Positions 1-64,000 of a stretch of DNA of 64,000 nt are shown here, piece by piece. Position 1 is the first letter of the stretch. Each line of letters starts with the position of its first letter. Origin of the DNA: Glandiceps talaboti (lineage: Eukaryota; Hemichordata; Enteropneusta; Spengelidae); assembly GCF_964340395.1 (NCBI RefSeq), contig NC_135555.1:24977725-25041724 (forward strand). The letters are read 5' to 3'. Position numbers and translations under genes: made by a program. A model generated the notes under the pieces. That model did no database searches and was not told the DNA's origin. It was given only the letters and a program-made list of their open reading frames with translations.

Positions 1-180
1 ACTGCCCAGTATTTTCTAGGCTTCCCATCTCTATCATACTGTCTCCCCTCCACTGTCTATGATTGAATGTATTATTAATTCCAGTGTATGTTAGACTAAG
101 TGTAAACTGATTGTGCCACTTTAAAATAACAGTAATATTGTTTAATAGTCTAGCTAACTCTATGCTATTATTTTTAACAG

Positions 181-363
181 ATACTGGTGTAATAGATGCT
201 AAGTCCAATGTTTACTTATTTGTTTCAATATTGGTGTCATTCCTGGCACTATTAATTGCCGCTATGGTAATTGTGTTTGCTGTAAGAAGGCGAAGGAAGA
301 CTAATCGCGGACACTACAATCCTGAGGTTGTTTGCTCAGCTGGTCAAAAGAAAAAACTGCGAG
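181..363 (+). CDS. Gene A transmembrane exon
   Basis: Acceptor tttttaacag at 171-180, donor GTATGT at 364. The first codon is split (phase 1; G|AT giving Asp if the upstream exon ends in G as in B and C). It encodes the single membrane helix and a basic juxtamembrane segment. Confidence 0.65.
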
Positions 364-803
364 GTATGTGAAGCGTAGTCAATTCGAGCGTTTCACCGAA
401 AACTACGGTTTTACTGTTTTCCATTCACGCCTTGCTAGGACAGGTCTAGAGTTGTTTATACGTGGTGGACGATATAACAGGATTATGTAGGAAGGTTTGA
501 TCCAATATCCCTGACCTATCTTAACCCTAAATCTTCAACTTTGATACAAATATATATTCTGTCGTACAATCAAATGGTCAAATATCCTACACTATCTCGA
601 TCTTTTATCGTCGACATTCTACTCGTCTGTTTAAAGTAATTTCCTTATTTTTTATAATTGCAGTTGTTTTGAACAAAGGTGGCACGTTAGATTCACATAT
701 TGTTCAAGAAGAAGAAAATGAGCCGGGCACACCACCAGACAATCATGACTTCATTGAAGAGGATATAAAATATAACAATGAACAACGTAAGACGAAAGTT
801 TGA
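181..803 (+). CDS. Gene A: C-terminal part of TNF-receptor-like type I membrane protein (last two exons)
   Basis: Only the 3' part is in the window: exon 181-363 and exon 664-803, 107 residues to the stop. The first exon opens with DTGVIDAK and holds one hydrophobic helix (about 23 residues from VYLFVSILVSFLALLIAAMV onward), followed by the stop-transfer cluster RRRRK. The second exon encodes an acidic tail with QEEENEPGTPPDNHDFIEED. Both junctions are phase 1, as in genes B and C. The tail aligns with theirs through PP..DN...I-E/H-acidic, which is the main reason for calling it a paralogue. The ligand-binding exons lie upstream of the window, so the receptor assignment rests on B and C. The tail is short and has no death domain. 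Possible role: cell-surface cytokine-type receptor (inference). Confidence 0.6.
664..803 (+). CDS. Gene A last coding exon (cytoplasmic tail)
   Basis: Acceptor ataattgcag ends at 663. The phase-1 junction gives GTT (Val), then an acidic 46-residue tail and TGA at 801-803. An AATAAA at 912-917 could be its polyadenylation signal. Confidence 0.6.
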
Positions 804-1739
804 ATACACCCATAGCAACGAACAGCGTCTCTATGGCGACAGTTGCACTTAAGATATAGGTTTCAATTCCAATACAATATAACTTTAATACTCCAATGTG
901 GGCAATCGAAAAATAAAAAGCATGTACATGAAAAAAAATATTTAAAACGAGGTCACAATATAGATTAAAATGCATACAACAAATACTGTTTTAAAAAATA
1001 TGAAGGGACGGTCTCAAATTAAAACAAAGGCAGACACTGAGACACATTAAAACAATTGAACAATGAGTTACTAATCATTCCTCACATGGTTCAATAAAGA
1101 AATTTCTGTCGGAATGAATGTATATTTAGCTCTGTTAGTTTTTGTCTTTGGAACTCTATAGCCGACGGGATGGTGAATCTTCAAATTCTTGGTGAAGAGG
1201 GTGCTGGTTATTGCTTAGTATGGTCTTAGTATGCTTTGCTCAGAACTTGTTATTCGTACAACTTGGCAAGGCTAGTCTGTTGTATGCCAATGATTTTACT
1301 ACAGATGTTAACAATTCTACTAAGCCAGTTTTTGTTTTATACATTTAGATTACAAAACCAGCAAATTATAGAAAAACTTCAAATAATCTCAATGAATGAT
1401 CTATAAAAGAGAATTAACAAATTTTTGTCAACTTTGAAGAAATTCAATTTCTTAAGAAAAATAAGCGCTGTTGACCTTTACGTAAAATCATATCAGTGTT
1501 ATTCTCCCATCTCAATTTTTTATGTAACAATGAACAATGAAGTCTCGCCAGAAATTGTGGATGCGGAAACTGACATCAACTTAAAAAGACATTATAAAAC
1601 TATTCTTCCAATCTGTAATGGCTGTTCATCTGATAGGAAGAAACCAATAACACAGAGACCATTTGCAAAAAAACCGGGAAAACATAACTACCCGAACTAG
1701 ACACTCCCATATGAATGAAAAGGTTCTTGAAAAAAAAGC
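804..1739. other. 3' flank of gene A, no gene recognised
   Basis: AT-rich. An AATAAA lies at 912-917. An open stretch around 1425-1700 has no recognisable domain. The part from about 1605 to 1720 resembles 8142-8255 downstream of gene B (shared words include ctagacactc and ggaaaacata), so it is more likely a degenerate repeat than a gene. Confidence 0.5.
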
Positions 1740-2090
1740 ATAGAAAAGGCTTCTTGACAAGATCCAGTCAGTTTGCAATGATGATGCTTGCAGCAGATTC
1801 TGGAATTATATTCAAAAGATTGGACCACATGTACAGCTTAGAAATTGTATCCAAATGGAGATTTATGATGATAACAGATATTTGGTTTTGACAGTGACTT
1901 TATGTACGACATATTAGTAAACAATCAAATTGTAGACAACTGGTGTCAGCAATGTTCATAATAACCGAAATTACTCACTTATAGTATTTTTAAAAAAACA
2001 TATCGTTGTGAAAAATATTTAGATTTAGATTTGTTCAGAGCTGTGACATGATTACAATTTGAACATGTTATGAAGTTTTGATCAAATGTT
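1740..2090 (+). pseudogene. Degenerate LINE relic, same family as the 32-35 kb element
   Basis: Translated pieces match the better-preserved LINE at 32.3-35.6 kb. Around 1745-1880 KRLLDKIQSVCND, SRFWNYIQKIGP and MEIYDD correspond to KGLVDKIESVCTD, RRFWNHIQKLGP and MEVYDD. Around 1975-2050 a YRCEKYLDLDLFRA-like stretch corresponds to YRRENYLDLDLSRA. The reverse-transcriptase core expected between them is missing, and stops and frameshifts are frequent. It is an internally deleted dead copy on the plus strand, opposite to the large element. Confidence 0.7.
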
Positions 2091-2116
2091 ATTTCTCATT
2101 TTATATTGCTATTTCA

Positions 2117-2605
2117 TTACTCACACATTAGTATATTCTCTACTCACACATTAGTATATTCTCTACTCACACTTTGATATATTCTCTACTCAAACATTAG
2201 TATATTCTCTACTCACACAGTATATTCTCTACTCACACTTTGATATATTCTCTACTCACACATTAATATATTCTCTACTCACACATTAGTATATTCTCTA
2301 CTCACACATTAGTATATTCTCTACTCACACATTAGTATATTCTCTACTCACACTTTGATATATTCTCTACTCACACATTAATATATTCTCTACTCACACA
2401 TTAATGTATTCTCTACTCACACATTAGTATATTCTCTACTCATCACACTTTGATATATTCTCTACTCATCACACTTTGATATATTCTCTACTCACACATT
2501 AATATGTTCTCTACTCACATATTACTATATTCTATACTCACACATTACTATATTCTCTACTCACACACTAATGTATTCTCTACTCACATATTAATATATT
2601 CTCTT
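2117..2605. repeat. 23-bp minisatellite, about 21 copies
   Basis: The unit is close to ctactcacacattagtatattct, with variants in the second half (ctttgata, cattaata) and a few length variants (catcacac). It directly follows the LINE relic, so it may have grown from that element's tail (inference). The open frames here are repeat shadows. Confidence 0.9.
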
Positions 2606-3722
2606 CGTAAATTATTTTACTGTTGGGCCTTTTTGTTTTCAGGTGTTATGAAAAGGCAAATAAAATCAATAATAACAATAATAATTGTTTTATCTGAATA
2701 TGATAATAGTTTGCCTGATTCTCCGAATCGAGTGATTTCAGTATATGTATATATATTAGCACACATTTCTCCGTCGTCGGATACGACAATTCTTTTAAGT
2801 TTTTTGTTACTATAAACAAACGACAAAAAGCTTCACTCTTGAGGGACATTTGGTCAACTTTTTCAAAAATCGTCGAAACACAAAAATTAGGCAGATTTTC
2901 TATTTCAATTAACTGGTAACCATTTAATATGTATGTCAGTTCATTTAAAATTCATCGAATCATCTCAAAGTTTATATCCTGGTATTTTTGTTTTGTTTTT
3001 GCATGTGACTGCTATATATGCTACTTTGTCTTCGCGTTTGTAAACAAAAACAGTTTGGAGAAAACTGATGCAATGTCATAGTTATTTTTGTACCTGCCAT
3101 GGCAGACCAGTCATTTTAGACGTAAACAAGTTTGAAAGTAGTCTTCGACCTCACACCAGGGAGCAGGTCTAGTCTGAAAGTAGTCTACGACCTCACAGTA
3201 GGGACCAGCGTGACGTGACAATAGTATTGTTCTTTGATGAGGTAAATGTATTGTTGACTGTTTGCTAAACCAGGTCATGTCAAAGGTTATCGGTTAGGAC
3301 AAAGCGACACACAGATACAAAAATGTATATAACATGAGCGTTATATGTAATTGTACAGCGCCACTGAACTTTACTTAGTATTGGATACTGGCACTCTATA
3401 AATGACTCGATTGATTGAGTGTTTCTTCAGAAACATCACACGTAATCCGTCGCGCGTATTTTCCAATTACCTCATAAGTTAAATTTAGCTATAGGTGTAT
3501 ATATTGCTATGAGAGGACCACTGAACACTATATATATGGTGGTGGACATGTAATGTCGAGAGTCGAGGTACATGTACAAAAAAAAGATCTATGACACTGT
3601 CGTGATAAACTTAAACATGCCAGGTAGTGGAATTCTTTACTGCCTTCCATAACTTGTACACTGTCTCTAAAAAAAATAGATCCATCATAAACAGGAAGAT
3701 TAGTACAACTAAAAGTTTACCA
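2606..3722. other. Intergenic and 5' flank of gene B
   Basis: No gene recognised. A short duplicated phrase (gaaagtagtctacgacctca and a one-base variant) occurs at about 3133 and 3176. Candidate TATA-like words precede gene B. Confidence 0.5.
3527..3538 (+). promoter_or_regulatory. Possible TATA-like element of gene B
   Basis: A TATATATATG tract lies about 190 bp before the gene B ATG. Gene C has TATAAAAG at a similar distance. The position is plausible if there is a 5' UTR of about 160 nt, but the sequence is AT-rich and the call is weak. Another TATAAA occurs at 3397-3402. Confidence 0.25.
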
Positions 3723-3936
3723 ATGAGAAATACTGGTATAAATATTATATTTCTTTGGTTTATGTTGAGTAGTATTTCGATTTCATATACACATGAACGA
3801 GTAGAGCGCCAAACAAAGTCACGGAAACAACCTTGTCCACCCAACAAGTTCCTGAATACGTTAGGAGACTGTCATACTTGTAATCTGTGCAACGACCCTG
3901 GCTTTGTGACGAAAGAATCAGGATGCCAAACATGCC
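3723..3936 (+). CDS. Gene B exon 1: signal peptide and first cysteine module
   Basis: Starts [20 protein letters not shown], a short basic N-terminus and hydrophobic core. It then carries six cysteines in [15 protein letters not shown], ending GCQTC. Donor C|GTAAGT at 3937 is near-consensus. Confidence 0.75.
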
Positions 3937-6900
3937 GTAAGTACGTTGTATGTCCACAATTCTAAATAAATATGCTGTCATTTGTTTTACCTTGCTTTTC
4001 TCATGTAAGTGGATATTGAACCTAATATGGGGCAACTACATACATAGATTGTTGTGTCTAAGAACTTAGTTCACGCCAGCCATGTTTTAAGTTAATGTTT
4101 ACAAATCAATGGCGGCCTGTGATCTTACATGTACATAGTCTACCAATCTGAGACAAAACGTTAACTTCATACCGTTCAACATCGACCACCTGTTGAGTTC
4201 ATATTTTAACCATCCTCTGCATAGACTTGTTATTTCCATGTAAGACCCATTAAGGTATGTTACCACAAGTATAAAACTGTCTTAGATGACACAATAATGT
4301 ATTGACAGCGTTCCTCTGTTATTTTGAATTGTTCAATGTTGTCATGGTACCATATTGTCACTACATTGACTCGAAGTCCAGGTCAACTGAACGATAGTAC
4401 GGTGGTTTACCGGGCAATTTGTAAGGGTCAAACTAAACATGGAAATCTGTATAACGAACTCTCGAAGTACCCACGTATGTAGACGTACGTACTTTGAAGA
4501 TTCGAATGTTTTTACGATTAATGATATAAAGAACGACGATAGTTGATTAGGGGTTAATACTTTATACATAATAAAATACTACTTTATAAAATGCTGGGCT
4601 AGGGCGATGTACGTAGTACTATAATTCCTGCATTCTGTATCAACAAATTAAAATTAGTTCTATCAAACATGGTTATCGTCAGTTGTGTCTCTTAGATATC
4701 ATTTCCGTTCCGTTGATTAATAGGTGTAATGACAAGATCAATATATATATATATATGTATGTATGTATGTATATATATATATACATAAGTGTATATATAT
4801 ACACTTAGGGTGTAATATTACATGCTATATACATCAAGTTTTAAATACATTCAGACAGCAACGTCTACTAGCCTCTTGTAATTCATTTAAGTATGTGCCA
4901 ATTTTATAATAAATTATTGCTATTGCTATTTTTTTATTTTATTACTATTTCATTAACTTTTTTCTTTTTTATCTTTAATTCTTAATTTTTTTATGTATAT
5001 GACATACTTTAAGTTTCTTTGGAATCATTACGTGTTCGAATAAATTATTATTGAAATATGAACTCACAGATTTGTCCATCCATTTGGTCAATAGGTAAAT
5101 GTCCGGAGGGTCAATTCTTTCATCCCCATGTCAAGGAATGCCATTCATGTGTAGCATGTGTTGCTATCAAAAGTCCGATTATACGGAAGTCTAATGGCTG
5201 CAAACAGTGCACACAAGGTGAGTTGTACAACCGACATTTGTAATAAACTGACATTTGTCATAAACCGTCGACATTTGTATTAAACTTGACGACAATTGCT
5301 ATAAATTGCCGATATTTGTAATAAACTGACGATATTTGTGTAAGTTATATGAAACGAGGCGTGTCCAAACATAGTTGTATATCTTATACTAATACCACAA
5401 CTCCTTTAGTAACGAAACATAGTTGTATATCTTATACTAATACCACAGCTCCTTTTGTTGCCGAACATAGTTGTATATCTTATACTTATACCACAGCTCC
5501 TTTTGTGACGATGATTTGATGATATTCATATAATTACATTCCTATCTCTTATTTTAACATCTACACTCGCATTTAAACTCAAACCAGGCCACTTTGGTCA
5601 GTTATCAGGGGCAACGTGGAGTGAACAATAAAGTGAAATTGATTTAACAAGGTTCAATAGGGGTTTGAGATTGACTTATAAGGGAAGTTTTGAAATGAAG
5701 GAGTGTTTTCCTCAATCAGTATGATGAAAATACAATGATCATATGATTACTCTCGTCCCCCTAAATAAATTGTGTAACTTTAGACATTTTAAGTCGAAAT
5801 TAACACTGAGTGTCCTTTAAAAATCTGACAATGTTCATTTCAAATGCAAATAATACTCGTTACCTACTCATCTCAAATTATACATAAACCATAACCCATC
5901 ATTGTATTATATAGAGAGGGTGTCGAGTTCTTTAAACTAAGTTACCTAATATTCAGAGTGAATTCGTTATCCAGCTTATTGACTTATAACGAACATGAAT
6001 ATAATGTATGTGTTTGAATTATTCTTATAATTGTTGTTCTAAAGGTACGTCGATACCAACACTACAACCAACGATGGGAATTCAGACTACCACAGTTTCC
6101 AATGAGCCCAAATCTGATAATCAACAAAGTGCAACTAAGCATGAAGGCAGCGCGAACGACAAATTGGTCAAGGGACATGATAATGTGAATTTACAGGCAT
6201 CCCATCCAGGTATGTATGTATGTATGTATGTATGTATGTATGTATGTATGTATGTATGTATGTATGTATGTATGTATGATGAAGAAGTATTAAGCATATA
6301 ATGATCTCATCAGTAATATGCAAATTAGGTGTAAAATTAGGTCAAAAATCTCAGTACTTTGTCAATGAGACTGAATCTTGGTGAGATGTTTCTAAAAGTG
6401 TTATAGCAACAAGACCACGCCCATAGCAACAGCCAAATAATCACGTATATTGCGAAGATAAGAGGATTAATAGACAAATGAATAAACATTTAAAAATGTA
6501 TGCAAATGTGCCTAGCAACAAGACCACGCCCATAGCAACAACCAAATGATCGCGTATATCGCAGTGATAACAAGTATGGTTGGATAGGCAACTGGATAGT
6601 CATTCAGCAATGAACACTTATACCTAACATGGATCAGCATATGGATAAACATTTTTAAAAACTGTACAGTTGTGCTACAACACCATTGGCGGTATTTTCA
6701 ATTGTGACATTTGTATCAATAATCATTTTGATAATTAATGAGGTAATATCTTTTGAATACGAGGTTTAAATTTCAGATAATTTAGTGCATGTATTGATGG
6801 TAAAGAAGTATACGTGTCCTTTGGAGCTTGATGTTGTAACTTATAAGCTAGCTATATGGTTCAATTGTATAATCAATTATTTTTTAATAATTAGGCAATA

Positions 6901-7353
6901 TGTTAACTATACAACCTTCAAATTTCATTAATTTTTCAATTAAGTGGTACATTATGTATTGCATTCCAACAATGTGTGTATGCCTAGAAAACTATAATAT
7001 TATCCCTTATGGTATAAGATGAATATTATATCTTTTGCAGATGGTATTATAGGAGCGTCCGTTACATTAAGTCTAGTACTTACTGGTGAAGTTCTTCTCA
7101 TCTTTGTCCTTGTAACTCTATTAATCGTTGCCATTACCAAATGTACGAAACAGCATACAAATACAGGTTATACACGACCAGATAAACCAATATATAATAA
7201 AGGTACACAATAATATTTTTATTAATTACTCACAGCACATAGACTCACAAACGCCTACGCCAAAACCAATATATAATAAAGGTACACAATAATATTTTTA
7301 TTAATTACTCAAAGCACATAGACTCACAAACGCCTACTCATTTTATCTATGTA

Positions 7354-7431
<78 letters not shown>

Positions 7432-7948
7432 CCTCTGTCTGTCTGTCTGTCCCTGTCTGTCTGTCCCTGTCTCTACATTTGACTGACCAACCGACGGACG
7501 CATAGAGCACCACATAGGGTATATAGACGAGTCAGTTGGTCACGTGTACATTTGAATTAAGGTCAAAGTTGTGTATCAACACAACCTTCCAGACTCACTT
7601 ACCAATCAAACATATTAATCTATTAGATTGGGTGTGTTGCTATGATACACCGGGAGACTCTTCATGGACTAACAGGTAAAGTTGACCGTGGTCAAATCTG
7701 TCCAGCAATGAAATGAGGTGTGTTCGAGTTGCAGCAGTTTGTAAATAAAAATTGTTATTTCCTCCAATTTGACAGTTAATGCTGTTGATCCAGTACATGG
7801 TAAGGAAGACACGCATATACATGGAAGAATCGACATCATACATTCACCAATTCAAGATGGCCACCCTCCAGGAGATGCGCCTGACGACTGCCATATACAT
7901 AATGATTTGCAATGTGCTCAATTGTGTGATAAAGTGACGACTGTTTAG
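3723..7948 (+). CDS. Gene B: TNF-receptor-superfamily-like type I membrane protein, five exons
   Basis: Exons 3723-3936, 5095-5217, 6045-6209, 7041-7202 and 7776-7948 join in phase 1 at every junction to 837 nt (278 aa plus stop). Residues 1-21 look like a signal peptide. CRD1 has Cys38, 50, 53, 56, 68 and 71. CRD2 has Cys74, 87, 90, 93, 107 and 110. The spacing C-x11/12-C-x2-C-x2-C-x11/13-C-x2-C resembles the compact modules of Fn14, BCMA and TACI-type receptors. A Thr/Ser/Asn-rich stalk (113-167) and one membrane helix (about 177-200) follow. The tail contains [14 protein letters not shown] and no death domain. The start is the first ATG; the frame is open upstream but has only a GTG there. 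Likely a surface receptor; the ligand is unknown. The exon model is by eye. Confidence 0.72.
5095..5217 (+). CDS. Gene B exon 2: second cysteine module
   Basis: Acceptor ..caatag ends at 5094, donor GTGAGT at 5218. It encodes [18 protein letters not shown] and the remaining cysteines of one complete six-Cys module. The pattern PEGxFF..[11 protein letters not shown] is also in gene C exon 2, which fixes the homology. Confidence 0.78.
5226..5345. repeat. Degenerate approx. 24-bp repeats
   Basis: Five imperfect copies around gacatttgtaataaact, starting just inside gene B intron 2, within 10 bp of the exon 2 donor. Confidence 0.6.
5366..5512. repeat. 48-bp tandem repeat, three copies
   Basis: Units begin near 5371, 5419 and 5467 with atagttgtatatcttatact and differ at a few bases. 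Located in gene B intron 2. Confidence 0.9.
6045..6209 (+). CDS. Gene B exon 3: extracellular stalk
   Basis: Acceptor ..ttctaaag ends at 6044. It encodes a cysteine-free Thr/Ser/Gln/Asn-rich linker ([10 protein letters not shown] ... VNLQASHP). The end VNLQASHP matches VNFEASHS in gene C exon 3. The donor is the first unit of a (GTAT)n tract. Confidence 0.75.
6210..6278. repeat. (GTAT)n microsatellite starting at the exon 3 donor
   Basis: About 17 uninterrupted GTAT units begin at the first intron base, so the genuine donor CAG|GTATGT is followed by many TAT|GTATGT decoys. Confidence 0.95.
6405..6680. repeat. Degenerate approx. 106-bp duplication in gene B intron 3
   Basis: The phrase caagaccacgcccatagcaa occurs near 6410 and 6516, followed in each by an ATAAACATTT-containing segment. 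About two imperfect copies. Confidence 0.6.
7041..7202 (+). CDS. Gene B exon 4: transmembrane exon
   Basis: Acceptor tcttttgcag ends at 7040, donor G|GTACAC at 7203. It encodes the membrane helix ([20 protein letters not shown]), then ITKCTKQ and a short cytoplasmic stretch. The helix contains one Glu. The exon's 3' end and donor are duplicated downstream. Confidence 0.72.
7184..7338. repeat. 79-bp direct duplication spanning the exon 4 donor
   Basis: The segment beginning aaaccaatatataataaagg (7184) recurs at 7263 with only a few changes. The copy includes the last exonic bases and the GTACAC donor. Confidence 0.92.
7347..7470. repeat. (CTGT)n microsatellite
   Basis: About 30 CTGT/GTCT units with a few CCCTGT interruptions, in gene B intron 4. 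The minus-strand Asp-Arg-Gln-Thr frame across it is a shadow. Confidence 0.95.
7776..7948 (+). CDS. Gene B exon 5: cytoplasmic tail and stop
   Basis: Acceptor ccaatttgacag ends at 7775. Phase 1 gives [20 protein letters not shown], then [20 protein letters not shown], ending DKVTTV and TAG at 7946-7948. The alignment of HPPGxAPD[DN]xHI with gene C supports frame and exon. An alternative terminal exon is not excluded. Confidence 0.68.
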
Positions 7949-8141
7949 CTAATGTTCGTATTTACTTCCGCTCTAAATACACCTAGCACATTGGAAGAAT
8001 TTGATAACAATTGTGTCTGTTCACAACATTCGAAAGTGGCACCACGATGAACTGGAATTACATTATGTAACAATAACGGCCTAAAAAATTGTTTGGTTTT
8101 GGTACCCGACCCCTGCTAGTTTTCATTTACGTATTCGAGGA

Positions 8142-8255
8142 AAAGAAATCTGCAATTGCTGTACATCTGATGGAAAGAGTCCATATAGAAAACAACGGAA
8201 AACATACCTACCTGTGACTAGACACTCACACTTGAAAGAAAAAAAATCTACCTAC
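8142..8255 (+). repeat. Fragment shared with 1605-1720
   Basis: Corresponding words include atctg(c/t)aat.gctgt.catctgat, ggaaaacata.ctac and ctagacactc.ca, at roughly 70-80% identity by eye. Copies lie downstream of genes A and B. Either an old interspersed repeat (next to a LINE relic at the first site) or a remnant of the gene duplication. Confidence 0.55.
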
Positions 8256-8589
8256 TCCACCTATTCAAAAATTGAGCGTAATCGGAAAATAACACGATAT
8301 GTACTCTATCTAGATATTGCCGCATCCATCTTGTTCAAGAAATTCTAACAATATCTGTACGTTTTAATAAATCACTTTGCGCTGAGCTTACAAGAGGTCA
8401 CTTTTAATCTATCCATTTTAATTTATTATTATTGTAATATTTTGTTTATCATATTTAACGTTCGCATTTTAGTTTGTACCATGTCAAACGATAAATGAAA
8501 TGTAAAAATGCAAGTATATAATAAATAAATGCTGTTAGGACTGTAGAAAATGTAGATAAAACAGACTTAGTCCTCCAAGATGTAAAGTT

Positions 8590-8625
8590 CGCTGACGTTT
8601 CGAGCAATAACTCTTTATCAAAAAC
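8590..8625 (-). ncRNA. Degenerate hammerhead-ribozyme-like motif (Penelope-type)
   Basis: On the minus strand the order is TTGATAA, a short GAG..CTC hairpin, then CGAAACGTC. This mirrors the hammerhead core CUGAUGA - stem II - GAAA with the very short AC/GU stem III and cleavage at GUC that is known from Penelope-like elements. Two core positions differ (C3 to T, G8 to A), so it is probably inactive. No Penelope coding remnant is visible next to it. Confidence 0.5.
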
Positions 8626-10288
8626 GGAGGTTAAGGTTTGACAGCTAAAGAGTCAATCTATCCTAAAGGTACGGTGTTGAAAAATACCAGACTTATTAGT
8701 AGAAAGTAGAGAAGTTACAGAATAAACATATATTTCTACAGAGTGTTATTTATTGAAAATATTTTGAATAAAAAGGAATATACTTGCTTTGCTATTTGGT
8801 ATATCACACCTTCCAACTGTATCTTGTTCATCGGTACATGATATAGCACCATATCAGTACCAGTTATTTACCGATGACCAAAAATTCAATGAGAAACTAC
8901 TTGAAAACATGGCTGACGTGTGATTCCAATTAATTTGTAGACATTCATTGTAAATTTGAACACTGTGCTCATCCTTAAAAGCAAAATTGTAAAAATGCAA
9001 ACCGTTCTAAGGTGTACATGCAAGTTTGATTGCCTGTGGAAATAAGGCATCTTAGTTACATTAAGCGATCGTCTTGATTCGATTTCGTACGATGCATAGC
9101 CTAAAACCCATCGAAAAGTTTAGTTTTATAGATCATAACGTACACAGACAAAAAACTTATTTACCATTAATACTATTCTTTTGTGAATACGCTATCTATA
9201 TTATAAAGTATAGCATTCGATGATGTGGACAACAAGCTTAGGGTAGAACGACTTGGCTGGTTTCAATAATTTCTGTTGAAGAATGTTTTTTTTTAACCAC
9301 TTTCATCAGTTCTATGATAATGGTAACTAGTGCTATCAGTTTTAAATGTCACAAATTTTAGATTGTGATTCAAAAATTACATTTGAGACTAAGATTAGAA
9401 GGGTTGGCAAATAATAAGTTGTGTGAATAATATTGTGAAAGATAAAAATTGGACATCTCTGTCAACCGACCAGATCGCCATAGAGTTGAATGCAAGAAGT
9501 CGATTAATTGACATTTCAACATTATTTTGTCAAAATTTGTTGTTTAAGAATTTCTATTTAAGTGTCGTTAAGGGGTTTGGAACACAACTTGAAATCCAGA
9601 CCCTTTAACTATTCATCTATTGTGTAATCCGGACCTACCACCACAGACCACAATTTCTTATCTTGAGGTTAAGCACTTGATTGAGGTCATCACAAGTGAC
9701 CACCTGCCAACACAGCCCAGTACGATATTTAAAAAACAAGACAATAATGTTGTTTTACTGGATATATGAACTGATACATATGACATTGGCGTTAAAGGTT
9801 TTAAACTTGAAGGCGAAGGGGACGAGGAGGAGGGGGTGCGGGGAGGTGGTACTTGAAAATATGCAGAATACAGTAGAGAAGTATTTGGAAATATTTTGAA
9901 TGTACGGGTGTATTTGAAAAATAAGGCGTCGTGACAACCCCCACCTCTGTGAATGCAGCCAAAATAAGCTTAGCTTGACAAGTGAACATCCAAATGTCTG
10001 TAATGATGTCAAAAGGAGCCTAAGAAGCTTTCACATGGAAATGTTTGGAGTTATTCAAGTCCACTGATTCGAAGTTACTTTGATTTGTCAGATTTGTCAA
10101 TACATTGGTCGCGATATTGACATCTCGTGATGTCAGAAGTAGGTCACCACTGAGGTAGCACAATAGCGAACAATAGCGAACAATAGTGGACCAGGTTGTT
10201 TTTCATTCTTAACCTGCCACTATAGGACACAGACTGACGTAACTACCACCACAGACCACTTTTTATAATTACGTATTTTACAAACAAA

Positions 10289-10296
10289 TATAAAAG
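10289..10296 (+). promoter_or_regulatory. Possible TATA box of gene C
   Basis: TATAAAAG lies 187-194 bp before the gene C ATG, at nearly the same distance as the TATA-like word of gene B. No other core element was identified. Confidence 0.35.
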
Positions 10297-10482
10297 TGTA
10301 ACAACACCATGATGATACCACAAACATTACGAACAATACGACTGGATTGACAGAGATTCAACCATTGACATGGTTTAGATACATTTTATTATGTCACTGT
10401 TTTTAGATTAGTATCCGAAAGTAAACACCGGCCCCGAAATATTTAGACGTTCTAAAGAAATCAGTACAATCTCCTTCGCACT

Positions 10483-10678
10483 ATGTTCAACATTCCAAAG
10501 ACATTAATATTAGTTTTGACAATTTTCTGTGATACGGCGATGGTGGCAGTGCCAGTGTCTACCAGACGATCTGTGTGTCCTTTAGGAAAATACCTCAACG
10601 ACTTTGGGGATTGTGCTCCATGTAGACTCTGTAAGAAACCAGGTTTTACAGAGAAACAAGCTGGTTGTGCTACATGTT
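10483..10678 (+). CDS. Gene C exon 1: signal peptide and first cysteine module
   Basis: ATG at 10483. The module reads CPLGKYLNDFGDCAPCRLC and closes GCATC. Donor T|GTAAGT at 10679. Spacing is identical to gene B exon 1. Confidence 0.77.
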
Positions 10679-13600
10679 GTAAGTATTTGATGTAATCTGA
10701 ACTATGTTGTGGAATAGCGCTAAGACTAGAATCCGGGCGATTGGGGAGTTTATAATTTGATTTCCACTCTAAATAACGATCGTGAGTTTAAAGGCCCCCC
10801 CCCCTCCATCCATCCACATGGATTCCAGACTAGTTGTACACAGATATGTCATTACTTTAACAATGTCTATTTTTGTTACTTGTGTTACGATCCAGAAAGC
10901 TAAGATCCAGGAGCTAACAACAGCGTGATCTAATAATGTGTTGATTTATCTACTAAAATCCTGTATTAATTACATTTATCTTTAGTAGCTAACAACTATT
11001 GTCAAGTGTTTTGATTAAACAACATCGATTAGTTCTTGTAAACAAGATAACTTGTTGATTATCGAATTCAAATTACTCTCCATTTTAATAAATAATTGTT
11101 TTCCCACACCACACTTAATGACTGAAAAGTATGGTGTTAGGAGAAAGTTTGGATGTGAATGCTATGTTTTAAACAAATGGTAAATTGTATTGAGGAATGG
11201 TATTTTGAACTTAATACAGTGTTTTCAATGAATAAAATATTACATGTATGCAAAGCTATCCGTACGGACAAACAAAAACAACAACAAAAGAACTTGTATA
11301 TAAACTGTAGATTTAATAATCGAAAATTATTTCTAAAGTTACAAAATAAATTATTTCACTTACGATCATTCGAATGTAACCGAACCAAATTTTCTGATGA
11401 AACGTTTAGTACATACTGCTACCCTACAACCGCTAATCAAGTGCCTACAGCATGGCTGCTACTCAGGCTCCTCGCCAACACATGTACTGGAGTTTACTGC
11501 AAATTTGGCGTTCTTTCCCCTTTTCCCTTAGAATTTTGACGTTAGCGTAGTCCAAGGTATAACTTGAGTCAAGGTTGTGACTTTAGAGAGGTCATTTTAC
11601 GAGTAATAAAACATTATTAATAGAGAATCGAAGTTACAGTTTACCATGATATCACATTACGTACACAGGCGCTGTTACCTTTGTTCATTGTGTTTGTGTC
11701 CGCCATATTGAGTATGTACGATTGTTAGTAGTTATAACAAGACAATTTATGTCAAAGTCCAGTAAATAAAGATCCACAGCTATTAAACACAGGTTGTCAG
11801 ACAATCCTAGTAGTCCAACAAATACAATCAACGTGTGGCATTATTGCATGGCCACATCTATTTCCCTTTAGGTCCACAATACACACAGATAATACTTGGT
11901 CCTGTACGAAATGTGTGGTTTGTTGTAGCAACGTGTGACGCGGTGCCGTTTGTTGTAGCAACGTGTGACGTGTGTCATATATAAACAATGTATGATACAA
12001 TATACTATACTTGTATCATTGCTGTGACGTATTGTTTGTTTAACGTGATTTGTGTTTTCAAGTAGCACCACTGTAACTATTGTAAACCACTACACTACCT
12101 TCGTTACGACAACGCCATCGGGGTAAAATTATAGTTTGGCTTGCTAGAATGGCAATACCGTATTACTTTTATAAAATACTAACTAGCAATGATACTAACT
12201 AACAAATTACACTAAATAGCAAATCATACTTACTAGCAAATCATACTAACTAGCATATGATATTAACTAGCAAATGATACTAACTAGCAAATCATACTAG
12301 CAATGATACTAATTAGCAAATGACACTAACTATAGCAAATCATACTAACTAGCCAATCATACTAACTAGCAAATGGCACTAATTAGCAAATGAAACTAAC
12401 TAGCAAATCATACTTCACAAGTGCAAATAACAGCATCAACAGTGAGGGGAAGTGCCAGGAAAGGGGGGGGGGGTATTCCCGTTATTTGACTATAGGTATA
12501 TGTGCCATACTTTGGAGTGTGTTTTCTAGCCCTTTGGTCTGAAATAGGGTTTGTTGGTTTTTCTAACAGAAGAGTCTAAAATGTGGTTCACACTACAATA
12601 TTTTCGATTTTTCCTTGGTCTAAAATGTGGTCCATTGTCTACCAACTCACAACTATGCCATTAATTGTCCCAAAATGTTGCCTCCTGGAGTGAAAAATAC
12701 AAGTGTGAAAACTACATTTGCGATCTACCATTTCTTTAATATGGAACTACTAAAATGTATTTAGGTCTAAAATTTGGTTTTGTAAAAACCTGTAATAGTC
12801 TGAAATAGGTGTTTGTTTTTGGTCAAAATAGGTCTAAAATGGGGTCTGGGTTTGGCAGTGATGTTCGCATACCCCTACCAGAGCTGGCCACTGCTACCCC
12901 CACACTGACCTGTGCCTTTAATATGCCATTCATTTACAAACTAGAGGGGGGGGGGGGGGTGTTCAGACGATGTGCATGGGTTGAAATTGAATTGGGCGAA
13001 TAAGCTTAAGGTAAAAGCAAATCCTTTCAAATATTAAAGTGTATAGCCATTAACTGAACGGATGTGGACCAACTTGAACTATTGTTTTATCTGAAAATTA
13101 AATATTAACATAAAACTCACTTAGTATTATAATTGCCTTTATATAGTTCTTCACATGAACATAAATAAAAGACAAACGTCCAGACATGGTCTATGTCTAT
13201 TGAGTTACCAACAACCCCCATAAAAAACACATTATATGGCACATGTCACTTCAGTTACCAACAACCGTTATCCGAGAGTTCACATAATGTGTTTTGATAT
13301 AGTGTTTACATAGTAGTATTTTAAAAGCATAATGAATTTGACTACAGCCAATTTGAATCCTGCAGTGGCAACTCCTCCAGTTCACGTATCGAAATATGAA
13401 TGTGAGAAAGGATATTTCTTTGAACCCCGACTGAAAGAATGTCATTCTTGTGTTGCTTGTTCTGACAGTAAGGATCCACGTATACGAATGGAAAATGGGT
13501 GCCTGCAGTGTGAGAAAGGTGCGTTGAAAAATATCTACCACCTAAATAATTGGTCAAAAGAAATATTGATTGAATGTGCCACAAAGAATTAACGACTGGT

Positions 13601-16600
13601 AAACAGGGGAATGAAACAAACTATGAATTGGTGACCCGACGGTTCGTTTTTACATTGACATAACTTTGTTCATAATGTAGAGAAGCGCTTTAGAATAATA
13701 TAATGAGGTCAGATTATTTTTCAGATATTGTAAAATTAAATTTGACATTTGGGAATTGTCCCACGAGTGGATAGTAGTCCAAGTTTTGTAGAATTAAAAT
13801 TAAGTGCTACAACATAAAGAATTTTCTATGGTTGTCTAGATAAAGCTCAAACGAGGACGACGCTTGAACCGACAGAAAGAGACTATCAGCCTACCACAGT
13901 GCCGACAATTATCATAGTAACTAAAGAAGACACAGGCATTGATTCAATCACCAAACCAAGGGATGTCAACTTTGAAGCTTCACATTCAGGTAAATCACTG
14001 GTAGTCGGACGATGGGATCGGGTATTGGGTTACACGTTTAGGTAAATCATTGGTAGTCACACGATGGGGTCGGGGTTTGGGTTACACGTTCAGGTAAATC
14101 ACTGGTAGTCACACGATGGAGTCGGGCATTGGGTAACACGTTTAGGTAAGTCACTGATAGTCACACGTTGGGGTCGGGGGTTTGGGTTACACGTTAAGGT
14201 AAATCACTGGTAGTCCGATGGGGTCGGGTATTGGGTTACACGTTTAGGTAAGTCACTGGTAGTCACACGATGGGGTCGGGGATTGGGTTACACGTTTAGG
14301 TAAGTCACTGGTAGTCACACGATGGGGTCGGGGATTGGGTTACACGTTTAGGTAAGTCACTGGTAGTCACACGATGGGGTCGGGCATTGGGTTACACGTT
14401 TAGGTAAGTCACTGGTAGTCACACGATGGGGTCGGGGATTGGGTTACACGTTTAGGTAAGTCACTGGTAGTCACACGATGGGGTCGGGGATTGGGTTACA
14501 CGTTTAGGTAAGTCACTGGTAGTCACACGATGGGGTCGGGTATTGGGTTACACGTTTAGGTAAGTCACTGGTAGTCACACGATGGGGTCGGGCATTGGGT
14601 TACACGTTTAGGTAAGTCACTGGTAGTCACACGATGGGGTCGGGGATTGGGTTACACGTTTAGGTAAGTCACTGGTAGTCACACGATGGGGTCGGGGATT
14701 GGGTTACACGTTTAGGTAAGTCACTGGTAGTCACACGATGGGGTCGGGTATTGGGTTACACGTTTAGGTAAGTCACTGGTAGTCACACGATGGGGTCGGG
14801 CATTGGGTTACACGTTTAGGTAAGTCACTGGTAGTCACACGATGGGGTCGGGGTTTGGGTTACACACGTGTAAATCACTGGTAGTCACACGATGGGGTCG
14901 GGCATTGGGTTACACGTTTAGGTAAGTCACTGGTAGTCACACGATGGGGTCGGGTATTGGGTTACACGTTTAGGTAAGTCACTGGTAGTCACACGATGGG
15001 GTCGGGCATTGGGTTACACGTTTAGGTAAATCACTGGTCACTGGTAGTCACACGATGGGGTCGGGTATTGGGTTACACGTTTAGGTAAGTCACTGGTATT
15101 CGGACAATGGGGTCGAGGATTAGATTACACATTCAAATAAATCACTGGTAGTCACACGATGGGGTCGGGCATTGGGTTACACGTTTAGGTAAGTCACTGG
15201 TAGTCACACGATGGGGTCGGGCATTGGGTTACACGTTTAGGTAAGTCACTGGTAGTCACACGATTGGGTCGGGGTTTGGGTTACACACGTGTAAATCACT
15301 GGTGGTCACACGATGGGGTCGGGTATTGGGTTACACGTTTAGGTAAATCACTGGTAGTCACACGATGGGGTCGGGGATTGGGTTACACGTTTAGGTAAGT
15401 CACTGGTAGTCACACGATGGGGTCGGGTATTGGGTTACACGTTTAGGTAAGTCACTGGTAGTCACACGATTGGGTCGGGGTTTGGGTTACACACGTGTAA
15501 ATCACTGGTAGTCACACGATGGGGTCGGGCATTGGGTTACACGTTTAGGTAAATCACTGGTAGTCACACGATGGGGTCGGGGATTGGGTTACACGTTTAG
15601 GTAAGTCACTGGTAGTCACACGATGGGGTCGGGCATTGGGTTACACGTTTAGGTAAGTCACTGGTAGTCACACGATGGGGTCGGGGGTTGGGTTACACGT
15701 TTAGGTAAATCACTGGTAGTCACACGATGGGGTCGGGCATTGGGTTACACGTTTAGGTAAATCACTGGTAGTCACACGATGGGGTCGGGCATTGGGTTAC
15801 ACGTTTAGGTAAGTCACTGGTAGTCACACGATGGGGTCGGGGGTTGGGTTACACGTTTAGGTAAATCACTGGTAGTCACACGATGGGGTCGGGGATTGGG
15901 TTACACGTTTAGGTAAGTCACTGGTAGTCACACGATTGGGTCGGGTATTGGGTTACACGTTTAGGTAAGTCACTGGTATTCGGACAATGGGGTCGAGGAT
16001 TAGATTACACATTCAAATAAATCACTGGTAGTCACACAATGGGGTCGGGCATTGGGTTACACGTTTAGGTAAGTCACTGGTAGTCACACGATGGGGTCGG
16101 GTATTGGGTTACACGTTTAGGTAAGTCACTGGTAGTCACACGATTGGGTCGGGTATTGGGTTACACGTTTAGGTAAGTCACTGGTAGTCACATGATGGGG
16201 TCGGGTATTGGGTTACACGTTTAGGTAAGTCACTGGTAGTCACACGATGGGGTCGGGGTTTGGGTTACACACGTGTAAATCACTGGTAGTCACACGATGG
16301 GGTCGGGCATTGGGTTACACGTTTAGGTAAGTCACTGGTAGTCACACGATGGGGTCGGGCATTGGGTTACACGTTTAGGTAAGTCACTGGTAGTCACACG
16401 ATGGGGTCGGGCATTGGGTTACACGTTTAGGTAAGTCACTGGTAGTCACATGATGGGGTCGGGCATTGGGTTACAGGTTTAGGTAAGTCACTGGTAGTCA
16501 CACGATGGGGTCGGGTATTGGGTTACACGTTTAGGTAAATCACTGGTAGTCACACGATGGGGTCGGGCATTGGGTTACACGTTTAGGTAAGTCACTGGTA

Positions 16601-19600
16601 GTCACACGATGGGGTCGGGTATTGGGTTACACGTTTAGGTAAGTCACTGGTAGTCACACGATGGGGTCGGGGATTGGGTTACACGTTTAGGTAAATCACT
16701 GGTAGTCACACGATGGGGTCGGGTATTGGGTTACACGTTTAGGTAAGTCACTGGTAGTCACACGATGGGGTCGGGCATTGGGTTACACGTTTAGGTAAAT
16801 CACTGGTAGTCACACGATGGGGTCGGGCATTGGGTTACACGTTTAGGTAAATCACTGGTAGTCACACGATGGGGTCGGGCATTGGGTTACACGTTTAGGT
16901 AAATCACTGGTAGTCACACGATGGGGTCGGGCATTGGGTTACACGTTTAGGTAAATCACTGGTAGTCACACGATGGGGTCGGGCATTGGGTTACACGTTT
17001 AGGTAAATCACTGATAGTCACACGTTGGGGTCGGGGGTTTGGGTTACACGTTAAGGTAAATCACTGGTAGTCCGATGGGGTCGGGTATTGGGTTACACGT
17101 TTAGGTAAATCACTGGTAGTCACACGATGGGGTCGGGGATTGGGTTACACGTTTAGGTAAGTCACTGGTAGTCACACGATGGGGTCGGGGATTGGGTTAC
17201 ACGTTTAGGTAAGTCACTGGTAGTCACACGATGGGGTCGGGCATTGGGTTACACGTTTAGGTAAGTCACTGGTAGTCACACGATGGGGTCGGGGATTGGG
17301 TTACACGTTTAGGTAAGTCACTGGTAGTCACACGATGGGGTCGGGGATTGGGTTACACGTTTAGGTAAGTCACTGGTAGTCACACGATGGGGTCGGGTAT
17401 TGGGTTACACGTTTAGGTAAGTCACTGGTAGTCACACGATGGGGTCGGGCATTGGGTTACACGTTTAGGTAAGTCACTGGTAGTCACACGATGGGGTCGG
17501 GTATTGGGTTACACGTTTAGGTAAGTCACTGGTAGTCACACGATGGGGTCGGGGATTGGGTTACACGTTTAGGTAAGTCACTGGTAGTCACACGATGGTG
17601 TCGGGTATTGGGTTACACGTTTAGGTAAGTCACTGGTAGTCACACGATGGGGTCGGGCATTGGGTTACACGTTTAGGTAAGTCACTGGTAGTCACACGAT
17701 GGGGTCGGGGTTTGGGTTACACATGTGTAAATCACTGGTAGTCACACGATGGGGTCGGGCATTGGGTTACACGTTTAGGTAAGTCACTGGTAGTCACACG
17801 ATGGGGTCGGGTATTGGGTTACACGTTTAGGTAAGTCACTGGTAGTCACACGATGGGGTCGGGCATTGGGTTACACGTTTAGGTAAATCACTGGTAGTCA
17901 CACGATGGGGTCGGGTATTGGGTTACACGTTTAGGTAAGTCACTGGTATTCGGACAATGGGGTCGAGGATTAGATTACACATTCAAATAAATCACTGGTA
18001 GTCACACGATGGGGTCGGGCATTGGGTTACACGTTTAGGTAAGTCACTGGTAGTCACACGATGGGGTCGGGCATTGGGTTACACGTTTAGGTAAGTCACT
18101 GGTAGTCACACGATTGGGTCGGGGTTTGGGTTACACACGTGTAAATCACTGGTGGTCACACGATGGGGTCGGGTATTGGGTTACACGTTTAGGTAAATCA
18201 CTGGTAGTCACACGATGGGGTCGGGGATTGGGTTACACGTTTAGGTAAGTCACTGGTAGTCACACGATGGGGTCGGGTATTGGGTTACACGTTTAGGTAA
18301 GTCACTGCATGGTAGTCACACGATTGGGTCGGGGTTTGGGTTACACACGTGTAAATCACTGGTGGTCACACGATGGGGTCGGGTATTGGGTTACACGTTT
18401 AGGTAAATCACTGGTAGTCACACGATGGGGTCGGGGATTGGGTTACACGTTTAGGTAAGTCACTGGTAGTCACACGATGGGGTCGGGGATTGGGTTACAC
18501 GTTTAGGTAAGTCACTGGTAGTCACACGATGGGGTCGGGTATTGGGTTACACGTTTAGGTAAGTCACTGGTAGTCACACGATGGGGTCGGGCATTGGGTT
18601 ACACGTTTAGGTAAGTCACTGGTAGTCACACGATGGGGTCGGGTATTGGGTTACACGTTTAGGTAAGTCACTGGTAGTCACACGATGGGGTCGGGGATTG
18701 GGTTACACGTTTAGGTAAGTCACTGGTAGTCACACGATGGTGTCGGGTATTGGGTTACACGTTTAGGTAAGTCACTGGTAGTCACACGATGGGGTCGGGC
18801 ATTGGGTTACACGTTTAGGTAAGTCACTGGTAGTCACACGATGGGGTCGGGGTTTGGGTTACACATGTGTAAATCACTGGTAGTCACACGATGGGGTCGG
18901 GCATTGGGTTACACGTTTAGGTAAGTCACTGGTAGTCACACGATGGGGTCGGGTATTGGGTTACACGTTTAGGTAAGTCACTGGTAGTCACACGATGGGG
19001 TCGGGCATTGGGTTACACGTTTAGGTAAATCACTGGTAGTCACACGATGGGGTCGGGTATTGGGTTACACGTTTAGGTAAGTCACTGGTATTCGGACAAT
19101 GGGGTCGAGGATTAGATTACACATTCAAATAAATCACTGGTAGTCACACGATGGGGTCGGGCATTGGGTTACACGTTTAGGTAAGTCACTGGTAGTCACA
19201 CGATGGGGTCGGGCATTGGGTTACACGTTTAGGTAAGTCACTGGTAGTCACACGATTGGGTCGGGGTTTGGGTTACACACGTGTAAATCACTGGTGGTCA
19301 CACGATGGGGTCGGGTATTGGGTTACACGTTTAGGTAAATCACTGGTAGTCACACGATGGGGTCGGGGATTGGGTTACACGTTTAGGTAAGTCACTGGTA
19401 GTCACACGATGGGGTCGGGTATTGGGTTACACGTTTAGGTAAGTCACTGGTAGTCACACGATTGGGTCGGGGTTTGGGTTACACACGTGTAAATCACTGG
19501 TGGTCACACGATGGGGTCGGGTATTGGGTTACACGTTTAGGTAAATCACTGGTAGTCACACGATGGGGTCGGGGATTGGGTTACACGTTTAGGTAAGTCA

Positions 19601-22600
19601 CTGGTAGTCACACGATGGGGTCGGGTATTGGGTTACACGTTTAGGTAAGTCACTGGTAGTCACACGATTGGGTCGGGGTTTGGGTTACACACGTGTAAAT
19701 CACTGGTAGTCACACGATGGGGTCGGGCATTGGGTTACACGTTTAGGTAAATCACTGGTAGTCACACGATGGGGTCGGGGATTGGGTTACACGTTTAGGT
19801 AAGTCACTGGTAGTCACACGATGGGGTCGGGCATTGGGTTACACGTTTAGGTAAGTCACTGGTAGTCACACGATGGGGTCGGGGGTTGGGTTACACGTTT
19901 AGGTAAATCACTGGTAGTCACACGATGGGGTCGGGGATTGGGTTACACGTTTAGGTAAGTCACTGGTAGTCACACGATTGGGTCGGGTATTGGGTTACAC
20001 GTTTAGGTAAGTCACTGGTATTCGGACAATGGGGTCGAGGATTAGATTACACATTCAAATAAATCACTGGTAGTCACACGATGGGGTCGGGCATTGGGTT
20101 ACACGTTTAGGTAAGTCACTGGTAGTCACACGATGGGGTCGGGTATTGGGTTACACGTTTAGGTAAGTCACTGGTAGTCACACGATTGGGTCGGGTATTG
20201 GGTTACACGTTTAGGTAAGTCACTGGTAGTCACACGATGGGGTCGGGTATTGGGTTACACGTTTAGGTAAGTCACTGGTAGTCACACGATGGGGTCGGGG
20301 ATTGGGTTACACGTTTAGGTAAGTCACTGGTAGTCACACGATGGGTTCGGGGTTTGGGTTACACGTTTAGGTAAGTCACTGGTAGTCACACGATGGGGTC
20401 GGGTATTGGGTTACACGTTTAGGTAAGTCACTGGTAGTCACACGATGGGGTCGGGGATTGGGTTACACGTTTAGGTAAATCACTGGTAGTCACACGATGG
20501 GGTCGGGTATTGGGTTACACGTTTAGGTAAGTCACTGGTAGTCACACGATGGGGTCGGGCATTGGGTTACACGTTTAGGTAAATCACTGGTAGTCACACG
20601 ATGGGGTCGGGCATTGGGTTACACGTTTAGGTAAATCACTGGTAGTCACACGATGGGGTCGGGCATTGGGTTACACGTTTAGGTAAATCACTGGTAGTCA
20701 CACGATGGGGTCGGGCATTGGGTTACACGTTTAGGTAAATCACTGGTAGTCACACGATGGGGTCGGGCATTGGGTTACACGTTTAGGTAAATCACTGGTA
20801 TTCGGACAATGGGGTCGAGGATTAGATTACACATTCAAATAAATCACTGGTAGTCACACGATGGGGTCGGGCATTGGGTTACACGTTTAGGTAATTCACT
20901 GGTAGTCACACGATGGGGTCGGGCATTGGGTTACACGTTTAGGTAAATCACTGGTAGTCACACGATGGGGTCGGGCATTGGGTTACACGTTTAGGTAAAT
21001 CACTGGTAGTCACACGATGGGGTCGGGCATTGGGTTACACGTTTAGGTAAATCACTGGTAGTCACACGATGGGGTCGGGCATTGGGTTACACGTTTAGGT
21101 AAATCACTGGTAGTCACACGATGGGGTCGGGCATTGGGTTACACGTTTAGGTAAATCACTGGTATTCGGACAATGGGGTCGAGGATTAGATTACACATTC
21201 AAATAAATCACTGGTAGTCACACGATGGGGTCGGGCATTGGGTTACACGTTTAGGTAAGTCACTGGTAGTCACACGATGGGGTCGGGCATTGGGTTACAC
21301 GTTTAGGTAAATCACTGGTAGTCACACGATGGGGTCGGGCATTGGGTTACACACCTGTAAATCACTAGTAGTCACTTGATGGGGTCGGGCATTGGGTTAC
21401 ACATTTGACTAGGTGGCTATGAAGGGTGTCAGGATATAGACGTCAAATCCTTCATTGTTAATTATATAAATGATAAATCAAGTATGATATTTCTATTTTA
21501 AAAAGTTGGAATACGTAGATTTGATTTAATTTTATCATTTTATGATCAAGATAAACATATTAACTTCTTTAAATCTCTTTGGATCTTCTTCAAGTCAAAG
21601 TGGTCTGTCGTATTAACACTGTTGTAAATCCAACTTATAACATTCTGGTATGTAGGACAATATTATTTAGAGTCAAAGTTCAAAATGAACTATCGCAACA
21701 TTATTAGTGAATTTGTGATTAAAATATATAGAAATGACTAATGAGAATTTCGTTATATCAGTGGTGGAAAATTTTTTAAAAGCGCCGGGAAATCTTCTCC
21801 ATATAACATTTATACTTAAAGGGACACAATCTGAGTTTATACATATTTATGTGTAGTTTTTTTAATGCATAGTTAATAGGTACTCACATTATTGTACCTA
21901 CTGAAGCATACTTAACCACCAATTGACTGAACTCAAACCTGGTATTAAGATAAATGATCTGATGACGTAATTTATCATACGTATAAAAATGTTCAGGTAA
22001 TCCCTTCTATTCAATCAACTATTCTTACAATGGCGGAAAACAATCGTAATGTTACAGAAAACATGCACGGACATTAACATACTGGAATGTTCTAACAATG
22101 TCAGAAGACAAATCATAATTTTATAGAAAACATGCACGGACATTAACATACTAGAATGTTCTAACAATGTCAGAAAACAATCATTATTTTATAGAAAACA
22201 TGCACGGACATTAACATACTGGAATGTTCTAACAATGTCAGAAGACAAATCATTATTTTATAGAAAACATGCACGGACATTAACATACTGGAATGTTCTA
22301 ACAATGTCAGAAAACAATCATTATTTTATAGAAAACATGCACGGACTTTAACATACTGGAATGTTCTAACAATGTCAGAAGACAATCATAATTTTATAGA
22401 AAACATGCACGGACATTAACATACTGGAATGTTCTAACAATGTCAGAAGACAATCATTATTTTATAGAAAACATGCACGGACATTAACATACTGGAATGT
22501 TCTAACAATGTCAGAAAACAATCATTATTTTATAGAAAACATGCACGGACTTTAACATACTGGAAATGGATGTTCTAACAATGTCAGAAAACAATCATAA

Positions 22601-25600
22601 TTTTATAGAAAACATGCACGGACTTTAACATACTGGAATGTTCTAACAATGTCAGAAGACAATCATTATTTTATAGAAAACATGCACGGACATTAACATA
22701 CTGGAATGTTCAAACAATGTCAGAAAACAATCATTATTTTATAGAAAACATGCACGGACTTTAACATACTGGAAATGGATGTTCTAACAATGTCAGAAAA
22801 CAATCATAATTTTATAGAAAACATGCACGGACTTTAACATACTGGAATGTTCTAACAATGTCAGAAAACAATCGAGTAAAAAGCTTATAAACTCAGCTTG
22901 TGTCACTTTAACCATAGTATATAGTAGGATGCCATCCCCGTCATAAAAACAATAAAAAGTTCTTCAAGCCATCTGTTAATAGACTAAGCATAGACTTGAG
23001 TATATTGTACTCAATGTGCTGTGGTGTTGGTGTGGCCATGTGTGTCTGTTAACGAATTTGGTGTTAGTTTGGTAGTGGGATGAGGAGAACACATTTTCGA
23101 ACGTTCAAAGATCTTCAATTAAGGGGTAGACCATTCGATATCCTGGGGGGGGGGGGCTTGGAAGATTGGTGGAGAGTCATTATATTTTTCCCCACCTGCT
23201 TGCCTGAGAATTATTTTTTTTCTCCTTCGCCTATGCTGGCAACTTTTTTTTTCTTTGCTTCTTGAGATATCCGGATTTTTTTTACGTCAATGTTGAACAC
23301 CTACATTTGTTGCCACAATTTTCTGTTTGGTTTTCGCACAGGGTAATACAGAGAGTAAAAAGATGCTGTTCTATTTTATTTAGAAAACTACATATTTCAT
23401 ACATGTTTGATTTTCAATTAAATAAACATCATTGACAGTTTTTTATGCCATGGTATGATGACACACTGATAATACAAATCGGAAACTTGATAACTTGATT
23501 GGTGAGCTCAGACATTCAGATAGACCGGTCAGTTTCTCCAGCTTGGGGGGTGGGGGTGGTGGTGTCAGTGTTTTTTTCCATTGGGCCAACAAAAAGTCAC
23601 TGACCCCCGTGAATAAAGTTTCATAGCATCTGACAGAGTGTGTGTGAATGGGGGGGGGGGGATTCTAGGTGGTCTCCCCCCATGAAGCCCTGGAGGATTT
23701 TTACTTCTAAAGGCAATGTTTAGGCTATTCACAGACACTTTCAGACAAAATAATTTACAAACTTTACAAGACAGCTCTAACATGTAAAAAGCAACTACAT
23801 GAGGTTGAAACATTTTAAAAATAAAGTTTCATAGCATCTTGACACTAAGAGGTGGAGGAAAGAACTTTGATTTGAGACTAGAACATGTTTACCTCTAGAA
23901 GCTCTGGAGGATTTTTTACTCTTAAAGCCCATGTTCAGGCTATTAACAGACACTTTCAGACAATAATTTGCAAGCTTTACAAGACAGCTCTAACAATTGT
24001 AAAAAGCAACTACGCATGGTTGAAACATTTTTTAAATAAAGTTTCATAGCATCTTGACAGTAAGAGGTGGAGGGAAGAACTTTGATTTGAGGCTTGGACA
24101 TGTCTACCTCTTATGGGGGGGGGGGGGGGTCCTGGGGGGTCTCCCCTAGAAGCTTTTCAAGTTGTTTTTTTTACCAATTTTGGTGAATATTATTGTTGGT
24201 TTAACGAATGAGTGGCCTCTGGGGTGATGGAGTCCAAGGGGTTCCCCCTGCAGGATCTGTAGTTTTTTGTTTCTATTTAGGCAATGTTTAGGTTATTCAT
24301 AGCCTCTGAGATATATATTGCCAAGCATCGAAAAGCTAAAGTAAATATAACCTTTTTAAATAAGTTTTCCATGTTATAAAAGTGGGCCTGTAATATTGGT
24401 ATAGGGGCATTGATATTGCATGTATAGTTAAGTTGCTGATGTGTTAGAGCACTTTAGGAGGTCATACCTAGTGTACAATAGAAACTTGAATTTGAGTTGT
24501 GGTGTCGATACATGTAGTGTCTGAAATAGGAAGTATATCATCCCTTTTGACACTTTCATACTGAAGAGACTAGAACAATTTAGATTAAGTTCTTTTATAA
24601 ACTATCCAATAGTATGAAGATTACCATTACAAAACCTTCAAGTTCACTTTTGCCCCAAAGTGCAAGATAAGTGAAGCACTGATTGTGAAACAGCCAAACA
24701 CTTACATGGCATGTTCTGTAACTAGTGTGGTAGCTAGGTAATACATGTATTATATGTATAATTTTATGTATAGTTATGTTTGAACCCTTACATTAAGTAA
24801 TATTTAAACCATTTATGAAAGAAACAGAGACAAGAACAAATATATATATGTGCCACAGGCTAACGAAACTGACTGGTCCCTAACATGTGTTTGAAACTGT
24901 TTGTCATGATTTGACAAGTGTCCTGGTGGTTGGAGAGGTATGAGCAGGTTGAACAGTATACTCGAACCTGTGCATCATTTCCCTGCCAAGACATTTTTTT
25001 CGAGCAGCAGTGGTCCATCTTTTTTTTCTATCACCCACTCATATCCGGATTTTTTTTCAAGCAAATCCACTTGCCATCTTTTTTTCCCGAAATCTTCCAA
25101 GCCCCCCCCCCCCAGGATATCAAATGGTCCACTCCTAATTCACTTTGTCCACCACTGATAAAACGAAGTGCATTATGGTTGAAATACCTGGTAAAGACCA
25201 GCAACATAGCGTAATTTACCATCTAGAATGGTTTACTTCAAAGATTGGGACTCCTTTCTAAACTGTGTGTAAACTGTCAGCCTATGTAAGAATGGTAAAT
25301 GTCTGTCTATTCTCTTCCTTAGTTAACATAGGGAGGGGTGGCGTATAGACGTTTAATGTCCAAAACAATAGATACTACGTACTGTGAAAATTAATATACA
25401 GTATTTTAATAACCGCCATCTGTAATACTATGCTTTGTTACAGACGAAAATAACAGAAAGATGACCGTTTGGTTATTTGCTGTAATTTCATTTGAAGGTT
25501 TAGCTATTATTGGACTCTGTGTGACATTAATAATAGTAATTAAGAAGTGTCGTCGACTTGGTGCTAATGGTGGAAATTATGGCAATATTGTTAATATTCC

Positions 25601-25679
25601 CCTACAAGACCGCCATCCTCCGGGTAAAGCCCCAGATAACTATCATATTGAGGATGGTGTTGGAGAAACCTGGTTGTAG
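10483..25679 (+). CDS. Gene C: TNF-receptor-superfamily-like type I membrane protein, four exons
   Basis: Exons 10483-10678, 13381-13518, 13840-13989 and 25444-25679 join in phase 1 to 720 nt (239 aa plus stop). Residues 1-23 form a signal peptide (MFNIPKTLILVLTIFCDTAM). CRD1 has Cys32, 44, 47, 50, 62 and 65. CRD2 has Cys73, 86, 89, 92, 106 and 109. The stalk is about 112-161 and the membrane helix about 170-193, followed by KKCRR. The tail has IPLQDRHPPGKAPDNYHIED. Unlike gene B, helix and tail share one exon. Intron 3 is 11.45 kb and mostly repeats. No death domain; the PxQD core resembles TRAF-binding PxQ motifs (weak). Expected at the cell surface; ligand unknown. Confidence 0.72.
10679..13380 (+). 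other. Gene C intron 1 (2.7 kb)
   Basis: Contains an 18-bp-type repeat at 12172-12416. A G/T-rich repetitive stretch at 12440-13000 repeats the phrase ggtctaaaat and holds poly-G runs; it looks like an old interspersed repeat. A 126-residue open frame at 11159-11539 has no recognisable domain. Confidence 0.5.
12172..12416. repeat. Degenerate 17-18-bp minisatellite
   Basis: About 13 imperfect copies of actaactagcaaatcat, with indels. Confidence 0.85.
13381..13518 (+). CDS. Gene C exon 2: second cysteine module
   Basis: Acceptor actcctccag ends at 13380, donor GTGCGT at 13519. It encodes YECEKGYFFEPRLKECHSC and the rest of a six-Cys module, closely matching gene B exon 2. The acceptor has a weak pyrimidine tract, but phase and homology fit. 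Confidence 0.75.
13840..13989 (+). CDS. Gene C exon 3: stalk
   Basis: Acceptor ggttgtctag ends at 13839. It encodes DKAQTRTTLEPTERDYQPTT and a second half ending VNFEASHS. Thr-rich, no cysteine. Its donor, CAG|GTAAAT, is the first copy of the 52-bp array motif. Confidence 0.74.
13981..21408 (+). repeat. 52-bp minisatellite (about 142 copies), each unit with a 5' splice-site consensus
   Basis: The period is 52 bp (for example cacgtttagg at 14291 and 14343). The unit reads ..cacgtttag|gtaagtcactgg.. then tagtcacacgatggggtcgg and ..ttgggtta. TAG|GTAAGT (or GTAAAT) recurs in nearly all units, in gene orientation. A recurrent variant (near 15093, 15979, 17939, 19081, 20021, 20790 and 21161) reads cacattcaaataaatcactg. 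That is almost the exon 3 end plus donor, cacattcag|gtaaatcact, with GG changed to AA. A 1142-bp higher-order repeat is visible from the cacgatggtg marker (17591, 18733). The whole array lies in gene C intron 3. Confidence 0.95.
21409..22025. other. Unique AT-rich intron sequence
   Basis: Separates the 52-bp and 68-bp arrays in gene C intron 3. Nothing recognised. Confidence 0.5.
22026..22873. repeat. 68-bp minisatellite, about 12 copies
   Basis: The unit contains aacaatgtcagaaaacaatc, catgcacggacattaacata and ctggaatgttct. Some units carry a 6-bp insertion (ctggaaatggatgttct). Located in gene C intron 3. Confidence 0.93.
23085..25160. mobile_element. Candidate non-autonomous element bounded by G-rich inverted repeats
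   Basis: At 23128-23170 the order is gaccattcgatatcctgg, an 11-G run, then cttggaagat. Near 25095-25135 the reverse complement appears: atcttccaag, a C run, then aggatatcaaatggtc. Each arm continues inward with T-rich stretches and an ATCCGGAT word. About 2 kb lies between, with no coding capacity and an internal approximately 210-bp triplication. Target-site duplications were not established, so the element type is uncertain. Confidence 0.45.
23612..24330. repeat. Approx. 210-bp tandem triplication
   Basis: Copies begin with aataaagtttcatagcatct at 23612, 23820 and 24035. They share gctctggaggattttt-like and ctattcacagacactttcag-like blocks. The third copy is the most diverged and includes poly-G runs. 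Confidence 0.8.
24331..25443. other. Rest of gene C intron 3
   Basis: Includes the right arm of the candidate element (to about 25160) and unique AT-rich sequence up to the exon 4 acceptor. No gene. Confidence 0.5.
25444..25679 (+). CDS. Gene C exon 4: membrane helix and cytoplasmic tail
   Basis: Acceptor ctttgttacag ends at 25443. Phase 1 gives Asp then ENNRKMTVWLFAVISFEGLA, a long hydrophobic segment, KKCRR, and the tail to GVGETWL and TAG. It combines what are exons 4 and 5 in gene B. Confidence 0.76.
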
Positions 25680-25990
25680 CTATCGTGGTGTCTGAGTCGT
25701 ATGGTAAACAAGAACATTGCCAGCATTGACAGAACATTACTAGCAGAAAATGCCGTTGTTTTACTCGGACAACTGTAACAACGTTTACTTTTGTCAGTCT
25801 AAAGACTATACGGGTTAGATATTTTGCGACTTTCAATCACTCAGTGGTTTATGAAGAAGAGCAACCGATAATAACATTACAATATGCTGATTTATTAAAA
25901 ACTTTTTTTAAAAGATCGCTTGAACCCAAATATTATTAGCGTTACGCCGTTAACGTTGTAGCTGATCTGACGAGTAGTGCTTGGAAGCGT
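25680..25990. other. 3' flank of gene C
   Basis: Presumed 3' UTR and flank. No clear AATAAA in the first 200 bases; tttattaaaa occurs near 25890. Nothing else seen. Confidence 0.4.
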
Positions 25991-25992
25991 GT

Positions 25993-28900
25993 ACCCCTCT
26001 AACCCTTTGACTGTATCCCTGTAACCCTTTGACTATATCCCTGCAATCCTTTGACTGTATCCCTCTAACCCTTTGACTATATCCCTGCAATCCTTTGACT
26101 GTATCCCTGTAACCCTTTGACTGTCCCTGTAACCCTTTGACTGTATCCCTGTAACCCTTTGACTGTATCCCTGTAACCCTTTGACTGTATCCCTATAACC
26201 CTTTGACTGTATCCCTATAACCCTTTGACTGTATCCCTGTAACCCTTTGACTATATCCCTGTAACCCTTTGACTATATCCCTGTAACCCTTTGACTGTAT
26301 CCCTCTAACCCTTTGACTATATCCCTGCAATCCTTTGACTGTATCCCTGTAACCCTTTGACTGTCCCTGTAACCCTTTGACTGTATCCCTGTAACCCTTT
26401 GACTGTATCCCTGTAACCCTTTGACTGTATCCCTATAACCCTTTGACTGTATCCCTATAACCCTTTGACTGTATCCCTGTAACCCTTTGACTATATCCCT
26501 GTAACCCTTTGACTATATCCCTGTAACCCTTTGACTGTATCCCTCTAACCCTTTGACTATATCCCTGCAATCCTTTGACTGTATCCCTGTAACCCTTTGA
26601 CTGTATCCCAGTAATCCTTTGACTGTATCCCTCTAACCCTTTGACTATATCCCTGCAATCCTTTGACTGTATCCCTGTAACCCTTTGACTATATCCCTGC
26701 AATCCTTTGACTGTATCCCTGTAACCCTTTGACTGTATCCCTGTAATCCTTTGACTGTATCCCTCTAACCCTTTGACTATATCCCTGCAATCCTTTGACT
26801 GTATCCCTCTAACCCTTTGACTATATCCCTGTAACCCTTTGACTGTATCCCTGTAATCTTTTGACTATATCCCTGCAATCCTTTGACTGTATCCCTGCAA
26901 TCCTTTGACTGTATCCCTGTAACCCTTTGACTATATCCCTCTAACCCTTTGACTATATCCCTGTAACCCTTTGACTGTATCCCTGCAATCCTTTGACTGT
27001 ATCCCTGTAACCCTTTGACTGTATCCCTGTAACCCTTTGACTGTATCCCTGTAATCTTTTGACTATATCCCTGCAATCCTTTGATTGTATCCCTGTAACC
27101 CTTTGACTGTATCCCTGCAATCCTTTGACTGTATCCCTGCAATCCTTTGACTGTATCCCTGCAATCCTTTGACTGTATCCCTGCAATCCTTTGACTGTAT
27201 CCCTGCAATCCTTTGACTGTATCCCTGCAATCCTTTGACTGTCCCTGTAACCCTTTGACTGTCCCTGTACCCCTTTGACTATATCCCTGTAACCCTTTGA
27301 CTATATCCCTGTAACCCTTTGACTGTATCCCTGTAACCCTTTGACTGTCCCTGTAACCCTTTGACTGTATCCCTGTAACCCTTTGACTGTATCCCTGTAA
27401 CCCTTTGACTGTATCCCTGTAATCCTTTGACTATATCCCTGTAACCCTTTGACTATATCCCTGTAACCCTTTGACTGTATCCCTGTAATCCTTTGACTAT
27501 ATCCCTGTAACCCTTTGACTGTATCCCTGTAATCCTTTGACTGTATCCCTGTAACCCTTTGACTATATCCCTGTAACCCTTTGACTATATCCCTGTAACC
27601 CTTTGACTGTATCCCTATAACCCTTTGACTGTATCCCTGTAACCCTTTGACTGTATCCCTGTAACCCTTTGACTGTATCCCTGTAACCCTTTGACTGTAT
27701 CCCTGTAACCCTTTGACTGTATCCCTGTAATCCTTTGACTGTATCCCTGTAACCCTTTGACTATATCCCTGTAACCCTTTGACTGTATCCCTGTAACCCT
27801 TTGACTGTATCCCTGTAACCCTTTGACTGTATCCCTGTAATCCTTTGACTGTATCCCTGTAACCCTTTGACTGTAACCCTTTGACTATATCCCTGTAACC
27901 CTTTGACTATATCCCTGTAACCCTTTGACTGTATCCCTATAACCCTTTGACTGTATCCCTGCAATCCTTTGACTGTATCCCTGTAACCCTTTGACTGTAT
28001 CCCTGTAATCCTTTGACTATATCCCTGTAACCCTTTGACTATATCCCTGTAATCCTTTGACTGTATCCCTGTAACCCTTTGACTGTATCCTTGTAACCCT
28101 TTGACTATATCCCTGTAACCCTTTGACTGTATCCTTGTAATCCTTTGACTGTATCCCTGTAACCCTTTGACTATATCCCTGCAATCCTTTGACTGTATCC
28201 CTGTAACCCTTTGACTGTATCCTTGTAACCCTTTAACTGTATCCCTGCAATCCTTTGACTGTATCCCTGTAACCCTTTGACTATATCCTTGTAACCCTTT
28301 GACTGTATCCCTGTAACCCTTTGACTGTATCCCTGCAATCCTTTGACTGTATCCCTGTAACCCTTTGACTGTATCCTTGTAACCCTTTGACTGTATCCCT
28401 GTAATCCTTTGACTGTATCCCTGTAACCCTTTGACTGTATCCCTGTAATCCTTTGACTGTATCCCTGTAACCCTTTGACTGTATCCCTGTAACCCTTTGA
28501 CTGTATCCCTGCAATCCTTTGACTGTATCCCTGTAACCCTTTGACTATATCCTTGTAACCCTTTGACTGTATCCCTGCAATCCTTTGACTGTATCCCTGT
28601 AACCCTTTGACTGTATCCCTGTAACCCTTTGACTGTATCCTTGTAACCCTTTGACTGTATCCCTGCAATCCTTTGACTGTATCCCTGTAATCCTTTGACT
28701 GTATCCCTGTAACCCTTTGACTATATCCCTGCAATCCTTTGACTGTATCCCTGCAATCCTTTGACTGTATCCTTGTAACCCTTTGACTGTATCCCTCTAA
28801 CCCTTTGACTGTACCTGTAACCCTTTGACTATATCCCTGCAATCCTTTGACTGTATCCCTGTAACCCTTTGACTATATCCCTGTAACCCTTTGACTGTAT

Positions 28901-31057
28901 ACCTATAACCCTTTGACTGTAACCCTTTGACTATATCCCTGCAATCCTTTGACTGTATCCCTGTAACCCTTTGACTGTCCCTGTAATCCTTTGACTGTAT
29001 CCCTGTAACCCTTTGACTGTATCCCTGTAACCCTTTGACTGTATCCCTGTAACCCTTTGACTATATCCCTGTAATCCTTTGACTGTATCCCTGTAACCCT
29101 TTGACTGTATCCCTATAACCCTTTGACTGTATCCCTGTAACCCTTTGACTGTATCCCTGCAATCCTTTGACTGTATCCCTGTAACCCTTTGACTGTCCCT
29201 GTAACCCTTTGACTATATCCCTGCAATCCTTTGACTGTATCCCTGTAACCCTTTGACTGTATCCCTGTAACCCTTTGACTATATCCCTGCAATCCTTTGA
29301 CTGTACCCCTGTAATCCCTTGACTGTATCCCTGTAACCCTTTGACTATATCCCTGCAATCCTTTGACTGTATCCCTGTAACCCTTTGACTGTCCCTGTAA
29401 CCCTTTGACTGTATCCCTGTAACCCTTTGACTGTATCCCTGTAATCCTTTGACTGTATCCCTGTAACCCTTTGACTGTAACCCTTTGACTATATCCCTGT
29501 AACCCTTTGACTATATCCCTGTAACCCTTTGACTGTATCCCTATAACCCTTTGACTGTATCCCTGCAATCCTTTGACTGTATCCCTGTAACCCTTTGACT
29601 GTATCCCTGTAATCCTTTGACTATATCCCTGTAACCCTTTGACTATATCCCTGTAATCCTTTGACTGTATCCCTGTAACCCTTTGACTGTATCCTTGTAA
29701 CCCTTTGACTATATCCCTGTAACCCTTTGACTGTATCCTTGTAATCCTTTGACTGTATCCCTGTAACCCTTTGACTATATCCCTGCAATCCTTTGACTGT
29801 ATCCCTGTAACCCTTTGACTGTATCCTTGTAACCCTTTGACTGTATCCCTGCAATCCTTTGACTGTATCCCTGTAACCCTTTGACTATATCCTTGTAACC
29901 CTTTGACTGTATCCCTGTAACCCTTTGACTGTATCCCTGCAATCCTTTGACTGTATCCCTGTAACCCTTTGACTGTATCCTTGTAACCCTTTGACTGTAT
30001 CCCTGTAATCCTTTGACTGTATCCCTGTAACCCTTTGACTGTATCCCTGTAATCCTTTGACTGTATCCCTGTAACCCTTTGACTGTATCCCTGTAACCCT
30101 TTGACTGTATCCCTGCAATCCTTTGACTGTATCCCTGTAACCCTTTGACTATATCCTTGTAACCCTTTGACTGTATCCCTGCAATCCTTTGACTGTATCC
30201 CTGTAACCCTTTGACTGTATCCCTGTAACCCTTTGACTGTATCCTTGTAACCCTTTGACTGTATCCCTGCAATCCTTTGACTGTATCCCTGTAATCCTTT
30301 GACTGTATCCCTGTAACCCTTTGACTATATCCCTGCAATCCTTTGACTGTATCCCTGCAATCCTTTGACTGTATCCTTGTAACCCTTTGACTGTATCCCT
30401 CTAACCCTTTGACTGTACCTGTAACCCTTTGACTATATCCCTGCAATCCTTTGACTGTATCCCTGTAACCCTTTGACTATATCCCTGTAACCCTTTGACT
30501 GTATACCTATAACCCTTTGACTGTAACCCTTTGACTATATCCCTGCAATCCTTTGACTGTATCCCTGTAACCCTTTGACTGTCCCTGTAATCCTTTGACT
30601 GTATCCCTGTAACCCTTTGACTGTATCCCTGTAACCCTTTGACTGTATCCCTGTAACCCTTTGACTATATCCCTGTAATCCTTTGACTGTATCCCTGTAA
30701 CCCTTTGACTGTATCCCTATAACCCTTTGACTGTATCCCTGTAACCCTTTGACTGTATCCCTGCAATCCTTTGACTGTATCCCTGTAACCCTTTGACTGT
30801 CCCTGTAACCCTTTGACTATATCCCTGCAATCCTTTGACTGTATCCCTGTAACCCTTTGACTGTATCCCTGTAACCCTTTGACTATATCCCTGCAATCCT
30901 TTGACTGTACCCCTGTAATCCCTTGACTGTATCCCTGTAACCCTTTGACTATATCCCTGCAATCCTTTGACTGTATCCCTGTAACCCTTTGACTGTCCCT
31001 GTAACCCTTTGACTGTATCCCTGTAACCCTTTGACTGTATCCCTGTAATCCTTTGAT
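25993..31057. repeat. 22-bp satellite (about 230 copies) with a 1604-bp higher-order repeat
   Basis: The plus-strand unit is taaccctttgactgtatccc plus tg, with variants at fixed positions (g/a in tgactRtatccc; t/c in gYaa; shortened cctttgactgtcc). Long segments repeat at exactly 1604 bp: 27761-27964 matches 29365-29568, 28171-28842 matches 29775-30446, and 29113 onward matches 30717 onward. The minus strand lacks stops in all three frames, so long GYSQRVTGIQSK-type frames appear. These are a by-product, not genes. Confidence 0.95.
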
Positions 31058-31236
31058 TGGCACCATGTACCCAGTTCATTGTGAATTTTTTTAGTCTCAT
31101 AAATCTTCAAATGGTGTACGTTTGTCATTAATTTTTAGTTTAAATGTCCTTCACTGTTTCTATGTATTCCAGTTCTATGTATCCCAGTTACTTGTAGTCC
31201 AGTTTGCGTTCACCACCCGACTGGTTTGTAATCACT

Positions 31237-31308
31237 CACTCACTCACTCACTCACTCACTCACTCACTCACTCACCCACCCACCCACCCACCCACCCACC
31301 CACCCACA
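31237..31308. repeat. (CACT)n(CCAC)n microsatellite
   Basis: A pure tcac run passes into a ccca run. Open frames over it are shadows. Confidence 0.95.
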
Positions 31309-31539
31309 ATAACTACATATTTATCTATACACAAAACCATGAAACGAAATCACACTTTGAATAATAACTTTCACTCTTCAATTCGTAATTTGAACCCATT
31401 CATTGCAGCTGTCGGTTACAGTTTCATAGTTAAAAGTTGAACTTGAACACTGAAAACAGTACACTCATAGTGTTGGGAGGTTCAGATTGTAAGTGAATCT
31501 ATGTTTCCGATGTTGTACTAAAATATGTGAGAAACCTGT

Positions 31540-32284
31540 GATTAAACAATTAAACAATAGAAAAGAAAAGATGACTGAGGGTTATACAAAGCACTGTGTT
31601 GAGGTAGCAAACTATGGCTTAAAATGGGCACATAATTTGTCTGGACTCCCATCGCCAACAGACAATGTATTTATTAAGAGTTTAGTAGAATCTGCAAAGC
31701 GGTCTTTAGGCAAACCAGTGCAGAAAAAAAGAAGGCATCACATTGCAACTGATTAAGGACATTGTCTCGCATTATAAAGACTTGAACTCTCTGAAAGATG
31801 TCAGGGACATCTGTTTAATTTTATTAGCCTTTGCAGGCTTCTTCGGGTATAGCGATGTAGTTTCTATTAGATGACATTTTTTTCAAAGTTCTTATGTTTC
31901 CATTGTCATTAGGGAAAGCAAAGCAGACCCGTGTAGGTCAGGGAGCACGGTTCACATTTCCAGATCTCATTGATACCAAGGGAAAACCAGACATGCATGT
32001 TTATATTTAAACCTCTGTTCGTTTCAAAAGGTGCATGTAGTCTCATCCATGCAAACAAAAAGTTAAGTTACACACGTGTAAGAGAAATCGTAAGGGAGAA
32101 AGTCGGGCTATAGCTATAGTCCCAATTCCGTCTAAATTCGTTCACATTCCTTCAGAATAGGAGGTACTTCTACAGCAGCAAACGATGGTATTGGTGATCG
32201 CCACCTTAGCCGCCGGAAAACATGCATGGTAGGTGGAAATCAGACATCGCCAATGGCCGTTATATTAACGAAGACATAGATAGT
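31540..32284 (+). pseudogene. Degenerate eukaryotic tyrosine recombinase (DIRS/Ngaro/Crypton-type)
   Basis: The N-terminal core-binding part reads YGLKWAHNLSGLPSPTDNVF, then KSLVESAKRSLGKPVQKKR, up to a stop at 31754. Beyond it, in shifted frames: LAFAGFFGYSDVVSIR, YVSIVIRESK, LSYTRVREIVREKVGL, HSFRIGGTSTAANDGIGDRH and GRWKSDIANGRYINEDI. HSFR fits the catalytic HxxR box and the Tyr of RYIN the nucleophile position. Spacing and order match the recombinases of DIRS-like elements and Cryptons. At least three frame changes or stops make it dead. Which superfamily cannot be decided without its partners. It ends exactly where the minus-strand LINE begins. Confidence 0.72.
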
Positions 32285-32481
32285 AGTAAGTAGTAAAGGT
32301 TGTTTATTATAGTGACATGTGATATACATTTTACAAATTGGCAATAACAATATCAGAAAGCAAACACATCACCCAGCCCACCGGGCTTATTAGTCACTAC
32401 AAAACTGAATTGCTCGTATAAAGCACTTAAAAATAAGGGGTGCAAAGAGGACAGTCATAACAAGTAAAGAAAAGTAACATA

Positions 32482-34113
32482 CTACATTGTTATATAAAGA
32501 TGATTACACCTTCTGGTGTAAGCTTTGTGAATAAATTTACAAGTTGCTCTAGGCATATTGATCATTATAAAGTTCCATTTCTCAGTCTCATTAAAGTTTA
32601 CAAAATTTGGATTAGACTCAAGTATAATATTGTAAAAATGTGTTCTTAAATCCTGATAGAATGAACAGTGAAATAAAAAGTGAGATTCATCCTCAATTGA
32701 ATCTGCATTACATAACACACAGAGGCGAGCATGTAACACCTCGCCCCTAAAACGACCTGTTTCAATCCTGAGTGGAAGTATTCCTATTCGTAACTGAACA
32801 AAAAGAGAACGTTCAGCTCTCGACAAATCTAAATCTAAATAATTTTCACGGCGATATGTTCTTTTAAAGATACTGTACGTGCGTAATTTCGGTTTGTTAC
32901 GAACATGCATATACCAGTTTTCAGTACAATTCGACTGTTTACGTAACCTGACAATCCCAGTATCACATGGAATCAACTCATCAATATCTAGACTTTCAAA
33001 GATGTCATACATTTCAGAAGACCAATTGCCGACACACAGCGCATGGTCCCAAAAGAAAATCTTACTAGTTAACCTATCACTGTCAAGGTTACAAAGTCTG
33101 TTCCAATACCGGACCATATTACCCCACCTACTCGCAATACAAGAATCCCAACCAGTGTCTCCATTAATAGCGAGAGTAGGTGCGAATTTGTGAACACCTA
33201 AATAAAACCTTATTGCCCGATTCTGAATTAAATCACACGACGAGAAGTTTTGAAACCCCCAGATACCCGAGCAATATTCAAGAATTGGTACCACAGATGC
33301 ATTGAACAATTTAGTGAATGTATTAAAACCCATATTATTCAGTGACCTGAATTTGGAACAGACTGCACCTAAAGCTCTACCAGCCGACTCAACAAGCGCA
33401 TTAGCAGTAATAGAAAAGTCAAGAAATTCATGCAAAACAATACCCAAATATTTGTACTTAGTAACAATCTCTATTGTTTCAGTACCGATCATAAAGTTAA
33501 AACCAGTACAAACAGTGCCTTTCTTTCTAAAATGAATTACTTTTGACTTCACTATATTTGCTTTTAATCGCCATTTTTTACACCAAGCAAAGAAAATATT
33601 TAACATTTCCTGAAGACCATCCTCGTTATCGGACAGAAGTACAATATCATCTGCATATAATAATATATTCAACTTTATATCTCCAATTCTAATATCTGGA
33701 GGCGATTCCTTAATAATAACAGCTAAATCATTTATAAACAGTGAAAATAGAGTAGGTGAAAGATTGTCTCCTTGTCTGACGCCACTATTCGTAGGGAAAC
33801 TACTAGACAGGTGCCCATTCAGATTGACGGCAGCACTAGTATCAGTGTACATGGCCTTTATAGCGTTATAAAATTTACCGTTAACTCCACTAATTAATAA
33901 CCTATATAACAACGCCTCACGATTCACACAATCAAACGCTTTCCGCAAATCTAAGAAGGCTGCAAAAGTGGGCAAGTTATTTACAAGTCTATTACGAATA
34001 ACAGAAGTTAGAACAAAAATATGGTCTTCACATGAGCGACCTTTCCTGAAACCATTTTGCTCATCAACCAGGAGGTCATTATTTTCTAGATGAGTAATTA
34101 AATAAACGAGCAT
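32482..34113 (-). pseudogene. LINE ORF2, reverse-transcriptase core and C-terminal region
   Basis: A 543-residue frame. It shows DEQNGFRKGRSCEDHI (about 17-32), the catalytic-Asp block FLDLRKAFD (53-61), GVRQGDNLSPTLFSLFINDL (111-130) and the active-site YADD (153-156). The thumb region and a long C-terminal domain follow, with C-x2-C-x9-H-x4-C (CVLCNADSIEDESHFLFHC). RNA-templated DNA synthesis is the family role, but the N-terminal RT blocks are in another frame. The Met at the start is an internal codon exposed by the frameshift. Confidence 0.88.
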
Positions 34114-35407
34114 TCAAAATTGAACAATAAAGCTTGCATATGACACTTTGTAAACTAATACCGCGATAGTTTAACGGAATACGTGGATCAGCTGAACGAT
34201 CCTTAGGAATCGGTACGATTGTAGCAAAACGCCAAACATCTGGTATCAAACCACTGTCAAAGCACAATTGAAACAGATTATGCAACACTGAAATAGATAC
34301 ATCGTTTTTTAGGACTTCACCTGGAATGCGATCAATACCGACAGATTTTCCTCGCTTGACCTTGTTAACAACCTTTTCAACCTCTTCCAAGGAAATATTT
34401 TGATTTATTGCGACATTGCTCTCATGCAATGGGTCGATCATGTTGTTTTCTAAAACACCCTTATGATGTATAATCTGATTTAAGAAATCTTCATCATAAT
34501 CCCCATCCGGATTATTGTATAAAGATGAGAAGTCCCTTTTCCAGGCATCAAGAACTATATCTTTATCTGTTAATAACTGACCATGATCATCGTAAACCTC
34601 CATTGGGATACAACTATTACGTTTTGGACCGAGCTTTTGAATATGATTCCAGAATCTACGTGGATCATCGGTGCAGACTGACTCAATCTTGTCAACAAGC
34701 CCTTTTCTATGCCTCCTTTCATGAAACCTTAACCTCCTATCAAAACTTCTCTGCGCCGTCTTAAAATCACTAAGAAGCCTTCGTTTTTCAGCAACTCTGA
34801 CAGACCTACATCTAAGATAAAGCCTCTGCCTAATATGCATTACGTTCCACAATTCCTGTAGCTCATTATTCCAATACGGTTTTTGATGACGTAATTTACT
34901 ACACCTCCGACTTGCTTGACGATGGATGGGGACATGCATATTCATTTCATCTATAATACATTTACACAGCTGTTGATATACATTATTTACATTTAGTTGC
35001 GTCTCATTACAGGTTTGAATGACATCAATGATATTACGAATTGCCCCACGTGCGATAGGCGAATTCAAAAATGACCCAGGAATGTTATCAAGCTTATATT
35101 TTCTTGACCGTTCATGTGAAACCGAAGGACTACCATTGCAATTGATATTCATATTCATACTATGAAAAGACCGAGCGTTGAAAACTATTTCAAGTAAGGA
35201 ATAGTCAGGAATTTTACAACGCTCAGATAGCAGGTGCATTAAATTATAATCATTCAGAAAATCCGACATAGTGGTAACTCTAAAAGAATCACATTGCATA
35301 AAATATTCATGAGGCACAATCATATAGTCGACTACTGCTCTACCCCTTGGAGAAACAGACGTAAAATTATCATCGTGTGCATCGAACCTACCATTAAGCA
35401 CGACCAT
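34079..35407 (-). pseudogene. LINE ORF2, end of endonuclease, linker and first RT blocks
   Basis: A 442-residue frame. It opens in the endonuclease C-terminus (LNGRFDAHDDNFTSVSPRGR and VVDYMIVPHEYF, the S-x-ID/VDY region). A basic linker of about 300 residues follows, then FATIVPIPK and LNYRGISLQSVICKLYCSIL of the RT N-terminus. It ends in an aberrant tail (FNYSSRK) because of a frameshift, overlapping the next frame by 35 bp. Confidence 0.85.
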
Positions 35408-35409
35408 GT

Positions 35410-35645
35410 TGATTTATGTTTGTATCTAACACTTGCCTCTGAGGAATTGAATCAACACCATCAATTACATCATTCAAATTTCCAATTCTTGCGTTGAAAT
35501 CACCGCAAATGAACACAGCATCTACATCACTAGCCATATATAAAGTGCTCATGATATGACTATAAAAATCTGGTGCATTTCTTCCCCAAGATAATAGGTT
35601 TCTAAAAGTATAGGTATTTAACCCATTCCCTTTCTTTTTGCATGT
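35410..35645 (-). pseudogene. LINE endonuclease fragment in a third frame
   Basis: The translation contains NTYTFRNLLSWGRNAPDFYS, ADMASDV-like residues, and VFICGDFNARIGN, the GDFN motif of APE-type endonucleases. It ends DTNINQHGRA and then a stop, one frame away from the adjoining 34079-35407 frame. The upstream limit is a stop at about 35655. Confidence 0.75.
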
Positions 35646-35789
35646 CTATATGCATTGTCGTAAATCACAGTCTCTTTTACGGCACCTTCCAAGACACGCG
35701 CTATTTCGCAGTGTCGTGGAAGAAATAACGGTGGAAGGTCTCTCAATTTTATCTATGTTCCTGGAACATTCGACTTAATTAAATTAATA

Positions 35790-37545
35790 TACCTGGAATT
35801 CGTGCACATTCAATTAGTACTTGGAAATCATGCACATTGAATTAGTACCTGGAATTCATGTACATTAAATTAGTACTTGGAAATCATACATTAAATTAAT
35901 ACCTTTAATACTATTAAGTCGTGCACATTAATTACCTGAAAGTCGTGAAGTCGTGCACATTAGTTACCTGAAAGTCGTGCACATTAATTACCTGAAAGTC
36001 GTGCACATTAATTACCTTGAAGTCGTGCACGTTAATTACCTGGAAGTCGTGCACATTAATTACCTGAAAGTCGTGCACGTTAATTACCTGAAAGTCGTGC
36101 ACGTGAATTACCTGGAAGTCGTGCACATTAATTACCTGGAAGTCGTGCACATTAATTACCTGAACGTCGTGCACGTTAATTACCTTGAAGTCGTGAAGTC
36201 GTGCACATTAATTACCTGAAAGTCGTGCACATTAATTACCTGAACGTCGTGCACGTGAATTACCTGGAAGTCGTGCACGTTAATTACCTGGAAGTCGTGA
36301 AGTCGTGCACATTAATTACCTGGAAGTCGTGCACATTAATTACCTGGAAGTCGTGCACGTGAATTACCTTGAAGTCGTGCACATTAATTACCTTGAAGTC
36401 GTGCACGTTAAATACCTGGAAGTCGTGCACATTAATTACCTGAAAGTCGTGCACGTTAATTACCTGAAAGTCGTGCACGTGAATTACCTGGAAGTCGTGC
36501 ACATTAATTACCTGGAAGTCGTGCACATTAATTACCTGGAAGTCGTGCACGTGAATTACCTGGAAGTCGTGCACGTTAATTACCTTGAAGTCGTGAAGTC
36601 GTGCACATTAATTACCTGAAAGTCGTGCACATTAATTACCTGAAAGTCGTGCACATTAATTACCTGGAAGTCGTGCACATTAATTACCTGGAAGTCGTGC
36701 ACGTTAATTACCTGGAAGTCGTGAAGTCGTGCACATTAATTACCTGGAAGTCGTGCACATTAATTACCTGGAAGTCGTGCACGTGAATTACCTTGAAGTC
36801 GTGCACATTAATTACCTTGAAGTCGTGCACGTTAATTATCTGGAAGTCGTGCACATTAATTACCTTGAAGTCGTGCACGTTAATTACCTGGAAGTCGTGA
36901 AGTCGTGCACATTAATTACCTGGAAGTCGTGAAGTCGTGCACATTAATTACCTGAAAGTCGTGCACATTAATTACCTGGACGTCGTGCACGTGAATTACC
37001 TGGAAGTCGTGCACATTAATTACCTGAAAGTCGTGCACATTAATTACCTGAAGTCGTGCACGTTAATTACCTTGAAGTCGTGAAGTCGTGCACATTAATT
37101 ACCTTGAAGTCGTGCACATTAATTACCTTGAAGTCGTGCACATTAATTACCTGGAAGTCGTGCACATTAATTACCTGAAAGTCGTGCACATTAATTACCT
37201 GAAGTCGTGCACATTAATTACCTGAAAGTCGTGCACATTAATTACCTGGAAGTCGTGCACATTAATTACCTGGAAGTCGTGCACATTAATTACCTTGAAG
37301 TCGTGCACATTAATTACCTGGAAGTCGTGCACATTAATTACCTGAAAGTCGTGCACATTAATTACCTTGAAGTCGTGCACATTAATTACCTGGAAGTCGT
37401 GCACATTAATTACCTGAAAGTCGTGCACATTAATTACCTGAAGTCGTGCACATTAATTACCTGAAAGTCGTGCACATTAATTACCTGGAAGTCGTGCACA
37501 TTAATTACCTGGAAGTCGTGCACATTAATTACCTTGAAGTCGTGG
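35790..37545. repeat. 24-bp minisatellite, about 73 copies
   Basis: The unit is attaattacctggaagtcgt plus gcac; the left end (35790-35930) is more diverged. Because 24 is a multiple of three, both strands stay open (HINYLEVV on plus, VHDFQVIN on minus). The minus strand carries CAG|GTAATT once per unit. The unit contains the palindrome GTGCAC. Confidence 0.95.
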
Positions 37546-38150
37546 AATTCTTGTGCGTTAAATTACCACTTTAAATTACCTGGCATTGAAAGCTTTACAT
37601 GACGTCGCCGTGCGCATGACAGTTAAGAAGTCGACAAGTAAGTTGTATGTTGGCAGTGTAACAAGGGTACTAATGGCCTGACACAAGTGAACGAAGTAGG
37701 AGACAGTAACTGATTTGTAGACAGCAAAGGTTTCCATGTTTTGTTCCGTATGTGTAGTCTTAATTTAGTGATAAAGTGAATTGGCAAGAGACGTTAGGTT
37801 GCACAGAACTATATAAAGAAACCATATTCACATTACCATGTCACACTGCATCGTGAACATATTGGTTCTATTTTCATTATTCATCGCACACGTTAATTAA
37901 TTAACAGACGGAGAGAATCTTTAAAAAAAATCGCCACTTTCTTTTTAGTCATCTTTACAAAAAATAACTTTGTTTTCAACTCTTTTTTACCCAGATCTGG
38001 TATGAATTGGACGCTACTACACCCCGCAGTCATTTTATAGTCTACAATCGGCTGATCATACCGCCACCTAGTGGTCAACTGTTATGAACTTGCCATTCTT
38101 ATTAGTATATTTGATCAAGACAGACTGAAAGCTTAAAGCTAAAATCTGGA
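37546..38150. other. Unique spacer between the 24-bp and 44-bp arrays
   Basis: No gene, RNA or repeat recognised. Confidence 0.5.
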
Positions 38151-41100
38151 ACTACTCAAAAGGTAGACATGCATACAGGTAAGAAATGATAAAACTATCT
38201 CAAAAGGTAGACATACAGACAGGTAAGAAATGATAAAACTACCTCAAAAGGTAGACATACATACAGGTAAGAAATGATAAAACTATCTCAAAAAGTAGAC
38301 ATACAGACAGGTAAGAAATGATAAAACTACCTCAAAAGGTAGACATATAGACAGGTAAGAAATGATAAAACTATCTCAAAAAGTAGACATACAGACAGGT
38401 AAGAAATGATAAAACTATCTCAAAAGGTAGACATACAGACAGGTAAGAAATGATAAAACTACCTCAAAAAGTAGACATACAGACAGGTAAGAAATGATAA
38501 AACTACCTCAAAAGGTAGACATACAGACAGGTAAGAAATGATAAAACTATCTCAAAAAGTAGACATACAGACAGGTAAGAAATGATAAAACTCTCAAAAA
38601 GTAGACATACAGACAGGTAAGAAATGATAAAACTCTCAAAAAGTAGACATACAGACAGGTAAGAAATGATAAAACTACTTCAAAAGGTAGACATACAGAC
38701 AGGTAAGAAATGATAAAACTACCTCAAAAAGTAGACATACAGACAGGTAAGAAATGATAAAACTATCTCAAAAAGTAGACATACAGACAGGTAAGAAATG
38801 ATAAAACTACCTCAAAAGGTAGACATACATACAGGTAAGAAATGATAAAACTACCTCAAAAGGTAGACATACAGACAGGTAAGAAATGATAAAACTATCT
38901 CAAAAAGTAGACATACAGACAGGTAAGAAATGATAAAACTACCTCAAAAGGTAGACATACAGACAGGTAAGAAATGATAAAACTATCTCAAAAAGTAGAC
39001 ATACAGACAGGTAAGAAATGATAAAACTACTTCAAAAGGTAGACATGCATACAGGTAAGAAATGATAAAACTACTTCAAAAGGTAGACATACAGACAGGT
39101 AAGAAATGATAAAACTATCTCAAAAGGTAGACATACAGACAGGTAAGAAATGATAAAACTACCTCAAAAAGTAGACATACAGACAGGTAAGAAATGATAA
39201 AACTATCTCAAAAAGTAGACATACAGACAGGTAAGAAATGATAAAACTACCTCAAAAGGTAGACATACATACAGGTAAGAAATGATAAAACTACCTCAAA
39301 AGGTAGACATACAGACAGGTAAGAAATGATAAAACTATCTCAAAAAGTAGACATACAGACAGGTAAGAAATGATAAAACTACCTCAAAAGGTAGACATAC
39401 AGACAGGTAAGAAATGATAAAACTATCTCAAAAAGTAGACATACAGACAGGTAAGAAATGATAAAACTACCTCAAAAAGTAGACATACAGACAGGTAAGT
39501 AATGATAAAACTACCTCAAAAGGTAGACATACAGACAGGTAAGAAATGATAAAACTATCTCAAAAGGTAGACATACAGACAGGTAAGAAATGATAAAACT
39601 ACCTCAAAAGGTAGACATACAGACAGGTAAGAAATGATAAAACTACCTCAAAAAGTAGACATACAGACTGGTAAGAAATGATAAAACTCTCAAAAAGTAG
39701 ACATACAGACAGGTAAGAAATGATAAAACTATCTCAAAAGGTAGACATACAGACAGGTAAGAAATGATAAAACTATCTCAAAAAGTAGACATACAGACAG
39801 GTAAGAAATGATAAAACTACCTCAAAAGGTAGACATACAGACAGGTAAGAAATGATAAAACTATCTCAAAAGGTAGACATACAGACAGGTAAGAAATGAT
39901 AAAACTATCTCAAAAAGTAGACATACAGACAGGTAAGAAATGATAAAACTACCTCAAAAGGTAGACATACATACAGGTAAGAAATGATAAAACTATCTCA
40001 AAAAGTAGACATACAGACAGGTAAGAAATGATAAAACTATCTCAAAAGGTAGACATACAGACAGGTAAGAAATGATAAAACTACCTCAAAAGGTAGACAT
40101 ACAGACAGGTAAGAAATGATAAAACTACCTCAAAAGGTAGACATACAGACAGGTAAGAAATGATAAAACTATCTCAAAAAGTAGACATACAGACAGGTAA
40201 GAAATGATAAAACTATCTCAAAAGGTAGACATACAGACAGGTAAGAAATGATAAAACTATCTCAAAAGGTAGACATACAGACAGGTAAGAAATGATAAAA
40301 CTATCTCAAAAGGTAGACATACAGACAGGTAAGAAATGATAAAACTATCTCAAAAGGTTGACATACATACAGGTAAGAAATGATAAAACTACCTCAAAAG
40401 GTAGACATACAGACAGGTAAGAAATGATAAAACTACCTCAAAAAGTAGACATACAGACAGGTAAGAAATGATAAAACTACCTCAAAAAGTAGACATACAG
40501 ACAGGTAAGAAATGATAAAACTACCTCAAAAGGTAGACATACAGACAGGTAAGAAATGATAAAACTCTCAAAAAGTAGACATACAGACAGGTAAGAAATG
40601 ATAAAACTACCTCAAAAGGTAGACATACATACAAGTAAGAAATGATAAAACTACCTCAAAAGGTAGACATACAGACAGGTAAGAAATGATAAAACTACCT
40701 CAAAAAGTAGACATACAGACAGGTAAGAAATGATAAAACTATCTCAAAAGGTAGACATACAGACAGGTAAGAAATGATAAAACTATCTCAAAAAGTAGAC
40801 ATACAGACAGGTAAGAAATGATAAAACTACCTCAAAAAGTAGACATACAGACAGGTAAGAAATGATAAAACTATCTCAAAAAGTAGACATACAGACAGGT
40901 AAGAAATGATAAAACTACCTCAAAAAGTAGACATACAGACAGGTAAGAAATGATAAAACTATCTCAAAAGGTAGACATGCATACAGGTAAGAAATGATCA
41001 AACTATCTCAAAAAGTAGACATACAGACAGGTAAGAAATGATAAAACTCTCAAAAAGTAGACATACAGACAGGTAAGAAATGATAAAACTATCTCAAAAG

Positions 41101-44100
41101 GTAGACATACAGACAGGTAAGAAATGATAAAACTACCTCAAAAGGTAGACATACAGACAGGTAAGAAATGATAAAACTATCTCAAAAAGTAGACATACAG
41201 ACAGGTAAGAAATGATAAAACTACCTCAAAAGGTAGACATACAGACAGGTAAGAAATGATAAAACTACCTCAAAAAGTAGACATACAGACAGGTAAGAAA
41301 TGATAAAACTATCTCAAAAGGTAGACATACAGACAGGTAAGAAATGATAAAACTACCTCAAAAGGTAGACATACAGACAGGTAAGAAATGATAAAACTAT
41401 CTCAAAAAGTAGACATACAGACAGGTAAGAAATGATAAAACTACCTCAAAAGGTAGACATACAGACAGGTAAGAAATGATAAAACTACCTCAAAAAGTAG
41501 ACATACAGACAGGTAAGAAATGATAAAACTATCTCAAAAGGTAGACATGCATACAGGTAAGAAATGATAAAACTACCTCAAAAGGTAGACATGCATACAG
41601 GTAAGAAATGATCAAACTATCTCAAAAAGTAGACATACAGACAGGTAAGAAATGATAAAACTCTCAAAAAGTAGACATACAGACAGGTAAGAAATGATAA
41701 AACTATCTCAAAAGGTAGACATACAGACAGGTAAGAAATGATCAAACTATCTCAAAAAGTAGACATGCAGACAGGTAAGAAATGATAAAACTACCTCAAA
41801 AGGTAGACATATAGACAGGTAAGAAATGATAAAACTACCTCAAAAAGTAGACATACAGACAGGTAAGAAATGATAAAACTATCTCAAAAAGTAGACATAC
41901 AGACAGGTAAGAAATGATAAAACTCTCAAAAAGTAGACATACAGACAGGTAAGAAATGATCAAACTATCTCAAAAAGTAGACATGCATACAGGTAAGAAA
42001 TGATAAAACTCTCAAAAAGTAGACATACAGACAGGTAAGAAATGATCAAACTATCTCAAAAAGTAGACATGCATACAGGTAAGAAATGATAAAACTATCT
42101 CAAAAAGTAGACATACAGACAGGTAAGAAATGATAAAACTCTCAAAAAGTAGACATACAGACAGGTAAGAAATGATCAAACTACCTCAAAAGGTAGACAT
42201 GCATACAGGTAAGAAGTGATAAAACTATCTCAAAAGGTAGACATACAGACAGGTAAGAAATGATAAAACTACCTCAAAAAGTAGACATACAGACAGGTAA
42301 GAAATGATAAAACTACCTCAAAAGGTAGACATATAGACAGGTAAGAAATGATAAAACTATCTCAAAAAGTAGACATACAGACAGGTAAGAAATGATAAAA
42401 CTACCTCAAAAGGTAGACATAGAGACAGGTAAGAAATGATAAAACTACCTCAAAAGGTAGACATACAGACAGGTAAGAAATGATAAAACTATCTCAAAAA
42501 GTAGACATACAGACAGGTAAGAAATGATAAAACTATCTCAAAAGGTAGACATACAGACAGGTAAGAAATGATAAAACTACCTCAAAAGGTAGACATACAG
42601 ACAGGTAAGAAATGATAAAACTACCTCAAAAAGTAGACATGCATACAGGTAAGAAATGATAAAACTACCTCAAAAGGTAGACATATAGACAGGTAAGAAA
42701 TGATAAAACTACCTCAAAAGGTAGACATACAGACAGGTAAGAAATGATAAAACTATCTCAAAAGGTAGACATACAGACAGGTAAGAAATGATAAAACTAC
42801 CTCAAAAGGTAGACATACATACAGGTAAGAAATGATAAAACTATCTCAAAAAGTAGACATACAGACAGGTAAGAAATGATAAAACTACCTCAAAAGGTAG
42901 ACATACAGACAGGTAAGAAATGATAAAACTACCTCAAAAGGTAGACATACAGACAGGTAAGAAATGATAAAACTACCTCAAAAAATAGACATACAGACAG
43001 GTAAGAAATGATCAAACTATCTCAAAAGGTAGACATACAGACAGGTAAGAAATGATAAAACTATCTCAAAAAGTAGACATACAGACAGGTAAGAAATGAT
43101 AAAACTACCTCAAAAGGTAGACATATAGACAGGTAAGAAATGATAAAACTACCTCAAAAGGTAGACATACAGACAGGTAAGAAATGATAAAACTACCTCA
43201 AAAAGTAGACATACAGACAGGTAAGAAATGATAAAACTATCTCAAAAGGTAGACATACAGACAGGTAAGAAATGATAAAACTATCTCAAAAAGTAGACAT
43301 ATAGACAGGTAAGAAATGATAAAACTACCTCAAAAGGTAGACATGCATACAGGTAAGAAATGATAAAACTACCTCAAAAGGTAGACATACATACAGGTAA
43401 GAAATGATAAAACTATCTCAAAAAGTAGACATACAGACAGGTAAGAAATGATAAAACTACCTCAAAAGGTAGACATGCATACAGGTAAGAAATGATAAAA
43501 CTACCTCAAAAGGTAGACATACATACAGGTAAGAAATGATAAAACTATCTCAAAAGGTAGACATACAGACAGGTAAGAAATGATAAAACTCTCAAAAAGT
43601 AGACATACATACAGGTAAGAAATGATAAAACTACCTCAAAAAGTAGACATACAGACAGGTAAGAAATGATAAAACTACCTCAAAAGGTAGACATACAGAC
43701 AGGTAAGAAATGATAAAACTATCTCAAAAGGTAGACATACAGACAGGTAAGAAATGATAAAACTACCTCAAAAAGTAGACATACAGACAGGTAAGAAATG
43801 ATAAAACTCTCAAAAAGTAGACATACAGACAGGTTAAGAAATGATAAAACTCTCAAAAGGTAGACATACATACAGGTAAGAAATGATAAAATTACTTCAA
43901 AAGGTAGACATACAGACAGGTAAGAAATGATAAAACTACCTCAAAAAGTAGACATACAGACAGGTAAGAAATGATAAAACTCTCAAAAAGTAGACATACA
44001 TACAGGTAAGAAATGATAAAACTACTCAAAAGGTAGACATACAGACAGGTAAGAAATGATAAAACTATCTCAAAAGGTAGACATACAGACAGGTAAGAAA

Positions 44101-47100
44101 TGATAAAACTACCTCAAAAAGTAGACATACAGACAGGTAAGAAATGATAAAACTACCTCAAAAAGTAGACATACAGACAGGTAAGAAATGATAAAACTAC
44201 CTCAAAAGGTAGACATATAGACAGGTAAGAAATGATAAAACTCTCAAAAAGTAGACATGCATACAGGTAAGAAATGATAAAACTATCTCAAAAAGTAGAC
44301 ATACAGACAGGTAAGAAATGATAAAACTACCTCAAAAGGTAGACATATAGACAGGTAAGAAATGATAAAACTACCTCAAAAAGTAGACATACAGACAGGT
44401 AAGAAATGATAAAACTACCTCAAAAAGTAGACATACAGACAGGTAAGAAATGATAAAACTATCTCAAAAAGTAGACATACAGACAGGTAAGAAATGATAA
44501 AACTACCTCAAAAGGTAGACATACAGACAGGTAAGAAATGATAAAACTCTCAAAAAGTAGACATACAGACAGGTAAGAAATGATAAAACTATCTCAAAAG
44601 GTAGACATACATACAGGTAAGAAATGATAAAACTACCTCAAAAAGTAGACATACAGACAGGTAAGAAATGATAAAACTATCTCAAAAAGTAGACATACAT
44701 ACAGGTAAGAAATGATAAAACTACCTCAAAAAGTAGACATACATACAGGTAAGAAATGATAAAACTACTTCAAAAGGTAGACATACAGACAGGTAAGAAA
44801 TGATAAAACTACCTCAAAAGGTAGACATACAGACAGGTAAGAAATGATAAAACTATCTCAAAAGGTAGACATACAGACAGGTAAGAAATGATCAAACTCT
44901 CAAAAAGTAGACATACAGACAGGTAAGAAATGATCAAACTATCTCAAAAGGTAGACATACAGACAGGTAAGAAATGATAAAACTACCTCAAAAGGTAGAC
45001 ATACAGACAGGTAAGAAATGATCAAACTCTCAAAAAGTAGACATACAGACAGGTAAGAAATGATAAAACTACCTCAAAAGGTAGACATACAGACAGGTAA
45101 GAAATGATAAAACTACCTCAAAAAGTAGACATACAGACAGGTAAGAAATGATAAAACTATCTCAAAAAGTAGACATACAGACAGGTAAGAAATGATAAAA
45201 CTACCTCAAAAGGTAGACATACAGACAGGTAAGAAATGATAAAACTATCTCAAAAAGTAGACATACAGACAGGTAAGAAATGATAAAACTATCTCAAAAA
45301 GTAGACATACAGACAGGTAAGAAATGATAAAACTACCTCAAAAAGTAGACATGCAGACAGGTAAGAAATGATAAAACTATCTCAAAAAGTAGACATACAG
45401 ACAGGTAAGAAATGATAAAACTATCTCAAAAAGTAGACATACAGACAGGTAAGAAATGATAAAACTACCTCAAAAGGTAGACATACAGACAGGTAAGAAA
45501 TGATAAAACTACCTCAAAAAGTAGACATACAGACAGGTAAGAAATGATAAAACTATCTCAAAAGGTAGACATGCATACAGGTAAGAAATGATAAAACTAC
45601 CTCAAAAGGTAGACATGCATACAGGTAAGAAATGATCAAACTATCTCAAAAAGTAGACATACAGACAGGTAAGAAATGATAAAACTCTCAAAAAGTAGAC
45701 ATACAGACAGGTAAGAAATGATAAAACTATCTCAAAAGGTAGACATACAGACAGGTAAGAAATGATCAAACTATCTCAAAAAGTAGACATGCAGACAGGT
45801 AAGAAATGATAAAACTACCTCAAAAGGTAGACATATAGACAGGTAAGAAATGATAAAACTACCTCAAAAAGTAGACATACAGACAGGTAAGAAATGATAA
45901 AACTATCTCAAAAAGTAGACATACAGACAGGTAAGAAATGATAAAACTCTCAAAAAGTAGACATACAGACAGGTAAGAAATGATCAAACTATCTCAAAAA
46001 GTAGACATGCATACAGGTAAGAAATGATAAAACTCTCAAAAAGTAGACATACAGACAGGTAAGAAATGATCAAACTATCTCAAAAAGTAGACATGCATAC
46101 AGGTAAGAAATGATAAAACTATCTCAAAAAGTAGACATACAGACAGGTAAGAAATGATAAAACTCTCAAAAAGTAGACATACAGACAGGTAAGAAATGAT
46201 CAAACTACCTCAAAAGGTAGACATGCATACAGGTAAGAAGTGATAAAACTATCTCAAAAGGTAGACATACAGACAGGTAAGAAATGATAAAACTACCTCA
46301 AAAAGTAGACATACAGACAGGTAAGAAATGATCAAACTACCTCAAAAGGTAGACATATAGACAGGTAAGAAATGATAAAACTATCTCAAAAAGTAGACAT
46401 ACAGACAGGTAAGAAATGATAAAACTACCTCAAAAGGTAGACATATAGACAGGTAAGAAATGATAAAACTACCTCAAAAGGTAGACATACAGACAGGTAA
46501 GAAATGATAAAACTATCTCAAAAAGTAGACATACAGACAGGTAAGAAATGATAAAACTATCTCAAAAGGTAGACATACAGACAGGTAAGAAATGATAAAA
46601 CTACCTCAAAAGGTAGACATACAGACAGGTAAGAAATGATAAAACTACCTCAAAAAGTAGACATGCATACAGGTAAGAAATGATAAAACTACCTCAAAAG
46701 GTAGACATATAGACAGGTAAGAAATGATAAAACTACCTCAAAAGGTAGACATACAGACAGGTAAGAAATGATAAAACTATCTCAAAAGGTAGACATACAG
46801 ACAGGTAAGAAATGATAAAACTACCTCAAAAGGTAGACATACATACAGGTAAGAAATGATAAAACTATCTCAAAAAGTAGACATACAGACAGGTAAGAAA
46901 TGATAAAACTACCTCAAAAGGTAGACATACAGACAGGTAAGAAATGATAAAACTACCTCAAAAGGTAGACATACAGACAGGTAAGAAATGATAAAACTAC
47001 CTCAAAAAATAGACATACAGACAGGTAAGAAATGATCAAACTATCTCAAAAGGTAGACATACAGACAGGTAAGAAATGATAAAACTATCTCAAAAAGTAG

Positions 47101-50100
47101 ACATACAGACAGGTAAGAAATGATAAAACTACCTCAAAAGGTAGACATATAGACAGGTAAGAAATGATAAAACTACCTCAAAAGGTAGACATACAGACAG
47201 GTAAGAAATGATAAAACTACCTCAAAAAGTAGACATACAGACAGGTAAGAAATGATAAAACTATCTCAAAAGGTAGACATACAGACAGGTAAGAAATGAT
47301 AAAACTATCTCAAAAAGTAGACATATAGACAGGTAAGAAATGATAAAACTACCTCAAAAGGTAGACATGCATACAGGTAAGAAATGATAAAACTACCTCA
47401 AAAGGTAGACATACATACAGGTAAGAAATGATAAAACTATCTCAAAAAGTAGACATACAGACAGGTAAGAAATGATAAAACTACCTCAAAAGGTAGACAT
47501 GCATACAGGTAAGAAATGATAAAACTACCTCAAAAGGTAGACATACATACAGGTAAGAAATGATAAAACTATCTCAAAAGGTAGACATACAGACAGGTAA
47601 GAAATGATAAAACTCTCAAAAAGTAGACATACATACAGGTAAGAAATGATAAAACTACCTCAAAAAGTAGACATACAGACAGGTAAGAAATGATAAAACT
47701 ACCTCAAAAGGTAGACATACAGACAGGTAAGAAATGATAAAACTATCTCAAAAGGTAGACATACAGACAGGTAAGAAATGATAAAACTACCTCAAAAAGT
47801 AGACATACAGACAGGTAAGAAATGATAAAACTCTCAAAAAGTAGACATACAGACAGGTTAAGAAATGATAAAACTCTCAAAAGGTAGACATACATACAGG
47901 TAAGAAATGATAAAATTACTTCAAAAGGTAGACATACAGACAGGTAAGAAATGATAAAACTACCTCAAAAAGTAGACATACAGACAGGTAAGAAATGATA
48001 AAACTCTCAAAAAGTAGACATACATACAGGTAAGAAATGATAAAACTACTCAAAAGGTAGACATACAGACAGGTAAGAAATGATAAAACTATCTCAAAAG
48101 GTAGACATACAGACAGGTAAGAAATGATAAAACTACCTCAAAAAGTAGACATACAGACAGGTAAGAAATGATAAAACTACCTCAAAAAGTAGACATACAG
48201 ACAGGTAAGAAATGATAAAACTACCTCAAAAGGTAGACATATAGACAGGTAAGAAATGATAAAACTCTCAAAAAGTAGACATGCATACAGGTAAGAAATG
48301 ATAAAACTATCTCAAAAAGTAGACATACAGACAGGTAAGAAATGATAAAACTACCTCAAAAGGTAGACATATAGACAGGTAAGAAATGATAAAACTACCT
48401 CAAAAAGTAGACATACAGACAGGTAAGAAATGATAAAACTACCTCAAAAAGTAGACATACAGACAGGTAAGAAATGATAAAACTATCTCAAAAAGTAGAC
48501 ATACAGACAGGTAAGAAATGATAAAACTACCTCAAAAGGTAGACATACAGACAGGTAAGAAATGATAAAACTCTCAAAAAGTAGACATACAGACAGGTAA
48601 GAAATGATAAAACTATCTCAAAAGGTAGACATACATACAGGTAAGAAATGATAAAACTACCTCAAAAAGTAGACATACAGACAGGTAAGAAATGATAAAA
48701 CTATCTCAAAAAGTAGACATACATACAGGTAAGAAATGATAAAACTACCTCAAAAAGTAGACATACATACAGGTAAGAAATGATAAAACTACTTCAAAAG
48801 GTAGACATACAGACAGGTAAGAAATGATAAAACTACCTCAAAAGGTAGACATACAGACAGGTAAGAAATGATAAAACTATCTCAAAAGGTAGACATACAG
48901 ACAGGTAAGAAATGATCAAACTCTCAAAAAGTAGACATACAGACAGGTAAGAAATGATCAAACTATCTCAAAAGGTAGACATACAGACAGGTAAGAAATG
49001 ATAAAACTACCTCAAAAGGTAGACATACAGACAGGTAAGAAATGATCAAACTCTCAAAAAGTAGACATACAGACAGGTAAGAAATGATAAAACTACCTCA
49101 AAAGGTAGACATACAGACAGGTAAGAAATGATAAAACTACCTCAAAAAGTAGACATACAGACAGGTAAGAAATGATAAAACTATCTCAAAAAGTAGACAT
49201 ACAGACAGGTAAGAAATGATAAAACTACCTCAAAAGGTAGACATTCAGACAGGTAAGAAATGATAAAACTATCTCAAAAAGTAGACATACAGACAGGTAA
49301 GAAATGATAAAACTATCTCAAAAAGTAGACATACAGACAGGTAAGAAATGATAAAACTACCTCAAAAAGTAGACATGCAGACAGGTAAGAAATGATAAAA
49401 CTATCTCAAAAAGTAGACATACAGACAGGTAAGAAATGATAAAACTCTCAAAAGGTAGACATACAGACAGGTAAGAAATGATAAAACTACCTCAAAAGGT
49501 AGACATACAGACAGGTAAGAAATGATAAAACTACTTCAAAAGGTAGACATACAGACAGGTAAGAAATGATAAAACTCTCAAAAGGTAGACATACAGACAG
49601 GTAAGAAATGATAAAACTACCTCAAAAAGTAGACATACAGACAGGTAAGAAATGATAAAACTACTTCAAAAGGTAGACATACATACAGGTAAGAAATGAT
49701 AAAACTACCTCAAAAAGTAGACATGCATACAGGTAAGAAATGATAAAACTATCTCAAAAAGTAGACATACAGACAGGTAAGAAATGATAAAACTACCTCA
49801 AAAAGTAGACATACAGACAGGTAAGAAATGATAAAACTATCTCAAAAGGTAGACATGCATACAGGTAAGAAATGATCAAACTATCTCAAAAAGTAGACAT
49901 ACAGACAGGTAAGAAATGATAAAACTCTCAAAAAGTAGACATACAGACAGGTAAGAAATGATAAAACTATCTCAAAAGGTAGACATACAGACAGGTAAGA
50001 AATGATAAAACTACCTCAAAAGGTAGACATACAGACAGGTAAGAAATGATAAAACTATCTCAAAAAGTAGACATACAGACAGGTAAGAAATGATAAAACT

Positions 50101-53100
50101 ACCTCAAAAGGTAGACATACAGACAGGTAAGAAATGATAAAACTACCTCAAAAAGTAGACATACAGACAGGTAAGAAATGATAAAACTATCTCAAAAGGT
50201 AGACATACAGACAGGTAAGAAATGATAAAACTACCTCAAAAGGTAGACATACAGACAGGTAAGAAATGATAAAACTATCTCAAAAAGTAGACATACAGAC
50301 AGGTAAGAAATGATAAAACTACCTCAAAAGGTAGACATACAGACAGGTAAGAAATGATAAAACTACCTCAAAAAGTAGACATACAGACAGGTAAGAAATG
50401 ATAAAACTATCTCAAAAGGTAGACATGCATACAGGTAAGAAATGATAAAACTACCTCAAAAGGTAGACATGCATACAGGTAAGAAATGATCAAACTATCT
50501 CAAAAAGTAGACATACAGACAGGTAAGAAATGATCAAACTATCTCAAAAAGTAGACATACAGACAGGTAAGAAATGATAAAACTCTCAAAAAGTAGACAT
50601 ACAGACAGGTAAGAAATGATAAAACTATCTCAAAAGGTAGACATACAGACAGGTAAGAAATGATCAAACTATCTCAAAAAGTAGACATGCAGACAGGTAA
50701 GAAATGATAAAACTACCTCAAAAGGTAGACATATAGACAGGTAAGAAATGATAAAACTACCTCAAAAAGTAGACATACAGACAGGTAAGAAATGATAAAA
50801 CTATCTCAAAAAGTAGACATACAGACAGGTAAGAAATGATAAAACTCTCAAAAAGTAGACATACAGACAGGTAAGAAATGATCAAACTATCTCAAAAAGT
50901 AGACATGCATACAGGTAAGAAATGATAAAACTCTCAAAAAGTAGACATACAGACAGGTAAGAAATGATCAAACTATCTCAAAAAGTAGACATGCATACAG
51001 GTAAGAAATGATAAAACTATCTCAAAAAGTAGACATACAGACAGGTAAGAAATGATAAAACTCTCAAAAAGTAGACATACAGACAGGTAAGAAATGATCA
51101 AACTACCTCAAAAGGTAGACATGCATACAGGTAAGAAGTGATAAAACTATCTCAAAAGGTAGACATACAGACAGGTAAGAAATGATAAAACTACCTCAAA
51201 AAGTAGACATACAGACAGGTAAGAAATGATAAAACTACCTCAAAAGGTAGACATATAGACAGGTAAGAAATGATAAAACTATCTCAAAAAGTAGACATAC
51301 AGACAGGTAAGAAATGATAAAACTACCTCAAAAGGTAGACATATAGACAGGTAAGAAATGATAAAACTACCTCAAAAGGTAGACATACAGACAGGTAAGA
51401 AATGATAAAACTATCTCAAAAAGTAGACATACAGACAGGTAAGAAATGATAAAACTATCTCAAAAGGTAGACATACAGACAGGTAAGAAATGATAAAACT
51501 ACCTCAAAAGGTAGACATACAGACAGGTAAGAAATGATAAAACTACCTCAAAAAGTAGACATGCATACAGGTAAGAAATGATAAAACTACCTCAAAAGGT
51601 AGACATATAGACAGGTAAGAAATGATAAAACTACCTCAAAAGGTAGACATACAGACAGGTAAGAAATGATAAAACTATCTCAAAAGGTAGACATACAGAC
51701 AGGTAAGAAATGATAAAACTACCTCAAAAGGTAGACATACATACAGGTAAGAAATGATAAAACTATCTCAAAAAGTAGACATACAGACAGGTAAGAAATG
51801 ATAAAACTACCTCAAAAGGTAGACATACAGACAGGTAAGAAATGATAAAACTACCTCAAAAGGTAGACATACAGACAGGTAAGAAATGATAAAACTACCT
51901 CAAAAAATAGACATACAGACAGGTAAGAAATGATCAAACTATCTCAAAAGGTAGACATACAGACAGGTAAGAAATGATAAAACTATCTCAAAAAGTAGAC
52001 ATACAGACAGGTAAGAAATGATAAAACTACCTCAAAAGGTAGACATATAGACAGGTAAGAAATGATAAAACTACCTCAAAAGGTAGACATACAGACAGGT
52101 AAGAAATGATAAAACTACCTCAAAAAGTAGACATACAGACAGGTAAGAAATGATAAAACTATCTCAAAAGGTAGACATACAGACAGGTAAGAAATGATAA
52201 AACTATCTCAAAAAGTAGACATATAGACAGGTAAGAAATGATAAAACTACCTCAAAAGGTAGACATGCATACAGGTAAGAAATGATAAAACTACCTCAAA
52301 AGGTAGACATACATACAGGTAAGAAATGATAAAACTATCTCAAAAAGTAGACATACAGACAGGTAAGAAATGATAAAACTACCTCAAAAGGTAGACATGC
52401 ATACAGGTAAGAAATGATAAAACTACCTCAAAAGGTAGACATACATACAGGTAAGAAATGATAAAACTATCTCAAAAGGTAGACATACAGACAGGTAAGA
52501 AATGATAAAACTCTCAAAAAGTAGACATACATACAGGTAAGAAATGATAAAACTACCTCAAAAAGTAGACATACAGACAGGTAAGAAATGATAAAACTAC
52601 CTCAAAAGGTAGACATACAGACAGGTAAGAAATGATAAAACTATCTCAAAAGGTAGACATACAGACAGGTAAGAAATGATAAAACTACCTCAAAAAGTAG
52701 ACATACAGACAGGTAAGAAATGATAAAACTCTCAAAAAGTAGACATACAGACAGGTTAAGAAATGATAAAACTCTCAAAAGGTAGACATACATACAGGTA
52801 AGAAATGATAAAATTACTTCAAAAGGTAGACATACAGACAGGTAAGAAATGATAAAACTACCTCAAAAAGTAGACATACAGACAGGTAAGAAATGATAAA
52901 ACTCTCAAAAAGTAGACATACATACAGGTAAGAAATGATAAAACTACTCAAAAGGTAGACATACAGACAGGTAAGAAATGATAAAACTATCTCAAAAGGT
53001 AGACATACAGACAGGTAAGAAATGATAAAACTACCTCAAAAAGTAGACATACAGACAGGTAAGAAATGATAAAACTACCTCAAAAAGTAGACATACAGAC

Positions 53101-55378
53101 AGGTAAGAAATGATAAAACTACCTCAAAAGGTAGACATATAGACAGGTAAGAAATGATAAAACTCTCAAAAAGTAGACATGCATACAGGTAAGAAATGAT
53201 AAAACTATCTCAAAAAGTAGACATACAGACAGGTAAGAAATGATAAAACTACCTCAAAAGGTAGACATATAGACAGGTAAGAAATGATAAAACTACCTCA
53301 AAAAGTAGACATACAGACAGGTAAGAAATGATAAAACTACCTCAAAAAGTAGACATACAGACAGGTAAGAAATGATAAAACTATCTCAAAAAGTAGACAT
53401 ACAGACAGGTAAGAAATGATAAAACTACCTCAAAAGGTAGACATACAGACAGGTAAGAAATGATAAAACTCTCAAAAAGTAGACATACAGACAGGTAAGA
53501 AATGATAAAACTATCTCAAAAGGTAGACATACATACAGGTAAGAAATGATAAAACTACCTCAAAAAGTAGACATACAGACAGGTAAGAAATGATAAAACT
53601 ATCTCAAAAAGTAGACATACATACAGGTAAGAAATGATAAAACTACCTCAAAAAGTAGACATACATACAGGTAAGAAATGATAAAACTACTTCAAAAGGT
53701 AGACATACAGACAGGTAAGAAATGATAAAACTACCTCAAAAGGTAGACATACAGACAGGTAAGAAATGATAAAACTATCTCAAAAGGTAGACATACAGAC
53801 AGGTAAGAAATGATCAAACTCTCAAAAAGTAGACATACAGACAGGTAAGAAATGATCAAACTATCTCAAAAGGTAGACATACAGACAGGTAAGAAATGAT
53901 AAAACTACCTCAAAAGGTAGACATACAGACAGGTAAGAAATGATCAAACTCTCAAAAAGTAGACATACAGACAGGTAAGAAATGATAAAACTACCTCAAA
54001 AGGTAGACATACAGACAGGTAAGAAATGATAAAACTACCTCAAAAAGTAGACATACAGACAGGTAAGAAATGATAAAACTATCTCAAAAAGTAGACATAC
54101 AGACAGGTAAGAAATGATAAAACTACCTCAAAAGGTAGACATACAGACAGGTAAGAAATGATAAAACTATCTCAAAAAGTAGACATACAGACAGGTAAGA
54201 AATGATAAAACTATCTCAAAAAGTAGACATACAGACAGGTAAGAAATGATAAAACTACCTCAAAAAGTAGACATGCAGACAGGTAAGAAATGATAAAACT
54301 ATCTCAAAAAGTAGACATACAGACAGGTAAGAAATGATAAAACTCTCAAAAGGTAGACATACAGACAGGTAAGAAATGATAAAACTACCTCAAAAGGTAG
54401 ACATACAGACAGGTAAGAAATGATAAAACTACTTCAAAAGGTAGACATACAGACAGGTAAGAAATGATAAAACTCTCAAAAGGTAGACATACAGACAGGT
54501 AAGAAATGATAAAACTACCTCAAAAAGTAGACATACAGACAGGTAAGAAATGATAAAACTACTTCAAAAGGTAGACATACATACAGGTAAGAAATGATAA
54601 AACTACCTCAAAAAGTAGACATACAGACAGGTAAGAAATGATAAAACTATCTCAAAAAGTAGACATGCAGACAGGTAAGAAATGATAAAACTACCTCAAA
54701 AGGTAGACATATAGACAGGTAAGAAATGATAAAACTATCTCAAAAAGTAGACATACAGACAGGTAAGAAATGATAAAACTACCTCAAAAAGTAGACATAC
54801 AGACAGGTAAGAAATGATAAAACTATCTCAAAAGGTAGACATACAGACAGGTAAGAAATGATAAAACTACCTCAAAAAGTAGACATGCATACAGGTAAGA
54901 AATGATAAAACTATCTCAAAAGGTAGACATACAGACAGGTAAGAAATGATAAAACTATCTCAAAAGGTAGACATACAGACAGGTAAGAAATGATAAAACT
55001 ACCTCAAAAAGTAGACATACAGACAGGTAAGAAATGATAAAACTACCTCAAAAAGTAGACATGCATACAGGTAAGAAATGATAAAACTACCTCAAAAAGT
55101 AGACATGCATACAGGTAAGAAATGATAAAACTATCTCAAAAGGTAGACATACAGACAGGTAAGAAATGATAAAACTACCTCAAAAGGTAGACATACAGAC
55201 AGGTAAGAAATGATAAAACTACCTCAAAAGGTAGACATACAGATAGGTAAGAAATGATAAAACTACCTCAAAAGGTAGACATACATACAGGTAAGAAATG
55301 ATAAAACTATCTCAAAAAGTAGACATACATACAGGTAAGAAATGATAAAACTACCTCAAAAAGTAGACATGCATACAT
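38151..55378 (+). repeat. 44-bp satellite (about 394 copies) with a near-consensus 5' splice site per unit
   Basis: The unit reads aggtaagaaatgataaaact, then a(t/c)ctcaaaaRgtagacatac, then agac. A 42-bp variant has aaactctcaaaa. CAG|GTAAGA occurs on the plus strand in nearly every unit. Rare markers show higher-order repeats: aggttaagaa at 43831, 47855 and 52753, and aagaagtgat at 42211, 46235 and 51133. Both give spacings of 4024 then 4898 bp. The extra 874 bp of the second block begins near 49440. This array alone is 27% of the window. Confidence 0.96.
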
Positions 55379-56178
55379 AATTATTCTTAAATAAGGTGGT
55401 GCAATTCCATAAATTTTATAACTTTAAAAGTAATAGCTAAAACTTTGAATTCCATTCAAAGTAATGCAGTGCCAATCACCTTCAATTGTATACAGTTTCC
55501 GTTTTGTAATTACTTTTTCGTAACCTTTACTTGATCTTGTCCACTTGTTCAATCTAGTTAGGTTCATAGTAAATCAAACCTGTAAGCTCACTATACTATT
55601 TCATTTTTCATTTTTCATTGATTATTAAAGTTCACTTTCGTCATATCGTAGAGATAGATCAGTCTGCACGGCCTTTCTTACCGTCTAGGCCAAATAGTAT
55701 TCCAGTGAATTCTAAGACCATGTAGGTCCAGTATGAAATAGCTAGGGTCCATTTGTATTAAGGTATGGATGAATTAGGGTACAAATGATAACTTTTGTTG
55801 TACAAGTGTGTGGGCGTGTGCGTGTGCAACGCTTCAGAACTTATACACATGCGCGGACATTCATTCTCAGTGCTTCTCAGTTCTTGCATGTTTGCCTGCG
55901 TGTGTGTGTCAATGTTTGTGTCAGTTAATTTTGTTGATGCTCTACTTGCCAAAGTACGTTGGATATAAATTTAATCCGATGCTGTATCACAGTAACAACA
56001 CTGTGGAAAACATACCTGATAACATCTCGATTTTCTCGTTGTCCTATTTCTGATTTAATATTAAAAATGTTGCAATAAAATCGATTACAGCTATAAAATA
56101 AGTTATTGACTGCAACACATAGGATACATGTCTTTGCTTGGCTTTGAGATTTTGTATGTTTGACTTGTTACACTTGTT
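55379..56178. other. Unique sequence after the 44-bp array
   Basis: AT-rich, with a GT-rich patch near 55806-55830. No gene recognised. Confidence 0.5.
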
Positions 56179-56206
56179 TTCTGTCTGTTAATCTGTCTGT
56201 CCGTCC

Positions 56207-56278
<72 letters not shown>

Positions 56279-56281
56279 GCC

Positions 56282-56334
<53 letters not shown>

Positions 56335-56335
56335 G
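56179..56335. repeat. (GTCT)n microsatellite
   Basis: About 38 units with few interruptions; the same motif as at 7347-7470. Confidence 0.95.
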
Positions 56336-56909
56336 ACTATGTTTTGGTTATCAATTAGTAAGTTATGTATTTGGTATTCCATCATTGAAAAAATCGTAAC
56401 TAAAATTATTGCTTTTTACTAGCGACCAACATATATTACAAAGTGAGCCAGCTGGTCACATCCTGGTGTTAAACATTAACGAATCAATTATATTCAGTAA
56501 GTACATTATAATATGCATACACTTACAAAACATTTCCATTCGTTTTGAAGCAGTCCGGATAGGAACGAAATATCTTGTATAGCGTCTTCTTGTGTCAAAA
56601 AGTAAAAATTCTCTCGTTTTCTAACTGGAAGTTTTAACATACACAATGACGCTACAGCATAGAGGACAGGTTGGGAATAGAACTTATCCATAAAATGGAG
56701 TGAACGTACGATAGGTACTTGATAAAAGAGTGGGTGGGGGGGGGGGGTTTACTTCAATTCAAATTTAAAATCGTGTGTTTGCTGATGTACTTTAACCTCT
56801 TTGATAAAACAGGAACGCAAACCTTTTGAGATTGAGAATTTATCAGTGCAGTAAAGGTAACTTCAGATTTCCCTCGAACGTGATTGGCTGATAAATATAT
56901 ATGATATAA

Positions 56910-56941
<32 letters not shown>

Positions 56942-57660
56942 TAATAATAATATATAATACAATATTTAACTTTACTGTTATAAAATACAATTGTGCTTTT
57001 AGATTACGATAAAGAAAAATGTGAAAGACAAGATAAGAATGAACAACAGTTACGTTTCATATCAAAATCTCTCTTAAAATGAGATAATGCAAGTATAATA
57101 TGATAACCACAGCTTTCCAATGAATTGTCTAACAGCAGCTGTTGCTATTAACTATACAGACAATTTGACATATTTGATGTGTCTGTACTCATTTCAAGGT
57201 TTTTGGAACTATTAACAACTAGGCCTTGTCGTGAAATCCGCACTGAACATGCGCAATCGACAGACCTGTGGGACTAGGTATAGCTATGACTAGCTAATTT
57301 GGGATAATTGGACGAGTAGTACTCCTTCAATACTCTGGGTAACTATATCCAGTAGATTTGTGGTTACCAATAATTATATGAGAGACCGTTGCAACTGGCT
57401 AACAGTACTACCTGTAAAACATTACATACCACTTGCCATATTTTTTGTCTCTATAAACCCGTGTGGGAGCTTTTATTTGTCATTTATCGTAAAAGTAGGC
57501 TCCCCCACAAACTGAACAAAATATAACAAACTCCCTGAAACTAGCTTCCAATATTTTCCTGAATATCTTGACAAGACTTTTTCCATGATGCGACTGTTCA
57601 TTTCTCAAAGTACATACTTTATACACGACTGACGTACACCTTTGAATTCAACGTCCAAAT
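56336..57660. other. Non-coding AT-rich stretch
   Basis: Contains a G run at 56738-56748 and an (AAT)n tract at about 56911-56950. No gene recognised. Confidence 0.5.
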
Positions 57661-57668
57661 TCCAGTGT

Positions 57669-57708
57669 TACACACACGAAATGACACACACACACGCGCG
57701 CACGCACG

Positions 57709-57752
<44 letters not shown>
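57669..57752. repeat. (CA)n/(CG)n alternating purine-pyrimidine tract
   Basis: Runs of acacac, gcgcgcacgcac and cgcgcgcaca, then a long (CA)n. Nearly unbroken alternation with CG steps is typical of Z-DNA-prone sequence. Confidence 0.93.
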
Positions 57753-57753
<1 letters not shown>

Positions 57754-58950
57754 TCATGTTTTCGTCAACGTTCAGCGAACAACACACTCAACAAAGCCAC
57801 CCGACAACCGAATAGAAATCCCTGACTTAATATTAACAATATTATCACATTTTAAAGTGGATGGTAAAGTGGCATAAATTTGTCAAAAAACGAAGAAAGG
57901 TCAACATGTTTATTAAGGGGGAAGGAAAAAAATCTCATCAAATGTTGAAGTGAAGTCCACAGAGAGCGAGGAATTATCCGAGAGGTGACGATTGGTTAGG
58001 AGCAGCGCTCTTCAGTGATAAATTACAAAATTAAAGCCATAAGTTCAATGCATGTATGTTATGCTTGGTAAATCATGCAATGGTCCATCAATAATATATT
58101 TGAAAATTCAATCATTTACTTTGCATTACTCACACACTCAATATTATCAAGTCTAACTTCTATTATCAGTATCCGTTACCGCTTTATCTTTAATAGTATT
58201 AACATTCTATTTTTCTATATGATCATTTCTACGTTTCTGTGTTGTGATTCCTATCATATCAAATCTACAAGCATTATAAAAAATTGTTTCACAATTAAAT
58301 TATGGTCTTTGGAATAATACTGTGTTGTTTATTAGGACTACAGTTGTCGACACTCCGTAGGGAAAACACGTGGTCAAAACTCATTCGCTTCATCCTGTTA
58401 TTTTCAACAAATCTGACAGCCAATACAAAAACACACACTTCCTCCATGATAAGGAATGTTCATTTGTTTAGTAGCTAAATACTTTGAACTTTTATTTGCA
58501 AGTAGAACCATGATAGAGGTTGTTGATGCGATTAGGCTGTTAACAAATATCATTGAAAGTGACATAATTCTTTTTCGAAAAATCAAAATGGAATCTCCGA
58601 ACCATAGTTTGCCAAGGTATGATGCAATCGAGAACCTCACTTGACGAGTTTGTTTAATTTTGTAAGGATGTTACCAAACTAAACTGACGACTAAATCTTA
58701 CATGCAACAAAATCTCTCTTGTGAGAAAATGTTTACAAATGCAACTAGTGAAGTTGAAGTCAAACTAGCCATTAGTAAGGTACAAGTATTTATACTAGTG
58801 ACTTGATTTATGTGTTTTCATCCATTTTTCTAAAATTGTATACCTGGTCCGTTCCTTTATCTTCTATTGTGGGTCCTACAGCCACTGAAAACATCTCTTA
58901 AAATGTCAAAAACATTTGATAATATTCCCTTTGATCATATCCTGGGAATA
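57753..58950. other. Non-coding stretch, no gene recognised
   Basis: Short open frames (58075-58317 and 58456-58644) show no domain and AT-driven composition. Confidence 0.45.
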
Positions 58951-58954
58951 CACA

Positions 58955-59515
58955 AAATATCTTTAGGCATCATATATAGAATATCCCTTTGTAGAATAAT
59001 TCTGGCTAGAATTTGTAGAATATCCCTAGGTAGAATATGTAGAATATCTCCAGGTAGAATGCGTCGAATATCTCTAGGTAGAATTTGTAGAATATCTCTA
59101 TGCAGAATATGTAGAATATCTCGGTAGAATTTGCAGCATATTTTTAGATAGAATATGTAGAATATCGCTAGGTAAAATTTGTAGAATATCTCTACGTAGA
59201 ATTTGTAAAATATCTCTAGGTAGAATATGTAGAATTCTCAGTAGAATTTGTAGAATATCGCTAGGTAGAATATGTAGAATATCTCTATGTAGAATATGTG
59301 GATTTATCTCTAGGTAGAATTTGTAGAATATCTCTAGGTAGAATATGTAGAATATCTCTTGGTAGAATTTGTAGAATAACTTTAGGTAGAATGTGGATTT
59401 ATCTCTAGGTAAAATTTGTAGAATATCTCTAGGTAGAATTTTTAATTTTTAGAATATCTCTACTTAGAATATGCATCTCTAGGTAGAATATGTAGAATAT
59501 CTCTCGACAGAATAT
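58955..59515. repeat. Degenerate 24-bp minisatellite, about 22 copies
   Basis: The unit is close to aggtagaatttgtagaatat plus ctct, with many substitutions and indels. Older than the other arrays, judged by divergence. Confidence 0.88.
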
Positions 59516-61266
<1,751 letters not shown>

Positions 61267-61321
61267 ACATACGCTCCTCCTCCAAGTCGAGCACTCTACT
61301 CAACCAGCTACCAGACCCAGA

Positions 61322-61660
61322 ATGGAACAGCCACGTAAGGTAAACCTGAACTACTCTCTAAAGAACATTCCCCTCCCACCTTCGAACACTTACACAAAAA
61401 AGCTCATCGAAAAAACTGAAAGCGTCATCCGGAGAATGCGATGGAAGGCATTCTTTTTTCTCAAAAAACAATCAGGCGAAAACGATAGCACCACTACAAA
61501 AACAAATTTCGGTTTCAATAGCAAAAGATGCCCGCCACAAATCGACGAACTTCGACCATTCGAGAATGATATGTTAAAACTCATAGAAGACATCAAATTC
61601 CGTAAAATCAATGACCCATTCCAAACCACACTTACAAAACTATATATATATATATATATA
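61322..61660 (+). pseudogene. Penelope-like reverse transcriptase, N-terminal fragment
   Basis: About 106 residues before the TA-derived Tyr-Ile tail. [20 protein letters not shown] is followed by [40 protein letters not shown] and [19 protein letters not shown]. The [12 protein letters not shown] and IKFRK blocks are characteristic of the Penelope N-terminal domain. The protein would lack the polymerase palm (YADD-type box) and the endonuclease. The frame is open upstream through the palindrome, but the ATG at 61322 is the natural start. Confidence 0.78.
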
Positions 61661-61662
61661 TA
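61641..61662. repeat. (TA)11 tract at the 3' edge of the Penelope-like fragment
   Basis: Follows the truncated coding region directly and supplies the TAA stop. Confidence 0.95.
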
Positions 61663-63656
61663 AACGTAATAATTGTATAGTCTAATATACCTTGTGAATG
61701 TAAATTACAAAAAACTCATTTTTGTTGGATTATTCTCTTGATTTAGTTTTATTTTCTAAACATTTTAAAGTTGTTGAAGGATTTCAGAACTGTTTCTTTT
61801 ATTTTATTTTACTCTATCTTGACAAAGCTGGACAAATTTGACATTTTTCAAGCAGTCTATATTTGGCGGTACAGTGGTGGGCGAGATAGATATAGTTTCA
61901 ACGTAAGAGATATTACTACAAGAGATAGCGAGATAGATATAGTTTCAACGTAAGAGATATTACTACAAAATTATCTATATATGCTCAAGTAAATGTGGAA
62001 CACCGTATTATTGCAATACAAACAATTCAGTGAGAGGACTTATGGGTAACGATACATTACAATTTTTACAAATTGTATACTTGGTAATAAGAAGTTCCGG
62101 ATAAACTGTCGATACTTGCATCGTGTTCTGAATTACAGTTTGTAAACTTTCCCTGTGAAGCTTTATTCAGAATCAGTCTCATTGCGGAGATTGGTCAGGT
62201 TTATAATAGATTGCAATCATGTAGTGAAAAAGACATGTATAGTACATTAAGTGTCATACTAAAGTCAAGGAAGCGGTATTATACTGATTAAGTGTATAGT
62301 AAAAAGAGAGAGGGGAAAAGAAAAATAGTTTCAAAATAAAGCTATATTTGTTCAATGTCCCTTTGGAAAAAACGCAGAACAGTGCCATTAATATCAGTGC
62401 TGATTAACGAAGTGTGGTTTGGCGCCACCTTACATATATTTGTTTTTCGTGGAGTGAAGTATTTTCCCTCAACGTATATCACTGAATAGTACATCGGTAT
62501 ACTTTCCAACTAAGGCCAACTTGCATCAACTAAGAAACAGCTAATAACATGTCATGGGTGTCAAAGGTCAAAATTAAAGTGTTTTAACTCCATTTGACTA
62601 ATCCCGTCAAGACGATCAGTATGACATATATATCTGTTCAAGAACTATGGTCTATATCGTGATTTGACACTTTATTATCGAAACCAAATGTGACACAGCA
62701 CACTGAACACTCCACAAATTGAACGTGCCTGTTAAAACGTTATCGCCCATCACTGTAAAGTATATCGTGTTCTCATCGTTGTGAGCAGGTGAAAAAGCCA
62801 TCGAGTAGACGACAGCTCTAATGATAATTGACTACGAGTCCACCTGACAGCTTGGGATACGATCAGTTCGTCGTTTTTACTGCCGTTCTCTACGTTAAGC
62901 ACGATTCCAATACCGAGACGAATTAAGCCAAATTTAGAAGTCAGAGATCAAAGCGAGGTTTCCAATGAAGATTTTGCTACATAACTTCATGCCAGTCTTA
63001 TTTTTATTACAATGATTACAATGATGAGAATACGTTCCAGTTGCCCCGTTTCAAGAAGATTGTACACCACCAAGATTTCGATTTGCTAGTAAAACAGTGT
63101 CTAAACACTACAAATCTATTCCATAATTATGGTGAAACAAAAACAAATAAACGACAACTGATTGTAACCCGCCAGATCTTCTTTCAAGATTTAACACGTT
63201 TTTTATAGGGCCAAGTAAATAATACAGATTCGTATTATTTATCAAAAGATATGAATAATAATACTTATATTTGATTTGGAAGCTTTTACTATTAAATATG
63301 GACAACTATTATTGAGACGACATGTTAGGAACATATATGAATATACGAATGTATATGACAGTTATATATACACGTAGATGTGGAGTTATACTAAAACAGC
63401 ATGGATACTCATCGACAAGACATTTTATTTCCAAATAGAAATGTTATTTAAATTTGCCTTTGAAATTGACAATCGTCAAGAGTGTTTAATCTTCACCATG
63501 TAGTCTTTGCCAAGCCGGTGAGAGTAACAGAGATGCCATTTGTCTACCCATGTTTTCACCGGACGTCCACTAAAAAAATTTGGTGACGTACAATGTTTTT
63601 ACTACGTACCTTTGTTCGCCCGAACGTCATTACACACTGTTCAGGGTATAAGAGAA
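61663..63656. other. Non-coding AT-rich stretch
   Basis: Includes a 47-bp direct duplication (61881 and 61928). No gene, RNA or recognised element otherwise. Confidence 0.5.
61881..61967. repeat. 47-bp direct duplication
   Basis: gcgagatagatatagtttca begins at 61881 and 61928 and continues identically through gagatattactaca. Confidence 0.93.
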
Positions 63657-64000
63657 TTGAATTCATCGTCAGACCACTTTTTGATATAGTGTTCTGAAAT
63701 TCATCGTCAGACCACTTTTTGATATAGTGTTCTGAAATTCATCGTCAGACCACTTTTTGATATAGTGTTCTGAAATTCATCGTCAGACCACTTTTTGATA
63801 TAGTGTTCTGAAATTCATCGTCAGACCACTTTTTGATATAGTGTTCTGAAATTCATCGTCAGACCACTTTTTGATATAGTGTTCTGAAATTCATCGTCAG
63901 ACCACTTTTTGATATAGTGTTCTGAAATTCATCGTCAGACCACTTTTTGATATAGTGTTCTGAAATTCATCGTCAGACCACTTTTTGATATAGTGTTCTG
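63657..64000. repeat. 38-bp tandem repeat running off the window end
   Basis: About nine nearly identical units of gaaattcatcgtcagaccac plus tttttgatatagtgttct. Period 38 (63661, 63699, and so on). The low divergence suggests recent expansion or homogenisation. Confidence 0.96.

Follow-up and report, generated by a model that had tools for sequence, protein, structure and literature searches.

A 143-unit minisatellite that appears to have grown in place from an exon/intron junction of a TNFR-like gene

The window (the whole stretch of DNA that was analysed, 64,000 nt) holds a gene cluster, and gene C of this cluster, on the forward strand, carries a long tandem array in its third intron. Exon 1 (10483-10678) encodes a start that is signal-peptide-like by eye and the first cysteine-rich part (TNFR_c6, E 0.0088, which misses the Pfam cut-off), exon 2 (13366-13518) the second cysteine-rich part, exon 3 (13840-13989) a stalk, and exon 4 (25444-25679), the last coding exon, a hydrophobic, presumably transmembrane segment and a tail. 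The exons join in frame across GT-AG introns to give 244 aa, and the product matches that of the five-exon paralogue B with an E of 1e-40 in BLASTP. On paper the model looks sound, and gene C is probably a TNFR-like, receptor-like gene. Intron 3 (13990-25443) is 11,454 nt long, about 65% of it array, and judging by exon lengths it is in phase 1, as is its counterpart in gene B. A search for further paralogues as an array-free control returned eight protein matches, seven of them within the cluster and one weak one on C6 (E 0.02), and a tblastn search of the 20 kb upstream, aimed at the exons that partial gene A lacks, found nothing better than chance (E of at least 1.7).

The array (13981-21406, forward strand) was scored by TRF as 143.1 copies of a 52-bp unit with 92% matches and a score of 12299, and it decomposes into 143 full units and a 21-base stub, 7.4 kb in all. 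Its sense strand is strongly G-rich. As the original prediction held, the array sits at the exon 3/intron 3 boundary: the real junction lies in unit 1 (13981-14032), which takes in the last 9 nt of exon 3 (CACATTCAG) and 43 nt of the adjoining intron 3, with the real donor GT at 13990-13991; exon 3 ends at 13989, 9 nt into the array. GT is present at the donor position, in sense orientation, in 136/143 units; by 9-mer counts, AG|GT is kept in 124, GT only in 12, and 7 have no GT. The sense-strand donor of the unit is better than that of shuffles (P 0.0045). The statement that TAG|GTAAGT occurs in nearly every unit was too strong, as we counted it in 84/143 (59%), with TAG|GTAAAT in another 35/143.

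The units fall into 32 different sequences, and a block of 19 units is perfectly duplicated within the array; together these show that the array has turned over. Among the variants are seven donor-dead marker units, the first at 15128-15147 (CACATTCAAATAAATCACTG, with AATAAA inside) and the others starting at 16008, 17978, 19120, 20050, 20830 and 21194 on the same strand. An exon-like variant, cacattcaaataaatcactg, had been noted as recurrent and almost identical to the exon junction. It is real, with only two differences from the junction, but both fall exactly at the junction G|G, so GT is lost; it occurs in only these 7 units, which also contain AATAAA and, because they share one common set of changes, are likely copies of one event.

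The real donor, CAG|GTAAAT, agrees with the consensus at 8/9 positions. Scored by U1 duplex energy and by a donor weight matrix, 84 of the other 142 units are higher, 1 is equal and 57 are lower. The real donor is thus weaker than most of the decoys, as had been proposed, but the disadvantage is modest. The donor columns of the unit give no sign of constraint and are more variable than the rest of it: 5/9 are variable vs 25/43 elsewhere, and mean diversity is 0.124 vs 0.061. Among all columns, the +5 position ranks second in variability (57 units with A, 85 with G and 1 with T). RNA structure does not set the real donor apart, and we rejected the idea that structure hides the decoys: the donors of units 1-11 have unpaired values of 0.39-0.65, with a background of 0.44 and 0.47 for the real donor.

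Several features suggest where the array came from. Units 1-5 differ from the consensus at 7, 4, 4, 5 and 6 positions and unit 143 at 9, while the interior mean is 2.37; the end units have diverged and the inner ones are homogenised. Five of the seven differences in unit 1 are common to the marker block (P 3e-5). Of the 9 exonic nt, 7 agree with the unit consensus, which taken alone is a weak match, since two of these are the AG expected in any donor, and no unit match extends further up into exon 3 (best cyclic identity 22/52, P 0.12). The exon 3 end is nonetheless coding sequence that aligns with paralogue B (EASHS vs QASHP). The aligned exonic bases and the differences that unit 1 shares with the marker block bear out the earlier proposal of growth from the junction itself, and growth in place from the exon 3/intron 3 junction is well supported.

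We therefore consider it likely that this is a donor-anchored "mirage" minisatellite that was duplicated in place, expanded and remained near-neutral while the first donor was used. The 52 nt astride the junction, 9 exonic and 43 intronic, would have been tandemly duplicated in place, and repeat turnover, by unequal exchange or slippage, may then have expanded them to 143 units. All later copies follow the first donor and so would remain within the intron, close to neutral as long as that donor is used. The cell most likely splices around the array from the unit 1 donor, given that this donor is the one nearest the exon 3 acceptor, that it fits the consensus at 8 of 9 positions and that almost none of its AGs resemble an acceptor: with the weakest real acceptor as the threshold of an acceptor model, 1/355 AGs pass within the array vs 43/212 elsewhere in intron 3. 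Beside first-donor use, we predict that a minor share of transcripts would be spliced from unit 2. The 52 extra nt would put exon 4 out of frame, with a stop 8 nt into it, and the resulting 186-aa protein would lack the transmembrane segment. For continued splicing of such an intron there are published precedents in the human Alzheimer's risk gene ABCA7 and in the mirages of amphioxus. ABCA7 also speaks against near-neutrality: with a longer array its expression is lower and the following exon is skipped more often, and in 90% of BA10 brain samples the alternative transcripts, taken as a group, exceed the canonical one (PMC5954066).

An alternative that we regard as unlikely is that the array, through leakage or regulation, serves to make a soluble TNFR-like ectodomain lacking the transmembrane exon, with array length tuning the ratio. 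There are several routes to such a product, namely splicing from the donor of unit 2 or of a later unit, retention of the intron, or polyadenylation at the AATAAA of the marker units. An in-frame TAA overlaps the unit 2 donor (14043-14045, forward strand; mRNA position 553, converted by hand), and of the 135 decoys with GT, the 134 from unit 3 on give one and the same 184-aa product, as does intron retention; like the 186-aa product of unit 2, it lacks the transmembrane segment. Intron 3 holds 12 AATAAA, 7 in the marker units and 5 in the rest of the intron. The outcome depends on the TAA at unit 2 alone, so that units beyond it make no difference to the protein, and the donor columns are not conserved. 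A stop well upstream of the last junction usually invites NMD; the distance from the stop to the last junction (mRNA 603) is 50 nt with the unit 3 decoy and grows with later units. ABCA7 cuts both ways: one-unit retention occurs and expression falls with length, but the retention is not affected by array length (PMC5954066).

A broader reading is that in the host genome, probably an ambulacrarian one, 5' splice sites are recurrent seeds of junction arrays of 2 to 143 units, perhaps through nascent RNA or R-loops at the donor, some of which act as length-tunable membrane/soluble switches. Arrays at other donors also count in favour of the mirage reading. Gene B has several, all on the forward strand: a (GTAT)17 tract (6210-6278) that begins with the very first base of the intron homologous in position to intron 3 of gene C and is unrelated to the 52-bp array, a two-copy duplication (79 bp x1.9, 7184-7337) across the exon 4/intron 4 junction, and a degenerate 17-20 bp array (5229-5339) that starts 12 nt past the exon 2 donor. 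Across the cluster, an array starts within -20 to +16 nt of 4/8 modelled donors, where the null is 2.0% of positions (P 1.1e-5), a statistic that is valid for array starts only and whose interval was picked after the arrays were seen; 0/9 acceptors have an array within 15 nt. By coverage the same 4/8 donors are no excess (P 0.44), as arrays and the 15 nt on either side of them take up 41.6% of positions 1-25700. We found two further junction-spanning arrays in 180 kb of unselected sequence, at a STK40-like exon (L026) and at a 160-nt open exon (L022), and this too is no excess, since the array coverage of 3.5% predicts 0.7-2.8 donors by chance for an assumed 20-80. In the one housekeeping gene compared by hand, a chaperonin gene (L039), 0/6 internal donors have an array and the nearest is about 250 nt away. 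Within the window, 3/13 tested consensus units have donors better than shuffles (P 0.0025-0.0115). We rejected donor motifs as a general mark of minisatellites: in the unselected stretches 1/16 reached P<=0.05 and 0/16 P<=0.01, for arrays with a period of at least 10 and at least 2.5 copies, which leaves out the L026 array (2.3 copies). Taken as a generality, the seeding of arrays by donors seems doubtful to us.

It is very unlikely that the array is a U1 binding platform that titrates U1 or guards the long intron from premature polyadenylation. Pairing with the 5' end of U1 reaches -10.2 kcal/mol in 84/143 units vs -8.3 for the real donor, as such a platform would have it, but the donor columns vary more than the rest of the unit, the +5 position prominently so, and AG|GT is lost in 19/143 units. 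The U1 snRNP is abundant, and the nascent RNA of one gene could not plausibly titrate it. Control of the intron through U1 titration or 52-nt alternative extensions, which had been raised earlier, thus finds no support in the variable donor columns or in decoys of which all but that of unit 2 encode the same truncated protein.

Insertion of a pre-existing satellite or mobile repeat that carried its own splice donor is more improbable still. In its favour, the junction match covers only 9 exonic nt, and two other large arrays in the window have donor-like motifs, a 44-bp array at 38150 (P 0.0025) and a 24-bp array at 35916 on the minus strand (P 0.0115). However, those 9 nt are the coding sequence aligned in paralogue B, and unselected minisatellites have no donor enrichment, as given above. 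A 301-base array query gave 39 matches in the genome among the best candidates scored, all of them in C8:24991714-24999130, which is 13990-21406 of the window, so the homologous arrays elsewhere that would have spoken for an inserted repeat were absent among these candidates. Elsewhere in the window the doubled unit matched a single stretch of 15 bases (E 8.6), and an array 33-mer had no exact match in viral contigs. As far as the genome was searched the array is a single locus, and we rejected a foreign origin. We dismiss almost entirely the idea that the units are recursive (ratchet) splice sites, each TTTAG|GTAAGT a zero-length exon for stepwise removal of the intron, because although AG directly precedes GTAAGT in 84/143 units there is no pyrimidine tract, and the single acceptor-like AG among the 355 of the array does not amount to functional 3' splice sites directly before the donors.

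The mirage reading places the array beside known systems. Amphioxus mirages were reportedly described in a 2002 Adh paper. They are documented in Adh3, the globins BflGb6 and BflGb9 and troponin C, with similar repeats in PGBD5 (PMC3087553, PMC3902484), and they are described as not disturbing regular splicing and as possibly general in cephalochordates (PMC3087553). Mirages resemble the gene C array in that the repeat spans the exon-intron boundary (here a start at 13981 and an exon end at 13989), AG/GT is present in many but not all units (here 124/143), and edge units escape homogenisation (here 4-9 differences vs 2.37 in the interior), whereas the unit numbers given there are small (6 and 3 in BflGb6) compared with 143 over 7.4 kb. 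Mirages are also reported to vary in length among haplotypes and in somatic tissue; for the gene C array, known from one assembly, the 19-unit duplication would be an indirect sign of this. The human ABCA7 intron 18 VNTR has a 25-bp unit, directly flanks exon 18 and has the canonical donor as its first GT; one-unit retention is seen in about 2% of transcripts, and one allele measures 9,711 bp (PMC5954066). In both cases the canonical donor is inside the first unit, but the VNTR starts at the donor while the gene C array starts inside the exon, the next exon of ABCA7 (exon 19) can be skipped while that of gene C is the last coding exon, and in ABCA7 the effects of length are measured ones.

A new intron reportedly arose in potato RdRp from tandemly duplicated AG/GT proto-splice sites. 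The Rogers model (PMC3087553) proposes the same route. Both resemble gene C in the tandem duplication of DNA containing AG|GT, but there a new intron is made and here an existing one is lengthened. The C. elegans intronic minisatellite CeRep25B is tied to splicing decisions (PMC4039745); it is described as enriched close to the alternatively spliced regions of many genes, in contrast to the gene C array, which is anchored on one junction. Among the matches listed from CC-licensed PMC literature, screened by title and the start of the abstract, there was no report of junction-spanning repeats in hemichordates or echinoderms.

By these comparisons the gene C array belongs to a known kind, and what is new is its size and a host that is probably ambulacrarian. 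It would extend mirage-type repeats from the small arrays of amphioxus to a much larger one, probably in another lineage, and it is an extreme natural test of donor choice, with 84/142 copies in the same intron outscoring the real donor. Taken side by side, gene C and human ABCA7 suggest that introns have repeatedly become long and filled with repeats through tandem duplication across a 5' splice site, and that this is tolerated; such junction duplications may also supply material for new exons or introns. As to the host, its COX1 has 13 TGA and 1 TGG codons, lacks AAA, AGA and AGG, and has 4 ATA codons, which stand at Ile (2), Met (1) and Val (1) of the best PDB match, 7o37; the mitochondrial repeat length is 15,435 bp. 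Set beside the usual code tables and mitochondrial sizes, this codon use and length tentatively suggest an ambulacrarian code, away from amphioxus.

The 52-bp tandem repeat occupies 13981-21406 on the plus strand (143.1 copies by TRF), and alignment to a cyclic consensus splits the region into 143 complete units plus a stub of 21 bases. We modelled gene C by hand from GT-AG sites and reading frame, with plus-strand exons at 10483-10678, 13366-13518, 13840-13989 and 25444-25679; joined, they encode 244 aa. The original prediction was that the array starts exactly at the exon 3/intron 3 boundary. Given that exon 3 ends at 13989, the array instead starts 9 nt inside the exon, and unit 1 does contain the real junction. 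Intron 3 is 11,454 nt long, about 65% of it array. Gene C has a paralogue next to it, gene B, with five exons at 3723-7948 that encode 278 aa (BLASTP E 1e-40). By eye, the products of both genes begin like a signal peptide and include a hydrophobic segment; TNFR_c6 matches their cysteine-rich parts weakly (E 0.0088 for gene C, 0.048 for gene B). Because both matches are under the Pfam cut-off, the name TNFR-like is reasonable but weakly founded.

TAG|GTAAGT had been described in nearly every unit, and the motif is present, but only in 84 of the 143. The remaining donor 9-mers are TAG|GTAAAT (35), CGT|GTAAAT (9), CAA|ATAAAT (7), CAG|GTAAAT, AAG|GTAAAT and TGT|GTAAAT (2 each), and TAG|GTAATT and CCT|GTAAAT (1 each). 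The real donor is one of the two CAG|GTAAAT units. We scored each unit with a donor weight matrix and by the energy of its duplex with the 5' end of U1. Of the other 142 units, 84 are stronger than the real donor, 1 is equal and 57 are weaker, in agreement with the earlier view that the real donor is outscored by most of its decoys. The seven CAA|ATAAAT units lack GT and contain AATAAA. Because they and the unit preceding them have one set of changes in common, they appear to be copied from a single variant block that turnover has spread.

An origin of the array in place is well supported. Growth from the exon 3/intron 3 junction had been proposed, and a search for the same array elsewhere in the 590-Mb genome with a 301-base query returned 39 matches (a lower bound; common words are skipped by the search), all at 24991714-24999130 of the contig holding the window, or 13990-21406 here. 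Viral contigs had no match to an exact 33-mer of the array. The 9 exonic bases of unit 1 lie in a coding stretch alignable with paralogue B (EASHS/QASHP), and from exon lengths both homologous introns are in phase 1. Of the 7 positions at which unit 1 departs from the consensus, 5 are common to the CAA|ATAAAT block (P 3e-5 for random placement), which was picked for this test because the original prediction had named it; this fits a view of unit 1 and the block as two survivors of an older type of unit. Units 1-5 and the final unit carry 4-9 differences each, against an interior mean of 2.37. The array has 32 different unit sequences, and one block of 19 units recurs without a change 22 units further on.

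GT is found in 136 units. The predicted products are 244 aa from unit 1, 186 aa from unit 2 and 184 aa from the other 134, as well as 184 aa from retention of intron 3, and only the first donor would retain the transmembrane segment. We infer that splicing uses this first donor, because the good donor nearest to the acceptor at 13840 is the one that exon definition favours, and because almost nothing in the array could begin a new exon. By an acceptor model, 1 of 355 AGs in the array scores at least as high as the weakest real acceptor; outside the array, intron 3 has 43 such AGs among 212. Predicted RNA structure did not single out the real donor. Control of splicing by the array, through U1 titration or 52-nt extensions, is without support and not needed; the donor columns are not conserved (variable at 5/9 positions vs 25/43 elsewhere in the unit, mean diversity 0.124 vs 0.061). 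The sense strand of the array is G-rich (G4Hunter 0.72 vs 0.00 and 0.08 in two flanks), with 55 GGG runs per kb and no CCC, a composition that could favour R-loops or G-quadruplexes.

Other donors of the cluster also adjoin arrays. In gene B, the donor homologous to that of gene C exon 3 is followed, from the first intron base, by (GTAT)17, an array unlike the 52-bp one, and at the next exon a 79-bp sequence is duplicated (x1.9, 7184-7337) across the exon 4/intron 4 junction, as would be expected of the first step toward such an array. An array starts within -20 to +16 nt, a range fixed after the data were seen, of 4 of the 8 modelled donors of genes A-C (null 2.0% of positions, P 1.1e-5); gene A is incomplete and was read by eye. 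None of the 9 acceptors of these genes has an array within 15 nt. By coverage, arrays and the 15 nt around them take up 41.6% of positions 1-25700, and 4/8 donors is no excess (P 0.44); the association is confined to array starts.

A sample of 18 stretches, each of 10 kb and taken from fixed coordinates elsewhere in the genome, held 40 arrays with a period of at least 10 (coverage 3.5%), two of which cross a likely exon end. One (L026, 7793-8032, 104 bp x2.3) is at an exon similar to serine/threonine-protein kinase 40 (PDB 5l2q, E 3.2e-17). The other (L022, 7619-8009, 39 bp x9.9) is at a 160-nt open exon, with ten unit copies around CCCAGTG|GTAAG, of which one reads GTAAT and one has an insertion. 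A further array (L029, 7425-7521) begins 9 nt past AAA|GTAAGT. Because 0.7-2.8 covered donors are expected by chance, assuming 20-80 donors per 180 kb, this shows recurrence and not enrichment. Donor motifs were not enriched in the sampled minisatellites (1/16 at P<=0.05), and by hand comparison none of the 6 donors of a chaperonin gene (L039) has a donor array. Some chaperonin exon matches at C2:26975259-26980496 lie in open frames 815 and 822 aa long, which exceeds what the exons need and may reflect a stop-free intron or an intron-poor copy.

The repeat in gene C is real and is an extreme case of a known kind in a new place. Amphioxus mirages are described as tandem repeats across exon-intron boundaries; many of their units, though not all, have AG/GT, splicing is reported to be regular, and the array edges are left out of homogenisation (PMC3087553). 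Troponin C is a further case, with similar repeats in PGBD5 (PMC3902484). In the human ABCA7 VNTR, the first GT is the donor of exon 18, one-unit retention is about 2% independent of array length, skipping of exon 19 rises and expression falls with array length, and alternative forms together exceed the canonical one in 90% of BA10 brain samples (PMC5954066). The gene C array shows the sequence-level features of this kind; its scale differs, and probably its host. The ABCA7 length and isoform results caution against terming the gene C array neutral. ABCA7 exon 19 can be skipped, however, whereas the exon after the gene C array is the last coding one, so skipping of this type is closed to gene C.

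Within the window, a 44-bp array (38150-55377, 17 kb, 393.7 copies) carries sense-strand CAG|GTAAGA within its consensus (P 0.0025 vs shuffles) and may belong to another gene as a second array with donors, larger than that of gene C; no coding exon was recognised upstream of it. A 24-bp array (35916-37544, 65 copies) carries CAG|GTAATT on the minus strand (P 0.0115). A 5-kb array based on a 22-bp unit (TGTATCCCTGTAACCCTTTGAC, 25990-31056) begins about 310 nt past the gene C stop, possibly in or adjoining the 3' UTR. By eye, about 32300-35500 on the minus strand resembles a non-LTR-type retrotransposon, and an (AT)n run is directly followed by an almost perfect inverted repeat, each arm about 60 bp long (61140-61265). 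A 38-bp array of about 12 near-identical units crosses the window end (63660-64000 and 1-123 of stretch L019). Contig C40 (51,222 bases) has three copies of mitochondrial COX1 at 12741-44951, spaced 15,435 bases apart, and probably consists of copies of the mitochondrial genome joined head to tail. In its COX1, TGA is Trp, codons AAA, AGA and AGG are absent, and the four ATA codons align in the best PDB match with Ile (2), Met (1) and Val (1). Set against mitochondrial code tables, and on thin evidence, this usage suggests an ambulacrarian host, perhaps an acorn worm, rather than amphioxus.
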